A stretch of DNA of 64,000 nucleotides from Nitrospirota bacterium. GTDB lineage: Bacteria > Nitrospirota > Nitrospiria > Nitrospirales > Nitrospiraceae. Location: NCBI GenBank assembly GCA_040757595.1, contig JBFLWP010000002.1:62001-126000 (forward strand). Direction: 5' to 3'. Positions within the stretch are counted from its first letter, which is position 1, and each line of letters starts with the position of its first letter. The position numbers and the translations under genes are program-made. This document shows positions 1 through 64,000 of the stretch, piece after piece. The notes beneath the pieces were generated by a model. The model saw nothing but the letters and a program-made list of their open reading frames with translations, was not told where the DNA came from and made no database searches.

Positions 1-977
1 TGGACCCCACCGCGCCCACCTCCTTCGATGACGAGCTGCAGGTGGCCAGGAAGACCTACCAGGACGCGAAGAACATCGTCCAGCGGGCCATGTACGACAT
101 CCGGATGGGGCGGGACATCAACACCGACGCGGTGGGCAGGGTGGTGGACGCCCTGGCGGACAGCGTGTTGCGGAACTCGGACGCCCTCATCAGCCTCTCG
201 CGCCTCAAGAGCTTCGACGAGTACACCTTTTTCCACTCGGTGAACACGGCGGTTCTGGCGCTGGGGCTGGGCCGCAGCTTGGACATGGACCGCCAGACCC
301 TCCACCTTCTGGGCATGGGCACGCTCCTGCACGATGTCGGCAAGATGAAGATTCCGCTCAACATCCTGAACAAACCGGACCGGCTCCGGAGCTTCGAGTA
401 CGAGATCATCAAGCAGCACGCGCTCCGCGGCGCCGAAATCCTCTCGAAGACGACCGGGCTCAGGGAGGAGGCGATCAAGCCGGCCCTGGAGCACCACGAG
501 CGGGTGGACGGCACCGGCTATCCGTACCAGCGGAAGCGGGACGAGTTGAGCCTGTTCGGGCTGATCAGCAGCGTGGTGGACATCTACGACGCGATCACGA
601 GCGACCGCGTCTATCACAAGGCCATGCCGCCGTCGCAGGCGCTCCAGTTCCTCTACCAGTTGGGGCAGCAGGGGCACCTGGACCCGCCGCTGGTCGAGCG
701 GTTCATCAAGTGCGTCGGCGTGTATCCGGTCGGATCCTGCGTCTTGCTCAACACCGGAGAGGTCGGGATCGTGACCCAGATCTATCAGGACCAGCCCCTG
801 ACCCCCAAACTTCTGCTGATCCGGGATGGGAACGCCAGACGGGTCATGACGCCCACGGTTCTGGACCTGCTGACTCAGGGCCAGGATTCCCCCAGGACGA
901 TCGTCAAGGCGCTGGATCCCCACGAGTTCGGCATCAAGGTCGCGGATTACATGGGCGACGGAAAGCCCGCCGCGTGA
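1..977 (+). CDS. HD-GYP domain c-di-GMP phosphodiesterase, 5'-truncated by the window edge
   Basis: The reading frame is open from the first bases, so the true start lies upstream. The GTG at 42 is only the first start-like codon inside the window. Counting from that GTG, the HD metal pair (LLHDVGK) is at residues 97-98, and HHERVDGTGYP at 151-161 is the diagnostic HHE/GYP motif of HD-GYP phosphodiesterases, which hydrolyse cyclic di-GMP. The usual N-terminal DUF3391 region is probably the missing part. About 100 residues follow the HD-GYP core, as is common in this family. A PilZ protein, the receptor class for the same messenger, follows 84 bp downstream. The family assignment is firm. Activity is inferred from intact motifs. 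Confidence 0.93.
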   Translation, partial: DPTAPTSFDDELQVARKTYQDAKNIVQRAMYDIRMGRDINTDAVGRVVDALADSVLRNSDALISLSRLKSFDEYTFFHSVNTAVLALGLGRSLDMDRQTLHLLGMGTLLHDVGKMKIPLNILNKPDRLRSFEYEIIKQHALRGAEILSKTTGLREEAIKPALEHHERVDGTGYPYQRKRDELSLFGLISSVVDIYDAITSDRVYHKAMPPSQALQFLYQLGQQGHLDPPLVERFIKCVGVYPVGSCVLLNTGEVGIVTQIYQDQPLTPKLLLIRDGNARRVMTPTVLDLLTQGQDSPRTIVKALDPHEFGIKVADYMGDGKPAA

Positions 978-1060
978 CCGGGCGGGAGGGAACTCAAGCC
1001 GGCTCGGCGACAAGCCGATAGACGGACGGAGAGCCGGGGTGGGCCCGGCTCGGACGACGT

Positions 1061-1798
1061 GTGACAGGGGATGCCGTGCTGACGACGCCGGACGACGCAC
1101 CTTCCAGGCTCCTGAGCGTAGGGGTTCTGCTGCAGCTCATGATCCCGAGCAATCGGGAGGAGCTTCAATGCTGCGCGACCCTGTTGGGATGGAAGGAGCC
1201 CTCGTTCCTGATCAGCGACCTGCCGTTCCACAACGGCCGGGCGGTGGATTTCCGCAGCGGGACGCCCTGCGTGGTCCGGTATCTCATTTCGGGAAAGGTG
1301 GTGGGTTACCGGAGCGAGATCCGCAAAGGCCAGTTCTCGCCGGAGCCGCTGCTCTTTCTGAGCTATCCGACCAGGATCGAGGAGATCCTGCTCCGCAAAC
1401 ATCCGCGCGTGCCCTTCAGCCAGCCCGTCTCCATCACCCGGGCCCGCGAGCATTCGGGATTCACGTCGCCGTTCCCGGAGTCCCCGGTGATCGCGGTGCT
1501 GCACGACCTGAGCGTGGCCGGCTGCCGCCTGGCCATCACCGAGCCGGTCGCCGGCCTCGCCCCCGGAACCGCGTTGAAGCTGGAATTCGATCTGCCGGGG
1601 ATCGGACATATTTCGCATCTGACCGGAGTCGTCAAGAACCTGTCGCCCCGGTCCGGGAAGCTTCTCGTCGGGATCGAGTTCCAGTTCTATCAAACCGAGT
1701 ACATCGAGTTCCGCGGTTGGGGCGGCACGGTTCAAAAAGCCATCGAACAGTACGTGGCCCAGCGGCACACTCCGGCCTATGCCGGCGACGGGAGCTAG
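1061..1798 (+). CDS. PilZ domain protein with YcgR-like N-terminal domain
   Basis: This 245-residue cytosolic protein has the two c-di-GMP-binding signatures of PilZ domains: RKHPR (RxxxR) at residues 112-116 and DLSVAG (DxSxxG) at 149-154. The first 105 residues form the beta-rich YcgR-N type module. YcgR-like proteins sense c-di-GMP and typically slow flagellar rotation or regulate surface polysaccharide. Start is GTG at 1061; a second GTG lies at 1076 in frame. It follows an HD-GYP phosphodiesterase, so messenger turnover and receptor are paired. The target (motor or glycan machinery) cannot be read from the sequence. Confidence 0.88.
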   Translation: MTGDAVLTTPDDAPSRLLSVGVLLQLMIPSNREELQCCATLLGWKEPSFLISDLPFHNGRAVDFRSGTPCVVRYLISGKVVGYRSEIRKGQFSPEPLLFLSYPTRIEEILLRKHPRVPFSQPVSITRAREHSGFTSPFPESPVIAVLHDLSVAGCRLAITEPVAGLAPGTALKLEFDLPGIGHISHLTGVVKNLSPRSGKLLVGIEFQFYQTEYIEFRGWGGTVQKAIEQYVAQRHTPAYAGDGS

Positions 1799-1935
1799 CC
1801 CGGCTCCGCCGGCGCTTCGCGCGGGCCCTCCGCTCTCCCAACCGACCTCTTTTCGCACCTCCACCGATCCTCAAGTTCCCCTCGGCCGGTGACGATATAA
1901 CCTCAGCCGGAAAGGGCCGAGTGTGCCCTTACACG

Positions 1936-2024
1936 GAACGATGAATGCCGAATGCAGAACGATGAACGCCGAACGTCTCCTTTGCACCTCTTCGTTCATC
2001 ATTCCGCATTCATCGTTCATCGTT
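1936..2024. repeat. Palindromic heptamer array A
   Basis: The left arm is a run of seven-base units of GAACGxx/GAATGxx type. After about 15 bp a right arm of GTTCATC/ATTCATC units gives the reverse complement. The array fills the gap between the PilZ gene and the next gene, ending one base before the AAGGAGG ribosome-binding site (2025-2031). As RNA or DNA it could fold into a long imperfect hairpin. Confidence 0.75.
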
Positions 2025-2035
2025 AAGGAGGGTTG

Positions 2036-3454
2036 ATGCAGGCCGGTTGGTGTCTGATCTGCGGGGCGGGGAAGCGGCGGGAGTTGGCCTGTTACGGGTC
2101 CGACCCGGTGTTTGCCCGCCTCGCGAACCGGCTTGACGCCACGGTCCGGTTCGTCATCTGCGACCGGTGCGGCCACGTCTACCAGGACCCCATGCCGGAC
2201 GAGGAGGACCTGGCCCAGCTCGAGACCGGCCTGTGGCGTACCAGGGTTCGCGGGGGAACGGCACGGCAGGCCGGCCGGTGGCAGTTGGCCGAGCGGCTGC
2301 AGGAAGCGGTCGAGGCGGGAACCGGCAGCCGAACCGCGCTCGCGATCGGATGGGAAGCCGACGGTTTGCTGGCCTTCGGGGAACAGGGCTGGGATCTTTT
2401 GCAGGTGGCGCCTACCGCGCTGACGTGGCGCCGGCCCGGTCAGAGGGCCGGCCTTTCCACCCTTTCATCGGACAGAAAGTTCTCGGTGATCCTCCTCCAG
2501 CGCGTGGTCGAGACGCTCCCCGATCCGGTTCCGATCCTGCGGGCCGTCAGGCCCTACCTGGAGGAGGGCGGGATCCTCTTCGTCTCCTCGGTCAACCTGC
2601 TCGATCCGCCTCCGGCGGAGCGGCTCCGTCGGGAACTGTTGATCGGGAGCCATGTACGCCTCTACAGCCCCGGCACCCTGCAAACGGTCCTGGCCCGCAG
2701 CGGCTTTCGCACGATCCAGACCCAAGGCTACGAGGGGGACATGCAGCAGGGAATCCTCGCGAGACCGGCCGACTGGGTGGGGGACCATTCCCTGGACGAT
2801 CCCGAGGCCATCCTGCAGATGTACCGGGTCCTGCAATGGCCCGGCTCGACGGACGTGCTCGGCTGGAACCTGGCGGCACTGGCCGAGACCCAGTCCTGGG
2901 TGCTGCCTGGGCTTTGCCAGGCGGCGGAGCGGGACGGCTTCGTCGTTCGCCGGAGCGGGCGGTGCCTCGTGGGCATCGAAGGGCGGACGGCTTCCGGTGA
3001 GCGGATCGAGGTCGTCCGTTGGGGGGAACAGGACGGCGACAGGAGTCCCTCGCCGGGATCGGCGGGTTCCACCAGCGGCTTCGTGCAACTCGGGCTCGGC
3101 TCCGGCGAGTTGGCCACCGCGCTCGCGGAGCGTTTGACCGACGGCCAGCACCTGTTCGTGTGGGAGGCCGATCCCGTGCTGGCGAAACGCACCCTGGAGA
3201 TCGTCGATCTCAGCCCGCTCTGGCTCTCCAGGCAGGTCAGCCTTCTGGTGGGCCCCAAGCCGGATCTGCCGGCGGCGCTCCGGCAGCGCCTCCAGGCCCC
3301 CACGACCCTGTACGTCACCAGATCGGCCCGGTGCTGGCAGCCCTGGGTGTACCGGGAGATCCTCGGGACGTTGAACCTCTCCGGAGGCGCGCAGGCGGAG
3401 GCGCCGGTCTGCACCAGTTCGGGGCGGGGCGCGGCCAAGGGACACGGCGGCTAG
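2036..3454 (+). CDS. Zinc-ribbon SAM methyltransferase-like protein fused to a Maf-N-like Rossmann domain
   Basis: Start ATG at 2036 is chosen over TTG at 2033 because AAGGAGG (2025-2031) sits at proper spacing. The N-terminus has two CxxC pairs (C6/C9 and C42/C45), as in many zinc-ribbon class I methyltransferases. The methyltransferase part is recognisable from its late motifs (LLQRVVETLPDP, then a strand-helix before SHVRLYSP), but the SAM-binding glycine loop is degenerate (AIGWEADG). The C-terminal third contains FVQLGLGSGELATALAE and VWEADPVLAKRTLE, matching the N-terminal Rossmann module of the Maf protein at 19443. A sister with a normal SAM loop lies at 17967. Likely role is flagellin glycan modification; the SAM-binding ability of this copy is doubtful. 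Confidence 0.7.
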   Translation: MQAGWCLICGAGKRRELACYGSDPVFARLANRLDATVRFVICDRCGHVYQDPMPDEEDLAQLETGLWRTRVRGGTARQAGRWQLAERLQEAVEAGTGSRTALAIGWEADGLLAFGEQGWDLLQVAPTALTWRRPGQRAGLSTLSSDRKFSVILLQRVVETLPDPVPILRAVRPYLEEGGILFVSSVNLLDPPPAERLRRELLIGSHVRLYSPGTLQTVLARSGFRTIQTQGYEGDMQQGILARPADWVGDHSLDDPEAILQMYRVLQWPGSTDVLGWNLAALAETQSWVLPGLCQAAERDGFVVRRSGRCLVGIEGRTASGERIEVVRWGEQDGDRSPSPGSAGSTSGFVQLGLGSGELATALAERLTDGQHLFVWEADPVLAKRTLEIVDLSPLWLSRQVSLLVGPKPDLPAALRQRLQAPTTLYVTRSARCWQPWVYREILGTLNLSGGAQAEAPVCTSSGRGAAKGHGG

Positions 3455-3472
3455 TGCCCGTGCAGAACCGGC

Positions 3473-4591
3473 ATGTCATCGTTGGAGTCCATCCAGCAGT
3501 GCCTGACCAACCGACTGGACCGGCGGAGCCGAGAGGTCCGGTGGCTCACCGGCCTGCTCGGCCAAGAGCCGTCCAGAGACGCGAAGGCCCCGTCGGTCTG
3601 GAACCCCGCACTCCGCAGCGTGGGCGTGGACGCCTGGTACCAGCCGTTCGACGTTGCGGCGGCGAACCTGCCCCGGTTTCTTGAGGCAGCCCGTGCCTGT
3701 GACCACGTCAAGGGGTTCAACGTCGTCGCCCCCTACAAGGAGACGATCATCCCTCTGCTGGACGAGGTCGAACCTCAAGCCAGCCGGATCGGAGTCGTGG
3801 ACACGATCGTGCGAACCGAAGGGGGACGCTTGATCGGGTCCAACGCCGAGGGGGCGGGGATCCTGGCCTGCCTGCTCTGCCCTCGGTACAACGAGCCGGC
3901 GTCTTTTATCGAAGAGTCCCGGGGTCTCGCGGGCATGAAGGTGCTGCTCCTGGGCGCCGGGTGCACGGCAAGAGCCCTGGCCTGGCCGCTGGCCCAAGCG
4001 GTCGGTCCCGGCCATCTGTACCTGGCCAACCGGACCAGGGAGAAGGCCGAGACCCTCGCACGGGCGCTCGCGCCCTCCTGCCTGAACGTCACCTGTCTGG
4101 ACGAGACGGCTCTCGAGACGGTCGCTCCTCTGGCCGGCCTGATCATCAATGCCACCACCAAGGGGCAAGCGGGGTTCTGGACCCTGCCGGACGGGATGAT
4201 GACCTGTCTGGAACCCTATTCGGCGCTTGCGCCGGCCAACCCGGTCAGCCTGCCCAGGGACCTGGCCAAGGACTCGGTCCAGTTCTACCAACAGTGGTAC
4301 CGGGCTTCCTTGCCGGACATCTCCGCCAACCTCGAGCGGTCCTCCCGGCTGATGGGGATGGTCCCCGAGTCAGTCAGATTCGTGGACTGCGTCTCCGCCC
4401 CGGCCGAGTCCGTCCTGCTGCGGCAGGCCCACAGGTCCGGGCACCGGACGATGAACGGCAAGGGGATCAGGATCTGCCAGATCGCGGACTGCCTGTTCCA
4501 CAAGCTGTTCCGTGACGACCTGGAGCGGTCCGGACGGTACGGGCCTGATCTCTACCGTCGGCTCATCGAGCAGATATGGGCAGCCTGGTAG
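3473..4591 (+). CDS. Shikimate dehydrogenase (AroE)-like protein, divergent active site
   Basis: This 372-residue protein has the AroE fold signals: GFNVVAPYK (Lys65 of E. coli AroE kept), LLLGAGCTARA for NADP, NRTREKA, INATTKGQ and a C-terminal GKGIRICQ (Gln244 kept). Most shikimate contacts are changed. The SKSP motif reads AKAP, NVT reads NVV, AVNT reads VVDT, the catalytic Asp of NTDG is Glu (NAEG), and the late Tyr is Ser. It is about 90 residues longer than standard AroE, partly through an insertion (LEPYSALAPA onward) shared with the paralogue at 6957. Either the substrate is not shikimate or this copy is a non-catalytic partner. Start is ATG 3473, 18 bp after the previous gene, without an obvious ribosome-binding site. 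Confidence 0.8.
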   Translation: MSSLESIQQCLTNRLDRRSREVRWLTGLLGQEPSRDAKAPSVWNPALRSVGVDAWYQPFDVAAANLPRFLEAARACDHVKGFNVVAPYKETIIPLLDEVEPQASRIGVVDTIVRTEGGRLIGSNAEGAGILACLLCPRYNEPASFIEESRGLAGMKVLLLGAGCTARALAWPLAQAVGPGHLYLANRTREKAETLARALAPSCLNVTCLDETALETVAPLAGLIINATTKGQAGFWTLPDGMMTCLEPYSALAPANPVSLPRDLAKDSVQFYQQWYRASLPDISANLERSSRLMGMVPESVRFVDCVSAPAESVLLRQAHRSGHRTMNGKGIRICQIADCLFHKLFRDDLERSGRYGPDLYRRLIEQIWAAW

Positions 4592-4776
4592 CGCAAGGTT
4601 CGTAGGCCGTTCCTGCCCGTCTACCAGGCAGTCTTTGCCGAGACCGGGACTCCCACCCATCCGAACGTCCATAACTCACCGAGTTTCCTGACGGTTCACC
4701 TCGCCCAACCCTGGCATGGGGCTTGGAATGGAGCGTCTGCGCCCACAAGAACCTCCATCGAAGGGAGCAGGCCGTC

Positions 4777-5832
4777 ATGAAGATTCTCCAGATCGGATTG
4801 GGCGGGTTCGGAAAAAATCACCTGCGGGCCTGGGCCCAGACAGGCCGGGTCCGCGACCTCTTCGTGGCGGATCTGAGCCAGGGTCGGCTCAAGGAGGCGC
4901 AGGACCTTTTCGGCATCCCTCCCGAGCGGCTCTCGAGCGACTATCGGCAGTTCCTCCCTCAGGCGGACATCGTGGACATCGTGACGCCCTCCGACAGCCA
5001 TGCAGAGATTTGCGAGGAGGCGCTGGAGCTCGGCAAGGACGTGTTCGTCGAAAAGCCGATGACCATGACGGTCGCGGAGGCCGACCGGATCGCGGCAGCG
5101 GTCGAGCGGAGCCGCAGAATCCTTCAGGTGGGCTACTACTACCGATACCACCCGATCACCAAGTACGTCCGCGAGCAGGTCCGCCTGGGCCAGTTGGGGG
5201 CGCTTCGCTACCTCTCCGGACAGTTCATGGGGTTCAAGCGGGCACGGACCGACGTGGGGGTGACCCACACGGACGGCATCCATTTCATCGACCTGTTCAA
5301 CGACCTGATCGGCGAGACGCCGAGGGAAGCGTACGCGGTGATCCGGGATCATTTCGGGCGGGGGCTGGAGGATTTCTCGATCGTCCTGCTCCGGTACCCC
5401 AGCGGCGTCGTCGTCAAGGTGGAGTCCGGCTATGTCCAGCCGGGCAATTGGGTGGACCGCGTGGTCCCCAACGCGATGACGACCAAGGACATCACGCTGG
5501 TGGGGGAAAAGCGAACGATCCGCGCCGACTTCGAGATCGACAAGGTCGAGGTCTTCGAGGTTCGTCACGAGCTGCAGAACGGGATCTGGACACCGGTGCA
5601 CGGCCCATGCACGAGCCCGCGCCTCCGCTCGGTCACGCCGGTCGAGCTCGTGGCGCTGGAACTGGAGTCGTTCCTGGAATCCGTGGCCAAGCGGGAGATC
5701 CCCAGTCCGAACGTGACCGACAGCGGCACGGTCCTGGCTCGGATCATGGAAGCCGTGTACCGGTCCGCCGAGTCCGGGCGTCCGGCGACGGTGGAGCCGG
5801 TCGGCGAGGCGGTGGGCCTCGCAAAGACGTGA
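4777..5832 (+). CDS. Gfo/Idh/MocA family NAD(P)-dependent sugar oxidoreductase
   Basis: The 351-residue protein begins with a Rossmann nucleotide motif (IGLGGFGKNH) and contains EKPMTMT, the lysine motif of the Gfo/Idh/MocA family, followed by GYYYRYHP and the HTDGIHFID segment with the family's catalytic His region. These enzymes oxidise or reduce hydroxyls on nucleotide sugars or cyclitols. Start ATG 4777 is preferred over upstream in-frame GTG/ATG codons because the oxidoreductase fold begins there. It lies between the two AroE-like genes, so it probably acts on the same intermediate. Its stop TGA is the first TGA of a GTGACGG heptamer array. Confidence 0.85.
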   Translation: MKILQIGLGGFGKNHLRAWAQTGRVRDLFVADLSQGRLKEAQDLFGIPPERLSSDYRQFLPQADIVDIVTPSDSHAEICEEALELGKDVFVEKPMTMTVAEADRIAAAVERSRRILQVGYYYRYHPITKYVREQVRLGQLGALRYLSGQFMGFKRARTDVGVTHTDGIHFIDLFNDLIGETPREAYAVIRDHFGRGLEDFSIVLLRYPSGVVVKVESGYVQPGNWVDRVVPNAMTTKDITLVGEKRTIRADFEIDKVEVFEVRHELQNGIWTPVHGPCTSPRLRSVTPVELVALELESFLESVAKREIPSPNVTDSGTVLARIMEAVYRSAESGRPATVEPVGEAVGLAKT

Positions 5833-5914
5833 CGGGTGAAGCGTGACGCGTGACAGGTGCAGCGCGGTCCTTTCTGACTTGTTCGTCACCCGTCACCTGT
5901 CACCCGTCACGAGG
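5830..5914. repeat. Palindromic heptamer array B
   Basis: The left arm has the units GTGACGG, GTGAAGC, GTGACGC, GTGACAG, GTGCAGC. The right arm (5884-5912) has CGTCACC-type units, its inverted counterpart. The array starts inside the stop codon of the upstream oxidoreductase and ends at the ribosome-binding site of the next gene. Confidence 0.78.
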
Positions 5915-5919
5915 ATCGT

Positions 5920-6783
5920 ATGAAAGACATCAGCCAGAAGGACCTGGAAACCAACCTCCGCCTGGTCGCCAAGCAGGAGCCGGATCAGCGGACCCTGGTC
6001 CGCGTCGGATCGGTCGTGATCGGCGGGGAACAGGTCGCGGTGATGGCGGGGCCCTGCGCGGTGGAGAGCCGGGATCAGGTCGTCGAGATCGCCGCCCGGG
6101 TGAAGGCTTCCGGCGCCAGGCTGCTCCGGGGTGGCGCCTTCAAGCCCCTGACCTTTCCGTACCGGAACGAGCGGATGTTCGAGCTGCGGGAACGGGGGTT
6201 GGCCTATCTCAAAGAGGCGGGGGAGAAGACGGGCCTGCCGGTGGTCTCCGAGGTCATGGACGTACGGCTCGTCGGGCTGGTGGCCGACCACGTGGACATG
6301 ATCCAGATCGGCGCCCGCAACATGCAGAACTTTCCGTTGCTGGAAGAGGTGGCCAAGACCGGGAAGCCGGTCCTGCTCAAGCGTCATTACGGGGCCAGCC
6401 TGCGGGACTGGCTGGGAGCGGCCGAGTACCTCCTCTACAACGCCAACCGGAACGTGGTCCTCTGCGAACGGGGGATCGCCGCGCCCCACACGCACCAGCC
6501 CACCTCCCGGTTCATCGTGGACCTGCAGGTGGTGCCGGCGGTGCGCGATTTCACCCACCTGCCCGTGGTGGTGGACCCCAGTCACGCGACCTTCAAGCGC
6601 GACTACGTGCCGCCGATCGCCCGGGCCGCCGTCGCGGCCGGCGCAGACGGCCTGCTGATCGATGTCCATCCGGTTCCGGAGCAGGCGGCGGTGGATCCCC
6701 TCCAGGCGCTCGACTACCGCTCGTTCGGCCGGCTCATGGAGCAGGTGTCGGCCATCGCCGGCGTGCTGGGCCGGACAATTTAG
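5920..6783 (+). CDS. DAHP-synthase-like 3-deoxy-2-keto sugar acid synthase
   Basis: This 287-residue TIM-barrel enzyme matches the AroF/Thermotoga-type DAHP synthase family, which condenses phosphoenolpyruvate with an aldose phosphate. It has GPCAVES with the metal Cys, LLRGGAFKP, QIGARNMQN, PVLLKR, LCERGI and VDPSHAT with the metal His. The erythrose-4-phosphate motif KPRTS, however, reads KPLTF, the KRG motif reads KRH, and the ATRNTLD region is replaced by a His-rich stretch. The metal Glu before VHP is Asp. The acceptor aldehyde may therefore differ from erythrose 4-phosphate. It sits between two AroE-like genes, in a flagellar glycan island rather than in an aromatic operon. A housekeeping role cannot be excluded. 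Confidence 0.82.
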   Translation: MKDISQKDLETNLRLVAKQEPDQRTLVRVGSVVIGGEQVAVMAGPCAVESRDQVVEIAARVKASGARLLRGGAFKPLTFPYRNERMFELRERGLAYLKEAGEKTGLPVVSEVMDVRLVGLVADHVDMIQIGARNMQNFPLLEEVAKTGKPVLLKRHYGASLRDWLGAAEYLLYNANRNVVLCERGIAAPHTHQPTSRFIVDLQVVPAVRDFTHLPVVVDPSHATFKRDYVPPIARAAVAAGADGLLIDVHPVPEQAAVDPLQALDYRSFGRLMEQVSAIAGVLGRTI

Positions 6784-6786
6784 AAG

Positions 6787-6945
6787 GATGAACGCTGAAT
6801 GCTGAACGATGAGCGATGGACGCTGGATGCTGCACGGCAAGAGCTGAGTAACGGCATGAACATGGTTGGGGGTTGGTGGTCGGTGATGAGAGCACCCCAA
6901 AGTCTTCACCAACCACAGACCACTAACCACTGATCGCCTCTACTA
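6787..6945. repeat. Heptamer array C, two consecutive blocks
   Basis: The first block (about 6787-6836) runs GATGAAC, GCTGAAT, GCTGAAC, GATGAGC, GATGGAC, GCTGGAT, GCTGCAC without a clear inverted arm. The second (about 6862-6935) has GGTTGGT/GGTCGGT-type units answered by ACCAACC/ACCACTA units, an inverted pair. Together they fill the 173-bp gap before the second AroE-like gene. Confidence 0.7.
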
Positions 6946-6956
6946 GGGAGGAGGAG

Positions 6957-8066
6957 ATGTTAAAGACCCTGACCATCGAAGACTGTCTGTCCAACCGGCT
7001 CGACCCGCGCGCGCGCAGGGCCAAACGGTTGGCCGGGATTGTGGGGGAGAATCCCTCGAAATACGCGAAGAGCCCGTCCATCTGGAATCCGGTCCTGGAG
7101 GCGATGGGACTCGAGACCTACTACAGTCCCTTCGACGTCGAGGCCGGCCAGCTCGTGGCCTTCGTCGAAGCGGCCCGGCACGAGGAACGGCTGAAGGGAT
7201 TCAGCGTGACCGTGCCTTACAAGGTCGCGATCATCCCGCTCCTGGATGAGCTGGACCCCAAGGCGCGGGCCATCGGGGCGGTGAACGTCGTGACCCGGAC
7301 CGACGAGGGCAAGCTGATCGGAGCCAACACGGACGGATCCGGCGCCATCGCCAGCCTGACCACGCCGCTCCCGGGGTCCAGCGCTCCCTTCCTGGCGGAC
7401 TTGACCGGAAAGGACGTTCTGCTGATCGGGGCCGGCGGGGCCGGCAAGGCGGTCGCCTGGTACCTGGCCGATGCGATCGGGAAGGGCCGGCTTTACCTGG
7501 CCACCAGGGACCGGAAGTCGGGCAGCACCCTCTGCGAGGCCCTGTCCACGGTGAACCCCTCAACGGCCTGGATCGAGGAAATGGCGATCCCGGCCGTGGC
7601 GCCGACCGTCCAACTCATCATCAACGCGACGACCAAGGGCCAGTCGGGGATTCGCGCCCTGCCGGACGGGAGGGTGAGCTGCCTGGAACCCTACTCGGCG
7701 TTGGCGCCGGCCTGCCCCGCGCCCTTGCCCGCCACGCTGGCTGCCGACCAGGCGCGGTTCTACGAGACCTGGTTCCGGTCCTCGCTGGCCGACCTGACGG
7801 TCAATCTGGACCGGTCCGCCCGGCTGCTGGTGACGATCCCCCAGGCCGTGGCGTTCATGGACATCATCTACTCGCCGCTGGAATCGGCCATGCTGAGGCA
7901 GGCGCGACTGTCCGGCCACAGGACCTTGAACGGCAAGGGCATGAACGTCTGCCAAGCGGCGGACGCCCTGTTCCACTGGGTCTTCCGTCGGGAGTTCGAG
8001 GAACAAGGCCTCGACCAACCGGCCGTCTACCGCGGCATCGTCGAACGCATGGGCTCGGTCTGGTGA
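6957..8066 (+). CDS. Shikimate dehydrogenase (AroE)-like protein, more canonical paralogue
   Basis: The 369-residue protein is a full-length paralogue of the product of 3473-4591, sharing the long N-terminal lead (CLSNRLDPRARRAKRL) and the roughly 70-residue insertion after NATTKGQ. Here catalytic Lys (SVTVPYK), Asp (ANTDGSG), Asn (GAVNVV), Gln (NVCQAAD) and late Tyr (IIYSPLE) are kept. Only one Ser of SKSP is lost (AKSP), and the His after it is Trp. NADP binding is by GAGGAGKAV. It probably is an active dehydrogenase of a shikimate- or quinate-like ring, but loss of the Ser that holds the carboxylate argues for a different substrate. Start ATG 6957 follows GGGAGGAGGAG. It ends 11 bp before the NeuB-like gene. 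Confidence 0.85.
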   Translation: MLKTLTIEDCLSNRLDPRARRAKRLAGIVGENPSKYAKSPSIWNPVLEAMGLETYYSPFDVEAGQLVAFVEAARHEERLKGFSVTVPYKVAIIPLLDELDPKARAIGAVNVVTRTDEGKLIGANTDGSGAIASLTTPLPGSSAPFLADLTGKDVLLIGAGGAGKAVAWYLADAIGKGRLYLATRDRKSGSTLCEALSTVNPSTAWIEEMAIPAVAPTVQLIINATTKGQSGIRALPDGRVSCLEPYSALAPACPAPLPATLAADQARFYETWFRSSLADLTVNLDRSARLLVTIPQAVAFMDIIYSPLESAMLRQARLSGHRTLNGKGMNVCQAADALFHWVFRREFEEQGLDQPAVYRGIVERMGSVW

Positions 8067-8076
8067 CGTCACGGTG

Positions 8077-9111
8077 ATGGGCACGGTCAAGCGCAACGGC
8101 AACGGGCAGGGGAGCTGGCGGCGCTCCTACGTGCTGGCCCGGACCGGCGAGCACCACCTCGGTCAATTGGAAACGGCCAAGCGTCTGGTGGATGCGGCGG
8201 TGCAGGCCGGCTGCGACGGGGTTCGGTTCGACAAGCGCTCGGTCGAGCAGGGCTACGTCAAGTCTGTGCTGGATCGTCCGCTGCTCAAGTATCCGGCATT
8301 CGGCCGGACCGTCAGGGAAGTCATCAACGGCTTCGACCTGTCCCCCATCGCGCTGCGCGAGCTCAAGGACTACTGCGCGGATCGGATCGAGTTCGTCCTC
8401 GCCCCTTTCGACGTTCCCTCGATCCGGATGGCGGACGAAATCGACGCGGACGCGGTCATGATCGACGCGGTGGCGGCCAGCAACTGGCCGCTGGTGCGGG
8501 AGGTTGCCCGTCGTCAGAAACGGATCTTCCTCGCCACGGGGCTGCTGACCGAGGGGGAGATCGAGGATCTGGTGGAGCTCTTCAGCGGACACAACCTGAC
8601 GCTCCTTCACAGCATCTTCCTCCGTCCCTTCGAAGTCAATCTGGCCTATCTCAGCGTGCTCGCCTGGCTGAAACAGTTCGGCCGGCGGGTGGGCTACACG
8701 GACAACGAGCCGGGCGTCACGATGGTGATGGCGGCGCTCGGCCTGGGCGCCACCGTCGTCGAAAAGGCCCTGGCCCTGGACCGGGACCTCGACCTGCCCC
8801 ACGGGAGCGGCCTCAGCCCCGCCGAAATGGGCAGGCTCATCAGGGCGATCCGCGAGACCGACAAGGAGCCGATCTCGATCATCCGCAAGAAGCTCCTGGC
8901 CGCCCAGAGCGATCTCTTCGACGACGAGCAGGCGTCGCTCGTGGCGGCGCGGGCCATCCCGGCGGGCACGGTGCTGACCGAGGACCTGCTCGCGCTCAAG
9001 GCGCCGTATCGGGGGCTGAGCCCCAGGCTCGCCCCGGAGGTGATCGGAAAACGGATCCTCTACGCCCTGGAGCAGGACGACTTCATCACCTTCGGCATGC
9101 TGGAACCGTGA
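8077..9111 (+). CDS. NeuB-like (sialic acid synthase family) protein with SAF domain
   Basis: About 344 residues. The N-terminal TIM barrel resembles NeuB/PseI/LegI synthases, which condense phosphoenolpyruvate with an N-acylated hexosamine. The C-terminal SAF (antifreeze-like) domain is clear (LVAARAIPAGTVLTEDLL to IGKRI). Recognisable barrel signals are LLHS, GYTDNEPG, LGLGATVVEKALALDR and LSPAEMGRLIRAIRE. Compared with NeuB, SDHT has become TDNE, so the second metal His is Asn. EKHF has become EKAL, and the N-terminal AExGxNHxG motif is changed. It may use a different substrate or metal arrangement, or be inactive. ATG 8077 is preferred over GTG 8074; neither has a good ribosome-binding site. 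Confidence 0.8.
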   Translation: MGTVKRNGNGQGSWRRSYVLARTGEHHLGQLETAKRLVDAAVQAGCDGVRFDKRSVEQGYVKSVLDRPLLKYPAFGRTVREVINGFDLSPIALRELKDYCADRIEFVLAPFDVPSIRMADEIDADAVMIDAVAASNWPLVREVARRQKRIFLATGLLTEGEIEDLVELFSGHNLTLLHSIFLRPFEVNLAYLSVLAWLKQFGRRVGYTDNEPGVTMVMAALGLGATVVEKALALDRDLDLPHGSGLSPAEMGRLIRAIRETDKEPISIIRKKLLAAQSDLFDDEQASLVAARAIPAGTVLTEDLLALKAPYRGLSPRLAPEVIGKRILYALEQDDFITFGMLEP

Positions 9112-9236
9112 AGCGTAAGACGTGAAACGTGAGACGTGAGAGGAAAGGTTAAGGAGACGGCACATGATGCCCGGTTGTGCGCGCGGTCTTACGTCTTGCG
9201 TTTCACGTTTCACGTCTTACGTCTCACGTCTCACGA
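9109..9236. repeat. Palindromic heptamer array D
   Basis: Left arm units GTGAAGC, GTAAGAC, GTGAAAC, GTGAGAC, GTGAGAG begin at the stop codon of the NeuB-like gene. The right arm (about 9187-9235) has seven units of TCTTACG/TTTCACG/TCTCACG type. It occupies the whole gap up to the glycosyltransferase start. Confidence 0.8.
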
Positions 9237-9243
9237 GTGGGAA

Positions 9244-9972
9244 ATGATTTCCGTCATCGTCCGGACCAAGAACGAGCAGAAGTGGATCGGGCGCTGCCTG
9301 GCCGCCGTGTCCCGGCAGGCCGGACCGGACTTCGAAGTCATCGTCGTGGACAACTGCTCCACCGACGCGACGCTGGATCTCATCAAGCGGTTCGACGTGA
9401 AGCTGGTGACCATTTCAGACGAAGAGTTCACCTTCGGCCGGTCGCTCAACGTCGGCATCCGGGCGGCCCGCGGGGAGTTCATCGCGATGATCTCCGGCCA
9501 TTGCGTCCCCGCCACGGACCTGTGGCTGTACCGGCTCTGGCGCAACTTCCAACTCGACCCGGCCGTGGTCGGGGTCTACGGGAAACAGGAGCCGCTTCCG
9601 GACACCAACAGCCTGGACAAGCGCGACCTGCTGACCGTCTTCGGCCTGGAGCGGCGGGTGCAGGAGAAAGATTATTTCTTTCACAACGCCAACTCGATGG
9701 TCCGCCGCTCCACCTGGGAGCAGATTCCCTTCGACGAGGAGATCGCGGGGGTCGAAGACCGGGATTGGGCCAGACGGGTGCTGGACCAGGGCCACAAGAT
9801 CGTCTACGAGCCCTACGCGGCGGTCTACCACCATCACGGGATCAACCACTCGGGCGACAGCAAGAGAGCCGATCGCGTGGTGCGCGTGATCGAGCTCATC
9901 CACAACGGACGGGGCGACCTGGCCACCACCGGGGCGAAGGCGGCCAGGGTCGCCGTGACGGGTGACACGTGA
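9244..9972 (+). CDS. Family 2 glycosyltransferase
   Basis: This 242-residue protein has a GT-A fold: ISVIVRTKNE at the N-terminus, VVDNCSTDATLD, then FGRSLNVGIRAARGEFIAMISGH carrying the region normally occupied by DxD, and VEDRDWARR as the catalytic-base (ED) motif. It probably transfers a nucleotide-activated sugar in the flagellar glycan pathway; donor and acceptor cannot be read from sequence. ATG 9244 is used because it directly precedes the conserved first strand; the in-frame upstream part is heptamer repeat. The last codons and the stop also come from a GTGACxx heptamer run. Confidence 0.88.
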   Translation: MISVIVRTKNEQKWIGRCLAAVSRQAGPDFEVIVVDNCSTDATLDLIKRFDVKLVTISDEEFTFGRSLNVGIRAARGEFIAMISGHCVPATDLWLYRLWRNFQLDPAVVGVYGKQEPLPDTNSLDKRDLLTVFGLERRVQEKDYFFHNANSMVRRSTWEQIPFDEEIAGVEDRDWARRVLDQGHKIVYEPYAAVYHHHGINHSGDSKRADRVVRVIELIHNGRGDLATTGAKAARVAVTGDT

Positions 9973-9984
9973 CGGGTGACTCGG
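9956..9984. repeat. Short heptamer run E
   Basis: Four consecutive units, GTGACGG, GTGACAC, GTGACGG and GTGACTC, have an exact 7-bp period. They overlap the 3' end and stop codon of the glycosyltransferase gene. No inverted arm is present here. Confidence 0.75.
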
Positions 9985-9999
9985 TAAGGAGCGAAAACC

Positions 10000-10740
10000 A
10001 TGGGAATCCCTGAGCGACCGATCACTCCATCACCCGTCGCGCCGCGCGTGGTGGCCATCATTCCGGCCAGGGGAGGGTCCAAGGGGCTGCCGGGGAAGAA
10101 CGTCCGGATGCTCGGAGGGAAGCCCCTGCTGGCCTACACGATCGAAGCGGCGACGGCCTGCCCCCTGATCGATCGCGTCCTCGTCACGACGGACGATCCG
10201 GTCATCGCCTCGGTCGCCAATCAATATGGGGCCGAAACCCCGTTCCTCCGCCCGCCGGAGCTGGCCAGGGACGACACGCCAACCGAGCCGGTCCTGGCCC
10301 ACGCCGTCGAGTGGCTGGAGCGGGAGGAGGGCTATCGGACCGACATCGTGGTCTTCTTCCAACCCACCGACATTTTTCGGAAGCGTTGGATGGTGGAGCA
10401 GGTCGTGAGCCGGCTGCTGGCGGACGAGAACCTCGACTCGGTCTTCATGGCCTACAAGACCCACAAGAATTTCTGGCGCAGGCAGAACGGGGCCTACGTC
10501 CGCCTGGCGCCGGACATCAGCTACGGGCCCAGACAGAAACGCGAGCCCCTGTTCCGGGAGGACACGGGCCTGGCCTGCGCGACCAGGGCGCGCTTCATCA
10601 AGGCCGGACGGCGGCTGGGCGACCGGGTGGACCTGGTCGTGACCGACGACGTCTGCAGCGGCGTGGACATCCACGACGAGTTCGACTTCTGGATGGCCGA
10701 GCGGATCGTGGACGAGCACAAACGGACGGTCAACGACTGA
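10000..10740 (+). CDS. Acylneuraminate cytidylyltransferase (NeuA/PseF-like), canonical copy
   Basis: The 246-residue protein carries the full CMP-sugar synthetase signature IPARGGSKGLPGKN near residue 20, then KPLLAYTIEAA, VTTDD and an FFQPTD segment. This family activates sialic, pseudaminic or legionaminic acids as CMP sugars for transfer to flagellin or polysaccharide. Start ATG 10000 has TAAGGAG upstream. A second, divergent copy follows at 10844. Together with the NeuB-like gene this is the best evidence that the island makes a nonulosonic-acid-type sugar. Confidence 0.9.
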   Translation: MGIPERPITPSPVAPRVVAIIPARGGSKGLPGKNVRMLGGKPLLAYTIEAATACPLIDRVLVTTDDPVIASVANQYGAETPFLRPPELARDDTPTEPVLAHAVEWLEREEGYRTDIVVFFQPTDIFRKRWMVEQVVSRLLADENLDSVFMAYKTHKNFWRRQNGAYVRLAPDISYGPRQKREPLFREDTGLACATRARFIKAGRRLGDRVDLVVTDDVCSGVDIHDEFDFWMAERIVDEHKRTVND

Positions 10741-10741
10741 A

Positions 10742-10832
10742 TGAGCTTATGGCTCATGGCGTATAGTCAGAAAAGCACAAGGGCTTATGGCCGGATTCAT
10801 TCCTGCCATAAGCTATAAGCCATATGCTCTTG
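10742..10832. repeat. Palindromic heptamer array F
   Basis: Left arm units GCTTATG, GCTCATG, GCGTATA are answered by GCCATAA, GCTATAA, GCCATAT units on the right. It fills the space between the two NeuA-like genes. The heptamer is unlike those of the other arrays, although the architecture is the same. Confidence 0.72.
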
Positions 10833-10843
10833 GAGCCCTTTAA

Positions 10844-11524
10844 ATGAACACCATCGCCATCATCCCGATCAGGGGGAACGATCCCCAGGCCCAGCCGGGC
10901 TTCACGCTCGGCGGCCGGCCGCTCCTGGCCTACACGGTGGAGGCGGCCCGCGCCTCGCGCCTCATCGAGCGGGTCGTCGTCACGACCGACTCGCCGGAGA
11001 TCGCTGGTCTGGCCAGGGACTGCGGGGCCGACGCGCCGTTCCTCAGACCGGCGGAGCTGAGCCGTCCCGAAGTCCCGTTGGGGTCGGTCCTGAAGCACTG
11101 CGTGGACTGGCTGGAGCGGGAGGAGGCCTGCCGGACCGACATCGTCACGCTCCTGGAAATCACCCATCCGATCAGGGAGGAGGGGCTCATCGACCAGGTC
11201 ATCCAGGTCCTGCTGGACCAGCACCTGGACTCCGTCTTCGTGGCGGTCGAAGAGCGGCAGTCCTTCTGGCGGATGGACCGTTACGGGGCCCTGATCCGGG
11301 TGGGGGACGAGGAAGACCAACCCAGACAGACGAGGGAACCGCTCTACCGGGAGATGGGCGGGATCGTGACCGCCACCCGGGCCGAATGGATCAAGGAAGG
11401 CAAGCGTCTCGGCAAGCGCGTGGGCCTGATTCCGCTCCGCTCCTTGAGCGCCAAGGTGGACACCCACGACGAGGTCGGGCTCTTTCTGGCCCGGCACCTG
11501 GCCTTGACGATCACGGTGGGTTGA
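10844..11524 (+). CDS. Cytidylyltransferase (NeuA)-like protein with degenerate signature
   Basis: This 226-residue paralogue of the preceding gene keeps the fold pattern (RPLLAYTVEAARAS, VVTTDSPEIAGLA, FLRPAEL, VDWLEREE, VDTHDEVG). Its nucleotide-binding signature is broken: IPARGGSKGLPGKN reads IPIRGNDPQAQPGFT, and QPTD reads EITHP. It may form a heteromer with the canonical copy, use another nucleotide, or be inactive. GGAG at 10832-10835 precedes ATG 10844. Its TGA stop overlaps the next ATG by one base, which indicates translational coupling to the epimerase. Confidence 0.78.
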   Translation: MNTIAIIPIRGNDPQAQPGFTLGGRPLLAYTVEAARASRLIERVVVTTDSPEIAGLARDCGADAPFLRPAELSRPEVPLGSVLKHCVDWLEREEACRTDIVTLLEITHPIREEGLIDQVIQVLLDQHLDSVFVAVEERQSFWRMDRYGALIRVGDEEDQPRQTREPLYREMGGIVTATRAEWIKEGKRLGKRVGLIPLRSLSAKVDTHDEVGLFLARHLALTITVG

Positions 11525-12495
11525 TGGACCTGGCCGGCACAAAGCTGCTCGTCATCGGGGGAGCGGGATTCATCGGCTCCCACGTGGTAGACGCGCTCGT
11601 CAAGACCGACGCGGCCGAAATCGTCGTGTACGACAACTTCACGAGGGGCAGCCGGGACAACCTGCAAGAGGCCCTGCGCGATCCCCGCGTCCGGGTCTAC
11701 GAGGCGGGGGGCGACATCCTGCACACCGATGTCCTCGATCGAGCCATGAAAGGCGTGGACGGGGTCTTCCACCTGGCCGCGCTCTGGCTTCTCCACTGCC
11801 ACGACTATCCGCGGGTCGCGTTCGACGTGAACGTCCGCGGGACCTTCAACGTCCTGGAGGCCTGCGTCGCCAACGGCGTGAAGCGGCTGGTGTACTCCTC
11901 CTCCGCCTCCGTCTACGGCGACGCCGCGACGGTCCCCATGACCGAAGACCATCCGTACAACAACCGCACGTTCTACGGCGCGACAAAGATCGCAGGCGAG
12001 CACATGTGCCGGGCCTTCCACGCCCGCTACGGGCTCGATTATGCGGCGCTCCGGTACATGAACGTCTACGGCCCGCGCCAGGATCACCGCGGCGCCTACG
12101 TCGCCGTCATCATGCGGCATCTGGAGCGGATTGCCCAGGGGTTGCCGCCGATCCTCAGCGGAGATGGCAGCCAGGAATACGACTTCATCCACGTGGGAGA
12201 CGTGGCCCGCGCCAACCTGCTGGCCATCCAGGCCGACGTGTCCGACCGCTGGTACAACGTCGGGACCGGGAGCGGCACGACGCTGCGAACCCTGACCGGG
12301 CTCGTCCTGGAACTCGCCGGCAGCACCTTGCCCGTCCGGTACGAATCGGGAGGTCAGACCTTCGTCACGAAACGGGTCGGCGATCCGTCCAGGGCCGCCA
12401 GGGACCTCGGGTTCCGCGCGGCCGTGGACCTGCGGAGCGGGTTGCAAGACGTGATCGGATGGTGGCGGGCGCAACGGCCGGTCGCCGTCGGATAG
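11524..12495 (+). CDS. NAD-dependent nucleotide-sugar epimerase/dehydratase (extended SDR)
   Basis: The 323-residue extended short-chain dehydrogenase has IGGAGFIGSH for NAD, YDNFTRG, a Ser in SSSASVYG and the catalytic pair in YGATK, ending with the usual sugar-binding C-terminal half (MNVYGPRQ, DFIHVGDVA). This is the UDP/dTDP-hexose epimerase or dehydratase class (GalE/WbpP/WbiB-like). It is coupled to the upstream NeuA-like gene and followed by a DegT aminotransferase 7 bp later. The pair could make an amino sugar used as glycan precursor. Confidence 0.9.
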   Translation: MDLAGTKLLVIGGAGFIGSHVVDALVKTDAAEIVVYDNFTRGSRDNLQEALRDPRVRVYEAGGDILHTDVLDRAMKGVDGVFHLAALWLLHCHDYPRVAFDVNVRGTFNVLEACVANGVKRLVYSSSASVYGDAATVPMTEDHPYNNRTFYGATKIAGEHMCRAFHARYGLDYAALRYMNVYGPRQDHRGAYVAVIMRHLERIAQGLPPILSGDGSQEYDFIHVGDVARANLLAIQADVSDRWYNVGTGSGTTLRTLTGLVLELAGSTLPVRYESGGQTFVTKRVGDPSRAARDLGFRAAVDLRSGLQDVIGWWRAQRPVAVG

Positions 12496-12502
12496 GGGAG
12501 CC

Positions 12503-13693
12503 GTGAACCGGATTCCGATTGCCAGGCCCGTGTTCGACGAGCAGGATCGCGCCGCCGTCCTCAAGCCCTTGGAGAGCGGCTGGGTCGTGCAGGGCCCGTA
12601 CGTCAAGCAGTTCGAGGACCGTTTCTCCGCCTTCACCGGCGCGCCGTTCTCGGTTGCGACGAGTTCCTGCACCGCGGCTCTCCACATCGCCGTGGCGGCG
12701 CTGGGACTCAAGCCCGGCGACGAGGTGATCGTGCCCGCCTTCACCTGGGTCTCCACCGCCAATGTCGTCGAATACCTCGGGGCTGCCCCCGTCTTCTGCG
12801 ACGTGGATCTCGCGACGTTCAACATCGATCCGGACCACATCGCCGCGCTGATCACCCCGCGCACGGTCGGCATCATCCCCGTCCATCTGTTCGGCCTCTG
12901 CGCGGACATGGCCCCCATCCTGAAGCTTGCCCGGGCGCACGGGCTCTGGGTGGTGGAGGACGCCGCCTGCGGGCTCGGGGCCAGGTACCACGGCCGCCAC
13001 GCGGGGACGATGGGTGACGCCGGATGTTTCAGCTTCCATCCTCGCAAGGCCATTACCACGGGGGAAGGCGGCATGATCACCACGAATCGGGAAGAGCTCG
13101 ACGGGCTCGCCCGTTCCTTGCGCGATCACGGCGCGTCCCGATCCGATCGCGCGCGTCACGAGGGACAGGACGCATTTCTCCTGGCCGAGTACGACCGACT
13201 GGGCTTCAACTACCGCCTGACCGACCTGCAGGGCGCGCTGGGCTGCGCCCAGATGGACCGGCTCGAGCGGATCCTGACGGAACGGGCGAGTCTGGCGCGG
13301 CGGTATGACGAGATTCTGCAAGATGCGGACTGGCTGGAGGCGCCGAAGGCGCCGGACGGGCACGAACACGGATACCAGGCCTACGTCTGCCTCTTTCGCC
13401 CGGAGACGCCCACGCTGCGCAACGCGGACAGGCTTCACCGCTGGCGAAACGACGTCATGCGAAAGCTTGAAGCGGCGGGGATCGCCACCCGCCAGGGTAC
13501 GCACGCCCCCGTTCGGCTCGGCTATTACGCCCGCAAGTACGGGTTGAAGCCGGAGCAGTTCCCTCGCGCGTACCTCGCCGATCGGTTGAGCCTGGCGTTG
13601 CCGTTGTTCCCGCGGATGACCGAAGCCGAACAGGTGACGGTCGCCGCTGAACTGCGGCGCGCCTTTTCCACAACAATCGTTGGCAGGCTTTGA
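12503..13693 (+). CDS. DegT/DnrJ/EryC1 family PLP-dependent sugar aminotransferase
   Basis: The 396-residue aspartate-aminotransferase-fold enzyme has SSCTAALHIA (phosphate pocket), PAFTWVSTAN, VVEDAACGLGA with the pyridine-nitrogen Asp, and SFHPRKAITTGEGG with the Schiff-base Lys at about residue 182. It transfers an amino group to a keto sugar nucleotide, typically the product of the adjacent SDR enzyme. GTG start at 12503, 7 bp after the epimerase. Strong family match; the sugar is unknown. Confidence 0.92.
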   Translation: MNRIPIARPVFDEQDRAAVLKPLESGWVVQGPYVKQFEDRFSAFTGAPFSVATSSCTAALHIAVAALGLKPGDEVIVPAFTWVSTANVVEYLGAAPVFCDVDLATFNIDPDHIAALITPRTVGIIPVHLFGLCADMAPILKLARAHGLWVVEDAACGLGARYHGRHAGTMGDAGCFSFHPRKAITTGEGGMITTNREELDGLARSLRDHGASRSDRARHEGQDAFLLAEYDRLGFNYRLTDLQGALGCAQMDRLERILTERASLARRYDEILQDADWLEAPKAPDGHEHGYQAYVCLFRPETPTLRNADRLHRWRNDVMRKLEAAGIATRQGTHAPVRLGYYARKYGLKPEQFPRAYLADRLSLALPLFPRMTEAEQVTVAAELRRAFSTTIVGRL

Positions 13694-13776
13694 GACCGCG
13701 CACGGCATCGGACGCCTAAGGAAGACATGATCGCACCGGCCGACGAGTCGACCAACCTGAATTTGTGGAGCCCAAA

Positions 13777-13935
13777 ATGTATTACTTTCTGTCGCGCGTC
13801 GTGCATCCGCTCCTCGTGCGTCCCGAGGCGCCGCGATTCGACGCCGCCATCAATTCGATCGCTCGGCGGATTTGTTCGGAGATCCCCGACTACGAAGAAC
13901 TCGGGCACGTAGCCCTGTGGGTGCTCCGGAAGTAA
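13777..13935 (+). CDS. Small conserved-looking protein, 52 aa
   Basis: An ATG at 13777 with GGAG at 13767-13770 opens a 52-codon frame ending in TAA at 13933. The product starts MYYFLSRVVHPLLVRPEAPR and ends EELGHVALWVLRK, an amphipathic mixture without a signal peptide or clear membrane segment. Spacing to asnB (21 bp) and the good ribosome-binding site support translation. I do not recognise a family. It lies in the sugar-decorating part of the island, so a role as a small partner of AsnB is possible but unproven. Confidence 0.5.
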   Translation: MYYFLSRVVHPLLVRPEAPRFDAAINSIARRICSEIPDYEELGHVALWVLRK

Positions 13936-13956
13936 GGCAGGAGGGGAACACGCTCG

Positions 13957-15894
13957 ATGTGCGGGATCGTGGGAATCGTGAACGTGAACGGTGAGCCGGT
14001 CTCCGAGAGACAACTGGGGAGCATGACGAACCGTCTCGCCCACCGCGGACCCGACGACCGCGGCCTGTACACCGAAGGGCCTGTCGGGCTTGGGCACCGC
14101 CGACTGGCGGTCATCGATTTATCCCCGACAGCCCATCAACCCATGCTCTCGACCTGCGGCCGGTTCGTCGTGGCATACAACGGCGAGATCTACAACTTCC
14201 GGGATCTGCGGGAGGAGCTGGAGCGCAAAGGGTACTGGTTCCGATCGCAGTCCGACACCGAAGTCCTGCTGAACGCCTACGTGGAATGGAGGGAGGACTG
14301 CCTGAGCCGGCTCAACGGCATGTTCGCGTTCGCCATCTGGGACCGCCAGCGCAGGCGGTTGATTCTGGCCCGCGACCGGTATGGGGTCAAACCCCTGTAC
14401 TGGTACGAAAAGGGGGGCCTGTTCCTGGCTGCCTCGGAGATCAAGGCGATCCTCGAACACCCCCGCGTGACCCGCGACGTCAACGGCCCGGCGCTCAACG
14501 AATATTTCACGTTCCAGAACATCTTCAGCGACGCGACGCTGTTCGAGGGGATCCGGCTTCTGCCACCCGGCTGCATCCTGACACTAGACCTTCAGGGGCG
14601 CGGCGGCGCAGCCCAGAGACGGTACTGGGACTACGAGTTCACCGGAGCGCTCTCGCATCTGTCGGACGAGGAGGCCTCGGACCGCCTGTGCGACCTCTTC
14701 AGCCGGGCCGTGACGCGGCAACTGGTCAGCGACGTCACGGTCGGCAGTTACCTGAGCGGCGGAATCGACTCCAGCTCGATCACCGCCGTGGCCGCCAAGC
14801 GCTTGCCGCGCCTGACCACCTTCACGGGCGGCTTCGATCTGACCTCGGCATCGGGTCTGGAACTGGGATTCGACGAGCGCCCCGTCGCCGAGGTCCTGGC
14901 CAACCAATTCAAGACCGAGCATTACGAGGTGGTGTTGCACGCCGGGGACATGGAAGCGGTGATGCCGGCGCTCATCTGGCACATGGAGGATCTTCGGGTC
15001 GGCCAGTCCTATCCGAACTACTATGTAGCCCGCCTCGCCAGCAAATTCCTCAAGGTCGTTCTTTCCGGGACCGGGGGGGACGAGCTCTTCGGCGGATACC
15101 CCTGGCGCTACTACCGGGGCCTGCCGAGCCGCAGCCGGGAGGATTACTTCCGGCGCTATTACGAGTTCTGGCAGCGCCTCGTCAGAGACGAGGAGAAGGA
15201 GAGACTCTTCACCCCGGGAGTGCGCCGCCAGATCGGCGATCACTCCACCTACGAGACGTTCCGCGGCGTGTTCGCCTCCTGGTCCGGCGCGTTCGCCGAG
15301 CCGGATGACTATTTCCACGCCTCCCTCTATTTCGAACTCAAGACCTTCCTGCACGGGCTCTTGGTGGTCGAGGATAAGCTCAGCATGGCTCATTCCTTGG
15401 AAACACGCCTGCCTTTCCTGGACAACGACCTCGTGGACTTCGCACTGGCTCTGCCGGCCCGCTACAAGCTGGGCGGTGCGTCTCCGGCGGTTCGAGTCGA
15501 CGAAAACCGGCCTGCCAAGCGTCGGCTCTACGATCTCGAAACCAGCAACGGCAAGCCTCTGTTACGCCGGACCATGCGCCGCCTGATTCCCGAGGACGTG
15601 ACCCGACGCGCCAAACAAGGATTCAGCGCCCCGGACGCCAGTTGGTTCCGCGGGGAGAGCATAGATTACATCAACCGGTTGCTGCGGAACCCGCACGCGT
15701 TGATCTACGAATTCCTCACCCCCGCCTTGGTCGCGAGGGTGTTGGAAGACCATTGCTCGGGCCGAGTGAACCGGCGGCTGATGATCTGGTCGCTTCTGAG
15801 CTTCGAGTGGTGGTGCCGGACGTTCCTGATGCCCAACGGGCGGCCTGACTCCGCTTCCGAGAAGGCCGCCGACACCGTCGTGGTTGGAGGATAA
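13957..15894 (+). CDS. asnB: Asparagine synthase-type glutamine-dependent amidotransferase
   Basis: The 645-residue protein starts MCGIVGIV, so Cys2 is the glutaminase nucleophile of class II amidotransferases, and has HRGPDD and YNGEIYNF in that domain. The synthetase half has the ATP pyrophosphatase loop SGGIDSSS at about residue 268 and the RAKQGFSAP segment near the C-terminus. AsnB homologues inside polysaccharide islands often amidate a uronic or nonulosonic acid rather than aspartate; here the context supports that use. GGAGGGGA precedes ATG 13957. The formyltransferase-like gene starts 7 bp after its stop. Confidence 0.9.
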   Translation: MCGIVGIVNVNGEPVSERQLGSMTNRLAHRGPDDRGLYTEGPVGLGHRRLAVIDLSPTAHQPMLSTCGRFVVAYNGEIYNFRDLREELERKGYWFRSQSDTEVLLNAYVEWREDCLSRLNGMFAFAIWDRQRRRLILARDRYGVKPLYWYEKGGLFLAASEIKAILEHPRVTRDVNGPALNEYFTFQNIFSDATLFEGIRLLPPGCILTLDLQGRGGAAQRRYWDYEFTGALSHLSDEEASDRLCDLFSRAVTRQLVSDVTVGSYLSGGIDSSSITAVAAKRLPRLTTFTGGFDLTSASGLELGFDERPVAEVLANQFKTEHYEVVLHAGDMEAVMPALIWHMEDLRVGQSYPNYYVARLASKFLKVVLSGTGGDELFGGYPWRYYRGLPSRSREDYFRRYYEFWQRLVRDEEKERLFTPGVRRQIGDHSTYETFRGVFASWSGAFAEPDDYFHASLYFELKTFLHGLLVVEDKLSMAHSLETRLPFLDNDLVDFALALPARYKLGGASPAVRVDENRPAKRRLYDLETSNGKPLLRRTMRRLIPEDVTRRAKQGFSAPDASWFRGESIDYINRLLRNPHALIYEFLTPALVARVLEDHCSGRVNRRLMIWSLLSFEWWCRTFLMPNGRPDSASEKAADTVVVGG

Positions 15895-15901
15895 CGCACC
15901 C

Positions 15902-16711
15902 GTGCGGATTGTGTTCTTCGGCGCAACCGAAATGGGGTATCGGTGCTGTCGCCAGCTCTTGGAGACGGGGGAGGACATCGTCGGCATCCTCTCCATCCCG
16001 CAAGAGTTCCGCATCTCCTACGCGCCCGCGCCGGTCCGGAACGTGACGTTCCGCGATTTCGCCGATCTCGCCGGACGATACGACATCCCGCTCCTGTCTG
16101 TGACGGGGAAGATGAGCGACCCGCAGTACGTCACGACGCTCAAGAACTGGCGACCGGACTTCGGCCTTGCGATCGGTTGGTATTACATGATCCCCCGGGC
16201 CGTGCGCGAGCTGTTTCCGCTCGGCGTCGCGGGGATCCATGCCTCGCTCCTGCCCAAGTACCGGGGCGGAGCGCCGCTGGTGTGGGCGATGATCAACGGC
16301 GAGCGTGAGACCGGCGTGACGCTCTTCCACTTCGACGACGGAGTTGACACCGGCGACGTCATCGCGCAACAGGCGATCGAAATAGAAGCGCACGATACGA
16401 TCAAGACGCTCTACGAGAAGGCCACCCGTGCGTCGCTCGAAGTCCTGCGCCGACAGATCCCTCTGCTCCGCGAAGGCACGGCCCCGCGGGTGCCCCAGGA
16501 TCACGAGGCGGCGACCCAATTCCCCCAGCGGCGGCCTGAGGACGGTCTGATCGACTGGAGCAAGAGTCCGGACGAGATCCGCAACTTCATCCGTGCCCAG
16601 ACAAAACCCTACCCCGGCGCGTACACGCTCATCAACGGAAAGAAAATCATCATTTGGGACGCGGACGTCCTGGACACGCCCGCGGACGCCTTGGCGGGAG
16701 GTGCGCGGTGA
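15902..16711 (+). CDS. Formyltransferase-like protein (Fmt/ArnA-N family)
   Basis: About 269 residues. GTG 15902 is chosen over TTG 15884 because GGAGG (15886-15890) lies upstream at good spacing. It has the formyltransferase core IHASLLPKYRG and DDGVDTGDVI, with the catalytic His and Asp, followed by a C-terminal DWSKSPDEIRNFIRA segment. Relatives formylate amino sugars (ArnA, PseJ-like) or Met-tRNA using N10-formyl-tetrahydrofolate. The Asn normally two residues before the His (NxH) is Gly (GIH), so chemistry may be changed. It overlaps the next gene by four bases (GTGA), as expected for an operon. Confidence 0.82.
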   Translation: MRIVFFGATEMGYRCCRQLLETGEDIVGILSIPQEFRISYAPAPVRNVTFRDFADLAGRYDIPLLSVTGKMSDPQYVTTLKNWRPDFGLAIGWYYMIPRAVRELFPLGVAGIHASLLPKYRGGAPLVWAMINGERETGVTLFHFDDGVDTGDVIAQQAIEIEAHDTIKTLYEKATRASLEVLRRQIPLLREGTAPRVPQDHEAATQFPQRRPEDGLIDWSKSPDEIRNFIRAQTKPYPGAYTLINGKKIIIWDADVLDTPADALAGGAR

Positions 16712-17979
16712 CGGGAGTGCGGTACCGGATTGCCGGCCTGTCCGCCTACAGGGACGAATTGCGGACGATCATGGACCCCCTGCTGGCCGGCGCCGCCAGG
16801 CTCGGGCACGAGGCCCGGGCGCTGGCGGCCGGGGAGCCGAGCCGGGTTCTGGCCGCCCTTCGCGCCAAACGGGTTGACTTTTGCCTGCTGACGGGACGCA
16901 CCGCCTACTACCTTGCGCAGCACGCCCCCGAGCTCCTCCGGGCTTTGCAGGAGGAGCAGGTCCCGTCGGTTGCCCTCTGGTACGACAATCCGCTCCGGTA
17001 CCTCGACGTGGTTGCGGCCGTCTACGCGGACAACCTCCTTCTGCTGACCACAGCCGACACGAAGTGCGCAGAGGAATTGCGGAGGCTCGGGTTCGCGCGC
17101 GCGGCCTACTCGCCGGGCTGCTGCTTCAGCCCAAATTTCCAGCCGGGGTCGCCTACCGAGGACCTTCGCTGCGAGCTCTCGTTCGCCGGCGGCTACATGT
17201 CCAGAGACTATTTCGAGACCCGATACCTCCCGCAGCATTTCCGGTCCATGCACGAAATCCTCTTTGGCGACTGCCAAGACGGGACAGGGGAGGCGCTGCG
17301 TCGCCTGATCGAGGAGTTCCTGGCTCTCCGGAGAAACACGAGACGGCACGTGGACGTCTACGAGTACCTGCGGGATCGCCTCGCCCCCCTGGAACTCCGG
17401 CGCTACTTGCCCGGTTGCTCCCACCTCCTCATGCATTACCAAAAGACCCTGGAGCGTGAACAGCTCTTTGACGCGGTCACGAAAGTGCCCGATGCGACCT
17501 TGCACTGTTACGGAGGGGCCGACGTGGTGCTGCGGAAAGGCGACGTCATGGCTTCCCCCTGGAAGCGGGTCGTGTTTCACCCGTCGCTCGATCAGCACAC
17601 CGATCTGGGCCGGCTCTTCGTCTCGACCGGCATCAATCTGGGGCTCAGTCAGTTCCCCCGCGCGGTCCACCGACGGTACTTCGAAAGCGCGGCCTGCGGA
17701 GGGTTCATGATCGGGGAGTACAAGGACGACATCGAGGGATTGTTCGACGTGGGGCGGGAGATCGTCTGCTTCCGCGACTTGGACGAACTCCCCGACCTGA
17801 TCCGCCACTACCGGAAACGCGACGCGGAACGGGCCAGGATCGGACGTCTGGCCCACGAGCGGAGCGTGAAGCAGCATCAACCCTACCATCGCGTGCAGGC
17901 GCTCGTGCCGATCATTGCCCGGGAGCTCGAGCGGTTCCGCGACCTGTACGGCGCCAGGGGAGGCCTATGCACGAAGTGA
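16708..17979 (+). CDS. GT-B glycosyltransferase, CgeB/DUF3880-like
   Basis: Start GTG 16708 overlaps the preceding TGA (GTGA) and is preceded by GGGAGG. The 423-residue protein resembles CgeB-type glycosyltransferases: an N-terminal Rossmann half (GLSAYRDELRTIMDPLL), a middle SFAGGYMSRDYFE segment and a C-terminal donor-binding part with RRYFESAACGGFMIGEY and a DVGREIVCF stretch. These enzymes build glycans on surface structures, including flagella. Soluble, no membrane segments. It overlaps the following methyltransferase gene by 13 bases. Donor and acceptor are not identifiable. Confidence 0.8.
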   Translation: MTGVRYRIAGLSAYRDELRTIMDPLLAGAARLGHEARALAAGEPSRVLAALRAKRVDFCLLTGRTAYYLAQHAPELLRALQEEQVPSVALWYDNPLRYLDVVAAVYADNLLLLTTADTKCAEELRRLGFARAAYSPGCCFSPNFQPGSPTEDLRCELSFAGGYMSRDYFETRYLPQHFRSMHEILFGDCQDGTGEALRRLIEEFLALRRNTRRHVDVYEYLRDRLAPLELRRYLPGCSHLLMHYQKTLEREQLFDAVTKVPDATLHCYGGADVVLRKGDVMASPWKRVVFHPSLDQHTDLGRLFVSTGINLGLSQFPRAVHRRYFESAACGGFMIGEYKDDIEGLFDVGREIVCFRDLDELPDLIRHYRKRDAERARIGRLAHERSVKQHQPYHRVQALVPIIARELERFRDLYGARGGLCTK

Positions 17980-19421
17980 TCTGCTGCCCGGTGTGCCAGG
18001 GACGGGCGCGCAAGGAGCTGTTGACGTTTCCCAACGACAAGTACCTGCGTCGCCTGCCCACCAGAGCGGACTATACGGTCCGGTACGCGATCTGCACCGC
18101 CTGCGGCTTCGTCTATCAGCCTCAGACCATGGACGAGGCTGAAATGGCCGTTCTGTACGGCGAGAAGTACCGCCTGAGCGAACCGCCGTCAGACTATCTG
18201 CGCGGGAATCGCTGCGTCGCCCTGCAGGTCTTTTCCTGGATCGCGGAGCGGACGGGGCTACGGGGGCCAGGTCGGAAGGTGCTGGACATCGGCTGCGCGA
18301 CCGGCATGTTCCTGCGGCCGTTCACCATGGCTGGCTGGACGGCTATCGGATGCGACGCGGCCTCCTCCTGGATCGAGTACGGGCGGCGCGAGTTCGGCCT
18401 GGACCTGCGTGCCGAGTTTTTCACGAAGGACAGCTTTCCGGGGGAGCAGTTCGATCTGATCGTCTTTTCCCACGTGCTGGAGCACGTGCTGGATCCGGCG
18501 CCGATCCTCGGCGCCATCCGGGAGAAGCTCGCGGACGGCGGGTTCCTCTTCATCGGCACGCCGAGCATTCTGGCCCCCCGCCGCAAGCTTTATCCGGGTC
18601 TGTTCGGGGGAGACCATGTGCGCCTGTTCTCGCCCAGGACGATCAGGGCCTACCTGCGCCGCCACGGGTTCCAGCCCGTCGCGGTCGAGACCCACTCCCC
18701 GAGGGGGCTCCGAGCGCTGGCGGTCAAGGCCGAGAGGGCGACGGAACCGGACCTGCGGGACCGGGATGACTGGGGCACGATCATGGCTCTGTACCGCGGA
18801 CTGTTCAGCCCGTCGGGGGCCTCCTGTCTGGAACGGAACCTGGCCGCGCTCGTTGATCGGCAGGAGCCGGTCCTGGAAGAGGTCTGCCGGCGGTTCGAAT
18901 CCTGCCCCTACGAGGCCCGATCGGAGGGAACCGAGCCGGACAACGTCCTCATCCGGCGCCGCGACGGAGCGGCGAACTGGCTTTACGGACGGGAAGGGAG
19001 CCGACTGCGGGCGAGGCTGTTGCTGGAGCGGGCACGAGACCGGGTCGCCGCGAGCGACGGACCGGTCCTGTTGCGGGGATTCGGCCTCGGACACTTCGCC
19101 GAATTGCTGGAAGCCGCCCTCCGTCCCTCGGCAAGCCTTCATATCTGGGAGCCGGATCCGGCCATGCTCCTGACCGCGCTGAGAACCAGGGATCTCACCA
19201 ACCTTGTGCGGTCGCCCCGGGTGACCCTGCACGTCGGGGCCTCCGTGGATTTTCTGGAGACCCTTGCAAGCGAGAAGGGAGGAGGCCCGCTGAGGAGCCT
19301 GTTGGATCCGCAGAGCCCCTCCACTCGCGATCCGTTTCACGAGGAGCTGCCGTTTCTGTTCAAGGACCAGCAGCCGTCCGGGTCGGCCGCGTCACATTCC
19401 GCGGTCTGCTCCGCCACATGA
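17967..19421 (+). CDS. Zinc-ribbon SAM methyltransferase fused to a Maf-N-like Rossmann domain
   Basis: The 484-residue protein has two zinc-ribbon CxxC pairs (CCPVC near residue 6, CTAC near residue 50), then a class I methyltransferase with an intact SAM loop VLDIGCATGMF, FSHVLEHVLDP and GGDHVRLFSP. The C-terminal part (LRGFGLGHFAELLEAAL, IWEPDPAMLLTAL, RDLTNLV) matches the N-terminal Rossmann domain of Maf flagellin glycosyltransferases, seen complete in the next gene. It lacks the DUF115 transferase core. It probably methylates a sugar or precursor of the flagellar glycan; the Maf-like tail may dock it to the Maf protein or to flagellin. Confidence 0.78.
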   Translation: MHEVICCPVCQGRARKELLTFPNDKYLRRLPTRADYTVRYAICTACGFVYQPQTMDEAEMAVLYGEKYRLSEPPSDYLRGNRCVALQVFSWIAERTGLRGPGRKVLDIGCATGMFLRPFTMAGWTAIGCDAASSWIEYGRREFGLDLRAEFFTKDSFPGEQFDLIVFSHVLEHVLDPAPILGAIREKLADGGFLFIGTPSILAPRRKLYPGLFGGDHVRLFSPRTIRAYLRRHGFQPVAVETHSPRGLRALAVKAERATEPDLRDRDDWGTIMALYRGLFSPSGASCLERNLAALVDRQEPVLEEVCRRFESCPYEARSEGTEPDNVLIRRRDGAANWLYGREGSRLRARLLLERARDRVAASDGPVLLRGFGLGHFAELLEAALRPSASLHIWEPDPAMLLTALRTRDLTNLVRSPRVTLHVGASVDFLETLASEKGGGPLRSLLDPQSPSTRDPFHEELPFLFKDQQPSGSAASHSAVCSAT

Positions 19422-19442
19422 CAATCGAGAAAGGGCTTCGCG

Positions 19443-22400
19443 ATGAAACAGACACGCTGCTTGATATGCCGCTTCGACGACGCCGAGCTGCTGGGCCAGT
19501 TTCCATACGATCCCTACCACCGGCACCTGGACCATCTCAAGGACGTGCCGGCGACCTACGTCGTTTGCAGGAACTGTAGCTTCGTCTATACGAACCCGAT
19601 GCTGGAGCCGGAGGAGCTGGCGGTCCTCTACGGCGAGAAGCTGCGGCCAAGCCGTCCCGACGAGGCCTACCTCAAGGCGAACCGGAAGGTGTACCAACGG
19701 CGGTACCAGTGGATCGCCAACGAACTGGGCCTTCCGAGCCAGGAGCGGCCGACGCCCTCGATTCTGGAAGTGGGCTGCGCCGCCGGGGTCGCCCTCTCGG
19801 TCTTTCGCGAATACGGCTGGCGCACGACCGGGATCGAGCCGGCCGACACCTTCGCTGCCCACGCCCGCGAATCGTTCGGGCTGAACGTCCAGACCGGCTT
19901 CTACGGACCCGGCTCGTTCGAGGGGCGGCAGTTCGACCTCATCATGTTCTCCCAGGTCCTGGAGCACGTGCCCGATCCCGACTCGCTCCTGACCCAGGCA
20001 TCACGCAATCTCACGGACGACGGACACATCTTCATCGGGGTCCCGACGCTCATGCGGCCCCTGAGGCCGGTCCACCCGATGACGCTTCAGGCCGTCCACC
20101 TGTGGATCTTCTCGCTGCCGACTCTGACCGCGTTGCTCGAGCGGAACGGGCTGGAACCAGTCGCCCATTCCTACGATGCCAAGGGGCTCCTCGTGCTGGC
20201 CCGAAAGTCGTCGCTCGTCGCTCGTCATTCGTCCCTCGTCACGGCTTCTGACGCCCATCACCCGTCACCCATCATCGTTTCCGACAGCGCCGAGCGCGTC
20301 ACCCGGTATTTCCGCTGGTTCACGGAGGAGGACAGCCTGTACGCCCGCAACCTGGCCGCACTGAAGGGAGGGGACCGGCAGAACACGAGATCTCCGGACC
20401 TGGATGGAGACCTCTCCACCATCACCGTGGAACAGTCGCCGGAGGGCTGGCTGAACCTCTGCGAACGTCAGGGCGGGAGGGAGCGGCGGCTCTACGCCTC
20501 CGATCCCCGGGAGGCGGCCAGAAAGCTGGCCGGACAGTTGGATCCGGGGATCGAGGGGGTCGTGGTCGTGCTCGGGCTGGGATTGGGCTACCTGGCCGCC
20601 GAGATTCTGGGCAAGTTGAGCCGGGGCCACGTCCTCATCCTCTGCGAAGCGGACCCCAGGGTCTTCCGCGCCGCCATGTTCCACCAGGACCTCACGTCCC
20701 TCTTCAACGATCCCCGCGTCCACGTGATCGTCGGAGACGACCTGGCCCGGCTGGACTACGTCCTCGGGCTCAGCAGCAAGGCCATGTACGTGGCGGACAA
20801 GATCCACGTCGTGAAGTGCGGGGCCAGCAAGAAGTGGCAGGAGGACCTCTACGCGCGCATGGCCGAGCGGGTGCAGGAGCGGATGAAGGTCCTGGAGATC
20901 AACCGGAACACGATCGGGGGGCTGGGCCTCCGCATGATGGCCAACACGCTGGAGAACGCGCACCTGATCATGGACATGCCGGGGGTGGCCCGGTTCGAAG
21001 GGCTCTTCAAAGGGCTGCCGGCCATCGTCGTGTCGGCGGGGCCGTCGCTGGAGAAAAACTTCCATTTGCTCAAGGAGGCCAAGGGTCGGGCGGTGATCAT
21101 CGCCTGCGACACGGTGCTCCGCATGCTCGTGCCCAACGGGATCGTGCCGGACGTCACGATCACGGCCGATCCGCACGAGGCGACCTACCGGAAGTTCCGG
21201 GACCTGCCGATGGACCGGGACTCGATCCTCGTCTGCCATCCGGCCAACTACCCGGACCTCTTCCGGACCTTCAACGGCCGCCGGTTCACGACCGGGCCGC
21301 AGCTCGCCATCTACCGGTTCCTGAGCCGGTTCTGGAAACCGAAGGGACGGATTGACCACAAGACTCAGTCCAGCGCGCACCTGGCCTTCAACTTCGCCAC
21401 GCTGATCGGGGCGGACCCGATCATCTTCATCGGCCAGGACCTCTGCTACTACGACAACAAGAAACACGCAGGGAACCTGACCAAGGGCAGCCCCTTCGAG
21501 GCCAAGGGCGGGCTGAGGGAGCATGAGCCGGCGACGGACATCCTGGGGCAGCCGGTGGAGACCACCGTCCTGTTCCAGAGCTTCAAGGTGATCCTGGACG
21601 ACATGGTCCGGGAGTCCCCGGCGCGGGTGATCAATGCGACCGAAGGAGGGCTCGGGATCAAGGGGGCGGAGGTCATGACGCTCAAGGACGCGATCGCCTC
21701 CTGCTGCCCCCCGTCGCCCATCGGGATCGCGGAGCGTTTCGCCTCCGTGTCCGGCGACCAGCCGGACGAGACGGATCGAAGAGGGCTGATGGAGGAAGTC
21801 CGCCGCATCCACAGGGAGGCCAGGGAGACCCTCGCCGTCGTGCGGAAGATGCTCACCTACGTCCGCCGGGCCGACCGGGTCATCAAGCGGGGGAAGGAGG
21901 ACAGCGCCAGGGCCCGCTACCTGTCCGAGCTGGCCGAGAGGCAGAGCCGGGCCATGGAGGGACGGCAGGAATTGATGGCCCTGCTGGTCGAGGGGGCCTA
22001 CTTCCTCGAGCTCTACATGTCTCGCGAGGAGGTCCTGGCCATTGACGAGATCCCCGATCCCAAGGAGCGGTTCCGGAAACAGATCGGTCGGGCGATGAAA
22101 TATTACACCGGGCTCCAACAGGTGCTGGAGCCCTTCTGCGACGGAACCGGAGAACTCCTCGAACGGCTGGAAGAGTTGGACCGCCTGAAGGAACTCCCGA
22201 GCCGGACCGTCCCGGAACGGCTGGCGATCGCCAACCGGCTCAAGCGCCTGATGGATTACCCCCGGGCCAGAGATCTGTACGAGGAGATTCTCAAGGAGGA
22301 GCCGGAGCAAATGGAGGCCCTCTTCCATCTGGGGGACATCCTCTACCGTTGCCACAGGCCCCACGAGGCCCTGCCCTTGCTCAAGCGGGTCGCGGCGAAC

Positions 22401-23003
22401 AATTCCAGCTACATGAACGTGCAGGACGTCATCAGACGATGCCGGGAGAAGGCGGATACCTGGGAAACCAAGACAGGGGAGGCCAAGGCCGTGATGGCTT
22501 CCGTGCCGGCTCTCTCCGAGGGGGAGATGGCGCTTCGGCAGGGACAGTTCTATTGGCGCGCGACGAACCGGGAGCGCGCCAAGCAGAAATTCGCGCGGGC
22601 GATGGAAGCCGCCCCCGCGCAATCCGACGTCTACCTGGTGCCGGCCCGGCTCTTTGAGGAAGCGGGGCTGGCGGAGGAGGCGCTGGCGGCGCTGGAACGA
22701 GCCTTGACCGCCTGTCCGGGCGAAGTCTGGCCATTGAAGGCATTGGGGTTGTTCGCTCTGCGCTACGGCCAGAGGAGCCAGGCGGAATCCTTTCTGCTGG
22801 CGGCGGTGCAGATGGATCCGAACGTCGGAGAGGAGGCGGGCGATGCGCTCGTCCAGGCCGGCGCCTTCCTGGCCGCCGGCGAGTGCTATGAGCAGGCCCT
22901 GGCCCGGGACCCATCCAACGGGTCCCTGACCGTCAAGGCCGCTTGGGCCTATCAGCGGGCGACCGAGTCGTCCGCCCTCGCCTTGTCCGGGAGGCAGGCA
23001 TGA
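19443..23003 (+). CDS. Maf-type flagellin glycosyltransferase with N-terminal methyltransferase and C-terminal TPR
   Basis: Very large (1186 residues) multidomain protein. Residues 1-60: zinc ribbon (CLIC, CRNC). About 100-260: class I methyltransferase with ILEVGCAAGVA. About 330-450: Maf N-terminal Rossmann domain (VLGLGLGYLAAEILGK, CEADPRVF). About 525-700: DUF115/MptE-like transferase core with VVSAGPSLEKN, VTITADPHEAT and FIGQDLCYY. About 900-1180: tetratricopeptide-like helical repeats (MDYPRARDLYEEIL and similar). Maf proteins transfer nonulosonic acids onto flagellin in the cytoplasm before export. Ordinary Maf proteins are about half this size. A heptamer repeat is inserted in frame near residue 260. 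ATGA overlap couples it to the next gene. Confidence 0.86.
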   Translation: MKQTRCLICRFDDAELLGQFPYDPYHRHLDHLKDVPATYVVCRNCSFVYTNPMLEPEELAVLYGEKLRPSRPDEAYLKANRKVYQRRYQWIANELGLPSQERPTPSILEVGCAAGVALSVFREYGWRTTGIEPADTFAAHARESFGLNVQTGFYGPGSFEGRQFDLIMFSQVLEHVPDPDSLLTQASRNLTDDGHIFIGVPTLMRPLRPVHPMTLQAVHLWIFSLPTLTALLERNGLEPVAHSYDAKGLLVLARKSSLVARHSSLVTASDAHHPSPIIVSDSAERVTRYFRWFTEEDSLYARNLAALKGGDRQNTRSPDLDGDLSTITVEQSPEGWLNLCERQGGRERRLYASDPREAARKLAGQLDPGIEGVVVVLGLGLGYLAAEILGKLSRGHVLILCEADPRVFRAAMFHQDLTSLFNDPRVHVIVGDDLARLDYVLGLSSKAMYVADKIHVVKCGASKKWQEDLYARMAERVQERMKVLEINRNTIGGLGLRMMANTLENAHLIMDMPGVARFEGLFKGLPAIVVSAGPSLEKNFHLLKEAKGRAVIIACDTVLRMLVPNGIVPDVTITADPHEATYRKFRDLPMDRDSILVCHPANYPDLFRTFNGRRFTTGPQLAIYRFLSRFWKPKGRIDHKTQSSAHLAFNFATLIGADPIIFIGQDLCYYDNKKHAGNLTKGSPFEAKGGLREHEPATDILGQPVETTVLFQSFKVILDDMVRESPARVINATEGGLGIKGAEVMTLKDAIASCCPPSPIGIAERFASVSGDQPDETDRRGLMEEVRRIHREARETLAVVRKMLTYVRRADRVIKRGKEDSARARYLSELAERQSRAMEGRQELMALLVEGAYFLELYMSREEVLAIDEIPDPKERFRKQIGRAMKYYTGLQQVLEPFCDGTGELLERLEELDRLKELPSRTVPERLAIANRLKRLMDYPRARDLYEEILKEEPEQMEALFHLGDILYRCHRPHEALPLLKRVAANNSSYMNVQDVIRRCREKADTWETKTGEAKAVMASVPALSEGEMALRQGQFYWRATNRERAKQKFARAMEAAPAQSDVYLVPARLFEEAGLAEEALAALERALTACPGEVWPLKALGLFALRYGQRSQAESFLLAAVQMDPNVGEEAGDALVQAGAFLAAGECYEQALARDPSNGSLTVKAAWAYQRATESSALALSGRQA
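20205..20275. repeat. Heptamer repeat block inside the maf coding region
   Basis: Units of the type GTCGCTC/GTCATTC/GTCCCTC followed by ATCACCC/GTCACCC/ATCATCG form the same 7-bp architecture as the intergenic arrays. Here they are translated in frame as a Ser/His/Leu-rich linker between the methyltransferase and Maf domains. Confidence 0.65.
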
Positions 23004-23764
23004 CGCTGGTGGCGGACCCTCTCAAGCTGAAGCATCGGCCCGACGCGTCCCTGGCTTCGGTCAACGTGGACGGGCTGTACCCGAACATGAGCCCCAGCGT
23101 CTTCCGGACTCTCCAGGACAGGATCGCCGGCATTCCCACGCCCAGGATCGTCGAGATCGGCATCGGAATCTCCACCTACCATCTGTGCAAGCAGCTGATG
23201 GAAAAGGGGGGCACGTACCTGGGCATCGAGCACAACCGGAACTGGTTCGACATCGTCGAGGCCTGGATCGGCCGGCTCCTGGCCGGCCGCGCCAAGCAAG
23301 CGCCGGTCGAGCAGCGGCGGGTCGTCGGTCCGTTGCAGCCCAAACACTATCCGAAACCCCTGCTCTACGTGGACTCGACCTTCCGGGCCGGCCCGCTCAC
23401 GGTGACGCTGCTCCTGCGCCAGGCCGCGAGCCAGACCGGGGACGGAACAGCCGAGGAGTTCCACGAATACCTGGAGGCAGTCGCCGGTCCGGCCGACGTG
23501 ATCGTCGTGGACGGGCGCGCCAGAATCCCGGCGTTGAAACGGATCGCCGAAACCTCCGTGCTGGCGCCGGGGGGGATTCTCTTCCTCCACGACGCCAAGG
23601 GCTACAAGGACCAGGTGTCCTCCCTGTTTCCCGGAGGGGTCCTGTTGGAGGGCCGTGGCGGGTTCAAGAACGCCCTGAGACCGGAGCAGATCGCGGTGAA
23701 CGTCGTTCCGGAGGAAGCTTACCTCTGGCAGGCTCCCGCCGAGATCGGAGAACAGGATGGGTGA
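23000..23764 (+). CDS. Class I SAM-dependent methyltransferase-like protein
   Basis: ATG 23000 overlaps the Maf stop (ATGA), which places the two in one translational unit. The 254-residue product has a Rossmann glycine motif RIVEIGIGISTYHL, an acidic strand end (YLGIEHN), DVIVVDGRAR as motif IV and APGGILFLHDAKGY near the end, which together resemble MdmC/class-24-type O-methyltransferases. It lacks a signal peptide. Substrate is likely a sugar or glycan precursor, by context only. It overlaps the next gene by 8 bases. Confidence 0.7.
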   Translation: MTLVADPLKLKHRPDASLASVNVDGLYPNMSPSVFRTLQDRIAGIPTPRIVEIGIGISTYHLCKQLMEKGGTYLGIEHNRNWFDIVEAWIGRLLAGRAKQAPVEQRRVVGPLQPKHYPKPLLYVDSTFRAGPLTVTLLLRQAASQTGDGTAEEFHEYLEAVAGPADVIVVDGRARIPALKRIAETSVLAPGGILFLHDAKGYKDQVSSLFPGGVLLEGRGGFKNALRPEQIAVNVVPEEAYLWQAPAEIGEQDG

Positions 23765-24515
23765 ACAGGCTGCGCTCCAGGACAGGCCAGGCGTGAAGAT
23801 CCTGTTGAACATCCCGAAGGGGCAGATGGTGGAGTTCTGCCCGTGGATCAGAACAGGGTCCCTGGAAACCCGCCTGCTCGTGACCGACCTGGTCCACACC
23901 TTGGGCCGGCAGACTGGGCCGGTGAGCGATAAGTGGCGGCGCCGACTCGCGGTCTGGGCCCGGAAGGAGCGCGTGGTGGACCAGCTCGCCGCCGACGGCA
24001 CACCGCTGGCCCGCTTCACCAAACGGCTCGAAGAAGGGGAAATCTGGCGTCTATCATTCGGGACGACAGCGGGTTCGACATCCGAATATGGCCTGCTGGT
24101 CGTCACCGGGCCCCATGCCCTGTGTCATTTCCAGCTCGTCGGTCCCCGCACCTTCGCGACCTGCCACAGCCGACGGTATCCGCAGATGGCGCCGCGGCTC
24201 GCGCATCTGCGGAGCATCCCCGTGCCGAACCATCCGGGTTACCGGCTCTGGCTGTTCCTGATGAACCGCGGGGAGGGCGCCAACGACATCACACTGAGCC
24301 GCACGCGGGGGAACGGGCGGGGCGAGGCCACGACCGTCACGCTCCCGCCTTTGGGGTGCCGGCTCGTCTGCCTGCACCGCCTCTTCAAGACCGTCGGCGA
24401 AGGGCCGGCCTGCGAGCGGGTGTTCGTAAAATCCGTCTATCCCTACGACCTCTACACGCTGATCGAGAGCGGGTCAGGGCCTGACGGGGCCTTGTCCATC
24501 CAGCACATCAAGTGA
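23757..24515 (+). CDS. Unknown protein of the glycosylation island, sister of the next gene
   Basis: The 252-residue soluble protein is not a family I recognise. It is beta-rich, with many short aliphatic strands (LLVVTGPHALCHFQLV, YRLWLFLMN), and ends with LPPLGCRLVCLH, a PYDLYTL segment and GALSIQHIK. The same order of motifs (LPPLxxRxV, then a GALxxxxH ending) occurs in the following gene product, so the two look like distant paralogues. It overlaps the upstream methyltransferase by 8 bases. Function could be glycan binding or scaffold; this is a guess from context. Confidence 0.6.
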   Translation: MGEQAALQDRPGVKILLNIPKGQMVEFCPWIRTGSLETRLLVTDLVHTLGRQTGPVSDKWRRRLAVWARKERVVDQLAADGTPLARFTKRLEEGEIWRLSFGTTAGSTSEYGLLVVTGPHALCHFQLVGPRTFATCHSRRYPQMAPRLAHLRSIPVPNHPGYRLWLFLMNRGEGANDITLSRTRGNGRGEATTVTLPPLGCRLVCLHRLFKTVGEGPACERVFVKSVYPYDLYTLIESGSGPDGALSIQHIK

Positions 24516-24522
24516 GGCGGCG

Positions 24523-25215
24523 ATGGCGCAACGGCGGATGCTCTTTGCGACTTTCTGGATGCCGGGCGCGAAACAGTACGTGGAGCTCGTCCACCCTCAA
24601 TGGCGCTTCGCGCACTGTGGAATCACGGCGCTGCGCACGTCCCTCTACGCGGGGGACGGACGCGAGGTGGCGGTGCGGGATCTGCCGCTGGAGGATCCGG
24701 TGATCGCCCTGGATGCGGTCTTTTCAGCCCCCGGTGATACGGCGATGGTCCTCACGGACGTCGCCTACGAGCTGAAGGGAAAGAAACACCCTTACCAGTA
24801 CGGGTTCCTCTACCAACCGGCTTCCGGGGCGACCCCGATCCACTATCCGCTCGACATCGCCCTCGGCTTGACCGACGCGATCCGCTATTCCCCCAACTTC
24901 GGGTACTTCCCCCTGGGTCCCCTGCCGCCCTGGCTGGGCGTCAGGCTCTACTTGGGCAACGTCTCCGAGCACGCGTCAATCGAACCGGAGATCACGTTGG
25001 TGGCGGCGAACGGATGCCGCACGATCCCGACCGTTCTGCCCCCCCTGTCCCATCGGATCGTCGAGCTCCCCGTCGGGGACGGAGCCGAGCCGATCGAGTA
25101 CCTGACCGTTGGAGGGCCGGCGAAGCCCATCTGCTACGTCGCCGGCGTGGATCGCCGGACCGGAGCGCTGACGTTCCTGGAGCACCTGATGCAAACCCAC
25201 AAGCTGGATGCGTAA
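24523..25215 (+). CDS. Unknown protein of the glycosylation island, sister of the previous gene
   Basis: The 230-residue product shares with its neighbour a beta-sandwich-like strand pattern and the C-terminal motifs LPPLSHRIVELP and GALTFLEHL. No catalytic signature, signal peptide or membrane segment is seen. It starts 7 bp after the previous stop. A pair of co-translated paralogues at the end of a glycosylation operon, just before flagellin, suggests a function close to flagellin itself (recognition or chaperoning), but nothing in the sequence proves this. Confidence 0.6.
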   Translation: MAQRRMLFATFWMPGAKQYVELVHPQWRFAHCGITALRTSLYAGDGREVAVRDLPLEDPVIALDAVFSAPGDTAMVLTDVAYELKGKKHPYQYGFLYQPASGATPIHYPLDIALGLTDAIRYSPNFGYFPLGPLPPWLGVRLYLGNVSEHASIEPEITLVAANGCRTIPTVLPPLSHRIVELPVGDGAEPIEYLTVGGPAKPICYVAGVDRRTGALTFLEHLMQTHKLDA

Positions 25216-25275
25216 AGTGCGAAGCGTCGCTCGTGAAGCGCATCTCGCTTGCGAACGGCGAATGACGAGGGGGCC

Positions 25276-25464
25276 ATGCCGCGCGACATGCTCTGCTACT
25301 GCCTGAACCTGAGCTACGACGACGTGCGTCGCCTGTGGGAGGACGGCTATTTCCGGCGCGAGTCCGAGCACCATCCCGGGCTCTATTGCACGAGCTGCCG
25401 GGGGGATCTGGCTTGGCTTCTGCGCCGGCTGGAATCGGGATCGCCGGACGATCCTGCGCATTGA
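25276..25464 (+). CDS. Small BFD-like [2Fe-2S] candidate protein
   Basis: Sixty-two residues from ATG 25276, with AGGGGG just upstream. Four cysteines are arranged CxC-x28-CxxC (C7, C9, C38, C41), with a helical DDVRRLWEDG segment after the first pair, as in bacterioferritin-associated-ferredoxin-like (BFD) domains. Such domains bind a [2Fe-2S] cluster and act in electron transfer or iron sensing. A zinc-binding role is an alternative. It lies between the glycosylation island and the flagellin promoter. Confidence 0.55.
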   Translation: MPRDMLCYCLNLSYDDVRRLWEDGYFRRESEHHPGLYCTSCRGDLAWLLRRLESGSPDDPAH

Positions 25465-25517
25465 TGTTCGTTGCTGGCCGATGAGCACGCGAGGGAACGT
25501 GACCGGACGGGAGTTCT

Positions 25518-25544
25518 TAAGTCGTGAGGACGGGCCTCCGATAG
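25518..25544 (+). promoter_or_regulatory. Sigma-28 (FliA) type promoter for flagellin
   Basis: TAAG (25518-25521), 15 bp, then TCCGATAG (25537-25544), against the consensus TAAA-N15-GCCGATAA. It lies 120 bp upstream of the flagellin ATG in an otherwise empty 200-bp gap, the expected position for a late flagellar promoter. Confidence 0.72.
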
Positions 25545-25663
25545 AAGGGATGCTCGCAAGGTCTCCGCGGAGGGAGGTGATGGACGCGGGGTGGAGCGGA
25601 CAGGCCGGCGGGCGCACGGTTCACGCAAGGATGCAACCGACCTAACTTCAAGGAGGATCTGTC

Positions 25664-27526
25664 ATGGCACTCACAGTCAATACCAACCTGGCCAGTATCA
25701 ACGCCCAGCGCAACGTCGGCGCGAACAGCAACGAGCTGGGCAAGGCTCTGGAGCGGCTCTCATCCGGCCTCCGCATCAACCGGGCGGCCGATGACGCGGC
25801 CGGTCTCTCCATCGCGACCAAGTTGCAGGCGCAAGTGCGCGGGCTTCAGCAGGCGGCCCGCAACGCCAACAACGCGATCTCGCTGGTGCAGACGGCGGAA
25901 GGCGCGCTCAACACCAGCACCAACATTCTCCAGCGGCTCCGTGAGCTGGCGGTGCAGGCGGCCTCCGACGACAACACGGCCGGCGACCGCAGCACGTTGA
26001 ACGCGGAAGCCACGCAGTTGGTGGCGGAGTTGACCCGCGTGGCCAACACGGCGGAGTTCAACGGCGCGAACCTCCTGGACGGCTCCTACACCGGCAAGGT
26101 GTTCCAGATCGGCTCCGGCTTCGGCCAGACCATCTCGTTCGACATCAGCGACGCCCGGGGCAAGGCCCTCGGCAAGCGCGCGACGTTGACGACCGACCTG
26201 ACCGACGGGGCCAGCAACGCGCTCAGCACCGGCAACATCACGGCCGGTCAGGTGAAACTCAACGACACCAACATCGTCACCGACAAGTCCGACGACACGG
26301 TCTCCGTGTTGGAGATCAAGGGAACGTTCACGACCGGCGGGTCAGTCGCGTCGGTCGCGTGCGGCGTCACCACCGGCAGCGCGTTCCTGATCGTGGGCAA
26401 CGGCGCGACCACCGCGACGGTGCTGGTCGGGGCCTACAGCGCGACGACCGGCGCGTCCGTGGCGTGTTTGATCACCGGCGTGATCAGCACAGTCAACACG
26501 AACCTCGGCCTGGCCAGCGTGGTCGGCGTGAAACTGCGTGGAGCCGGCACGACGACCGCGTCTTCCTACCTGGTCGTCACGGCCACCGGCGGGCGGAACC
26601 TGACCCTGTCGGGGACGACAGGCACGTCCGGCATCACCGACATCGGCGTGATCCTCGGCACGGAGTTCTATTCGGCCAGCTACGTGAGCACGACCACGAC
26701 CGGCATCACCACGTACAACGGCGAGACCTCGGCGATCGCCAAGGCCGCGGCGGTGAACGCGGTGAAGAACAGCACGAGCGTGAGCGGGTCCGCGGAGGCG
26801 ACGAAAGTGACCGGGAGCAGTGCGATCACGGCCGCGACGCTGAGCGCCGGAGACTTCTACATCAACGGCGTGGACATCGGCGCGGTGACGGTCGTCGCCA
26901 GCGACGGCGACGGCGCGCTGGTCTCGGCGATCAACGCCCAGACCACCAACACCGGGGTGTCGGCTTCAATCACGAAGGACGGCAAGCTGGTGCTGGAGGC
27001 GAAGGACGGCCGCAACATCGCGGTGGACGGGGCTTCGGCGGTTGCGACCGCGGTCGGGCTCACGTTCAGCAACGCGGCCAACGTGCAGCGCGGCCAGTTG
27101 ACGCTGAACTCCAAGGACGCGATCGTGATCGACGGCTCCGCGGTGAGCCGTCTGGGTAACGTCAGCGGATCCGCCTTGACCGCCAGGACGGTGACGGTGG
27201 ACTCCACGAACCGGGTGAGTTCGCTGAACATCTCCACCCAGTCCGGGGCCGCAAACGCGATCCTCTCGATCGACGCGGCCATCGATCAGATCAACGCGAC
27301 GAGGTCCACGATCGGCGCCGTCCAGAGCCGGGTCCAACTGACGATCCAGACTCTGAACACGGCGGCCGAGAACCTCGCGGCGTCGGAATCCCGGATCAGG
27401 GACGCGGACTTCGCGCTGGAGACCGCGAAGTTCACGAGGGCCCAGATCCTGGTCCAGGCCGGCACGGCCATCCTGGCCCAGGCCAATAACTCGCCTCAGA
27501 TCGCTCTTCAGCTCCTGGGGCGGTAA
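25664..27526 (+). CDS. fliC: Flagellin (filament protein)
   Basis: The 620-residue protein has typical flagellin ends: the N-terminal D0/D1 region (MALTVNTNLASINAQRN, ERLSSGLRINRAADDAAG) and the C-terminal region (SRIRDADFALETAKFTRAQI to NNSPQIALQLLGR). The central 350 residues are rich in Thr, Ser, Ala and Gly, a good substrate for O-glycosylation by the adjacent Maf system. AAGGAGG precedes ATG 25664 and a sigma-28-type promoter lies upstream. No second flagellin gene is in the window. The middle domain looks repetitive in composition but has no exact internal repeat that I could see. Confidence 0.97.
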   Translation: MALTVNTNLASINAQRNVGANSNELGKALERLSSGLRINRAADDAAGLSIATKLQAQVRGLQQAARNANNAISLVQTAEGALNTSTNILQRLRELAVQAASDDNTAGDRSTLNAEATQLVAELTRVANTAEFNGANLLDGSYTGKVFQIGSGFGQTISFDISDARGKALGKRATLTTDLTDGASNALSTGNITAGQVKLNDTNIVTDKSDDTVSVLEIKGTFTTGGSVASVACGVTTGSAFLIVGNGATTATVLVGAYSATTGASVACLITGVISTVNTNLGLASVVGVKLRGAGTTTASSYLVVTATGGRNLTLSGTTGTSGITDIGVILGTEFYSASYVSTTTTGITTYNGETSAIAKAAAVNAVKNSTSVSGSAEATKVTGSSAITAATLSAGDFYINGVDIGAVTVVASDGDGALVSAINAQTTNTGVSASITKDGKLVLEAKDGRNIAVDGASAVATAVGLTFSNAANVQRGQLTLNSKDAIVIDGSAVSRLGNVSGSALTARTVTVDSTNRVSSLNISTQSGAANAILSIDAAIDQINATRSTIGAVQSRVQLTIQTLNTAAENLAASESRIRDADFALETAKFTRAQILVQAGTAILAQANNSPQIALQLLGR

Positions 27527-27547
27527 TTGGTTCGGGAGCGGTAACAA

Positions 27548-27595
27548 GGAGGGGGGGCGCAGGCTCCCCCTCCCCACTCCGATCGTCGAGTGGGG
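27548..27595 (+). promoter_or_regulatory. Two overlapping stem-loops in the fliC-flaG leader
   Basis: Stem 1 pairs GGAGGGGG (27548-27555) with CCCCCTCC (27566-27573). Stem 2 pairs CCCCACTC (27572-27579) with GAGTGGGG (27588-27595). They share two bases, so they are mutually exclusive. The flaG ribosome-binding region (GGGGTGAG, 27592-27599) is half inside stem 2. No T run follows, so simple termination is unlikely. Confidence 0.55.
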
Positions 27596-27601
27596 TGAGC
27601 C

Positions 27602-27967
27602 ATGAGCAACCAAGTTGAACCAGTAGGAAACGGCGCTCCGGTCATCTCCGGGGTCTCTGCCCCGGCGGCTCCGGCGACCCCGCCTCCGGCCCCTGCGGCC
27701 CAGGCAGCCGACCCGGGGCAGGTCGCGGAGCTGACACAGCAGCAGAAGGCGGCGGTGGAAGCGGCCGTGGAGGAGGCGAACCGCGCCCTGGAGTCGGCGG
27801 CGCCTTCCATTCGGCTGAGCCTGGACGGGGAGACCAATCAGGTCGTGGTGCGGCTGATCGACCAAAACACCGGCTCCGTCATCCGGCAGATTCCCTCGGA
27901 GGAGGACCTGGCCATCGCGGCACGGCTGCGCGATCTCGTCGGGGTCTTTTTCAACCAGCAGATCTAG
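27602..27967 (+). CDS. flaG: FlaG family protein
   Basis: The 121-residue protein has a Pro/Ala-rich N-terminal half and the conserved FlaG C-terminal domain: RLSLDGETNQVVVRLIDQ, TGSVIRQIPSEE and a final FFNQQI. FlaG proteins affect filament length in polar-flagellated bacteria. It lies between fliC and fliD, its usual place. A stem-loop overlaps its ribosome-binding region. Confidence 0.9.
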   Translation: MSNQVEPVGNGAPVISGVSAPAAPATPPPAPAAQAADPGQVAELTQQQKAAVEAAVEEANRALESAAPSIRLSLDGETNQVVVRLIDQNTGSVIRQIPSEEDLAIAARLRDLVGVFFNQQI

Positions 27968-27971
27968 CTGC

Positions 27972-28068
27972 GAATGCGGAACGCTGAACGATGAACGTTG
28001 AACAGGGGGCCGCTGCGGCTGGCCCGTTCATCATTCTGCATTCGGCATTCGCCATTCGTCTGAGCGCC
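27972..28068. repeat. Palindromic heptamer array (flaG-fliD gap)
   Basis: Left arm units GAATGCG, GAACGCT, GAACGAT, GAACGTT, GAACAGG. Right arm GTTCATC, ATTCTGC, ATTCGGC, ATTCGCC, ATTCGTC. It fills the gap between flaG and fliD and uses the same heptamer type as array A at 1936. Confidence 0.78.
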
Positions 28069-28079
28069 TAGGAGCAAGC

Positions 28080-30389
28080 ATGGGCATCACCTCTTCGGCG
28101 GGGCTGGTTTCGGGAATCAAGTTCGACGACCTGATCGCGAACCTCTTGCAGATCGAGCGACGCCCGATCGCGCTCCTTGAGGAGAAGAAGGCGGATTTCC
28201 AGGCGAAAAGCGCCGAGTTGAGCAACCTGAGCATCCAGCTCAGCTCGCTGCGCGGCAAGGCCAGCGCCCTGTCCGCGCTGGCGAACTTCAACAACAACAA
28301 GGTCTCGGCAACTAAATCCTCCACCGGCGTCGAATTGTTGACGGCCCAGGTTGACCGCACGGCCGTGCCGGGCCAGTATCAGGTGAAGGTCAACCAGCTC
28401 GCGCAGACGCACTCGCTGGCCTCCCAGGGATTTGTGGACCAGAGCACGACCGCCGTGGCGAGCAGCGACGGCACCCTCACGTTCAAGGTCGGCGCCGCCG
28501 GCAAGACGACCAGCGTCTCGGTCACCACGTCCACCACGCTCGTGCAGCTCCGCGATCTGATCAACGCCGCCGACGGAGACGCGACGGCCTCCATCATCAG
28601 CGACGGTTCCGGGTCGAACCCGTACCGGCTCGTGCTCACGGCCAAGAACGCCGGCGCCGCGAACACGATCACGATCTCCAGCAACCCCACGACCCTGGAT
28701 TTCACGAACAAACAGGTCGAGGCAGCCTACGCCGCCACCACGAACAGCTTCACCGGGACCGTGTCCTCGAACTCGGGCAACAACTACACGGGCACCACGA
28801 ACAAGACCTTCCTGGTCAAGATCGTGACGGCCGGCGCCGCTGGCGCCGCCACGTACAAGTACTCGACGGACGGCGGGATCAACTGGCTCGGGGCCAACGG
28901 CGCCGCCTACACGGGATCGAACGCGATCACGACTCAGGGGAGCCTGACGAACTACGTGGACGGGGCCGCCTCCTCCAACTCGACGAACGAGGGGGTGCAG
29001 ATCGCGTTCGGGAGCGGAACCCTGGCGGCCGACGACACGTTCACCGTGGACGTGTTCAATCCCACGCTCCAGTCGGCGCAGGACGCGGTGATTCAGGTCG
29101 GGAACCTGACCTTCTCCAAAACCAGCAACACGATCGCGGACGCCATCCAGGGCGTCACGTTGAGCCTTCTGAAAGCCGACAGCAGCGAGACGATCACGGT
29201 CGGCGTGACCGCGGACTCCTCCGACATCAAAGCCAGGGTCAAGGAGTTCGTGTCCGCGTACAACGAAGCGCTCAAGTACCTGAACGACCAACTGTCCTAC
29301 GATCCCAAGAACCCCAAACCCAAGCCGCTCCTGGCCGATAGCACCGCGCTGAGCCTCCAGCGGCGGATGCAAACCCTGATCACCTCCGCGGTGCCGGGGG
29401 CCAGCACCGACATCAACAGCCTGAGCAAGGTCGGGATCACGTCCAACAAGAACACGGGACAGTTGACGCTGGACGAAACCAAGTTCGACGCGGCCGTGGC
29501 CAAGAGCCTCCGGGACGTCACGCGCCTGTTCATCGGCCTCGGCGTGCCCAGCCACTCCACGATCGAATACGTGAGCAAGACCGGTTCGACTCAGCCCGGC
29601 ACCTATTCGATCGAGGTGACCACGGTGCCGACGAAGGCCACGATCACCGCCGGCTCCGCCGTGCCGGACGCGGGCATCACGTCCGCCGAGACGATCACGG
29701 TGAGCCTCTACTCCAACGCGACCTCGGCCACCGACACCCCGATCGCGACCAGCGTCTCCTTCGCGGCCGGCAGCAAGATCAGCGACATCGTGAACGGCTT
29801 GAACAGCGCGTTCGCCACGGACGGCATCGCCGCCAGCGCATCCAACAGCAGCGGCACGCTCAAGATCACCGCCACCAACTACGGAGACGACTACAAGCTC
29901 GTCGCGTTTTCCAACGTGGCCGCCGCCAATCAGTCCGGGATCGGCACGACGACCCTGACCTCGACCGGCGTGGACGTAGCCGGACGGATCAACAGCCACC
30001 CGGCCACGGGGGTGGGCGAGGTGCTCACGAGCGATTCGGGGTTCGGCGAAAGCGGGTTGAAGATCAAGGCTCCGGTCACCGCGGTCGGGTCCTACGGCAC
30101 CGTGACGGTATCCTCCGGGATCGCGGACCGGATGGCCGACCTGCTGGAGTCGGCGGTCAAATCCACGGGCACGATCCAGACCCGCGTCAACGGGCTGGGG
30201 GAATCCATAGCCCAGATTGACAAGGACATAACCAGGAAAGCAACGGAACTCATCCGCAAGGAGGCGGCGCTGCGGGAGCAGTTTGCACGGCTGGAGACCT
30301 TGCTCGGGCAGTACCAGACCCAGAGCCAGAGCCTTACCAGCGCGCTCGCCGGGCTGCAGAACTTGGCGACCATCATCAGCAAGAAGTAG
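28080..30389 (+). CDS. fliD: Flagellar filament cap protein FliD
   Basis: The 769-residue protein begins with the FliD signature (SAGLVSGIKFDDLIANLL, QIERRPIALLEEKK) and ends with a coiled-coil stretch (RVNGLGESIAQIDKDITRKA to LEGL-type ending), the two helical regions that assemble the cap. It is longer than most FliD proteins (about 450-500), the extra length being Ser/Thr/Gly-rich beta domains in the middle. The cap sits at the filament tip and folds exported flagellin. GGAGCAAGC precedes ATG 28080. fliS follows 54 bp downstream. Confidence 0.95.
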   Translation: MGITSSAGLVSGIKFDDLIANLLQIERRPIALLEEKKADFQAKSAELSNLSIQLSSLRGKASALSALANFNNNKVSATKSSTGVELLTAQVDRTAVPGQYQVKVNQLAQTHSLASQGFVDQSTTAVASSDGTLTFKVGAAGKTTSVSVTTSTTLVQLRDLINAADGDATASIISDGSGSNPYRLVLTAKNAGAANTITISSNPTTLDFTNKQVEAAYAATTNSFTGTVSSNSGNNYTGTTNKTFLVKIVTAGAAGAATYKYSTDGGINWLGANGAAYTGSNAITTQGSLTNYVDGAASSNSTNEGVQIAFGSGTLAADDTFTVDVFNPTLQSAQDAVIQVGNLTFSKTSNTIADAIQGVTLSLLKADSSETITVGVTADSSDIKARVKEFVSAYNEALKYLNDQLSYDPKNPKPKPLLADSTALSLQRRMQTLITSAVPGASTDINSLSKVGITSNKNTGQLTLDETKFDAAVAKSLRDVTRLFIGLGVPSHSTIEYVSKTGSTQPGTYSIEVTTVPTKATITAGSAVPDAGITSAETITVSLYSNATSATDTPIATSVSFAAGSKISDIVNGLNSAFATDGIAASASNSSGTLKITATNYGDDYKLVAFSNVAAANQSGIGTTTLTSTGVDVAGRINSHPATGVGEVLTSDSGFGESGLKIKAPVTAVGSYGTVTVSSGIADRMADLLESAVKSTGTIQTRVNGLGESIAQIDKDITRKATELIRKEAALREQFARLETLLGQYQTQSQSLTSALAGLQNLATIISKK

Positions 30390-30443
30390 CGAGGAGGCAT
30401 GCGCTCGGAGCGGCTCGCTGCTTGCCGGAGGAAGGAGACATTC

Positions 30444-30869
30444 ATGCTCGCGACACAGCAGATCCAATCCTACCGCCAAAACCAGGTCCAGCACGCCTCG
30501 CCGGTCGAGCTCGTCGTGCTCCTGTACGACAAGGCCATCCTGCTCCTCAAGACGGCCGCGGCCCACCTGCACGACCGCAGGGTCCGGGAGAAGTGCCAGG
30601 CCCTCTGCCAGGCGGTGGACATCATCACGGAGTTGCAGGCCGTGCTCGACAAGGACCGGGGCGGCGAAATCGCGGCGAAGCTCAACGCGCTCTACACCTA
30701 CATGCTCGAGCGGTTGACGAGGGCGAACCAGGAGAACGACGACCGGCTGATCCTGGAGGTCGTTCGGCTCCTGGAGGAGCTGCAGCAGGGCTGGCGCGGC
30801 CTGGCCCAATCCTCTCCGTCAGCCGACCGGGGATTGCCGGTGGGCCGATCGCAACCGGTGACGGCGTAG
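30444..30869 (+). CDS. fliS: Flagellin export chaperone FliS
   Basis: The 141-residue protein has the FliS pattern: an early SYRQNQVQHASPVELVVLLY segment, KAILLLKTAA, then QAVDIITELQAVLDKDRGGE and LYTYMLERLTRAN. FliS binds the flagellin C-terminus in the cytoplasm and keeps it unfolded for export. ATG 30444 is chosen because AGGAAGGAGACA precedes it and FliS homology starts there. A second, shorter FliS-like protein follows. Confidence 0.93.
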   Translation: MLATQQIQSYRQNQVQHASPVELVVLLYDKAILLLKTAAAHLHDRRVREKCQALCQAVDIITELQAVLDKDRGGEIAAKLNALYTYMLERLTRANQENDDRLILEVVRLLEELQQGWRGLAQSSPSADRGLPVGRSQPVTA

Positions 30870-30879
30870 GGATAATTCG

Positions 30880-31239
30880 ATGGAGACCCAAGGGGAAAGC
30901 GTGGCCACGGCTGCGGCAACCAAGCCCCCGGCGAATGCGTTGAACGGTCACGCAGACCGGCTCGATCACATGATCCACCTGATCCGGCAGGCTTCCGAGG
31001 AGATGGGAAAGCGGAATCACCTGGCGACCGGCATCGCCCTGCATCGGGCGCTGGCGGTGCTGGGGGAGCTCCGTCGCTCTCTCAGCGGAGAGATCGGGTT
31101 TGAAGGGCTCTGTGGAACCCTGCAGCACGAGCTGGTGCGGGGTTATCGGGAACGGCGCGTGGACCGGATCGAAGACGTCGAGCGGATTCTGGACGAGCTG
31201 CGCAGCAGGGACGCGGCCCGATCCGGGGCGGCGCGGTAG
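30880..31239 (+). CDS. Divergent FliS-like flagellar chaperone candidate
   Basis: The 119-residue helical protein starts 10 bp after fliS. Its order of motifs parallels FliS: HLIRQASEEMGKRNHLA, ALHRALAVLGELRRSLSGE, then a C-terminal helix with VERILDELR. It lacks the N-terminal tyrosine segment of FliS. It could chaperone another filament component such as FliD or FlaG, or be a FliT-type protein. The similarity is by eye and modest. Confidence 0.6.
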   Translation: METQGESVATAAATKPPANALNGHADRLDHMIHLIRQASEEMGKRNHLATGIALHRALAVLGELRRSLSGEIGFEGLCGTLQHELVRGYRERRVDRIEDVERILDELRSRDAARSGAAR

Positions 31240-31248
31240 GGACGGGCG

Positions 31249-31656
31249 ATGGAAACGCTGTCCGCCGACATGGCCGATCTGGAAACTCAGTACCGGCACC
31301 TCATCGCCCTGCTGGAACGGAGCGCGCTGGCACTGGATCGGCAGGACCTCACGGCCGTCGAGGCGGCGAGCCGGGATTCCGGGCCCCTGCTCGAAACGAT
31401 CCGCCTGGCCAGCACGCGTCTCGAGCAATCGGCCGGGACGACCGGATCCGACACGGGGTTGGCCATCCGGCTCGTCGAGCTCAACCGGCTGGCGCGCGAG
31501 GCGCTCGCAGGCATCACGCGAAACCAGAACCGCCTCGCCCGCTGGTTGGAGCAGACGCAGGGCGAGCTAGGCGTTCTGAGCAGGGAAGTGGCGACCCTGG
31601 CCGGATACGCCGGAGCGACCGGCGAGCCAGACGGGTGGCTCAGCACGAGGGCCTGA
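31249..31656 (+). CDS. Helical FliT/FlgN-like protein
   Basis: The 135-residue protein is almost entirely helical with heptad-type leucines (QYRHLIALLERSALALD, LVELNRLAREALAGI, NRLARWLEQTQGEL), the look of FlgN/FliT export chaperones. No other motif is visible. It lies 9 bp downstream of the FliS-like gene. The call rests on size, helicity and position in a filament-assembly operon. Confidence 0.55.
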   Translation: METLSADMADLETQYRHLIALLERSALALDRQDLTAVEAASRDSGPLLETIRLASTRLEQSAGTTGSDTGLAIRLVELNRLAREALAGITRNQNRLARWLEQTQGELGVLSREVATLAGYAGATGEPDGWLSTRA

Positions 31657-31689
31657 CCCGCCCGGCGCGAGCGGGCAGAGGGAACGGTC

Positions 31690-31899
31690 ATGAGCATCCA
31701 GTTCAGCGACATCCACAATCTGGTGCGGACGTATCAGCGGGTGCTGAATCTGGACCAGCCGGACCCGGTGAAGTCCCGTGCGAAAACCGCGGATCCGGAG
31801 GACCGGGTCTCCATCTCCCTCGAGGCACGAGGGCTTCAGCATGCCCGCCGTGACGCGGAGGGCCGGGACGACGTCCATGATTCTCCCCCGGTCCGGTAG
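31690..31899 (+). CDS. Small flagellar-region protein with DRVSISLEAR motif
   Basis: The 69-residue protein has an N-terminal IHNLVRTYQRVL helix and a DRVSISLEARGLQ segment. A similar D-V-x-I-S-x-E-A-R string occurs in small flagellar proteins, including some FlgM-like anti-sigma-28 factors. FlgM identity is not established. GAGGGA lies before ATG 31690. It is the last gene of the filament operon; a stem-loop follows at 31961. Confidence 0.55.
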   Translation: MSIQFSDIHNLVRTYQRVLNLDQPDPVKSRAKTADPEDRVSISLEARGLQHARRDAEGRDDVHDSPPVR

Positions 31900-31960
31900 G
31901 CCGCCGAGCGCGTACCCGTCCGGAAACCGGGCAGGATCGGGAAAGGACTAGGCAAAAGTT

Positions 31961-31982
31961 GCAGGCCCCTGGCCGGGCCTGC
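31961..31982 (+). other. Perfect 8-bp stem-loop after the filament operon
   Basis: GCAGGCCC (31961-31968) pairs with GGGCCTGC (31975-31982) around CTGGCC. No T run follows. It may still end or stabilise the filament transcript. The rest of the 31900-32140 gap holds the sigma-54 promoter and no gene. Confidence 0.45.
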
Positions 31983-32068
31983 GGTCCACTGGACAAGCGG
32001 TAGTCCCGGTTCCCCTAATATCCCCTCGGTAAGGCCAGCCATCCCCCGCCATTTTCCGCCCAGCGCGC

Positions 32069-32084
32069 TGGCACGCTCCTTGCC
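32069..32084 (+). promoter_or_regulatory. Sigma-54 (RpoN) promoter
   Basis: TGGCACG-N4-TTGCC (GG and GC elements correctly spaced at -24/-12) is a near-perfect RpoN promoter. It lies 57 bp upstream of the GGDEF gene, the first gene of the signalling/chemotaxis block. Confidence 0.8.
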
Positions 32085-32140
32085 GGATTTCCTCGCGTCG
32101 GGCACAACCTGCCTACGTAAGGAGCGCGGAGGGAGGCACC

Positions 32141-33622
32141 GTGGGCGACACCGTGGAGCAGCAGGCGCAAGTTCTCGTGGTCGGCAAGTTGGCGTTGACG
32201 CGCCAACTGCTCCGCCGGCAGGCTGCCGAGGCCGGCTACGAAGTTCGGACCGCGCGAACGATCGCGCAGGCGCTGGGGCAAGCGGACCGTTGCCCGGCCG
32301 AAGCGTTGATCTGTCACGTCCAAGGCACCGGTGCCTCCACCATGCGCCTGCTCGGTCAGTTGCGCGAGCGGCAAACCGACGCCTGTCTGATTCTGGTCGG
32401 GCCGGACCATGGGGCGGAGCGGACCGCGGACCTGCTGCGGGCCGGAGCCTTCGATTACTTGACGATCCCGATCCAGACCGACCGGCTCAAGCAATCCTTG
32501 CGGCAGGGGCTCGAGACCCGACGCTCCTTCATCCAGGTCCGCGAACTGTCCGAGCAGCTCCGGACCGCCAACCACGATCTCGCACAGGAGCGGGACAGTC
32601 TCAGACAGTGGAATCGCAACCTCGTAGCCTTGAACGACCTCATCCAGACCATCGCCGGCACGCTCGATCCGGACGAGATCGTGCGCACGGTGGGAGCCAA
32701 ACTCCGCCAGGTCCTCGACATCCAACTGCTCGGCATCCTCTGGCTCCAGCCCCAGCGGGTGTGGGTGGAGGCCCCGGCCATCCGGGACCAGCAGGTGGTC
32801 GAACAGACGACGGCGTTGCTGCTGGCCGAGGCATCGACGGGGTGCTCCGGCGACCCAACCCCCGGATCCTCCGGCCACGTCCTCGACCTCCCGCTCATGG
32901 CCGCGAAGGAACGGGTGGGATTGATGCGCCTCCAGCGGGAGCGGGGGCGGCCTTTCGACGGAGCGCAGGTCGAGTTCATCAAGGCGATCACGACCTCGGT
33001 CGCTCTGGCGCTGCGCAACGCCGAGGCGCACTGCCACGTCCAGACCCTGGCCATGACCGACGGGCTCACCAACCTGTTGAACCGGCGCGCCTTTGCCAAC
33101 ATCCTCGCGCGCGAGTTCCGGGAGGCCGAGCGGTACCGCACCCCGCTCTGCCTCATCATGGCGGACGTCGATCATTTCAAGGGGGTCAACGACCAGTTCG
33201 GTCACCCGATCGGGGACCGCCTGCTCCGGGAGGTGGCCACAGTGATCGGACAGGCCATCAGGGCCGTGGACGTGCTGACCCGCTTCGGGGGAGAGGAGTT
33301 TGCCATCATCCTGCCGCGGACCGACGTGACGCAGGCGGCCATCCTCGCCAACCGCATCAGGGAACGGATCGAACAGTACCGGTTCCTCGTGAACGGCGCC
33401 CGTGTCGGCCTCACGGCCAGCATGGGGCTGGCCCAGGTTCCGGATCCGCACATCGCGACCGTCGACGAGTTGGTGTCCACGGCCGACGCCGCGCTGTATC
33501 AGGCCAAGGCGCTGGGCCGCAATCGTATCGAAGTGAGCCGGGTGGACGGGGAGGCGGCGGCCCGCACGGCCCTGTACCACGCCGAAAACGCCGGCGTCGG
33601 AAACGCCGGAGCGAGGTGTTGA
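32141..33622 (+). CDS. Diguanylate cyclase with pseudo-receiver and GAF-like domain
   Basis: The 493-residue protein has an N-terminal receiver-like fold (residues 10-125) in which the phospho-acceptor Asp position appears to be His59 (ALICHVQG). A coiled coil follows (130-160), then a GAF-like domain (about 165-295), then a complete GGDEF domain. MTDGLTNLLNRRAF, DVDHFKGVND and the active GGEEF at 383-387 are present, and the inhibitory I-site RAVD at 374-377 is placed exactly five residues upstream. It should synthesise c-di-GMP and be feedback-controlled. Without the Asp it probably is not phosphorylated; input may come through GAF. GTG start 32141 behind GGAGGGAGG and a sigma-54 promoter. 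Confidence 0.9.
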   Translation: MGDTVEQQAQVLVVGKLALTRQLLRRQAAEAGYEVRTARTIAQALGQADRCPAEALICHVQGTGASTMRLLGQLRERQTDACLILVGPDHGAERTADLLRAGAFDYLTIPIQTDRLKQSLRQGLETRRSFIQVRELSEQLRTANHDLAQERDSLRQWNRNLVALNDLIQTIAGTLDPDEIVRTVGAKLRQVLDIQLLGILWLQPQRVWVEAPAIRDQQVVEQTTALLLAEASTGCSGDPTPGSSGHVLDLPLMAAKERVGLMRLQRERGRPFDGAQVEFIKAITTSVALALRNAEAHCHVQTLAMTDGLTNLLNRRAFANILAREFREAERYRTPLCLIMADVDHFKGVNDQFGHPIGDRLLREVATVIGQAIRAVDVLTRFGGEEFAIILPRTDVTQAAILANRIRERIEQYRFLVNGARVGLTASMGLAQVPDPHIATVDELVSTADAALYQAKALGRNRIEVSRVDGEAAARTALYHAENAGVGNAGARC

Positions 33623-33623
33623 C

Positions 33624-34256
33624 GTGAGAGGGAATCCAACCGCCACGGACTGGAAGGGCCGGAGCCCCGTCAGCAGCGACGACCGGCGAGAGTTGCTGCG
33701 CATCGACGATCAGGTGATGCTGGAGTACTGGCTGAACGGGGAGACGGCCAGCGGGCACACGGGCGAGCCGGCCCAGGGCATCCAGGAAGCGATCAAGGCC
33801 TTCATCGCGAGGCCCACCTCGGACCTGCTGGCCCGCTCGCAGGGGAACGAGGCCGAAGCCCTCCTGGTCCCCTGGCTGATGAAGATTGATTGGGCGCTGG
33901 AGCTGGTGCTCCAGGCCGTGGCGCGTCTCAGCCCGGGGGGACTGGCGATCCCGCACTTGACCGACGTGAACATCAGCGGCGGGGGCATCTGCTTTGAAGC
34001 GACGCACCAGCTCAACCCGGGGGAATTGATCGAGCTGCGGATCATCCTCCCGCCCTTCACCCCCATCAGGACCCAGGCCGAGGTGGTGCGGGCCACCCCG
34101 AAGGGGACGCGCTGCACGGTGGCGGCCCGCTTCACCACGATTACGTCCGAGGATCGGGAGCGGCTAATCCGCCACATCATCAACCTGCAGGCCGAGCGCC
34201 TTCGCGCCAGGAACCGGAACGCCGCCTACCCAGGGATGAGGCCGGGGGACCCGTGA
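33624..34256 (+). CDS. PilZ domain protein
   Basis: The 210-residue protein has PilZ motifs split by a helical insertion: RELLR (RxxxR) near residue 22 and NISGGG (NxSxxG) near residue 115, with the following barrel strands (GELIELRIILP, RTQAEVVRATPKG). It is therefore a probable c-di-GMP receptor. GTG 33624 comes directly after the stop of the diguanylate cyclase gene, so producer and receptor are co-transcribed. The helical insert (about residues 40-95) is of unknown role. Confidence 0.85.
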   Translation: MRGNPTATDWKGRSPVSSDDRRELLRIDDQVMLEYWLNGETASGHTGEPAQGIQEAIKAFIARPTSDLLARSQGNEAEALLVPWLMKIDWALELVLQAVARLSPGGLAIPHLTDVNISGGGICFEATHQLNPGELIELRIILPPFTPIRTQAEVVRATPKGTRCTVAARFTTITSEDRERLIRHIINLQAERLRARNRNAAYPGMRPGDP

Positions 34257-34288
34257 GGCCGGCGACGACCGGAGGACCCGCCCCGCCC

Positions 34289-34315
34289 TCAAGTTTTCCC
34301 CCCTTCAACCGATAA
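34289..34315 (+). promoter_or_regulatory. Sigma-28 (FliA) type promoter
   Basis: TCAAGTTT (34289-34296), 11 bp, then ACCGATAA (34308-34315): one mismatch in each box to TAAAGTTT-N11-GCCGATAA. The ATG of the next gene is only 10 bp beyond the -10 box, so the transcript would be leaderless or nearly so. Confidence 0.75.
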
Positions 34316-34325
34316 CTGGGATGTC

Positions 34326-34592
34326 ATGAACAACACACTACCGACAACAACCGCGGCGATTCACGACGGCCCCCCGCACCAGGAATCCGACATCCTGACG
34401 GTCATCGAGGTGGCCCAGTTTCTCCGAGTCCCCAAGTCGACGGTCTACAAGCTGGCCCGGCTGGGCGAGCTGCCTGCGTCCAAGATCGGGAAGCACTGGC
34501 GCTTCCTCCGACGGGATATCCAGGAGTGGATGCACGACCGGTCGAGCCAGGGAATCGAGCACCCTCGCGCCGTCGCTTCAGGCGTCCGCTGA
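34326..34592 (+). CDS. Helix-turn-helix (excisionase/MerR-type) DNA-binding protein
   Basis: The 88-residue protein contains the compact winged helix of the BldC/excisionase family: LTVIEVAQFLRVPKSTVYKL, then LPASKIGKHWRFLRRDIQEW. Such single-domain proteins act as transcription factors or as recombination factors. Its place between a PilZ gene and cheR, under a sigma-28-type promoter, points to a flagellar transcription regulator rather than phage excision. Start ATG 34326 lies almost at the predicted transcription start. Confidence 0.82.
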   Translation: MNNTLPTTTAAIHDGPPHQESDILTVIEVAQFLRVPKSTVYKLARLGELPASKIGKHWRFLRRDIQEWMHDRSSQGIEHPRAVASGVR

Positions 34593-34686
34593 CCGCCGGC
34601 GGCGGCCCGACAGGTGAAACGACGTGAGCGGGCCGGCCCGGCGGCGTCCCCGCACGGCCAGTCCAGCGTCACAGCAGGTGTCATGC

Positions 34687-35514
34687 ATGGGGATGGAGTT
34701 GAACACGACGACCTTCAAAGAGATCAGGAACCTGATCTACGAGCAGACCGGCATCTTCTTTCAGGACAACAAACGATATGTCCTGGAGGGACGCCTGCTG
34801 GGCCGCCTCAAGGAGCGGAACTGCAGTTCGTACGAGGATTACTACAACCTGCTCCGATTCGACGCCTACAGGGATCGGGAGCTGACGACCCTCTACGACC
34901 TGGTCACCACCAACGAGACGTTCTTCTACCGAGACCTGCCCCAGTTGCAGGTCTTCACCGACGTGATCGTGCCGGCCGCCATGACCGCCAACGGGGGGAG
35001 CCAGCAATTGCGCATCTGGAGCGCGGCCTGCTCCACCGGCGACGAGCCGTACACGCTCGCGATCATGCTCCTGGAGCAACCGGCCCTCGCCAAGTGGACG
35101 ATCGAGATTCTGGGCAGCGACATCAGCGAGGCGAACCTGGCCGCCGCGCGCCGTGGGATCTACGGCCGGTACGCCGTGCGCAACGTCCCTCCGGCTCTCC
35201 TGAGGAAGTACTTCCGGGAAGAGGGCGGGCAGTACGCGATCGCGGAGCCCGTCAAACGGTTGGTGAAGTTCATCAACCTCAACCTGTACGACGCCGCGCG
35301 GATGAAGCTGATCCGCGGCATGGACGTGATCTTCTGCCGGAACTGCCTGATTTACTTCGACGACAAAGCCAGGCGAAAGATCGTCAAGGAGTTTCATGAC
35401 TGCCTCAGACCGGGCGGGCACCTCGTCATCGGGTTCTCCGAGACGCTGCACCGCGTGTCCGACTGTTTCAAGCTTATCCAGGGGCACCGGTCGGTGGTCT
35501 ACCAGAGGGTCTGA
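34687..35514 (+). CDS. cheR: Chemotaxis protein methyltransferase CheR
   Basis: The 275-residue protein has a CheR N-terminal helical domain and the SAM-binding domain with [19 protein letters not shown], then [20 protein letters not shown] and [15 protein letters not shown], all CheR hallmarks. It methylates glutamates of the chemoreceptors encoded downstream. Start is ATG 34687 or ATG 34693; upstream in-frame sequence has no homology. Confidence 0.95.
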
Positions 35515-35519
35515 GAGAC

Positions 35520-35545
35520 CCGCCCGCGATCCGGAGAGCGGGCGG
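35520..35545 (+). other. Stem-loop between cheR and cheY
   Basis: CCGCCCGC (35520-35527) pairs with GCGGGCGG (35538-35545) around a 10-base loop. No T run. It lies just after the cheR stop and may tune the cheR:cheY ratio through RNA processing or stability. Confidence 0.4.
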
Positions 35546-35573
35546 CATATCACGTCAGAAGGAGGGATGGGCA

Positions 35574-35954
35574 ATGCCGGCTGATCTGACCATGAAAGTG
35601 ATGGTCGTGGACGACATGTCCACGATGCGGCGCATCGTCAAGAACATCCTCAAGCAGCTCGGGTACGCGAACATCGAGGAGGCCGAGAACGGCAAGGAGG
35701 CCCTGGACAAGCTCAAAGGCGAATCCTTCGGGCTGGTCGTCTCGGACTGGAACATGCCCGTGATGACCGGGATTGACATGCTCCGCGCGATCCGAGCCGA
35801 CGAGTCGCTGAAGCACATTCCGGTCCTGATGGTCACCGCCGAAGCGCAGAAAGAAAACATCGTCGAGGCGGTGCAGGCCGGCGTCAGCAACTATATCGTG
35901 AAGCCGTTCACCGCCGAGTCGCTCCAGGAGAAGCTGAACAAGATCTTCAACTGA
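35574..35954 (+). CDS. cheY: Chemotaxis response regulator CheY
   Basis: A 126-residue stand-alone receiver: acidic pair in [12 protein letters not shown], phospho-acceptor Asp in [11 protein letters not shown], Thr in MVTAEA and Lys in VKPFTAESL. This is the CheY that carries the signal from CheA to the flagellar switch. AAGGAGGG precedes ATG 35574. cheZ follows at 36010. Confidence 0.95.
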
Positions 35955-36009
35955 TGGGCGTCAGGCGGTTTCCCAAGGAGAACGGGTTGTCGGTTGAAAG
36001 GAGGCTGTT

Positions 36010-36600
36010 GTGAGCGATCTGGACCAGGGGCTTTTCCACCGCATCGTCGAGGTCAGCCGGTACATCGACGAGACGGTTCAGAAGCTTTCCAAACTCGACA
36101 TGCCCGCCCAGATGTCGGCCGGGCAGTTGCCCCAGGCCTCGAAGCACCTCTCCGACCTGATCCGGATGACCGAGGAGGGCACGCACCGGGTCATGGAGCT
36201 GGCCGAGGAGATCCAGGGCACCCACGCCAGCGTCGCGACGGCGCTCGATGCGCTTGGGAGCGCGCTCGCCGGCGCCAAGCGCGGCAAGGGCTACGTCGAG
36301 CAGGTCGGAAAGATCAAAGACATGCTCGTACAGGACGACAAGCGGCTCCTCGACATCATGACCGCGCTGTCGTTCCAGGATCTGGCCGGTCAGCGCATCA
36401 AGAAGATCATGACGATTCTGGACGACGTCCAACGCCGGCTGCTGGAAATGGTCGTCGTGTTCGGGGGGTATCAAACCGGACCGGGGCAACGGGGGACGAC
36501 GTCCGCCGACGAAATGCTGCGGCAGCTCGACGCATCCAAGACAAGCGCCCAGAACCAGGATCTCGTGGACCAGATACTCGGTCAATTCGGACGTCACTAG
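36010..36600 (+). CDS. cheZ: CheY-P phosphatase CheZ
   Basis: The 196-residue, largely helical protein has the CheZ signature with the catalytic Gln/Asp region ALSFQDLAGQRIKKIM and a C-terminal tail (DLVDQILGQFG) that serves as CheY-binding helix in relatives. It dephosphorylates CheY-P. GTG start 36010 behind GAAAGGAGG. It lies between cheY and cheA. Confidence 0.92.
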   Translation: MSDLDQGLFHRIVEVSRYIDETVQKLSKLDMPAQMSAGQLPQASKHLSDLIRMTEEGTHRVMELAEEIQGTHASVATALDALGSALAGAKRGKGYVEQVGKIKDMLVQDDKRLLDIMTALSFQDLAGQRIKKIMTILDDVQRRLLEMVVVFGGYQTGPGQRGTTSADEMLRQLDASKTSAQNQDLVDQILGQFGRH

Positions 36601-36629
36601 TCTTGAGGCGTCCGGCTGGAGGCACGGCC

Positions 36630-38504
36630 ATGAACGATGAAATGGCGGAAATCCGCAACGACTTCCTGGCGGAAGCCCAGGAGATGATCGAACTGCTCGA
36701 TCAGCGCTTCATCAGCCTGGAGGCGGATCCGACCAACACCGACTTGCTGAACGAAATCTTCCGGGCGATGCACAGCATGAAGGGGTCGGCCGGCTTCCTC
36801 GGGTTCGCCCGGCTCGTGGACGTGACCCATCGGGCCGAGAACATCCTGAACAAGCTGCGTCAGGGCGACATGGCGGTGACGCCAGAAGTGATCACCGTGA
36901 TCCTCGAGGCGGTCGACGTCGTCAAGCTCCTCATGCAGGACATCCGGGAGTCCGGCACCGACGAGCACACCGAAACCGAGGCCATGTCCCAGAAGCTGGA
37001 TCAAGTGCTGGCCGGACGGCCGGCGGGCGGCGCCCAGGCGCACGCGCCGGCGGAGCCGGCTCAGCCCGCACCCGCTTCCGAGGCCCCGGCAGAGTCCGAG
37101 CCCGTCCCTTCCAAGTTGGGGGAAATTCTCATCAACGAAGGGGCGGTCACCAAGGAGCAGGTCATCGAGGCGCTGGATCGGCAGGAGCGCAAACCGCCCC
37201 TGGGGGAGATCCTGGTCCAGTCGGCGGCCATCACCGAGAGAACGCTCGAAGCCGCGCTGCAGAAGCAGGAGAAGCAGGGCAAGCCGGCCAAAGGGGAGGA
37301 GGACCAGACCGTCAGGGTGGAGACGCGCCGGTTGGATTCCGTGATGAACCTGGTCGGCGAGCTCGTGCTGGGCCGGAATCGCCTGATGAAGATCGGGACC
37401 GGCATCGAGCAGGCCCACGAAAACGATCCGCTCGTCCGGGAGCTGGGCGAAACCCTCGCGCAGCTCAACCTGGTGACGACCGACCTCCAGTTGGCCGTGA
37501 TGAAGACCCGCATGCTGCCGATCCGGAAAGTGCTGGGAAAATTCCCGCGCATGGTGCGCGACCTGTCGCAGAAACTCGGCAAACAGGTTCGGCTGGAGGT
37601 GCAGGGCGAGGACACGGAACTCGACAAGTCGGTCGCGGACGAAATCGGCGATCCGCTCGTCCACCTCGTGCGGAACGCGGTGGACCACGGGATCGAATCG
37701 GTGGCCGACCGCCACAAGTCCGGCAAACCGGTGGAAGGCGTCGTGCGCCTGGTGGCCTGTCAGGAAGGCAACAGCATCGTGATCCGGATCGAAGACGACG
37801 GACGCGGGCTGCAGATCGAGAAGATCAAGGCCAAGGCCCAGTCCAAGGGACTCGTGTCGCCGGCCGAACTCGCCGTCATGGAGCCCAAGGAGATCATGAA
37901 CCTGATCTTCTTGCCCGGCTTCAGCACGGCCGACCAGGTCACCGACGTCTCGGGACGGGGCGTCGGCATGGACGTCGTCCGTACCAACATCCGGCGCATC
38001 AACGGCACGGTGGAAATCGAGTCGCAACCCGGGAAGGGCAGCGTGATCACGATCAAGCTGCCGCTCACGATCGCGATCATCCAGGCCCTGCTCGTCGAGG
38101 TCGAGCGGGCCACGTTCGCGATCCCGCTCGGGTCGGTCATCGAGGCCGTCAAGATCACGAGGTCGGACATCAAGGCGATCAACGGGCGCGAGGTCTTGAA
38201 CCTGCGCGAGCGCGTGCTGCCGCTGTTCCGCCTGGCCGAGGAGTTCTGCATCCCGTCGGACAATCAGCAGGAAATTTTCTACGTCGTGGTGGCGGGTCTG
38301 GGCGACAAGCAGGTGGGCGTGATCGTGGACCGGCTCCGCTCCCAGGAGGAGGTCGTGATCAAGTCGATGGGGGACTACATGGCCGAGATCAAGGGGATCG
38401 CCGGCGCGACGATCACCGGGGAAGGCAAGGTAGTTCTGATCCTGGACATCGCGGAGCTGGTGGAGAGCGCCAGAATGGGATGGGCGGCCGGGGCGACCGC
38501 ATGA
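36630..38504 (+). CDS. cheA: Chemotaxis histidine kinase CheA with MshEN-like repeats in the linker
   Basis: The 624-residue kinase has the P1 phospho-His at residue 48 (AMHSMKGSAGF), then a Pro/Ala-rich linker. In place of a typical P2 come two tandem segments, LGEILINEGAVTKEQVIEAL (163-182) and LGEILVQSAAITERTLEAAL (191-210), of the MshEN/GspE-N type. P3 dimerisation, the P4 kinase (VRNAVDHGIE, DDGRGL, GRGVGMDVV) and P5 CheW-like domain follow. MshEN motifs bind c-di-GMP in some ATPases, so this CheA may sense it. Start ATG 36630. Confidence 0.94.
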   Translation: MNDEMAEIRNDFLAEAQEMIELLDQRFISLEADPTNTDLLNEIFRAMHSMKGSAGFLGFARLVDVTHRAENILNKLRQGDMAVTPEVITVILEAVDVVKLLMQDIRESGTDEHTETEAMSQKLDQVLAGRPAGGAQAHAPAEPAQPAPASEAPAESEPVPSKLGEILINEGAVTKEQVIEALDRQERKPPLGEILVQSAAITERTLEAALQKQEKQGKPAKGEEDQTVRVETRRLDSVMNLVGELVLGRNRLMKIGTGIEQAHENDPLVRELGETLAQLNLVTTDLQLAVMKTRMLPIRKVLGKFPRMVRDLSQKLGKQVRLEVQGEDTELDKSVADEIGDPLVHLVRNAVDHGIESVADRHKSGKPVEGVVRLVACQEGNSIVIRIEDDGRGLQIEKIKAKAQSKGLVSPAELAVMEPKEIMNLIFLPGFSTADQVTDVSGRGVGMDVVRTNIRRINGTVEIESQPGKGSVITIKLPLTIAIIQALLVEVERATFAIPLGSVIEAVKITRSDIKAINGREVLNLRERVLPLFRLAEEFCIPSDNQQEIFYVVVAGLGDKQVGVIVDRLRSQEEVVIKSMGDYMAEIKGIAGATITGEGKVVLILDIAELVESARMGWAAGATA

Positions 38505-38544
38505 GCCGTGAAACGTGACGCGTAAACAGTTAGCGGAGGCCAAG

Positions 38545-39486
38545 ATGTCGACCTTGATCAAGGAAGTGGATGCGCGGACCAGGCTCGCCGGGGCCAACCA
38601 GATGGAGTTGCTCCTGTTCCACATCGGGACCGACGAGGTCTTCGGGATCAACGTCTTCAAGGTCCGCGAGGTCATGAAGCTGCCGACGCTGACCCGGGTG
38701 CCCGAGGCCGACCCCCGCATCGAAGGGGTGGCCAACATCCGGGGGACGACCGTGCCGGTCGTCGGCCTGAAGCAGATGCTGGGGATCGGGGAGATCGAAG
38801 CTTCCCAGGCAGGGGGGAGCGGGAACCTGATCATCACCGAATACAACATGAGCCTGCAGGCGTTCCACGTGGCGGGGGTGGACCGCATCCTGCGCATCTC
38901 CTGGTCGCAGGTCAAGCCGCCTCCGGCCCTCGTCCGGGATTCGGCCAAGGGGGGCGCCGTGACCGCCGTCACGATGCTTGACGACGGGCGCATGGTGCTC
39001 ATTTTGGACGTCGAGAAGGTTCTGGCGGACATCTCCCCCAGGTCCGACGACGAAGTGTTCGCGGGAGTCCAGGTCGAGACCGGATTGAAAACCAAGCGCG
39101 TGCTCTTCGCGGACGATTCGCTGGTCGCGCGGACCCAGATCCGCAAGACGCTCGAGCGATTGGGCATGGACTACCTCCAGGCCACCACCGGGCGCGAGGC
39201 GTGGGAGCAGCTCCAGGCGCTGGCGGAGAAGGCCTCGATGGAGGGCCGGGCGATCCGGGACGAAGTCCAGTTGGTGTTGAGCGACATCGAGATGCCCGAC
39301 ATGGACGGATTCACCCTCACGAGACAGATCCGGTCGGACCCGAGGTTTGCCAACGTTCCCGTCGTCCTCCATTCGTCCCTCACGGGCACCTGCAACGTCC
39401 AGAAGGGGAAGGGAGTCGGCGCGACCGACTACGTGACCAAGTTCGACCCCAAGGTCCTGCGGGAGACGATCCTGCGCTACTGTTGA
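38545..39486 (+). CDS. cheV: CheV: CheW-like coupling domain fused to a receiver
   Basis: The 313-residue protein has a CheW domain (ELLLFHIGTDEVFGINVFKV, PEADPRIEGVANIRGT) followed by a receiver with DDS near residue 190 and phospho-Asp in LVLSDIEMPDMDG. CheV couples receptors to CheA and helps adaptation. ATG 38545 preferred; the in-frame upstream codons come from a short heptamer-like stretch (GTGAAAC, GTGACGC) after cheA. Confidence 0.93.
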   Translation: MSTLIKEVDARTRLAGANQMELLLFHIGTDEVFGINVFKVREVMKLPTLTRVPEADPRIEGVANIRGTTVPVVGLKQMLGIGEIEASQAGGSGNLIITEYNMSLQAFHVAGVDRILRISWSQVKPPPALVRDSAKGGAVTAVTMLDDGRMVLILDVEKVLADISPRSDDEVFAGVQVETGLKTKRVLFADDSLVARTQIRKTLERLGMDYLQATTGREAWEQLQALAEKASMEGRAIRDEVQLVLSDIEMPDMDGFTLTRQIRSDPRFANVPVVLHSSLTGTCNVQKGKGVGATDYVTKFDPKVLRETILRYC

Positions 39487-39507
39487 GCGACGGAAGGAGC
39501 CGCCATC

Positions 39508-40572
39508 GTGGGTACGGCAGCACCGATCAGAGTCCTGGTCGTGGACGACTCGGCGTTCATGCGGAAGGCCATCTGCAGCATGCTGGCCAGCGACCCGCGG
39601 CTCGCCGTCGTCGAAACGGCGCGCAACGGAGAGGAGGCCATCCAAAAGGTGGCCGAGCTCCATCCCGACGTCATGACGCTCGACGTGGAGATGCCGGGCA
39701 TGAACGGGCTGGAAGCGCTCCGGAAGATCATGGAGATCCGGCCGCTCCCCGTCATCATGGTCAGCTCTCTGACCGAGGAGGGGGCACAGGAGACGCTCAC
39801 CGCGCTCGATCTGGGGGCCGTGGACTACATCTCGAAGCAACTGGACGGAGTCTCGACGAACATCACCGCAATCCAGCAGGAATTGATCGGGAAAGTGATT
39901 GCGGCCGCCGGAACGGCGGGAAAGATCAGTCGGCCCCGGAACGGCGTCCTGCGCAGCGTCCCGCCGCTCGCGCTCAGCGCGGCGACCGTGAATGCCACGC
40001 GGGGCTCCAAAGTCGTGGCGATCGGATGCTCCACCGGAGGACCCAAAGCGCTCCAGGAGCTCCTGCCCCGGTTTCCCAAGGACTTTCCCGCCGGGGTCCT
40101 GATCGTGCAGCACATGCCGAAATACTTCACGAAGCCTTTTGCAGAGCGGATGAACCAGCTCTGCCAGGTCGAGGTGCGGGAGGCGGCGGACGGCGACTTG
40201 GTCACGAGCGGCGTGGCCCTGGTCGCACCGGGCGGGCTGCAGATGCGCGTGGCGCGGAAAGGGGCGCTCGAGGTGGAAGTGAAGCTCTCCCCCAACGTCG
40301 AAGGATTGCTCCACACCCCCTCGGTGGACATCTTGATGCAATCGGTGGCCGAGGTCTATCCCGGTCGCGGAATCGGGGTGATCCTGACCGGCATGGGCCA
40401 CGACGGCCTGGAGGGGATGAAGGCCATCAAGCGGGCCAACGGGAGGACGGTGGCCCAGGACGAGGCGAGTTGCGTGGTCTACGGAATGCCCAAGGCGGTC
40501 GTGGACGGCGGGTACGCCGACAAGGTCGTCCCGCTGCCCCACATCGCCGGCGAAATCGTGAACATGATCTGA
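39508..40572 (+). CDS. cheB: Chemotaxis methylesterase/deamidase CheB
   Basis: The 354-residue protein has an N-terminal receiver ([14 protein letters not shown], phospho-Asp in [12 protein letters not shown]) and a C-terminal methylesterase with nucleophile Ser in [12 protein letters not shown], His in [16 protein letters not shown] and Asp in [11 protein letters not shown]. It removes the methyl groups added by CheR. GTG 39508, 21 bp after cheV. Confidence 0.95.
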
Positions 40573-40654
40573 GCCAACGTCAACGCGCATTCAACCAGGC
40601 AAGGGTGCCGGCGGGACACGCGCCGAGCCTGTTTTACTCACGGAGGAGGAGCGT

Positions 40655-42376
40655 ATGTGGTCTCAGTTGAACAAGATGCGAATCGGGCCCAAGTTTCTGC
40701 TGATGGTCGTCGCCAGCGCGGCGATCGTGACCGGGGCCGGGCTGTACTTCGTGTACCAGCAGGAACAGGGCAAGATCATGATGATGCTCGAAGGCCGGGC
40801 CAAGGTCATCCAGGCCCAGGTCGAGGTCACCCGGGCCTACATCGCGAAGAACTACGTGGCGAAGATCAAAGGCTCGAAAGTCGGCGCCGACATCGTCGTC
40901 ACCAAGGATCACCTGGAGAACGCCCAGGCCATTCCGCTCCCGGCCACGGCCACGAGAGAGATCAGCGAGGAACTGGGGCAGAAGGGGATCTTCGTCGCGC
41001 GGCTGGTCAGCGCCACGCCGCTGAACCCCGCCAACTTGCCGAAAGACGCCTTCGAAGCCGACGCCGTCAAGGCGATCATGGGCGGGGCCGATTCCTACGA
41101 GAGGACCGAGGAGTCCGGCGACAAGCTGACGTTCCGCCGGGCGACCGCGGACAAGGCGACGATCGCGGCCTGCATCGGCTGCCACCAGGGCAAGCAACTC
41201 GGCGACGTGCTGGGCGTGCTGTCGATTTCGCTGCCCGTGAACGACATCAAGGCCGCCTCCAACGCGTCCATGCAGCGGACGAGCCTGACGATCGTGGCTG
41301 TGGTCCTGGCCACGCTCCTCACCATTTACGTGCTGCTCAGGATCCTGATCATCAGACCGCTGGCGGCCATGACCTCGATCTCCCGCGACATCGCCGAAGG
41401 GGAGGGCGACCTGACCAAGCGGGTGCCGGTGAACGGACGGGACGAGATCGCGGAGCTCGGCGGCTGGTTCAACGTCTTCATCGAAAAGCTGCAGGCGATG
41501 ATCGGGAAGGTGGCGCACGTGACCGACAAGGTGGCCTCGGCGTCGGTGGAGCTCTCCGCGACGGCGGAGCAGATGGCCAAGGGCGCCGACAGCCTGACCT
41601 CCCGGACCGCCCAGACCGCGACCGCGGTCGAGGAGATGAACGCGACGGTGGGGGAGGTGGCGCAGAACTCCGGCAAGGCGGCCACGATGGCGCAGGAGAC
41701 CGTGCAGACGGCCAAGACGGGCCGCGAGGTGGTCGGCGAGACCATTTCGGGCATGCAGCAGATCTCCGAGGCGGTGACGCAGTCGGCCTCCATCATCTCG
41801 GCGCTCGGGAAGTCCTCGGACCAGATCGGCGAGATCGTGCGGGTGATCGAGGACATCGCGGACCAGACCAACCTGCTGGCCCTGAACGCCGCGATCGAGG
41901 CGGCCCGGGCCGGGGAGCAGGGCCGCGGGTTCGCGGTGGTGGCCGACGAGGTCCGCAAGCTGGCCGAGCGGACGACGAAGGCGACCAAGGAAATCGGGGA
42001 CATGATCCGCCAGATCCAGCAGGACACGAAGGGGGCGGTGGCCTCGATGGAGGAGGGGACGCAGAAGGTGGTGGGCGGCGTCTCGTTGGTGAACAAGACC
42101 GGCGAGGCGCTGGCGACGATTGCGGAGCGGGTGACGCAGACTGCGGACATGATCCGGCAGATCGCGGTGGCGGCGGAGGAGCAGTCGGTGGCGACCCAGC
42201 AGATCTCCGGTGACCTGGAGACGGTGGCGAAGGTCTCGAAGGAATCCGCGAGCGGGGCGGCGGAGTCGGCCAAGGCCAGCCACGACCTGAGCCTGCTCGC
42301 CACCGAGTTGCAAAACATCGTGGGCGGGTTCAAGATTGCTTCCGCCGAAAGGAAAGGCGGGGGCCCGAGATACTAA
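40655..42376 (+). CDS. Methyl-accepting chemotaxis protein with c-type heme sensor domain
   Basis: The 573-residue receptor has a membrane segment (about 13-34), a periplasmic DUF3365/Tll0287-like domain with CIGCH at residues 173-177, a second membrane segment (about 208-232), HAMP ([20 protein letters not shown]) and a long signalling domain with the conserved hairpin tip [13 protein letters not shown]. CxxCH predicts covalent heme c, so it likely senses redox state, oxygen or nitric oxide. Its last 851 bp (41486-42336) are identical to those of the second receptor. GGAGGAGG precedes ATG 40655. A soluble heme protein of the same family follows. Confidence 0.92.
41486..42336 (+). repeat. Direct repeat, copy 1 (MCP signalling domain)
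   Basis: 851 bp identical by eye to 44026-44876, offset exactly 2540 bp, including synonymous positions. It covers the whole cytoplasmic signalling domain of both chemoreceptors and ends abruptly on both sides. Confidence 0.9.
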
Positions 42377-42463
42377 GCTTCTATCAGGGCCTCAACACGC
42401 GCGTTGCAGGGCAGGAGGGGCGCAACGGGAATCGGCTCGATTCCCACAACCAGGGAGGGTGCC

Positions 42464-43180
42464 ATGAAGACTGTGCGAGTGGTGCATTACGTGATCGGCC
42501 TCGTCGCGGGAGGGCTGCTGTCGTTCGCACTGCCGGCCTATGCGGGGGACGAAGCCAAGACCGCCGAGATGCTCGTCAAGGTGCTGAAGGCCGGACGCGC
42601 GGTCGTCTCGGACCACCAGCAAACGATCAACGACGCCGGCAAGGGCGACAAGGGCTTCACGCCCGACTACTTCGAGAAGAAGTGGGCGGAGAAGTACAAG
42701 GAGATGAACAAGAGCGACATGCCGAAGTCTCCGGCCGTGGCCGCCCTCGTGGATGCCGGCAAGCAGGTCGTCGGGGAGTCGCAGGCGCTCATCAACAAGC
42801 AGGGCATGGGCTTCAAGGGATTCCTCCCGGCCCTCTGGGGCCGAAAGGCAGGGGAGAAGTTCGGGCAGAAAACCGGGATCCGGCTGAAGCAGACCGCCAC
42901 CCAGTACCGGTTCGCCGGCAACAAGCCGGACGACTTTGAGGCCGAGGTCCTGAAACAGTTCTCCGATCCCGGCTATCCCAAGGGCAAGGAGGTCGTCAAG
43001 ACCGCCTCGGTCGGCGGGCAACAGGCGCTCCGATACATGGCGCCGGAGTACGCGGCCAAGTCCTGCCTCGCCTGCCACGGCGAGCCGAAGGGCGACAAGG
43101 ACATCACCGGCATGAAGAAGGAAGGGTACAAGGAAGGAGACCTCGCCGGAGCCATCAGCGTGGTCGTGCCGATCAAATAA
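42464..43180 (+). CDS. Periplasmic c-type heme protein, DUF3365/Tll0287-like
   Basis: The 238-residue protein starts with a signal peptide (hydrophobic 9-26, AYA cut site near residue 27) and has one CLACH heme c site at 201-205 near a MAPEY(A) segment, the layout of soluble DUF3365 proteins. No membrane anchor besides the signal. It shares its sensor family with the preceding heme receptor and could feed signals to either receptor. GGGAGGG precedes ATG 42464. A GGGAATCG/CGATTCCC stem-loop (42427-42445) lies just upstream. Confidence 0.88.
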   Translation: MKTVRVVHYVIGLVAGGLLSFALPAYAGDEAKTAEMLVKVLKAGRAVVSDHQQTINDAGKGDKGFTPDYFEKKWAEKYKEMNKSDMPKSPAVAALVDAGKQVVGESQALINKQGMGFKGFLPALWGRKAGEKFGQKTGIRLKQTATQYRFAGNKPDDFEAEVLKQFSDPGYPKGKEVVKTASVGGQQALRYMAPEYAAKSCLACHGEPKGDKDITGMKKEGYKEGDLAGAISVVVPIK

Positions 43181-43234
43181 AGGCCGGCACGAGGCGGAGG
43201 CGCTGGGCAGGCGCGGGGTCATAGACGCCGAGGT

Positions 43235-43263
43235 TTTGGGGAAGAGCGCGGCTCTTCCCCAAA
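43235..43263 (+). other. Perfect 13-bp stem-loop before the second MCP
   Basis: TTTGGGGAAGAGC (43235-43247) pairs perfectly with GCTCTTCCCCAAA (43251-43263) around GCG. No T run follows, so it is more likely an mRNA-stability or processing element than a terminator. It separates the heme protein gene from the next receptor gene. Confidence 0.6.
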
Positions 43264-43287
43264 GCTCCGCGCAGGGAGGGACCAGTC

Positions 43288-44904
43288 ATGGAAGACATCG
43301 AGGGACACTCAACCATTCTCAAGAGGGTTGGGTTGAGGGCCAAGATCCTGCTCGGTCTGGGCCTCGCACTCTGCCCTATCGTCGGGATACTCGTTTTCAA
43401 CATGGTTTCGGCCCAGGAGGCGGTGCGGGCTTCCCAGGCCGCCCAGGACGCCGCCGCGCTCCGCCTGGAAGTCAACCTGATCCGGTTGGGGCTACGGGAG
43501 TACAGCCTGATCCAGCAGGTCGCGGCGCTCGACGCGGTGAAACGGCATCAGGCCCAATACCAGGAGCAGTCGCAAAGGATCGCCGAGCACTATGCGGGCG
43601 CCCCGGAGGTGAAGGCCAAGCTGGCGGCCGTGGATGGCGCGATGGCCGCGTTCGCGGACCACGGGCTCAAGATGGCCGACGCCTACATCCAGTTCGATAG
43701 AGTGGTGGGCAATACCTTCGTGGAGGAGTTCCTGAAGCAGGACGAGGCGTTGGTCGCCGCGCTGAAGGATTTGGAGGACGGGTTCGTCAAGGAGGCGCAG
43801 CAGCGGCTGGGCGCACTGGGGCTCGCCGCGAAGCTGGCCATGGCGCTCGTCGTGGCCAGCACGATCGGCTTTTCGCTGATCCTCGCCTGGCGGCTCCTGA
43901 TTCCGATCAGGCGGATGGTGGCCGGCATGGACCGCCTTTCTCAGGGGGATCTGACGGTCCAGGTGGACGTCACGAGCGAGGATGAACTGGGGCAGCTCGG
44001 CAAGCACTTCAACGCGGTCGTGCCGAAGCTGCAGGCGATGATCGGGAAGGTGGCGCACGTGACCGACAAGGTGGCCTCGGCGTCGGTGGAGCTCTCCGCG
44101 ACGGCGGAGCAGATGGCCAAGGGCGCCGACAGCCTGACCTCCCGGACCGCCCAGACCGCGACCGCGGTCGAGGAGATGAACGCGACGGTGGGGGAGGTGG
44201 CGCAGAACTCCGGCAAGGCGGCCACGATGGCGCAGGAGACCGTGCAGACGGCCAAGACGGGCCGCGAGGTGGTCGGCGAGACCATTTCGGGCATGCAGCA
44301 GATCTCCGAGGCGGTGACGCAGTCGGCCTCCATCATCTCGGCGCTCGGGAAGTCCTCGGACCAGATCGGCGAGATCGTGCGGGTGATCGAGGACATCGCG
44401 GACCAGACCAACCTGCTGGCCCTGAACGCCGCGATCGAGGCGGCCCGGGCCGGGGAGCAGGGCCGCGGGTTCGCGGTGGTGGCCGACGAGGTCCGCAAGC
44501 TGGCCGAGCGGACGACGAAGGCGACCAAGGAAATCGGGGACATGATCCGCCAGATCCAGCAGGACACGAAGGGGGCGGTGGCCTCGATGGAGGAGGGGAC
44601 GCAGAAGGTGGTGGGCGGCGTCTCGTTGGTGAACAAGACCGGCGAGGCGCTGGCGACGATTGCGGAGCGGGTGACGCAGACTGCGGACATGATCCGGCAG
44701 ATCGCGGTGGCGGCGGAGGAGCAGTCGGTGGCGACCCAGCAGATCTCCGGTGACCTGGAGACGGTGGCGAAGGTCTCGAAGGAATCCGCGAGCGGGGCGG
44801 CGGAGTCGGCCAAGGCCAGCCACGACCTGAGCCTGCTCGCCACCGAGTTGCAAAACATCGTGGGCGGGTTCAAGATCTCGGCGGACAAGCGGCGTGGAGG
44901 ATGA
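43288..44904 (+). CDS. Methyl-accepting chemotaxis protein with four-helix periplasmic domain
   Basis: The 538-residue receptor has membrane segments at about 18-40 and 185-208, a helical periplasmic sensor between them (no heme motif), HAMP ([20 protein letters not shown]) and a signalling domain whose gene sequence is identical to that of the receptor at 40655 over 851 bp. Ligand unknown. GGGAGGGAC precedes ATG 43288. cheW starts 4 bp after its stop, so receptor and coupling protein are co-translated. Confidence 0.92.
44026..44876 (+). repeat. Direct repeat, copy 2 (MCP signalling domain)
   Basis: Second copy of the 851-bp segment at 41486-42336. Divergent sensor halves joined to identical output halves suggest recent gene conversion or duplication. 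Confidence 0.9.
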
Positions 44905-44908
44905 CGCG

Positions 44909-45424
44909 ATGATCGCCCAGCAAGCTGAACAGTCGAAATCGGGCGCCCCCGCGGCGGCGGAAAAGGATGTCAACGGCGTGACGGAGGATTTCTGTCAGCT
45001 CGTCACCTGCCGGGTGGGACGCGAAGAGTTCGCCGTCGACATTTTAAGCGTGCAGGAAATCAACCGGATGGTGGAGATCACCAAGGTGCCGAAGGCTCCC
45101 TCGTTCGTCGAGGGCGTGATCAACCTGCGGGGGCGGATCATTCCGGTGCTGGACCTGCGGCGGCGCCTCGGGATTCCGGAAGCGGGGCGCACGGCCCAGT
45201 CCCGCATCGTGGTCGTCAACGTGGGCGGCAGGGTGATTGGGTTGGTCGTGGACGCGGTCTCGGAGGTGTTGCGCATCCCTCGTTCCACGATTGAGCCGCC
45301 CCCGTCCACCGGCGCCTCGGCCGGCGCCGAGTTCATCCAAGGGGTCGGGAAGATCAACGATCGGCTCCTGACCCTGCTGGATTTGAAGCGGCTGCTGACG
45401 CCGGAAGAGCAGGCGGCGGCGTAG
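44909..45424 (+). CDS. cheW: Chemotaxis coupling protein CheW
   Basis: The 171-residue protein is a single CheW domain with a short charged N-terminal tail: QLVTCRVGREEFAVDILSVQ, KVPKAPSFVEGVINLRGR, IIPVLDLRRRLG, VDAVSEVLRIP and GVGKINDRLLTLLDL. It bridges receptors and CheA. ATG 44909, with GGAGG at 44896-44900, partly inside the end of the MCP gene. Confidence 0.95.
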   Translation: MIAQQAEQSKSGAPAAAEKDVNGVTEDFCQLVTCRVGREEFAVDILSVQEINRMVEITKVPKAPSFVEGVINLRGRIIPVLDLRRRLGIPEAGRTAQSRIVVVNVGGRVIGLVVDAVSEVLRIPRSTIEPPPSTGASAGAEFIQGVGKINDRLLTLLDLKRLLTPEEQAAA

Positions 45425-45437
45425 CCTTCCGGCGCGA

Positions 45438-45665
45438 TCAGGGCGAGGGGGAAGGGCGGGACTCGGGCTTTCTTCGCTCCGAGAGGAGCCGTTCGAGCAC
45501 GCCCAGGGAGTGGTTCAAGAGATCGGAGGCGCAGGAGAGCGTCACCTGGAACTGTTGCATGGCCTCCTGCCACCGTCCTTCCTGTTGAAGCGCCTGGAAG
45601 CGGCGGTGTTGCTCTTCGAGAATGGCCTGCTTGGCGTCGAGGATCAGGCTTTCCGCTGGCGTCAT
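45438..45665 (-). CDS. Small helical protein of unknown function
   Basis: A 75-residue, helical, Gln/Glu/Leu-rich protein on the opposite strand between cheW and motA. ATG with a good GGAGGT ribosome-binding site. The pattern (LDAKQAILEEQHRRFQAL, LNHSLGVLERLLSER) resembles small flagellar chaperones or coiled-coil adaptors, but no family is recognised. It breaks the otherwise plus-strand run. Confidence 0.6.
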   Translation of the reverse strand: MTPAESLILDAKQAILEEQHRRFQALQQEGRWQEAMQQFQVTLSCASDLLNHSLGVLERLLSERRKPESRPSPSP

Positions 45666-45823
45666 GGGACCTCCATCGCGCGTTCTGGAGGCCTACCCTA
45701 TCAGGGCGAAAACCGGAGCGCAAGGGGGAAGGAAGGGCCCTCGTCGGTTGACCGCCGTTCTTGCCGGTTGACGCCCACAGGTGCCGGTTAGCGACGAGGT
45801 CCTGAGGCGGAGCGAGCACGGAC

Positions 45824-46588
45824 ATGGACATTACGACCTTAGCCGGCGTCATCCTCGCGATCGGAGCCATCCTCGGGGGCCAGATCCTCGAGGGCGGACA
45901 CCCCGGCTCCATCATGCAGCTGACCGCCTTCATCATCGTGATCGGCGGCACGGTCGGCGCGATCCTCGTACAGTCTCCCCTGGCGGTCTTCAAGAAGGGC
46001 CTCGGGTTGCTGTCGCTGGGCCTGTTCGACCCCAAGGTCGACTTGAAGGGAACCGTGACGCAGATCATCGATCTCGCCAACCTGTCCCGGAAGCAGGGCT
46101 TGCTGGCGCTCGAGGGGAAGATGAAGGAGATCCGCGATCCCTTCTTCCGAAAGGGCGTCCAGTTGATCGTGGACGGGACCGACGCCAAGCTGATCCAGGG
46201 GATCCTCCAGACCGAGGTGGACCATCACGAGGAGGAGGGCCTGGCGGCGGCGAAGATCTGGGAAGCGGCCGGAGGCTACGCGCCGACCGTCGGCATCCTC
46301 GGCGCCGTGCTGGGCCTGATCCACGTCATGGAGAATCTGTCCGACCCGTCCAAGCTGGGGAGCGGCATCGCGGTCGCGTTCGTGGCGACGGTGTACGGCG
46401 TCGGCTCGGCCAACCTGCTCTTCCTCCCGCTCGGCAACAAGATCAAGCAGAAGCTCAAGGTGGAGACGACGGCGCGCGTCATGCTGATCGACGGGCTCGT
46501 CGGGCTCGCACAAGGGGAGAATCCGCGCATGTTGCAGGAGCGGCTCGAGAGCTACCTTCCCCACGAGGAAAAAGCCAAGAAGACGTGA
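45824..46588 (+). CDS. motA: Flagellar motor stator protein MotA
   Basis: The 254-residue membrane protein has four predicted membrane helices, beginning LAGVILAIGAILGGQILEG and FIIVIGGTVGAILVQ, a long cytoplasmic loop with charged residues, and the two terminal helices (YAPTVGILGAVLGLIHVM, GIAVAFVATVYGVGSANLLF), as in MotA/PomA. With MotB it forms the ion channel that drives rotation. H+ versus Na+ coupling cannot be decided safely by eye. Confidence 0.94.
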   Translation: MDITTLAGVILAIGAILGGQILEGGHPGSIMQLTAFIIVIGGTVGAILVQSPLAVFKKGLGLLSLGLFDPKVDLKGTVTQIIDLANLSRKQGLLALEGKMKEIRDPFFRKGVQLIVDGTDAKLIQGILQTEVDHHEEEGLAAAKIWEAAGGYAPTVGILGAVLGLIHVMENLSDPSKLGSGIAVAFVATVYGVGSANLLFLPLGNKIKQKLKVETTARVMLIDGLVGLAQGENPRMLQERLESYLPHEEKAKKT

Positions 46589-46645
46589 TGCGTATCTCGT
46601 CCGACGCTTCACGCGCGACGAGGTGCGAGCAACGTTCTGTGGTCT

Positions 46646-47362
46646 ATGGCCGGCCGGCACAAACACGAAGAGCACGAGAACCACGAGCGGTGGCTGGTCT
46701 CCTACGCGGACTTCATCACGCTCCTGTTCGCCTTCTTCGTCGTCATGTACTCGGTGTCGGCCCTGAACGAGGGCAAGTTCAAGGTCGTCGCCCAGTCGAT
46801 CCAGGAAGCGTTGAAGCCGATCATCAAGAAGGAGAGCGCCAACCTTCGCTACGACGTCGGCCAGTCGCAGTCGGCCATCGTCCCGGCCATCAGTCCCAAG
46901 GTCCAATTCCTGAAGAAGGCCCACGCGGTGCTCAACCCGTTCGCCCACGACGCGAAGTTTCAGAACCAGATCATGGTGACCGAAACCGAGCACGGCATCC
47001 TGGTGACGCTCGCCGAGAGCCTGATGTTCCAGAGCGGGCAGGCCGACATCAAGCAGGCGGCGCTGCCCGTGCTCGAAGCTCTGGCCGAGGTCCTGACGGA
47101 TCCGGATCAACAGATCAAGGAGGTCCGGATCGAAGGACACACGGACGACGTGCCGATCCGCACCCCGCAGTTTTCCTCCAACTGGGAGCTCTCCGCCATG
47201 CGCGCCGTCATGGTCCTGCGGGTCATGACGGAGTTGTACAAGGTCGAGCCCGGCGTGGTGTCCGCCACCGGGTACGCGGAGTTCAAGCCCGTGACCGACA
47301 ACCTCACCCCCGAGCACCGAGCCCAGAATCGCCGCGTCGAGCTCAACGTCATCATGGACTGA
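46646..47362 (+). CDS. motB: Flagellar motor stator protein MotB
   Basis: The 238-residue protein has one membrane helix with the ion-binding Asp (SYADFITLLFAFFVVMYS) and a C-terminal OmpA-like peptidoglycan-binding domain (EGHTDDVPIRT, NWELSAMRA, GYAEFKPV, RRVELNVIMD). It anchors the stator to the cell wall. The 57-bp gap after motA contains a short heptamer-like stretch. Confidence 0.95.
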   Translation: MAGRHKHEEHENHERWLVSYADFITLLFAFFVVMYSVSALNEGKFKVVAQSIQEALKPIIKKESANLRYDVGQSQSAIVPAISPKVQFLKKAHAVLNPFAHDAKFQNQIMVTETEHGILVTLAESLMFQSGQADIKQAALPVLEALAEVLTDPDQQIKEVRIEGHTDDVPIRTPQFSSNWELSAMRAVMVLRVMTELYKVEPGVVSATGYAEFKPVTDNLTPEHRAQNRRVELNVIMD

Positions 47363-47406
47363 CGTCCGTTGATCCTCCATATCGAAACCTGGTAAATACG
47401 CCGATC

Positions 47407-47787
47407 ATGACGCGGGCGTTTCTCCCGGCCGGAGCGGTCATGGCCGGCCTTTCGGTCGCAGCCGGCGCGTTCGGCGCCCATTCCCTGAAGGCGGTCCTGT
47501 CGCCCGAGCAGATGACCGTCTTCGAGACGGCTGCCCGCTACCAGATGTATCACGCGCTGGGGCTGGTGGCGGTCGGGGTGCTGGGCCAGGCCGGATGCGG
47601 GGGCGACCGCTTGATCCGGGCGGCCGGATGGTTGTTCTTTCTGGGAATCCTGCTCTTTTCCGGAAGCCTCTACCTCGTGACCTTGACCGGAATCCGGTGG
47701 CTGGGAGCCGTGACGCCCTTAGGCGGCGCAGCCTTTCTGGCCGGGTGGGGGACGTTGGCTTGGGCAGCGATCAAAAGCAAAGTATGA
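47407..47787 (+). CDS. DUF423 family membrane protein
   Basis: The 126-residue protein has four membrane helices and the DUF423 signatures AGAFGAHSLKAVLSPEQ, FETAARYQMYHALGLV and FSGSLYLVTLTG, ending with the conserved TPLGGAAFLAGW. Function is unknown in all bacteria; often called YgdD-like. No link to motility is evident. Confidence 0.9.
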   Translation: MTRAFLPAGAVMAGLSVAAGAFGAHSLKAVLSPEQMTVFETAARYQMYHALGLVAVGVLGQAGCGGDRLIRAAGWLFFLGILLFSGSLYLVTLTGIRWLGAVTPLGGAAFLAGWGTLAWAAIKSKV

Positions 47788-47884
47788 AGTAGGAAGGCGG
47801 AAGGATGAAGTTGAAACTGCTGGGCCTCCTTGCTCATCCTCTCCTAACTTCCTACTTCGTCCTTCCTACTTCATCCTTTCTTTT
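47788..47884. repeat. Palindromic heptamer array J
   Basis: GAAGTAG, GAAGGCG, GAAGGAT, GAAGTTG units are answered by CTTCCTA, CTTCGTC, CTTCCTA, CTTCATC. It sits between convergent genes and supplies the stop codon (TAG in GAAGTAG) of the minus-strand gene. Confidence 0.75.
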
Positions 47885-49050
47885 TGGCAGGGGGCGGTCC
47901 TTTTCCCCGTAATGGAGCCCCAGGCGCCGGCCGAGTTGACGAACGTGCCTTCCAGCCGCTGCCCCCCGCTCCCAAACAGCAGACTGTCCTCCTGAACTCC
48001 GCCCTGAAACTCCCAGCGGAGGTAGACCGTATCCCCAAGAATCACGACCTTGGACGGGCGAGGGCCGGCCGCCTCGGTTGCACCGGGCGGCGGAAAGGAC
48101 AGCATCATCTTGTGGTCCTGATGGTTCTGGTGATTGTGCACGGTCCACTGCCAGGTTCCGCAGAGCCGAGCCAACCCCTTCACTTCTTGGAGCCGGTCCT
48201 TCCAGCGATGGAGCAGGGTCCAAGCCCCCGTGACCGCCAGTTCTGCGTCGGCCTCGGCCCTGAGGGCGAGCGCGACCATGTGGGCCGTCACGACCGGGCG
48301 CAGGCGGGCCGAGAAATAACGGGAGGCAAAGGTCTCCCGATCGCTTCCGGACAGCGACCCGGCCGCCTCCGATTCCAGGAGGCGACGGCGGATGCCGGTC
48401 GCTCCCTCACGTTCAGCGACGGAAAGCCAAGAGTCCTCCGTTTCCACAAGGCGGGCATAGGCCCGGTCCATCCGGGCCGCATACTCGCCGTAGGAGGAGG
48501 GGACGTCTGTGCCCGCCTCCGGCGCCGGGGGGATCGCCACGAGGACATCGCTCAACCGCCAGGCCCGGCGGAGGCTTGAACGGGCTCCCCGCGCAAACAG
48601 CCAGGGCTCTTGCCGGTCGGCCTGCTGGACGGCGACACGCAAGGGTTCCGCCTCGCCGGCCTCCGCCGCACCGACCATGACCCTGGCCAACCGCCACGAA
48701 GCCAAGTCGGCCGTGAGCTGCAGCGCCGCCCCCTTGATCTCTTCAACCACCTCTTCACTGATCCCTGAGCCGCTCCTAGCAATGGGGGAGCGGGCGCCTT
48801 GAGAGGGAGCGACGACGGCACCGCTTTCCTTGAGAGCCAGTGGAGGGGCCAGGGTCGTGGAAAAGAATGTGAGGGCCTCCGTCTCGGAGGTGATGGAGGC
48901 CAAGCGAGCCCCCTCGGTTCGCAGAATCGCCTGAAAGTCGGGGACGGCGCTCTCCGAGGACATCGGCCCGGCAACCGCCGCGGTCGAAAAGAAAAACGGA
49001 CCGGCGATCACCAACGACAACCAAGCCCCGGCAACCCTTCTGCGGCTCAT
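47866..49050 (-). CDS. Secreted protein of unknown function
   Basis: The 394-residue product has a signal peptide (SRRRVAGAWLSLVIAGPFFF, cut near AVAG) and no membrane segment after it. It is mostly helical in the middle (residues 110-290) and has a beta-type C-terminal stretch (TWQWTVHNHQNH, VYLRWEFQGGVQEDSLLF). The last codons are from heptamer array J. No family recognised. Periplasmic or outer-membrane location likely. Confidence 0.78.
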   Translation of the reverse strand: MSRRRVAGAWLSLVIAGPFFFSTAAVAGPMSSESAVPDFQAILRTEGARLASITSETEALTFFSTTLAPPLALKESGAVVAPSQGARSPIARSGSGISEEVVEEIKGAALQLTADLASWRLARVMVGAAEAGEAEPLRVAVQQADRQEPWLFARGARSSLRRAWRLSDVLVAIPPAPEAGTDVPSSYGEYAARMDRAYARLVETEDSWLSVAEREGATGIRRRLLESEAAGSLSGSDRETFASRYFSARLRPVVTAHMVALALRAEADAELAVTGAWTLLHRWKDRLQEVKGLARLCGTWQWTVHNHQNHQDHKMMLSFPPPGATEAAGPRPSKVVILGDTVYLRWEFQGGVQEDSLLFGSGGQRLEGTFVNSAGAWGSITGKRTAPCQKERMK

Positions 49051-49166
49051 GAAAACAGTTTGAGATATCTGGAAGGAAATCGCAATGCACCCAAGGAAGG
49101 ACGAAGAGCGGATGCAGGAAGAAACCCCTTAGGCACTGAAGGATAATACTCAGTTAATACAATGGC

Positions 49167-49967
49167 TTATTTTGCATCTTTAAAGCATTCCGAGAGGAAC
49201 TCGACGGTGGCTTCCCACGCCCGGTTGGCTGCGTCGGATCGGTACGTGTCCGGACGCATTTCGTTGCAAAAACCCAGGGGGCTCCCCTCATAGGTCCGCA
49301 CGTCGATCCGCTTGCCGTATTCCCTGGCAACCCTGGTCAGTTCCTCCACCTGCTCCGCCGTCACTCCCTGGTCCAACGCGGCCCGGTGATACTGGATGGG
49401 GCAGGCCTGGTCCTTGAGCAGGCTCAGCGGAGTGATCAGCCGGCCGTAGAAGGACACCGAGGTCCGCAGGCGCCGCCGATAGCAGGCAAACCTCATGGCC
49501 AGCCATCCGCCCATGCCGAACCCGATCGCGCCGTGGATGTTCCGCTTGACATAGTCGCGCGTGTTCAGAAACTCGCAGCAGGCGTTCAAGTCCTGCATCA
49601 TGTCGGCTTCCTTGACCCGCTCCATCAGCGCGGCGGCGACCTCGGCATTGGCGGTGACCATTCCTCCCTGCCTGGCGTAGAGGTTCGGCACCAACGTCAC
49701 GTACCCTTCGCAGGCGAGGCGGGCCGCCAGGTCCTTGATCTGGACGTTCAGGCCCCAGGCCTCGTGCAGCACGATCAGGGCCGGATAGGTTCCCTTGGCC
49801 TGCGGCCAGAACATCAGCCCCTCCACCTGGGCCGCTTTGGACTGACGTGTTTTGAAGTAGGGATCGACCGAGAGGTCCGAGATCGACGGGATCGGCTCAC
49901 CGCTGGGGAAACGGACGGTGCCGGTACCGATCTGCTCTTTTGTAAATGGGGCGACTCGTTCAACCAT
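49167..49967 (-). CDS. Dienelactone hydrolase-like alpha/beta-hydrolase, triad altered
   Basis: The 266-residue protein has the dienelactone hydrolase fold (YPALIVLHEAWGLN, AARLACEGYVTLVPNLY), but the nucleophile elbow reads GFGMGG instead of GFCxGG, and the late His motif (HGF) reads PLGF. The classical Cys/Ser-His pair is therefore absent. It may be a pseudoenzyme or use other residues. No signal peptide. Single gene with its own leader; a hairpin-forming repeat lies upstream. Confidence 0.8.
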   Translation of the reverse strand: MVERVAPFTKEQIGTGTVRFPSGEPIPSISDLSVDPYFKTRQSKAAQVEGLMFWPQAKGTYPALIVLHEAWGLNVQIKDLAARLACEGYVTLVPNLYARQGGMVTANAEVAAALMERVKEADMMQDLNACCEFLNTRDYVKRNIHGAIGFGMGGWLAMRFACYRRRLRTSVSFYGRLITPLSLLKDQACPIQYHRAALDQGVTAEQVEELTRVAREYGKRIDVRTYEGSPLGFCNEMRPDTYRSDAANRAWEATVEFLSECFKDAK

Positions 49968-50024
49968 GCAAGCAGCTTCAACCGTGCATCAAACGGGGGC
50001 ACTATAACGAACGATGCCGGCAAA

Positions 50025-50085
50025 AAGCAATCAGTCGCCAGCTATCGGCAAAGCTGACGGCTGATCGCTGATAGCTTTTGTCTGC
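50025..50085. repeat. Inverted repeat K
   Basis: AAAAGCAATCAGTCGCCAGC and related units on the left match GCTGATCGCTGATAGCTTTT on the right. This is an imperfect palindrome between two minus-strand genes, in the style of the other heptamer arrays but with weaker periodicity. Confidence 0.55.
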
Positions 50086-50322
50086 TCAGGTTTCCGCGAC
50101 GATGTGCGTGTCCGTTTCTTCCACTCCCTCGATGGTGTGGATCTTCGTGATGACGACGTCGGACAGGGCCTTCTCGTCCCCCACGTTCACGAAGCTGAAG
50201 ATGTCCGGTTGGCCGAAGCAAGGATGAGCCTGTTCGACGCCCGTGATCTTCTTCAGGGCCTTGAGCACGTCCTTGGTCTTGCCGGCCTTGACCTTGATCA
50301 GCACATAGGCTTTGGTCGCCAT
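50086..50322 (-). CDS. Lrp/AsnC-type ligand-binding (RAM) domain protein
   Basis: Seventy-eight residues, a stand-alone RAM domain without DNA-binding part: AYVLIKVKAGKTKDVLKALK, ITGV, and VVITKIHTIEGVEETDTHI. Stand-alone RAM proteins bind amino acids or act as oligomeric sensors. AGGAGGATGT precedes the ATG at 50322. Confidence 0.88.
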   Translation of the reverse strand: MATKAYVLIKVKAGKTKDVLKALKKITGVEQAHPCFGQPDIFSFVNVGDEKALSDVVITKIHTIEGVEETDTHIVAET

Positions 50323-50376
50323 ACATCCTCCTCTGTTATGTGACGAGTAGGGGATCCGGACGCGCAATTCTACACC

Positions 50377-50406
50377 GATCACGCATCACGCGTCACGCGT
50401 TACGGC
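50377..50406. repeat. Heptamer run L
   Basis: ATCACGC, ATCACGC, GTCACGC, GTTACGG: four 7-bp units. The TAA stop of the Kelch gene (minus strand) lies within the last unit. Confidence 0.65.
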
Positions 50407-51902
50407 GTGGCTTCCGCGCCAGGCATCTCGAGCCGGCGGGCGGCATAGAGCCGGTGCAGGTCCTGGCCCCGTTCCGTCAGGCGCTGGCGCGCGTCGAGAA
50501 AGACCCTGGCGAGCAACTCGAAGTCCCGACGGCCCACGTTGTACGAGCCGAAGCCTTCCTCCAGCCCTGGCCTGGCCCAGGCCGCCTCGTCACCCAGGTA
50601 CTGGATGAGAGCTTCCAGGGATTGCGACGTCCAGCCGCTGGCCCGAAACGTTTCGACTGCAGCCGGCGCGTCGCCTCCCACCTTGGCGGAAAGGGCTTCC
50701 TCCAGCACCTGCCTGACCGCCTGGTTGTCGCTCTTCATGAGGGCGGCTTGAAACTGGATCAACGCCCGAATCAGGCGGTTCGCCTCCGGACTGGATTCCG
50801 GCGGCAGGACGTCGGCCGCCTCGAAGGTGGCGAGCAGGGCCATGACGGTCCCCACCTGCTGGGGCGTGGCCCGGGAGCCGCTCCGGGGGAGATCCGGCGG
50901 GAGAAACATCTCGTTCGCATGACTATAGGACCCGCCGGGCTTCGGGCCGCCGCACAGGACGTACAGCCGTTCGTTGACCACGGCGGAGCCCAGCCCGTGG
51001 CGCCCGGTCGGCATCGGCGCCATGGACTGCCAGCGATCCTGTCCCGGCACGTAGGCGTCGTTATCGCGGAAGGTCCCCTCCGGCGCCTCGCCGCCCAGCG
51101 CATAGATGGTTCCTCTGAGAACCGACGCCGTCAGGCCGCTGCGCGGAACGGGGAGGTCCGCCGCCTTCGACCAGCGGTCGGCTTGGGGATCGTAGACCTC
51201 CACGACCGCCACGTTCCGGCCATAGTTCTGATTCAGACGTCCCCCGATCGCGTAGATCCTTCCTCCCGCCGACGCGGCGGCCAAGTGGTCCCTGGGGGTC
51301 GGGAGGGGAGCCCGTGCTTTCCAAGTCCGGCCGGCTGGGTCATATTCCTCGACCGCGGCGACGTTCGCCGTTCCGTCGTACCCGCCGATCGCATAGAGCT
51401 TCCCGTCCCATACAGCCACCGCCAGCGCACCCCTGGCCGTCGGCATGGCGGGCCCCTCGGTCCACCGGTCGGCGGCCGGATCGTACATATAGAGGCTCGC
51501 CACCGGGCTCCAGACGGAGAGCCACGACCTGGTATAGCCCCCGACCAAGTAGAGACGGTCTCCGAGCGAAACAAGGCCGACGTGGTGCAGCCCGACCGGC
51601 AGCGGCGCCTTGGTCGTCCAACGATCGGTCGCTGGATCATACTCCTCCACGGTGCGGCTGATCGTGGGGCTGGGCAGGTTCCCGAGGCTCGGCTCATCGA
51701 ACCCGCCGACGACGTAGATCTTGCCTCCGATGGCCGCTGCGGCCACCTCGGTCCGCTTCGTCGGAGCGGGGGAGAGGACCTGCCAGACACCCGGAGAGGG
51801 GCCGGTCTGGCCGGCGGCGGCCGCGTGGCTTACGACGGGGAGCAAGAGAAGGGAACAAAGGAAGAGCCGGCTTACAGGGCGGCGGAACCAAAGCGTACGC
51901 AT
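50400..51902 (-). CDS. Secreted Kelch-repeat beta-propeller protein
   Basis: The 500-residue protein has a signal peptide (LFLCSLLLLPVVSHAAAA) and six Kelch units of about 50 residues, each with GG after a hydrophobic strand and a YDPxxDRW ending (for example IYVVGGFDEP, YDPATDRWTTKAPLP). A helical C-terminal 130 residues follows. Kelch propellers bind proteins or glycans, or act as oxidase scaffolds. No catalytic signature is seen. The -10 box TATAAT (51916-51911 on the minus strand) is so close to the ATG that the mRNA may be leaderless. Confidence 0.88.
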   Translation of the reverse strand: MRTLWFRRPVSRLFLCSLLLLPVVSHAAAAGQTGPSPGVWQVLSPAPTKRTEVAAAAIGGKIYVVGGFDEPSLGNLPSPTISRTVEEYDPATDRWTTKAPLPVGLHHVGLVSLGDRLYLVGGYTRSWLSVWSPVASLYMYDPAADRWTEGPAMPTARGALAVAVWDGKLYAIGGYDGTANVAAVEEYDPAGRTWKARAPLPTPRDHLAAASAGGRIYAIGGRLNQNYGRNVAVVEVYDPQADRWSKAADLPVPRSGLTASVLRGTIYALGGEAPEGTFRDNDAYVPGQDRWQSMAPMPTGRHGLGSAVVNERLYVLCGGPKPGGSYSHANEMFLPPDLPRSGSRATPQQVGTVMALLATFEAADVLPPESSPEANRLIRALIQFQAALMKSDNQAVRQVLEEALSAKVGGDAPAAVETFRASGWTSQSLEALIQYLGDEAAWARPGLEEGFGSYNVGRRDFELLARVFLDARQRLTERGQDLHRLYAARRLEMPGAEATP

Positions 51903-51910
51903 GGGGCGGT

Positions 51911-51965
51911 ATTATAGCAAACCAATCCCCCTGTTATTGCAAACCTCCGGAGGGCTGCCTATAAT
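51911..51965. promoter_or_regulatory. Divergent promoter region, Kelch gene and comM
   Basis: For comM: TTGCAA (51937-51942), 17 bp, TATAAT (51960-51965), then the ATG at 51998. For the Kelch gene: TATAAT on the minus strand (51916-51911) with only a poor -35 at 17 bp. The self-complementary TTGCAA lies between. Confidence 0.65.
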
Positions 51966-51997
51966 CCCGCCGGACTCAGCCTCAGTCCTGGTGTTCC

Positions 51998-52669
51998 ATG
52001 CTGGCCAAGGTCATGAGCGCCGCCCTCGTCGGTCTCGACGCGCACCCCATCGAGGTCGAGGTGGACATCGGCGGGGGACTGCCGCAGTTCTCGGTCGTGG
52101 GCCTCCCGGACGCCACGGTGAAGGAGAGCCGCGACCGGGTCCGCGCCGCGCTCAAGAATACGGGGTTCTCCTTCCCGGTGAAAAAGATCACGGTCAACCT
52201 GGCCCCGGCCGGGTTGAAGAAGGAAGGCTCGGGATTGGATCTGCCCATCGCCGTCGGCATCCTAGTCGCGGAAGAGGTGCTCCCGGCCGAGTCGGTGATG
52301 GGGCGGACGCTGGTCGGGGAGCTGTCGCTGGACGGAAGGGTGAAGCCGATTGCCGGCGCCCTGTCCATCAGCTTGGCCTGCGCGCGGAACGGGGCGCTTC
52401 TGCTGCCGGCCGACAATGCGGCAGAAGCAGCGGTGGTGGACGGAGTGACGGCCTACCCGGTGCGGACCCTGCCGGAAGCGGTCGAGTTTCTAGGGGGGCG
52501 GTGCGCGATTCCGCCGGCTTCCGTGGACCGGCAGGTTTTGTTCTCCGAGCGGGTGAACGAGGAGGACGACTTCGCCGATGTCGTGGGCCAGGACCATGCC
52601 AAGCGGGCGCTGGAGGTCGCGGCGGCCGGCGGCCACAACCTGCTCACGTTGTGGACACAATTCCAATAA
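51998..52669 (+). pseudogene. comM: comM, 5' fragment interrupted by an insertion
   Basis: The first about 216 residues match the N-terminal half of the ComM/YifB Mg-chelatase-type AAA+ protein (VGLDAHPIEVEVDIGGGLPQ, GLPDATVKESRDRVRAAL, NLAPAGLKKEGSGLDLPIA, DFADVVGQDHAKRALEVAAA). ComM is a helicase that aids branch migration in natural transformation. Directly after GGHNLL, where the Walker A segment should begin, the frame turns into seven unrelated residues and a stop. The 3' part of comM (Walker A, B and zinc finger) is absent from the rest of the window. The retained fragment has no ATPase motif, so it is probably inactive. Confidence 0.9.
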
Positions 52670-52684
52670 AACTTGTGGCCATAT

Positions 52685-53128
52685 TCAATCACCATTACGA
52701 TCAGACCTTCCAAGCCCTACCGCAGAAGATTCGTCATCTTTATCAAGCAGTTCTGAAATCTTTCGGCTGATAATTCCACCGAGTGTCCGCAAGAAGCGAT
52801 CGGCTGCTTTATCGTCATGATGCGGACAGGTATAAGTCACTTTGAAAAGACGCGGGGGATTCCGCTTCTTGCAGCCAATGCGCTTGGGGGCTTCAGTCTC
52901 AGGTAAGGAAGTTCGTATTGATTGCTTGGCCATGGGAATGTGGAATGTCCAAACAACAGTCATCTCACCTTGCAATAAGGTATTACAGCGACGACAGGAT
53001 CCAAGAGCTTGACAAAATCGTCCTGCCTCGAATTCTCCATCATTTCCTTTTCTAGCCCGTCCGTAACATAGAGGTAGTCGTGTCTCTGCTGTAGGTCCTG
53101 CTTTCCTTTCTGGACCGAACCAACTCAT
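52685..53128 (-). CDS. Unknown Cys-containing protein at the left end of the element
   Basis: About 147 residues from the ATG at 53128 (an earlier in-frame ATG is at 53161). The product has CxxxxxCxxC (CQALGSCRRC) and TYTCPHHDDKAADRFLRTLG, a possible zinc-binding pattern. It runs opposite to the element's other genes. AT-richer than the chromosome, typical of element ends. No family recognised and the coding call is moderate. Confidence 0.45.
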   Translation of the reverse strand: MSWFGPERKAGPTAETRLPLCYGRARKGNDGEFEAGRFCQALGSCRRCNTLLQGEMTVVWTFHIPMAKQSIRTSLPETEAPKRIGCKKRNPPRLFKVTYTCPHHDDKAADRFLRTLGGIISRKISELLDKDDESSAVGLGRSDRNGD

Positions 53129-53288
53129 GATCCCACCGGTCCGTTTCTCACCGGTTTTCACCGTTCCCCGCTGATTTTCTGACCTCTCATCAATCTGACT
53201 TCCGATCGACTCGTGGCCGGAGGCCTGTTCCAGTCATTCGGTTGCCACCGTCACTCGTCTCACTCATTCAACAGAAAGGAGAAATCTT

Positions 53289-53810
53289 ATGGGCTGGTTA
53301 TTCACATCAGGAGCCAGTCGCCGTGACATCATCGCCGAGCGGATCAAGCGCTGGTCCAACGACGGCGTTGAAGCGGTTTGCCTCAAGCATGCCGTCCGCG
53401 GGAACGTCCTCTGGACGGTCTGGGAGCATCGGCATGAAGACGGCCGCACGACGCGCTTCATCGGGTGCGACCTCTTGCAATGCAAAAAGGATTGCGGGTG
53501 GGGCTACAAGGACATGGACGAATCCTGTCACCCCTATTACTTCACTTGTCCGCTGTCGTTCCTGGACATGGTGCCGCCGTCCTGTGAGCCCTGGCGGGCC
53601 AAGGTACGGGCCTACCACGCCAGGATGAACGCCGGCCGTCACCTGACGGTCGGGCAAGTGGTCAAACTGCGGGGCTGCACGATCCCCGAGATCCTGATCA
53701 TCTCGGTTCGGCCGTTACGCGGCCGGCACAACGGAATCACCTACCGGCTTCGGCGTAGCGACCTGGATTTGGACCCGGAGCAGCCGCCAATGGCTGAGCC
53801 GGCGGCCTGA
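53289..53810 (+). CDS. Mobile-element protein of the MGWLF type, unknown function
   Basis: The 173-residue protein starts MGWLFTSGASRRDIIAERI, a start I associate with small plasmid and phage proteins, and contains CDLLQCKKDCGWGYKDMDES, a Cys-rich segment. GAAAGGAGAAATC precedes ATG 53289. It is the first plus-strand gene of the element. No activity assigned. Confidence 0.65.
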   Translation: MGWLFTSGASRRDIIAERIKRWSNDGVEAVCLKHAVRGNVLWTVWEHRHEDGRTTRFIGCDLLQCKKDCGWGYKDMDESCHPYYFTCPLSFLDMVPPSCEPWRAKVRAYHARMNAGRHLTVGQVVKLRGCTIPEILIISVRPLRGRHNGITYRLRRSDLDLDPEQPPMAEPAA

Positions 53811-53897
53811 CCCTTTACGATCCTCTCGTCTACACGCTTTTACTCTGCTCACATCGTCGTTCTCTCGACCCATCTCATCACACAGAGGAGGTTTTTC

Positions 53898-54083
53898 ATG
53901 AACGGTCAACTCGTTCGGACACAACTCCGCCGCCTGTTCCCCGGGTCGTTTCTCCTGACGAAGCGCTGCCGGTGTACGGTGCACGTCTACGGCGACGGAG
54001 CCCAGGCCCCAATCAACGTGGATGCCTGTGGCCGCTGCCGGCGCTATGCCCGGTGGAAAGCGCAGCGGGTGGGGAGAGCCTGA
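53898..54083 (+). CDS. Small Cys-rich protein
   Basis: Sixty-one residues, strongly basic, with CRC (residues 24-26) and a CxxC pair (CGRC) near residue 45; probably a zinc-binding protein. AGAGGAGG precedes the ATG. TGA overlaps the next ATG (TGATG), which couples the two genes. Confidence 0.6.
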   Translation: MNGQLVRTQLRRLFPGSFLLTKRCRCTVHVYGDGAQAPINVDACGRCRRYARWKAQRVGRA

Positions 54084-54373
54084 TGAGCCGACCCTCCCTC
54101 GCGCAGCTGGGCACGGATCTGGGCCAGCTGGTCACCCAGAAGAACCAGGCCTATGGGAACTCCTGGGCCAAGACCGGAGAGTTCCTCAAGCTCTTGTTTC
54201 CGGAGGGGATCCGGCCGGAGCAGTACACGGATGCGTTGCTGCTGGTCCGGATCTTCGACAAGCAGATGCGAATCGCCACTCGGAAGGGGGCGTTCGCGGA
54301 ATCCCCGTTCCAGGACATCGCCGGCTACGGGCTGCTCGGGATGTTCAAGGACCAGACCGAGGCGGGAGGCTGA
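54083..54373 (+). CDS. DUF1599/Nmad1-like small helical protein
   Basis: The 96-residue product starts at the ATG overlapping the previous stop. Motif QKNQAYGNSWAKTGEF followed by LLLVRIFDKQMRIATRKG and DIAGYGLLG is like the nucleotide-modification-associated domain 1/DUF1599, small proteins of phages and plasmids thought to act with nucleotide metabolism. Moderate match by eye. Confidence 0.62.
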   Translation: MSRPSLAQLGTDLGQLVTQKNQAYGNSWAKTGEFLKLLFPEGIRPEQYTDALLLVRIFDKQMRIATRKGAFAESPFQDIAGYGLLGMFKDQTEAGG

Positions 54374-54374
54374 C

Positions 54375-55382
54375 ATGGCGCGACTGGCCTCGCAGGCCAA
54401 GATGGGGTTCTACCCGACCCCGCCGCTCAGCTTGGCCCGGGTCGCCGCATGGGTGCGGCCGAAAGCACGTGACCGCGACGAGCCTTACGCCTTGCTCGAC
54501 CCCTGTTGCGGGGAAGGGCAGGCGTTGAAGACCATCGCAAATCAATTCCACGCGAGTCAGACCTGGGGAATCGAGCCGGATGTCGATCGGGCGATGCAGG
54601 CGAGCCAGATCCTGCAGACGGTTGTCCAAGGCTCGATCTTCGATGCCCGGATCAATCCGCTGGCGTGCATGGGATTGCTCTGGTTGAACCCACCGTACGA
54701 TACCGAAGGTCGGGTGCGGTCGGAAGTCACCTTCTTGAAGCACGCCCATAAGTGGTTGGTTCCTGGCGGCGTCCTGGTGTTCATCGTGCCCGAGGCGATC
54801 ATCCAGGATGAGCAGACCGCCCGATGGATCGGGCGGCATTACACCCGCCTGAAGGCCTTCCGGTTGGTCACCAGCGAATACCCGCTGTTTCGGCAGGTGG
54901 TGCTGTTCGGCCTCAAACGGCCGGCGCCCGTGGAGCCGGAAGCGGCGGAGATCCTGCCGGCCGGGCCGTATCCGCACCTGGACGCCCCCAATCTGCGGGT
55001 GGTCCCCTATGAGGTTCCGGCGACCCACGGACCCTCGACCTTTCAGGCGGGGGACACCATCACGGATGAGGATTTGAGCCAGGATGCGTCCAAACTGCAG
55101 GACGACATCGCGAAGCTCTGTGCAACCGATCGGCTGGAAGCTGGCGCCCTGTCGCCTCTGTTGCCGTTGCGCAAGGGGCATCTGGTGGCGTTGCTGACGG
55201 CCGGTCTCTTGGATGGCCGGGTCGCCGGGCCTCATGGAGATCTGGTCATCAAAGGCTACTCATCGCGTGTACAGCATACGCGGGAGGAGCCTGAGGAGGG
55301 CAAGGAAATCACCACGGACACCTACGCCGTGGGGATCCGTGTCCTCGACCTTGCCAAAGGGAGTTGGTATGACATCCGGTAA
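54375..55382 (+). CDS. N6-adenine-type SAM methyltransferase-like protein (DUF6094-like)
   Basis: The 335-residue protein starts MARLASQAKMGFYPTPP, has the SAM loop LLDPCCGEGQAL (about 40-50), EPD as motif II, and the catalytic NPPY motif in LLWLNPPYDTEGR, the signature of amino-group DNA methyltransferases. It therefore probably methylates adenine or cytosine in DNA, or is a catalytically similar element protein. It overlaps the next gene by 14 bases. Anti-restriction or replication control are possible roles. Confidence 0.85.
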   Translation: MARLASQAKMGFYPTPPLSLARVAAWVRPKARDRDEPYALLDPCCGEGQALKTIANQFHASQTWGIEPDVDRAMQASQILQTVVQGSIFDARINPLACMGLLWLNPPYDTEGRVRSEVTFLKHAHKWLVPGGVLVFIVPEAIIQDEQTARWIGRHYTRLKAFRLVTSEYPLFRQVVLFGLKRPAPVEPEAAEILPAGPYPHLDAPNLRVVPYEVPATHGPSTFQAGDTITDEDLSQDASKLQDDIAKLCATDRLEAGALSPLLPLRKGHLVALLTAGLLDGRVAGPHGDLVIKGYSSRVQHTREEPEEGKEITTDTYAVGIRVLDLAKGSWYDIR

Positions 55383-55950
55383 TCCACCGTTCGTCGCCTG
55401 CACGATCCGGGGGCAGGGCGTGACGGTCCGGTCGCCGCTGGCCCTGTATGAGGCCGCGACCCCGAACCGAATTGTCCTCCTGTCGGTCTATGGCTCCCCC
55501 CAGCAGACCCGGGCCATCTCCGCCCTCTTGGCGACCGGCCAGGTGCTGCTCGCGGACGGGCCCGCCGGCCAACTGATCGAATTGCGGCGTCCTGAGCAGC
55601 TCCGGATCCGCGGCCGAGCCATCGGCTACGGGAAACAGCATCTGCTGCTGTGGGACGAGCAGATTCGCGACACGCATGTCATCTGGATGTCGCCGGATCG
55701 TAAGCTCGCCAGCCTGCAGGACGCGTTGAATCTTCGCACGATTCCATTTGACCCCGCCTGGCTGCCCGCAATGGACACGCTCCTCACCGAGGGCGACTAT
55801 TTCGAGCCGCTCGCCGGCTGGGGGCCGGCTCAGGGGTACCGGGTTCGGTGGGACGATGCCGCCATCTGCGATGCGCTGGTGAAACGGTTCGGCCAGCCTC
55901 AGCCGACCAAGGCCCCACGCCGGAAGCGAACAGTCGAACAGGCCGCCTAA
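55369..55950 (+). CDS. Element protein of unknown function
   Basis: The 193-residue product starts at ATG 55369, overlapping the methyltransferase gene by 14 bases. Beta-rich N-terminal half (RIVLLSVYGSPQQTRAISALL, LLLWDEQIRDTHVIW), basic C-terminus (TKAPRRKRTVEQAA) that could contact nucleic acid. Not recognised. Co-translation suggests it partners the methyltransferase or helicase. Confidence 0.6.
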   Translation: MTSGNPPFVACTIRGQGVTVRSPLALYEAATPNRIVLLSVYGSPQQTRAISALLATGQVLLADGPAGQLIELRRPEQLRIRGRAIGYGKQHLLLWDEQIRDTHVIWMSPDRKLASLQDALNLRTIPFDPAWLPAMDTLLTEGDYFEPLAGWGPAQGYRVRWDDAAICDALVKRFGQPQPTKAPRRKRTVEQAA

Positions 55951-55987
55951 GCAGGCGGACAATCTCAGACAAGGAGACACACGCGGT

Positions 55988-56443
55988 ATGGGATGGTATC
56001 GCTACCAGACCCTCTCGATTGATCATGCCAGCGATGACGAGTTGCGGGCGATCTACCGGGCGCTCAAGGACCACGACGACGCCCGGTATATCTTTGACGT
56101 TCCGCATGAAGAACCCAACCTCGACCAGTTGACCTGGTACGGCTGCGCGAATGAGCGCAATCCTCCGTCGTTGGTCGAGTTCTTCGGCGAGCTGAGCCGA
56201 CGGTTTCCGGCCGTCCTGTTCACGGTGGAGTGGTACGATGATCGGCCGGAGGAGGAGGCCGGCCGGGTCTACTACCGGAATGGCCGGAAGCAGGAGGTCT
56301 TCGCAGAGGTCTCTTATCCGGCCTTCGATCCCACGCGAGCCGAACCGATCGAGAGCGCGTCCCAGGGCTCCCTCAGCGTGGGGGGGCCGACCCCGGGTGG
56401 GCGGCTATGCCCAAGAGGAGGAAAGAGTTGGCCGTCCAGTTGA
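55988..56443 (+). CDS. Element protein of unknown function
   Basis: The 151-residue product starts MGWYRYQTLSIDHASDDELR after AAGGAGACAC and contains FFGELSRRFPAVLFTVEWYDD, a pattern I cannot place. Its 3' end overlaps the helicase gene by 37 bases in another frame, which supports tight operon structure. Confidence 0.55.
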   Translation: MGWYRYQTLSIDHASDDELRAIYRALKDHDDARYIFDVPHEEPNLDQLTWYGCANERNPPSLVEFFGELSRRFPAVLFTVEWYDDRPEEEAGRVYYRNGRKQEVFAEVSYPAFDPTRAEPIESASQGSLSVGGPTPGGRLCPRGGKSWPSS

Positions 56444-58614
56444 AGGAATTCCTCGAAACGTACGCGGATCAGCTGGCCGAGACGCTGGAAGCCAAGCTGA
56501 CGCCGCTCTACAACCCCGAAAAACCTACCGGGGTGGACGCCTATGCCCAACGGCTGCTGGGCTTGAAACGCCAACTGTTTCGGGTGCAGGCGGAAGTGGT
56601 GAAAGGCATGGCCAAAGCACTCTATCAGGCCGGCCGTCAACGGCTGTTCATTGTCGGCGAGCAGGGCTGCGGAAAGACCACGCTCGCCCATGCCACGGTC
56701 GCGGTCGCGCCACGGCCGCAACGGGTGCTGGTGGTCTGTCCCGGGCACCTGGTCGAAAAGTGGCTGCGGGAAGCGCGAGCCATCATTCCCGACGTGCAGA
56801 CGATCGACCTCTCAGTGCAGCACGTCATCACGATGCTGGATGAGCTGCGCACGATCCGCACGCGACCGGAGCGGCACGAGGTGTACGTGATCTCCAAGGA
56901 ACGGCTCAAGCTCAGCTACGGGTGGCGACCCGCCGCCTGGAAGAAGGGACGATACGGGGGACCGCATTGTCCCGCCTGCGGGGTACGTGCCTGCTCCGGC
57001 GATGATCTCCTCGTCTGGAGTCAGCTGGAGACGAAGCGGCGGTCCTGCGGGATCTGCGGGGAGCCGCTCTGGCAGGCGGATCCCAAGATCCGGCGCATGG
57101 CGCCCGTCGAGTACATGAAGAAACGGCTCAAAGGGTTCTTCGACGTCATGGTGCTCGATGAGGTGCACGAGCTCAAAGGCGGCGACACCCTCCAAGGGCA
57201 GGCGATGGGCGGGGTGCTCGGCTTGGCCCGACGCAGCCTGAAGCTCACCGGCACGCTCAACGGCGGGTACGCGGATGACCTCTTTTACCTCCTCTTTCGC
57301 ACCGACCCGAACCGGATGAAGAAGGATGGGTTTGAGCATGGGCAGGTCTCGTCCTTCATGGAGCGGTACGGGGTCATCGAGATCGTGAAGGATCTCCAAG
57401 ACGGGGATGATCACCGATACGGACGGGGCCGCAAGAAACAGGTCATGGTGCGGAAACGTCCAGGGGTTTCCCCTGTGGTCATTGGCCGGCATCTCCTGGA
57501 CAAGACCGTCTTTATCCGCCTGGCGGACGTGATCGACGGGCTCCCGCCCTACGAGGAGCGGGTCGTCACGATCGCCATGAATGACGAGCAACGAGCCGAA
57601 TACGCCGCGTTGGAGCGCAAGCTCCGTCAGGCGGTTCGCACGCATGGTCGTCGCGCCTTGGGTGCCTTGCTCCAATCGCTGCTGTCCTATCCCGATTCCT
57701 GTCCCCTGTTCGGCGAAGAAGTCAAGATTCGGGACCGGGTCGGCCAAGCCGTCGAAACGGTCACGGCCCCGCGCATTCAGATGCCGGCCGAGACCCTGCT
57801 CCCGAAGGAGCGGGAACTACTGGACCTGATCGCGCAGGAACGAGCTGAGGGCCGGAAGTCGCTGATTTACGTGAACTTCACGGAATCCCGCGACATTCGA
57901 CCGCGGCTCAAGTCGATCGCGGAAGCGGCCGGCCATCGAGTCGGGGTACTGGACAAGTCCATTGCGCCGAAAAAGCGGGAGGCCTGGATCGCCGACCATC
58001 AGCGCGACATTGATGTGTTGGTGACCAACCCCGAGCTCGTGAAGACGGGGCTGGATCTCTATGCCTTCCCCAACATCATGTTCTACCAGCCTGGGTATAA
58101 CCTTTTCACGCTCCGGCAGGCGGCCCGGCGGTCGTGGCGGATCGGCCAGAGCCAACCGGTCAAAGTGACGTTCTTGTGCTATGAATCCACCATGCAGAGC
58201 ATTGCGATCTACTTGATCGCCAAGAAGCTCGAGGCGGCCTTGCTGGTGGAAGGGGATCTCCCGGAAGGTCTCGCCGAATACGGCCAGAGCCATGCCTCGT
58301 TGATCGAGGAGATGGGGAAGGCTCTTGCTGACGGGCAACGGTATTCGGGGGCCGAAGCCGCCTGGGCGGAGTTCCGCAAGAAGGAGATCGAGGCGCAGCT
58401 GGCCATCGGACAGTCGGCCGATCAGCTCGAACAGATCATCCACCGCGGCCCGCCGGAGGCGTTGGGCAGCCTCACTCAGCCGAACGTCACGATCAAGGTC
58501 TCGATCCTATCCAACAAGCGCCGTAAGACCACGACATCCGTGCTGGAAGTGACGCCGGAGGATCTGGACTCGCTGGCGGAAACGCACGGAGCCCTCCAGT
58601 TCGCGCTGTTCTGA
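56407..58614 (+). CDS. SNF2-like superfamily 2 helicase/ATPase with zinc ribbon
   Basis: The 735-residue protein has Walker A GEQGCGKTT near residue 84, two CxxC zinc pairs (CPAC, CGIC) between motifs at about 187-213, the DEVH box at about 250, motif III (LTGTLNGGY), and the SNF2-type motif VI QAARRSWRIGQ near 573. SNF2-like ATPases of mobile elements remodel DNA-protein complexes or move on DNA for replication and defence. ATG 56407 lies within the upstream gene. A hairpin and small reading frame follow its stop. Confidence 0.85.
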   Translation: MPKRRKELAVQLKEFLETYADQLAETLEAKLTPLYNPEKPTGVDAYAQRLLGLKRQLFRVQAEVVKGMAKALYQAGRQRLFIVGEQGCGKTTLAHATVAVAPRPQRVLVVCPGHLVEKWLREARAIIPDVQTIDLSVQHVITMLDELRTIRTRPERHEVYVISKERLKLSYGWRPAAWKKGRYGGPHCPACGVRACSGDDLLVWSQLETKRRSCGICGEPLWQADPKIRRMAPVEYMKKRLKGFFDVMVLDEVHELKGGDTLQGQAMGGVLGLARRSLKLTGTLNGGYADDLFYLLFRTDPNRMKKDGFEHGQVSSFMERYGVIEIVKDLQDGDDHRYGRGRKKQVMVRKRPGVSPVVIGRHLLDKTVFIRLADVIDGLPPYEERVVTIAMNDEQRAEYAALERKLRQAVRTHGRRALGALLQSLLSYPDSCPLFGEEVKIRDRVGQAVETVTAPRIQMPAETLLPKERELLDLIAQERAEGRKSLIYVNFTESRDIRPRLKSIAEAAGHRVGVLDKSIAPKKREAWIADHQRDIDVLVTNPELVKTGLDLYAFPNIMFYQPGYNLFTLRQAARRSWRIGQSQPVKVTFLCYESTMQSIAIYLIAKKLEAALLVEGDLPEGLAEYGQSHASLIEEMGKALADGQRYSGAEAAWAEFRKKEIEAQLAIGQSADQLEQIIHRGPPEALGSLTQPNVTIKVSILSNKRRKTTTSVLEVTPEDLDSLAETHGALQFALF

Positions 58615-58616
58615 GA

Positions 58617-58663
58617 AGCCAGAGGCGCGGCGAAGTGGAATCCTCCATGCAGCGCCTCTGGCT
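58617..58663 (+). other. 12-bp stem-loop after the helicase stop
   Basis: AGCCAGAGGCGC (58617-58628) pairs perfectly with GCGCCTCTGGCT (58652-58663). The 23-base loop contains the ATG (58647) of a 40-residue reading frame, so translation of that frame might be structure-controlled. Confidence 0.55.
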
Positions 58664-58769
58664 GGCTGTAATACTCCTAAGAAGGCTGGGGGTTTTTGCG
58701 GTCGCTGCGACCGTTGGGTTACTGATTGCTTCGTGGCCCTATCTCAAGCGCTGGCTGCATCGTCGATAG
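58647..58769 (+). CDS. Small single-membrane-helix protein, 40 aa
   Basis: Forty residues from ATG 58647 to TAG 58769: MQRLWLAVILLRRLGVFAVA, then a hydrophobic stretch (ATVGLLIASWPYL) and a basic end (KRWLHRR). It has one predicted membrane helix and positive ends. The ribosome-binding site is weak and the start lies in a hairpin loop. A holin-, spanin- or toxin-like role is conceivable; there is no homology evidence. Confidence 0.4.
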   Translation: MQRLWLAVILLRRLGVFAVAATVGLLIASWPYLKRWLHRR

Positions 58770-58793
58770 CACCCAGTCTCATGGGTAGTTGGC

Positions 58794-58833
58794 AAAGCGT
58801 CATGGAGGAGGAATCCTCCATGACGCTTTTTTT
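58794..58833 (+). terminator. Strong Rho-independent terminator
   Basis: A perfect 16-bp stem, AAAGCGTCATGGAGGA (58794-58809) with TCCTCCATGACGCTTT (58814-58829), GGAA tetraloop, followed by TTTT (T run 58827-58833). It ends the helicase operon. Confidence 0.92.
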
Positions 58834-58853
58834 GTGCGCCCGGCCGGGCGCAC
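58834..58853. other. Perfect 20-bp palindrome
   Basis: GTGCGCCCGG followed directly by CCGGGCGCAC, an uninterrupted perfect dyad starting at the base after the terminator T run. It could be an operator or protein-binding site; no function is known. Confidence 0.7.
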
Positions 58854-59108
58854 TGACTTGATGGATGCAAAGGAGGATAGCTGAGATTGACATTCACACG
58901 GCTCACGCCGTGGGCGTTTGGCCGTAATACTTCACTAGCAGACTGTTGTTGCTGTAGGCCATTGCGGTATGGCCGAAACCTCTACGCGGATTCGTCGATG
59001 CTGTCGCACGCTGACCACGACCCACTGCGCGATCGACCTGCCTTCTTCACGAATACAGCCTTACATATCCAACACTTAACCATTTCACATCACATAAGGA
59101 GGGTTTCT

Positions 59109-59897
59109 ATGCTCGTGACCGAGCCATCTGGCACGATGACGCACGTCGTGTCTGATGGCGAAATCCTGACGGCTGTGAAGCGGAACCAGATCCTGGCCTC
59201 GTTCCAGCCGATCGTGGATCGAGACGGGGGGATTCGCAAAGCCGAGGCGCTCCTCCAGTGGGAGCATCCCCGGCTGGGACGCCTGCCGGCCCGTCTCTTC
59301 ATCGAGCGCCTGTTGGCGCTCGCCCCCAGTCGCTCCATCGTCCAGTCTCTCTGTCGGTATCTGCGCGGTCTGGATTGGCCGCTGCATCTCCGTCTCGCCA
59401 TCAATCTGGAAGTGGCCGATCTGCTGAGCACCGACACCGTGGACACGGTGGTTCAGTTAGCCGATCACCTGCCGTTGGAGGTCGAACTGTCGGAACGGGG
59501 GCCCTACGGGGACACCCTCTTGACCGACATCCAGGGCAGCCTCCGGCGTCTCAAGGAGGCCGGATGCCGCATCGCTCTCGATGATTTCGGCGCCGGCGCC
59601 ACCTCCCTGAAAATCCTGGAGCAAATCCCCGTCGATGGGATCAAGCTGGACCGACATTGGATTCAGCATGCGCCGCTCTGTCAGTCCACGGAGCAAATCA
59701 CGAAGCTGTTGATCGCGGCGGCCAAGGCCCTCAATCTCGAAATCACCGCCGAGGGCATTGAAACCAGTGAACAGGCGATTTGGTCCTACCTGGTCGGCTG
59801 TACGTTTGCCCAGGGCTGGTTTTTCTCCCGCGAACTCAACTGGGACGAGTTTCAGCGCCAGGGGTTCACGCGCTTGAAAAGTCCCGCGCAAGCCTAG
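59109..59897 (+). CDS. EAL domain c-di-GMP phosphodiesterase on the element
   Basis: The 262-residue cytosolic protein has the catalytic motifs EAL at residues 46-48, DDFGAG, KLDR and AEGIET, so it should hydrolyse c-di-GMP. It has no sensor domain. ATG 59109 is chosen because TAAGGAGGG precedes it. An in-frame TTG at 58887 would add 74 residues without domain, also behind an AAAGGAGG; that extension is Cys-run-rich and unlikely. The 255 bp before it hold a CACGGC/GCCGTG hairpin and no other gene. It could lower host c-di-GMP. Confidence 0.9.
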   Translation: MLVTEPSGTMTHVVSDGEILTAVKRNQILASFQPIVDRDGGIRKAEALLQWEHPRLGRLPARLFIERLLALAPSRSIVQSLCRYLRGLDWPLHLRLAINLEVADLLSTDTVDTVVQLADHLPLEVELSERGPYGDTLLTDIQGSLRRLKEAGCRIALDDFGAGATSLKILEQIPVDGIKLDRHWIQHAPLCQSTEQITKLLIAAAKALNLEITAEGIETSEQAIWSYLVGCTFAQGWFFSRELNWDEFQRQGFTRLKSPAQA

Positions 59898-59976
59898 GGC
59901 TGGCCTTCGTCCAGTCCTTCATCCCCTTTCAACTCAACCACACGATGATGACAGACCCAATGGAGTGGTCTACGCG

Positions 59977-61098
59977 ATGCTTGTTGAAGTGCTTTTGAAA
60001 GTGGCAGCGATAGAGGCTGAAGAGAACGAGCAGGAGTACCGACCGCGGCCGTCCGCGGCCGGACCTGAACGATGCCTTCGCCAACTCGTCTATTTTGCCA
60101 GAGGCGTGCCCAAAGAGCCCATGCTCGACCGCATGGCCTTGGTCTTCGACGACGGCCATGTCAACGAAGGCACGACGGCGAAGTGGATCGGCAAAACCGC
60201 CTTTCGGTTGCATCATCAGCAGCTGCGAGTCAAGGTCGGAACCGTCACCCACAACGGTCAGCTCTACGACATCGAAGGCTCGATCGATGGCCTGGTCTCG
60301 GACTTTCTGGGTATCACGACCTGGCTCTGGGAACACAAGGCCATCAACCGGTATACGTTCGAGGACTATTGGACCGGCAAAAAGCTGCCGCTTGATTACA
60401 TCACGCAATGTGGGTGTTACCTGTTTGGACTGGCTGCGGCCGGGTGGCCGCAGGTCACCCAAGCGCTCCTGGTGATCAAGTGCAAGGACACCAGTGATTA
60501 CATCGAGTTCCGCTTGGAATACGACCGGGACGCGGATGCGATCCGAATCCTGGAAGTGGTGCGGGCCAGTACCGCTGAACGGCGATACGACGTCGTGAAT
60601 CAGAATACCGTCTTAACCGGCGTGCGCAGGCAGGCCCTTGAGCGGTTTGAACTGGTCGAACAGTACCGGGTTACCCAAACCCTCCCGGACCGGCCATTCG
60701 TGGAACCCCAAAAGTTCCCGTGCGGGCGGTGTCAGTACCAGCAGCGGTGCTGGGACGGCTGGGTGCCGCCCAAGTTGGACGGGCGGATCGACCTCAGCGC
60801 GCAGGATGCGGCCATGGTCCTGGAGTTCGAACGGATCTCGAATGAGTTTTATCAGATAAAACGCCGACGCGAGGAACTCAGCGATCAGATCAAGTTGTTC
60901 CTCAGAGCCAATCGGGCCAAGGAGGGACTGGCTGGCGATAAGCTGGTCCGATTGGAGCAGCGGCCTCAGTCTCGCGTCGATCCGGAACTGCTGCCACCTG
61001 AAATTCGCAAGTCGGCCACCCGTGAGGTCCTGCAAGAATTCCCCAAGGTCTTGCCGGCACCCCACACGATCCTGAGGCGAGCCGACACGAAGGAGTAA
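59977..61098 (+). CDS. Cas4/RecB-like PD-(D/E)XK nuclease with Fe-S cysteines
   Basis: The 373-residue protein has an N-terminal Cys in PERCLRQLVY, catalytic Asp in EGSIDGLV, Glu-x-Lys in WEHKAIN, and a C-terminal CxxCxxxxxC (CGRCQYQQRC). This is the Cas4/AddB-type arrangement of an Fe-S stabilised PD-(D/E)XK nuclease. It probably trims DNA ends in element replication or recombination, and is not tied to any CRISPR array here. ATG 59977 is preferred (GTG 59965 overlaps the GGAG). Confidence 0.85.
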   Translation: MLVEVLLKVAAIEAEENEQEYRPRPSAAGPERCLRQLVYFARGVPKEPMLDRMALVFDDGHVNEGTTAKWIGKTAFRLHHQQLRVKVGTVTHNGQLYDIEGSIDGLVSDFLGITTWLWEHKAINRYTFEDYWTGKKLPLDYITQCGCYLFGLAAAGWPQVTQALLVIKCKDTSDYIEFRLEYDRDADAIRILEVVRASTAERRYDVVNQNTVLTGVRRQALERFELVEQYRVTQTLPDRPFVEPQKFPCGRCQYQQRCWDGWVPPKLDGRIDLSAQDAAMVLEFERISNEFYQIKRRREELSDQIKLFLRANRAKEGLAGDKLVRLEQRPQSRVDPELLPPEIRKSATREVLQEFPKVLPAPHTILRRADTKE

Positions 61099-61122
61099 TA
61101 CTCACGAGGAGGGATCGAATAG

Positions 61123-62682
61123 ATGCACACTCAGTTCGCTCAATTCACCACCGTCAAGGGGCTCTCCGATCGGATACGCCTCCCCAGACTGGGAAAGATT
61201 CGCCTTGGGATCAAGGTGATCGGCCAGAACGGAGAATACCCGAAGGATGTGCCGTATTTCGTGGTACCGCCTGAGGTCGCCAGGATCTACGGCAACGAGC
61301 CGACGGCACTGGACATCATGTTCCCGGTCAACGACCGCAATCTCATCTTCCCGCAGGCCTTCAAATACTACGGCTCATCCAAGGGGCTCAAGTGCATCGG
61401 GAACGGGGAACAGGCTCTGAGGGTTGATCCTCAAACAGGTGGACAGAAACCCTGCGAGTGCCCATGCTCGTTGCTCGAGACGAAGGAATGTCAACTGCGT
61501 GCAAACCTGATGGTCATTCTGCCCAAGGTCAATATGGGGGGCGTGTACCAGATCGACAGCACCAGTTACCACACTGTAGTGGACATCAACAGTGGGATCT
61601 ACTACGTGGAGAATCTGGTGAAGCGCTTCGCGATGGTCCCGTTGGTGCTCAAGCGTGTTCCACGTGAAACACACCCCAATGGGCAAAAGCAGATTCACTA
61701 TCCGCTCCAGGTCCATCTCGAGAATGCGGATGAGAACTTTGTCCTCAAGCTTCGCTCCGAGACCGAAGCGATCATCCAGCGGACGAGCACGCTGGTCCTG
61801 CCGGCCCCGGAAGATGTCAATCCGGAGCTGGATGAGGGGGCTACGGTGGTGCGGGAAGAGGATCTCCAGGCGCCCACAGAGGAGAACGTCATTGAAGGGC
61901 AGGCTTCGGAGACAGTCGCGCCGAGCCAGGTGACGCCAGCCGCCACTGCGTCCAAGATGCAGGCGAAGAATGAGGGATCGGCCGACGCGGCGTCATCCTC
62001 CGAGGCGGCACCGCCACCTCTGCCCTCCGGTGCTCCCATGAATGGGGGAGCGCCATCGAGGACGGAAACCGCTCCGGAACGGACCGTGCTCTCGGTGACG
62101 CTCCCGGTAAAGGGACGGTCTGGGAAGTACGGTCCCTATCAGCTGTCCGTCATGGAGGTCGGGGGGAGCCGGATATACCGTTGTTGGGAGTCCAGCTTGC
62201 CGGGCATGTTTCATGGTCAGAAGGCCATGGAGCTGATCGGGAAGCGCATCATACTGTCAGCCGAGTCGAGAGCAGGGCGGAGGCCAGGAGAGACCGAGTT
62301 CTGGATCACTCGATTCAAGGTGGATGGCCCGGGCCAGGATCCGCCGGTCGCTGCCGAAGGGACCGGTGAATCCTGGCCTAAGCCCGAGAGTCAGCCGGCT
62401 CAGACGGTGCCGCCGAGCTCCGGATCGACGCCGGCCCAGCCGTTGTCGTCCGCACCTCCAATGTCTAATGGACCTCGAATGATGTCGGAGGCGCAGAAGG
62501 GGAAGATCCATCGTCTGTGCCAGGAGAAGCAGATTCCCGAGGATCGTGTCCAGAAGACGATCCAGGGGATGACCCTTCGTGAGGCGTCCAAACTCATCGA
62601 CGCGATGACGGCCGGGGATTTCTCGGCCTTCGATCTCGCGGAGATGGAAACCTTGGGCGCGGGAGACGAAGAGCGATACTGA
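61123..62682 (+). CDS. Gp3-like (recombination directionality factor family) protein
   Basis: The 519-residue protein resembles the Gp3-like family (PF18897), named from the phage phiBT1 recombination directionality factor. Matching features are an early RLPRLGKIRLGIKV, then YGSSKGLKCIGNGEQALR, CPCSLLETKECQLRANLMV, a VYQIDST segment and RFAMVPLVLKRV. A long low-complexity linker (about 250-330) is followed by a C-terminal helical motif (SEAQKGKIHRLCQEKQ) of DNA-binding single-strand type. Some family members switch serine integrases; others may serve in replication. A terminator follows 25 bp after its stop. Confidence 0.78.
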   Translation: MHTQFAQFTTVKGLSDRIRLPRLGKIRLGIKVIGQNGEYPKDVPYFVVPPEVARIYGNEPTALDIMFPVNDRNLIFPQAFKYYGSSKGLKCIGNGEQALRVDPQTGGQKPCECPCSLLETKECQLRANLMVILPKVNMGGVYQIDSTSYHTVVDINSGIYYVENLVKRFAMVPLVLKRVPRETHPNGQKQIHYPLQVHLENADENFVLKLRSETEAIIQRTSTLVLPAPEDVNPELDEGATVVREEDLQAPTEENVIEGQASETVAPSQVTPAATASKMQAKNEGSADAASSSEAAPPPLPSGAPMNGGAPSRTETAPERTVLSVTLPVKGRSGKYGPYQLSVMEVGGSRIYRCWESSLPGMFHGQKAMELIGKRIILSAESRAGRRPGETEFWITRFKVDGPGQDPPVAAEGTGESWPKPESQPAQTVPPSSGSTPAQPLSSAPPMSNGPRMMSEAQKGKIHRLCQEKQIPEDRVQKTIQGMTLREASKLIDAMTAGDFSAFDLAEMETLGAGDEERY

Positions 62683-62706
62683 CTGCTAAGTCGTAAAAAC
62701 GCGAAA

Positions 62707-62740
62707 GGGGCACCCGGCTCAACCGGGTGCCCCTTTTTTT
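62707..62740 (+). terminator. Strong Rho-independent terminator
   Basis: GGGGCACCCGG (62707-62717) pairs with CCGGGTGCCCC (62723-62733), loop CTCAA, then seven T (62734-62740). It ends the nuclease/Gp3-like operon and isolates the repeat array from read-through. Confidence 0.94.
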
Positions 62741-62758
62741 GTTGGCCGGTCCCGGCGA

Positions 62759-63000
62759 GGCGACAAGGGATACTGGTGCATCCGGCGACAGGGGATACTT
62801 GTGTATCCGGGGACAAGGGATACTTGTGTATCCGGGGACAAGGGATACTTGTGTATCCGGGGACAGGGGATACTTGTGTATCCGGGGACAAGGGATACTT
62901 GTGTATCCGGGGACAGGGGATACTTGTGTATCCGGGAAAGCGGGATACTTGTGTATCCGGGAAAGAGAGATACTGGTGCATCCGGGGAAGCGGGATACTG
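62759..63000. repeat. Ten-copy 25-bp tandem palindromic repeat array (iteron-like)
   Basis: Ten units with an exact 25-bp period start at 62768, 62793, 62818, 62843, 62868, 62893, 62918, 62943, 62968 and 62993 (last one partial). Each has GGATACTTGTGTATCC, a 6-bp dyad around a four-base loop, and a nine-base spacer, mostly GGGGACAAG/GGGGACAGG in the first six and GGGAAAGCG-like at the end. Outer copies are TGGT/GCATCC variants. A second dyad, ACAAG-N5-CTTGT, overlaps many units. The period is not a multiple of three, so the open frames here are accidental. AT-rich DNA follows. An iteron origin or partition site is most likely. Confidence 0.9.
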
Positions 63001-63223
63001 GCCGGTTGCAAGACAATGCTGCGTGAAGTTTCTTGTTTTTATCCGAAATTCGTAGTTCATGTCCATTATCAATCATGGCCCTTCACGATTTCGGCAGGGA
63101 AACTATTTTTTTATCAGATGGTGAAAATGGCCGTAATATAACGGCGGGAGGTGTTGTTCTCGCATGGATCTACGGAACCCTCAGCCTACCTTACCACATC
63201 TCGACCGACCTCCTGCCCCCCCC
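63001..63223. other. AT-rich segment between repeat array and promoter
   Basis: About 220 bp with runs such as TTCTTGTTTTTATCC and CTATTTTTTTATCAG, clearly AT-richer than the neighbours. No gene seen. It could be the unwinding region of an origin. A few DnaA-like 9-mers (TTATCCGAA, two mismatches) occur but none is exact. Confidence 0.5.
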
Positions 63224-63257
63224 TTGACAAGCCCTCCAAATAGATATATAATATATC
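63224..63257 (+). promoter_or_regulatory. Perfect sigma-70 promoter overlaid by a palindromic operator
   Basis: TTGACA (63224-63229), 17 bp, TATAAT (63247-63252): a full consensus match. The -10 box lies inside GATATATAATATATC (63243-63257), a perfect 7+1+7 palindrome, an ideal repressor site. It should drive the sigma-like gene at 63300 and be tightly shut when bound. Confidence 0.9.
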
Positions 63258-63299
63258 ACTAGACTTGGTCGGATGGCTCCTCATCCAGGAAGACCTACT

Positions 63300-63899
63300 A
63301 TGAAGCAGGTCGAGCACTGTCCACTCGAAACACGTTTATCTCAAGCGCGGTTACGTCGCCAAGCGATAGTGCAGGGCATTTCGAGGTCGGCGCCGACTAC
63401 GCTCAAGATTGGGCGGATCGATCCTCCGCACCACGATGATCATCATGGCATTTTGCCGGTCCTCCGAAGGCACGACCGACTGCTCAAGAAATTCGCTCGA
63501 GATCGCAGGATGCTGATTACTCTGGATCCTGCCTACGACGCGGAAGACATCGAGCAGGAACTGGTGCTGGCGACCATTGAGGCGCAAAAAACCTGGGACT
63601 CCGTGCGAGGTCGGAAGACGAAATTCAGCAATCATCTCTATCTGTACGGCCAGAAGCAAATCCAGAAGATCTTCCGTGGACACGATGTGCTCGTCGATAT
63701 CATCGACAAAGAAACCGGCCACGTCATCGAGACGATGTCCCACAGCAAATTCAGCAAACGCAAGCGCACGATTGATTTCGGACGATTTGACGCGCGTTCT
63801 CGGCCCCGACTGGCGCGTGGAGTCGATCCCGAGCGAGCGACGGAACATCCCGATTCGTCGCCGGATGAGCTTGATTGCGATGATGACGGAAGGAGATAA
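63300..63899 (+). CDS. Sigma-70 region-2-like regulatory protein
   Basis: The 199-residue product is chosen from ATG 63300 (AGGAAG upstream; ATG 63273 is only 14 bp from the likely transcription start). Residues about 75-130 (LDPAYDAEDIEQELVLATIE, DSVRGRKTKFSNHLY) resemble region 2 of sigma factors, with DxEDIxQE and a RG-K-KF segment, while region 4 is absent. The C-terminus is basic, then acidic. It could redirect RNA polymerase, or be a distinct DNA-binding protein. It is transcribed from the palindrome-covered promoter. Confidence 0.6.
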   Translation: MKQVEHCPLETRLSQARLRRQAIVQGISRSAPTTLKIGRIDPPHHDDHHGILPVLRRHDRLLKKFARDRRMLITLDPAYDAEDIEQELVLATIEAQKTWDSVRGRKTKFSNHLYLYGQKQIQKIFRGHDVLVDIIDKETGHVIETMSHSKFSKRKRTIDFGRFDARSRPRLARGVDPERATEHPDSSPDELDCDDDGRR

Positions 63900-64000
63900 A
63901 GCGTTCGCCAAAATCATGGCGACCGTCCGGTTGAGGCGGAAGCATCGCGGTCACGCGGCACAATATCGCAGGCGAGCGCAAGTACGAGCCGCGCAAAAAC
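63865..64000 (+). CDS. Basic protein, partial (runs off the window)
   Basis: An open frame starts at ATG 63865 (others at 63880, 63883) in the end of the preceding gene and remains open to the last base. The visible part (AFAKIMATVRLRRKHRGHAA, then RRRAQVRAAQK) is highly basic, a DNA-binding type. Start uncertain; translational coupling with the previous gene is likely. Confidence 0.5.
   Translation, partial: MSLIAMMTEGDKAFAKIMATVRLRRKHRGHAAQYRRRAQVRAAQK

Follow-up and report, generated by a model that had tools for sequence, protein, structure and literature searches.

Which sugar is made by a gene cluster that joins relatives of shikimate-pathway enzymes to relatives of the enzymes that make and activate nonulosonic acids? 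We examined this in a 64,000-nt window, the whole stretch of DNA analyzed, from a Nitrospirota bacterium (GCA_040757595.1, contig JBFLWP010000002.1, positions 62,001-126,000, forward strand). A sequence-only reading of positions 3473-13693 had listed the genes of the cluster and proposed that they make a flagellar nonulosonate-like sugar by a route that is neither the pseudaminic (Pse) nor the legionaminic (Leg) one, combining carbocycle-type chemistry with CMP activation.

A flagellar cluster with degenerate enzymes

That gene list is borne out: all of its open reading frames (ORFs) are present, in order and on a single strand, and they match Shikimate_dh_N/Shikimate_DH (twice), GFO_IDH_MocA, DAHP_synth_1, NeuB with SAF, CTP_transf_3 (twice), Epimerase and the DegT aminotransferase family. 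The families were named correctly, but a GT2 glycosyltransferase gene (9241-9972) between NeuB and the first NeuA had been overlooked. Past 13693 the cluster continues with AsnB, a formyltransferase, methyltransferases, a Maf-domain protein and then flagellin, and genes of FlgK/FlgL type are found upstream of the window; the flagellar context is therefore real. A genus-level relative (G018) carries a syntenic flagellar locus. The features are as follows.

3473..4591, +, AroE1, AroE-like paralogue, probably non-catalytic (Shikimate_dh_N 6e-17; 49% to AroE2)
4780..5832, +, Gfo/Idh/MocA-type oxidoreductase (GFO_IDH_MocA 3e-22; a different branch from the Gfo/Idh of other modules)
5920..6783, +, DAHPS-like PEP aldolase of a separate clade, proposed ulosonate synthase (DAHP_synth_1 1e-60; KPLTFPY, PHTHxxxSR loop, DPSHATF)
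6957..8066, +, AroE2, AroE-like dehydrogenase (catalytic Lys and Asp kept; altered substrate motif AKSPSIWN)
8074..9111, +, NeuB*, NeuB+SAF-fold protein, probable pseudoenzyme (NeuB 1e-33, SAF 3.5e-9)
9241..9972, +, GT2 glycosyltransferase (Glycos_transf_2 6e-26; one of the best conserved genes of the set)
10000..10740, +, NeuA1, intact CMP-sugar synthetase (CTP_transf_3 2.7e-21; RGGSKG..KN and GVDIHDEFDF kept)
10844..11524, +, NeuA2 (NeuA-prime), degenerate NeuA paralogue (CTP_transf_3 5e-9; GSK..KN lost)
11524..12495, +, SDR sugar epimerase/dehydratase, accessory (Epimerase 1e-57; missing from the G018 locus)
12503..13693, +, DegT-type sugar aminotransferase, accessory (DegT 3e-111; missing from the G018 locus)
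13957..15894, +, AsnB-type amidotransferase, accessory
15884..16711, +, formyltransferase, accessory
17967..19421, +, methyltransferase (58% homologue at the equivalent place in G018)
19443..23003, +, Maf-type (MptE-like) flagellin glycosyltransferase with methyltransferase and TPR regions (PF01973 3.5e-38; 66% in G018)
25664..27526, +, flagellin, likely acceptor (Flagellin_N 8e-44, Flagellin_C 4e-24; 72% in G018)

A Maf/MptE-like protein beside flagellin, the mark of a Maf flagellin glycosylation locus, is found here and in G018 alike. The CMP activation that had been proposed is supported by the intact NeuA1 in the same cluster as the Maf-domain protein and flagellin. One Maf enzyme is known to accept CMP-Kdo (PMC11339370), so a donor other than a nonulosonic acid is feasible.

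As the earlier reading had held, the cluster matches no Pse or Leg route that is known. Genome-wide, the best match to PseB (UDP-sugar 4,6-dehydratase) reached 61.6 bits against a cut-off of 407.75, the hydrolysing 2-epimerase NeuC/LegG had no match, and no NeuB was found besides NeuB*; a degraded Pse/Leg pathway is rejected on these three grounds. Neither a PseG hydrolase nor a PseH/LegH acetyltransferase was seen among the ORFs of the window. The SDR protein does not reach the cut-off of any NCBIfam model listed, LegB included; nor does the aminotransferase reach that of PseC (308 bits, cut-off 423.5) or the Maf-type protein that of the PseD/Maf model (3.7e-22). The likeness to the Neu, Leg and Pse pathways lies in a PEP-aldolase superfamily protein, a CMP-sugar synthetase and a Maf-type transferase near flagellin. 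Here, however, PseB, NeuC and LegG are absent from the genome, NeuB is degenerate, a DAHPS-like enzyme and an AroE-like reductase occur instead, and an intact NeuA is paired with a degenerate one; the CMP-sugar synthetase of a Pse/Leg route is present (NeuA1), a catalytically intact NeuB/PseI/LegI is not.

Three proteins of the cluster look catalytically degenerate: the NeuB-like, the second NeuA-like and the first AroE-like (3473-4591). In NeuB*, the motifs GYTDN, VEKA, VRFD, ARTGEHH, MIDA and KAP replace SDH, EKH, VKFQ, AEIGINH, KIxS and KRP, and the positions of Glu25, Gln55, Lys129, Tyr186, Ser213, His215, His236 (a numbering that we presume for this position) and Arg314 are changed. Judged by the published list of NeuB active-site residues (PMC6795526), most catalytic residues are gone from NeuB*, a probable pseudoenzyme. 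The flagellar setting that had been proposed for the sugar stands. With no active site left in the sole NeuB, there is reason to doubt that the product is a nine-carbon sugar (a nonulosonate). Other modules lack the barrel, and what is left at the equivalent place is a SAF-type protein of about 160-190 aa. The AlphaFold model of this small protein was poor (pLDDT 61, SAF part <50) and was left unused.

NeuA2 is fused to GT2 in other genomes. In GT2 itself, the DxD position is replaced by S[GSA]H[CA][VI]P with an invariant His (alignment of 12). Its predicted structure is a plain GT-A fold (pLDDT 86) whose nearest structures are UDP-, GDP- and dTDP-sugar enzymes, so the model is silent on the donor; that GT2 uses a CMP donor is our conjecture.

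A shared module with DAHPS-like and AroE-like enzymes

The DAHPS-like protein shares family and PEP-side motifs with type I-beta DAHP synthases (1vs1, 1zco, 1rzm) and passes the corresponding NCBIfam cut-off (354.9 bits, cut-off 335), so that on sequence it may still use erythrose 4-phosphate (E4P) and make DAHP. It departs from them in its genomic setting and in its motifs: the module proteins (n=13) form a single clade (support 100/99), all 13 carry KPL[TS]FPY where 16 of 16 others have KPR, a motif of the aldose site, and all 13 have an HTHxxxSR loop longer by three residues and SHxTF in place of SHxTG/SHxGG. The Arg of KPRT is a phosphate ligand. In alphaproteobacterial members the Cys of the metal-site motif GPC becomes Asn, a resemblance to KDO8P synthases, whose metal and non-metal types differ in Cys versus Asn. 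The Kdo pathway (KdsD-KdsA-KdsC-KdsB-KdtA) likewise feeds a CMP-synthetase from a DAHPS/KdsA-superfamily aldolase, but the module aldolase scores far better as DAHPS than as KdsA, and its partners are an AroE-like reductase and GT2 instead of the Kdo-specific ones.

The AroE-like proteins of the modules also form one clade (SH-aLRT 98), in which the first Ser of the SxS carboxylate-binding motif is Ala in every member. AroE2 has its family and the catalytic Lys/Asp in common with shikimate dehydrogenase AroE (2egg, 1nvt), whereas HSxSP is replaced in the module proteins by a GARSP-type motif with one residue inserted. One of its top four PDB matches is 5-ketofructose reductase (7cok, 4.8e-24), an AroE-family sugar reductase that is distant in sequence and an example of an AroE-type protein acting on a keto-sugar. 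AroE1 has GSNAEG for GxNTDG, VVDT for AVNT and KAPS for SxSP, the Asp of NTDG being Glu, changes that make it probably non-catalytic. Canonical aroE, DAHPS and aroB (the last on another contig) are encoded elsewhere in the genome, so the module copies are surplus to aromatic synthesis.

We report that the DAHPS-like and AroE-like proteins, GT2, one intact NeuA and one degenerate NeuA form a conserved module in 14 genomes of Nitrospirota, Alphaproteobacteria and Patescibacteria, complete or interrupted by contig ends only. Its recurrence in three phyla shows that the gene set is no chance neighborhood. A locus scan with an alignment gave 80 loci, mostly canonical aroE, and a scan with AroE2 alone gave none; GT2 was found in 9 of the 10 module genomes searched, the source genome counted. 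The epimerase and the aminotransferase fall outside the conserved core; we class them as accessory because the syntenic locus of G018 is without them. The Gfo/Idh protein was dropped from the strict core, as neither the source genome nor G018 has an ortholog of the one seen in other modules (in the source genome, the Gfo/Idh of locus L045 as query gave no match at E<=1e-15). Three Patescibacteria (G061, G064 and G066, draft assemblies whose completeness is not stated) have the module with an intact NeuA but without NeuB or dehydroquinate (DHQ) synthase, and there the DAHPS-like protein is the only PF00793 (DAHPS/KdsA-family) protein. Several module-bearing Alphaproteobacteria also have intact-looking NeuB genes, and in Magnetovibrio (G063) the module adjoins PseG- and NeuB-type genes.

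A candidate route to a CMP-activated ulosonic acid

Because the usual synthase is without its active site, and its job appears to be done by a DAHP synthase relative, the cluster probably encodes an acidic-sugar route distinct from those of sialic, pseudaminic and legionaminic acid. We lean toward reading the core (DAHPS-like protein, AroE2, NeuA1 with the degenerate NeuA2, GT2 and NeuB*) as a route to a CMP-activated 3-deoxy-2-ulosonic acid made by neither NeuB nor KdsA. From the observed gene set, its conservation, the residue changes and the genome-wide absences we infer the sugar and each reaction. The DAHPS-like aldolase would join PEP to some aldehyde that is not erythrose 4-phosphate, giving the 3-deoxy-2-ulosonic acid, and the AroE-like enzyme would reduce a keto-sugar before or after condensation; together with the Gfo/Idh enzyme it could invert one hydroxyl. 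NeuA1 would form the CMP-sugar, perhaps as a heterodimer with inactive NeuA2, and in the source genome the Maf-type protein would transfer the sugar onto flagellin. GT2, lacking DxD, would either add the sugar to a glycan or extend it there, and NeuB*, its SAF domain retained, would act as a scaffold or lid without catalytic activity.

We found no description of this gene set in the open-access literature. Tentatively, and with less confidence than in the route itself, we suggest a class of CMP-ulosonate pathway without earlier description, in which a DAHPS offshoot replaces NeuB/KdsA as synthase, active enzymes assemble with inactive paralogues (NeuA with NeuA2, the DAHPS-like protein with NeuB*), and a sugar acid new to biology is placed on flagellin in this bacterium and, in Alphaproteobacteria and Patescibacteria, on other surface glycans. 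At present, ulosonic acids on bacterial surfaces are interpreted in terms of three or four known pathways, with NeuB as the gene that genome tools search for. Should a DAHPS offshoot indeed make a CMP-activated ulosonate, a whole class of sugars on surfaces and flagella is being overlooked or misannotated as aromatic biosynthesis, Patescibacteria without dehydroquinate synthase included. With its roughly five proteins, the module is a compact target for reconstitution in vitro. Its pseudoenzymes, a degenerate NeuA fused to a glycosyltransferase and a degenerate NeuB retained for the sake of the SAF domain, raise the question of complex formation.

Two other readings keep a nonulosonic acid as the sugar. 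Instead, an ordinary nonulosonic acid could be decorated with a reduced 3-deoxy-aldonic acid, an acyl or ether side group that the DAHPS-like and AroE-like enzymes would make. In the flagellar glycan of Treponema denticola, a Pse-type sugar reportedly bears a 2-methoxy-4,5,6-trihydroxyhexanoyl group, a structure consistent with PEP aldol addition, 2-keto reduction and methylation; 2-keto acid reduction would suit an AroE-type enzyme, methyltransferases flank the core, and the Magnetovibrio module has its PseG- and NeuB-type neighbors. We consider this unlikely, as the module-bearing Patescibacteria have no NeuB for the base sugar and the source genome's only one is degenerate. Less probable still is an active NeuB* of unusual chemistry that yields a nonulosonic acid while the DAHPS-like enzyme has a side function. 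NeuB* is full length and 73% identical in G018, hence under constraint, but the eight changed active-site positions (Glu25 to Arg314) and the loss of the barrel in other modules speak against it.

The CMP-activated ulosonic acid is also to be weighed against two readings closer to aromatic metabolism, both very improbable. Aminoshikimate (AHBA) gene sets such as rif bring together DAHPS, AroE, Gfo/Idh and DegT families, the rifamycin pathway likewise drawing on a Gfo/Idh protein together with an aminotransferase of the DegT type, and all four families occur in this cluster; a shikimate- or quinate-like ring might thus be made and attached to a glycan, with aroB from the other contig in principle supplying the ring. 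The dedicated dehydroquinate synthase of AHBA sets, however, is found in no module, and NeuA, GT2 and Maf are present instead. In the three module-bearing Patescibacteria the enzyme is missing genome-wide, so there would be no way of cyclizing DAHP there; an intact NeuA accompanies the core, and the aminotransferase lies outside it. The carbocycle-type chemistry proposed earlier is therefore unsupported, and the absence of dehydroquinate synthase rules it out as the main reading. The NCBIfam score of the DAHPS-like protein would suit the other reading, that DAHPS and AroE are here plain accessory enzymes of aromatic synthesis which lie in a glycan cluster by chance. Against this, both proteins fall in separate clades with changed motifs, and we reject redundant aromatic enzymes in view of the canonical copies elsewhere in the genome and the occurrence of the module in genomes without DHQ synthase.

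A flagellar gene cluster and its scattered core

The sequence-only reading had proposed a new pathway to a flagellar nonulosonate-like sugar from a run of plus-strand genes at 3473-13693, and these ORFs are indeed present, in the order and of the families that it named. It overlooked a GT2 glycosyltransferase gene that follows the NeuB-like gene and precedes the first NeuA-like one. Downstream of the run lie genes for an AsnB-type amidotransferase, a formyltransferase, a glycosyltransferase and methyltransferases, followed by a Maf-like protein and flagellin:

9241-9972, plus strand: GT2 glycosyltransferase
19443-23003: protein with MptE-like/Maf similarity
25664-27526: flagellin

In the 18 kb that precede the window, the ORFs read by eye as FliA-, FlgF/G-, FlgA-, FlgH-, FlgI-, FlgK- and FlgL-like, and so cover flagellar regulators as well as rod, ring and hook-associated genes. 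With Maf-like and flagellin genes on one side and flagellar genes on the other, the flagellar context of the cluster is real.

We looked for relatives of the AroE-like proteins in whole-genome surveys and in a scan of 84,980 species whose reach was bounded by its exact peptide patterns. Clear relatives occur in just 3/396 Nitrospirota genomes, 6/385 genomes from the alphaproteobacterial class of G063 (Magnetovibrio) and 1/240 from the patescibacterial phylum of G064, which makes the module a rare one with a scattered distribution. Gene maps place its core (DAHP synthase-like [DAHPS-like], AroE-like, GT2, one intact and one degenerate NeuA) in Nitrospirota (the window genome, G018 and G039), Parcubacteria/Uhrbacteria (G061, G064 and G066) and Alphaproteobacteria (G062, G063, G065, G410, G620 and G685). 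The module is divided over two contigs in G065 and broken by contig ends in G427 and in G412, where no GT2 gene was seen in the assembly. The canonical aroE loci recovered by the species scan all lack this neighbourhood. We found no description of the gene set in the open-access literature, and it is a conserved, apparently undescribed version of a familiar combination, that of a PEP aldolase, a CMP-synthetase and a transferase.

The genus-level relative G018 carries the window's order (DAHPS-AroE-NeuB*-GT2-NeuA-NeuA2-methyltransferases-Maf-flagellin, NeuB* being an altered NeuB with a SAF domain) without the SDR epimerase, aminotransferase, AsnB and formyltransferase, which are therefore accessory. 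Conservation of the complete set thus stands for the core, which recurs across Nitrospirota, Alphaproteobacteria and Patescibacteria, but not for the epimerase and aminotransferase, which had been counted as members. Most non-flagellar modules include a Gfo/Idh gene as well, all of them belonging to a single type (41-52% identity); the window's Gfo/Idh belongs to a different branch, and neither the window genome nor G018 has an ortholog of that type.

Several neighbourhoods hold further genes. At L150 and L151, in two Alphaproteobacteria, TPR proteins and very long surface-protein-like ORFs adjoin the modules and are possible acceptors or FlmG/OGT-like transferases. An enolase-superfamily gene (sugar acid dehydratase-like, by eye) follows the module at L043:7447-8616. 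Besides the module, the G063 locus (L044, L156, L158) contains a pair of NeuB genes and one resembling PseG, and this strain may therefore produce an ordinary nonulosonate as well as the module's sugar. Elsewhere in the window, two methyl-accepting chemotaxis proteins (40655-42376 and 43288-44904) with near-identical C-terminal halves and different sensor halves look like a recent duplication or gene conversion, and a run read by eye as methyltransferase, helicase, EAL-domain and nuclease-like genes (54153-62682) is possibly a mobile element.

A candidate ulosonate synthase

A search of the 3.37-Mb window genome (100% complete by the tool's figure) for PseB, NeuC/LegG and NeuB recovered no match to NeuC/LegG and none over the cut-off to PseB, the top one (61.6 bits) being the window's own SDR. 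The only NeuB lies inside the window and is degenerate, two further NeuB-family matches being DAHP synthases. The earlier view that the pathway is neither Pse nor Leg thus holds across the genome for these three genes, and the involvement of CMP activation is supported by the first NeuA-like protein, which keeps the GSK...KN motif lost in the second. Away from the cluster, the genome also encodes a canonical AroE and a canonical DAHP synthase on contig C3, another PF00793 protein on C7 and a dehydroquinate synthase on C1.

The proposed carbocycle chemistry fared worse: three Patescibacteria with the module have no dehydroquinate synthase in their draft genomes, whose completeness is unstated, so that DAHP would not be cyclised, which speaks strongly against a carbocycle. 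The same drafts lack NeuB and retain an intact NeuA, and their sole PF00793 protein is the module's DAHPS-like enzyme. CMP-synthetases of the NeuA family activate 2-ulosonic acids. With NeuB absent and NeuA intact, the DAHPS-like product or its derivative is the best candidate for the NeuA substrate, and the DAHPS-like enzyme is likely a ulosonate synthase. The argument holds more weakly for the window genome, with its degenerate NeuB.

In a tree with 10 canonical sequences, 13 DAHPS-like proteins form their own clade (support 100/99). All 13 carry KPL[TS]FPY (KPR in 16/16 canonical sequences), a longer loop ending in HTHxxxSR, and SHxTF, where canonical sequences have Gly at the Phe position; PEP-side motifs are conserved. 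Loss of the KPR Arg suggests that the aldehyde is bound differently from E4P and may be unphosphorylated. The metal-site GPC becomes GPN in alphaproteobacterial members, a Cys/Asn change that also distinguishes metal from non-metal KDO8P synthases. The 15 AroE-like proteins likewise form their own group (SH-aLRT 98), sharing xPSxxARSPxLWN-type motifs that contain one extra residue and lack the initial Ser of SxSP. In G065 (L155:7523-10372), the DAHPS-like gene adjoins a two-gene transketolase, with a SIS/CBS sugar-phosphate isomerase-type gene close by, which hints at where the aldehyde comes from.

By the most likely route, PEP and an aldehyde would yield a 3-deoxy-2-ulosonate, the AroE-like enzyme would reduce a keto-sugar, NeuA would form the CMP-sugar and Maf would move the sugar from it onto flagellin. 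The top matches of the second AroE-like protein include an AroE-family 5-ketofructose reductase (PDB 7cok), a precedent for such a reduction; the kinship of such a reductase with shikimate dehydrogenases has been noted (PMC7954740). A Clostridium botulinum Maf accepts CMP-Kdo as well as CMP-Neu5Ac (PMC11339370), making a donor other than a nonulosonate feasible.

Degenerate paralogues and the GT2 protein

The active site of Neisseria NeuB comprises Glu25, Gln55, Asn74, Thr110, Phe112, Lys129, Asn184, Tyr186, Ser213, His215, Glu234 and Phe288, with Arg314 from the SAF domain (PMC6795526). Alignment of the window's NeuB* with intact NeuB proteins shows the AEIGINH-type motif replaced by ARTGEHH, VKFQ by VRFD, KIxS by MIDA, GFSDH by GYTDN, IEKH by VEKA and KRP by KAP; in place of YP it has a Pro-Phe stretch that lacks Tyr. 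In the first AroE-like protein the catalytic Asp is Glu, among other changes; the second retains Lys and Asp. Judged by such changes, the NeuB-like, second NeuA-like and first AroE-like proteins look inactive, and AroE, NeuA and the PEP-aldolase superfamily are each represented by one apparently intact enzyme and one degenerate relative. A domain of the first AroE-like type, also with Glu at the catalytic Asp, forms the C-terminal part of ~690-aa proteins in G025 (L035:925-2994) and G007 (L036:17013-19109), which by eye seem to start with a response-regulator receiver domain and a PAS domain; the G007 gene comes after flagellar genes.

The GT2 protein, whose fold neighbours use UDP-, GDP- or dTDP-sugars, is missing DxD and has S[GSA]H[CA][VI]P in 12/12 aligned sequences, which would suit a metal-independent reaction. 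Degenerate NeuA is joined to GT2 in seven genomes (L037, L041, L043, L045, L047, L153, L154) and separate in six. In the six unfused modules, NeuB* or a small SAF-type protein (L046, L151, L152, L158) precedes GT2; no such gene adjoins GT2 in the core of the seven fused ones, a pattern rather than a statistic, as the genomes are related. This alternation suggests, as a conjecture, that synthetase and transferase are held together by the inactive proteins, the covalent GT2-NeuA fusion possibly being exchanged for a scaffold.

Follow-up and report, generated by a model that had tools for sequence, protein, structure and literature searches.

An F-type conjugative element in comM of a Nitrospira-like bacterium, probably inserted by the element's large serine recombinase

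What interrupts comM in this bacterium, and is the interruption real? The window, the whole stretch of 64,000 nucleotides analysed here (C2:62001-126000), comes from the 3.37 Mb, 36-contig genome of an uncultured, Nitrospira-like bacterium. Our preferred answer, with a probability of about 0.92, is that an ICE with F-type T4SS genes entered comM through the action of the large serine recombinase that it encodes. This integrase would have recombined the attP of the excised circle with an attB in comM that codes for GGHNL-LMIGPPG and lies just ahead of Walker A. The exchange would have left attL in the window and attR on contig C23 and split ComM in two, with 216 residues in the N-terminal part and 293 in the C-terminal part. 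The features at the left junction are as follows.

51998..52646, + strand: comM 5' part with the core, 216 complete codons, to GGHNLL
52641..52646, + strand: attL core TGCTCA; the same core stands at attR, C23:9551-9546
52644..52664, + strand: P' arm of attP, forming a dyad with C23:9569-9549 (15/21)

The comM 5' part encodes ChlI, the N-terminal domain, together with the opening residues of the AAA+ domain, and is 81% identical to residues 1-218 of the intact comM of a relative, G005. The open reading frame that contains it (window 51998-52669, 223 aa) matches ChlI (PF13541, E 2.9e-41) and only positions 1-27 of the 207 in Mg_chelatase (PF01078) in Pfam; after the core its frame switches to foreign sequence and reaches a stop at 52669. 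A profile search of the genome located the absent 3' part at C23:8665-9552 on the minus strand, the strongest PF01078 match in the genome (1.8e-83) and the sole strong match to PF13335 (4.5e-35), next to a gene for a 541-aa large serine recombinase. The window's own match aside, the remaining PF01078 matches have E values of 6e-5 or weaker, and thus no second intact comM was found in this genome. The two parts share the 6-bp core TGCTCA and rejoin without loss. The earlier note had proposed that a large element interrupts comM just before the Walker A codons, expected the 3' part to appear as the contig was extended, and took its absence, together with a read-pair conflict, as the mark of a bad join; the 3' part does exist, but on C23 rather than further along C2, and with the empty site described below it bears out the interruption itself.

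Seven of eight comM regions fetched from relatives carry the empty site, with the comM parts contiguous and homologues flanking them at either end (the comM of G024, counted here, looks frameshifted); the eighth, in G049, runs off its contig end. The genes flanking these empty sites are homologues of the comM neighbours on C2 and on C23, and attL and attR bound the element at this chromosomal site. Comparison with uninterrupted relatives, a check for target duplication that the earlier note had suggested, yielded nothing beyond the 6-bp core. At least 159 of 175 family genomes, source genome included, match the comM 3' part, and no other break at residues 213-218 was seen among 20 other genomes rechecked with full-length comM (16 matched), which came from among the matches listed in the family search; the comM genes of G049 and G126, ending at contig edges near residues 213-218, are left out of this count. 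Breaks at other places, frameshift-like or across separate contigs, occur in the comM of G047 (L186/L191), G117 (L180/L198), G060 (L185/L193) and G065 (L187/L197). The pN/pS of the two comM parts lies inside the range among relatives, and amino acid changes are not in excess, although near-saturated synonymous sites make the test a weak one; on this measure decay of the parts is not indicated, and either the insertion would be recent on the pN/pS scale or the parts would still be constrained.

The left junction reads CACAACC-TGCTCA-CGTTGTGG and the right junction CTCAATCG-TGCTCA-TGATCGGC, with TGCTCA common to both and lying exactly at the sequence switch. Joining the element ends gives an attP whose imperfect dyad, with 15/21 matches, is centred between the C and T of this short core, which is shared with attB; the other four centres in the core give 4 to 6 matches, and dyads at least as good occur at 13 of 106,269 background positions in the window and C23. 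A passage of PMC3783163 describes serine integrase attP sites as having a central dinucleotide and residues common to the two half-sites. The crossover dinucleotide is here most likely the CT of TGCTCA. The dyad of the rejoined comM site, attB, is weaker (11/21, equalled or exceeded at 968 of 63,950 window positions), and attL and attR score 12 and 9. An Rfam scan of window 51000-64000 gave zero matches. Given the 3' part, the shared core, the empty site in relatives and the attP dyad restored when the element ends are joined, we read comM as the attB of a serine-integrase element and the junction at 52640-52670 as something other than a bad join.

The integrase (541 aa, C23:9543-11168) lies at the element's right end and reads up to the junction. 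It carries, in the order expected of a large serine recombinase, Resolvase (PF00239, 6.2e-22), Recombinase (PF07508, 5.3e-16) and zinc-ribbon (PF13408, 2.9e-13) domains, all above cut-off. Among large serine integrases of solved structure, its best match is YokA (E 1.4e-20). Its top NCBIfam models are CcrB (3.1e-35) and CcrC (3.2e-34), at about 120 bits against a cut-off of 900. A search for close relatives gave 5 plasmid and 8 phage records at E 1e-20, all below 60% identity, and a single-protein query of viral_contigs and genome_contigs returned none. Within Nitrospirota, matches to the integrase occur in 2 of 175 family genomes (E 1e-30) and 2 of 395 phylum genomes (E 1e-40), the source genome included in each count.

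In the integrated state the integrase ends, after two core-derived residues (Cys-Ser), at a stop codon that is the TGA inside comM ATGA, and the comM 3' part could start at the ATG overlapping that stop; it could then be made as an AAA+ fragment under translational coupling. On the excised circle the integrase frame continues, with 59 residues from the core onward replacing Cys-Ser. A speculative and rather improbable extension is that the integrase senses its own integration state by reading through the attachment site, and that the element controls half of ComM; if true, this tail switch would be a simple integration-state sensor.

Related integrases cut comM in other hosts. An alignment scan of genomes recovered 61 loci with related integrases, of which three (L204, L205 and L210) have comM at E 1e-4 or better; L239, L216 and L263, with comM matches of E 1.7e-4 to 0.07, were left out of the count. 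In L204 a 42%-identical integrase is followed directly by comM residues 213-506, the two again overlapping at ATGA; in L205 a 32%-identical integrase lies convergent beside comM residues 1-216, ending at the same cut codon. The overlap is not present in L205, whose integrase sits at the other end. Both MAGs are labelled Myxococcota; L204 was seen with the comM 3' part alone and L205 with the 5' part alone. The third locus, L210, has a different arrangement and was rejected as the same case: at L210:4206-7659 (Parcubacteria) a serine recombinase adjoins a full-length comM, and on its other side stands a diverged copy of comM's first 31 codons. The insertion there may replace the comM start and leave the gene whole. 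A viral scan gave 79 loci, none with comM at E 1e-3. For the integrase tree, 69 of 144 candidates passed a length and motif filter and the best 45 by score to the query were used. The source genome (G000) and L204 group together at 100/98 and L205 falls in a neighbouring clade; a single clade of comM-cutting integrases is unsupported, with two changes needed on the tree, and the target common to the three integrases may be inherited or convergent.

The element's genes in the window, all past the left junction, are listed here.

52647..64000, + strand: left part of the element within the window, continuing on C2 to about 175.6 kb
54375..55382, + strand: DUF6094 methyltransferase (PF19587, E 8.1e-23), with a homologue in the G131 element
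56428..58614, + strand: ResIII/Helicase_C-type helicase, with a homologue in the G131 element
59977..61098, + strand: PD-(D/E)XK-like protein (Pfam below cut-off), with homologues in G131, G018 and G354
61123..62682, + strand: Gp3-like protein, recombination directionality factor-like in Pfam (PF18897, E 1.5e-41), a putative RDF
62762..62999: tandem repeat, 9.5 copies of 25 bp, just past the Gp3-like gene
63369..63899, + strand: sigma-70 region 2-like protein (PF04542, E 0.00067, below cut-off)

On C2, Pfam recognises the F-type mating-pair genes TraK, TrbI/TraB, TraC, TrbC, TraN, TraU, TraF, TraH and TraG (TraG_N), with TraC above its TIGR02746 cut-off and an IS110 gene sitting among the tra genes. 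No coupling protein was recognised on the C2 and C23 pieces; a coupling-protein-like gene lies on a third contig (C22:25034-26497; PF12696, 5.5e-11; PF10412, 1.3e-8) and has homologues in three related elements. A genome search with PF10412 came back empty at E 0.001, yet hmmscan matches this C22 gene at 1.3e-8, and absences in that search are unsafe. No relaxase was found among the proteins scanned. We suppose that the element can excise or transfer. Of two other genes on the element, one (L016:3720-6176, that is C2:163720-166176) has an N6/N4 DNA methylase domain and weakly matches Mrr-type nucleases. The other (L013:1193-4537, that is C23:21193-24537) is for the large subunit of a ribonucleotide reductase; it contains LAGLIDADG, weakly matches intein splicing and has a homologue in the G131 element.

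The F-type elements of three Nitrospirota relatives (G131, G018 and G354) carry a TraC 49-53% identical to that of the present element, and all three have homologues of the C22 coupling protein (55-61%) and a Gp3-like protein; G131 and G354 also have homologues of a primase and an AAA protein. The Gp3-like protein of these elements comes with no homologue of the integrase in the stretches fetched. The best matches of these elements' genes fall on C2, on C22 (the coupling protein and, in G131 and G354, the primase and AAA protein) or on C23 (ribonucleotide reductase, beta-clamp-like and other proteins). This pattern fits one element spread over the three contigs; possibly, the C22 part belongs to a second element. 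The matched stretches sum to ~93 kb (C2 61.0 kb, C22 16.5, C23 16.0), a sum rather than the true element size. Several points count against our reading: the ends lie on different contigs without one sequence spanning the element, C2 passes from it into what by eye resembles core chromosome, the scan showed no relaxase, the candidate coupling protein is on C22, the attB dyad is weak, and no single clade unites the three comM-cutting integrases.

Among the alternatives, the one that survives best is a refinement of the serine-recombinase insertion and compatible with it, namely that the insertion is genuine but the element is now an immobile remnant, broken up by a chromosomal inversion, one end of which falls within it. 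We consider this possible, at well under even odds. The pieces on C2, C22 and C23 each stand beside other DNA, an IS110 gene lies among the tra genes, and the scan identified no relaxase. Past about 185 kb, C2 carries genes that by eye resemble core chromosome, including one at C2:185363 that we take to be hpnH; comM and this gene are ~71 kb apart on C2, but in five relatives (G016, G131, G045, G091 and G006) 0.7-1.34 Mb of contig separates them. Against a remnant, the integrase frame is intact, as are the two att sites, the comM parts lack excess amino acid changes (subject to the saturation noted above), and the same facts would follow from a misassembly near C2:176-185 kb, a stretch with clustered short repeats, caspase-like genes and genes that by eye resemble toxin-antitoxin systems. 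The choice lies between a chromosomal inversion through the element and a wrong join in this stretch of C2; neither synteny upstream of hpnH nor GC skew decides between the two, and the question leaves the window junction untouched. Caspase-like genes stand near both element breaks (L016:18151-19881, L017:1824-3601 and L013:9546-11303), one with an FGE-sulfatase domain, one a broken second copy of it (just below cut-off) and one with ankyrin repeats.

The passage of C2 from the element into core chromosome means that another join on this contig may be wrong, and this lends some colour to an assembly chimaera at 52640-52670, in which comM would be intact and unrelated sequences joined. We nevertheless regard an error at the junction as ruled out for practical purposes, and as very improbable at best, since the 3' part stops precisely at the shared core, the attP dyad re-forms when the two ends are joined, relatives hold the empty site, and the same break recurs in two other MAGs beside related integrases. 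Least probable of all is a Tn7-like (AbaR/Tn6022) or Tsy transposon guided to comM by a TnsF-type selector: such comM insertions are well described, in part in PMC10293859, but they target the Walker B region whereas comM is cut here ahead of Walker A, the junction is bordered by a serine recombinase gene, and none of the 58 Pfam-scanned proteins, which include part of the element's genes, matches Tns or other Tn7/AbaR transposition genes, as the earlier note's remark that the element's genes are not of AbaR type would lead one to expect.

The preferred reading, an ICE inserted by its serine recombinase, has precedents. Serine recombinases are already known to favour comM's gene family, and this locus is a well-resolved new example. 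In excerpts describing known insertions we read the target gene as comM/yifB, the same family; the present case differs in the cut before Walker A, the Nitrospirota host and the conjugation genes, the codon not being given in those excerpts. Among the titles listed in a literature search of partial coverage, none names a serine-integrase insertion at the comM Walker A. AbaR islands/Tn6022 and ZooTsy, as described in sections of PMC10293859 and PMC7508600, are likewise large mobile elements interrupting comM; in Tn6022 and ZooTsy, TnsF acts at the conserved Walker B region of comM, where a passage of PMC10293859 places its binding, whereas here a serine recombinase acts before Walker A. SCCmec Ccr and the Dehalococcoides ssrA islands (PMC3146451, in part) also use large serine recombinases, and CcrB/CcrC are the best models for our integrase; it scores far below the family cut-offs, and their target genes are different.

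The interruption probably costs the host its ComM function. In two A. baumannii strains, according to PMC7508600, transformation rose about 300- and 1,000-fold once comM had been cured of AbaR, and mobile elements in comM are discussed together with transformation in parts of PMC4774983. By analogy, reduced transformation through ComM loss is plausible in the source bacterium and might, as the earlier note proposed, protect the element. The interpretation from which this work started is partly supported, and the serine recombinase and the F-type conjugation genes are new additions to it. An apparently broken gene is resolved into an insertion with both att sites, and related serine integrases cut comM at one codon in one Nitrospirota genome and two Myxococcota-labelled MAGs. 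Codons as conserved as these would make a suitable target for a broad range of hosts, and, alongside the Walker B region of TnsF elements, the site would represent another conserved anchor in comM.
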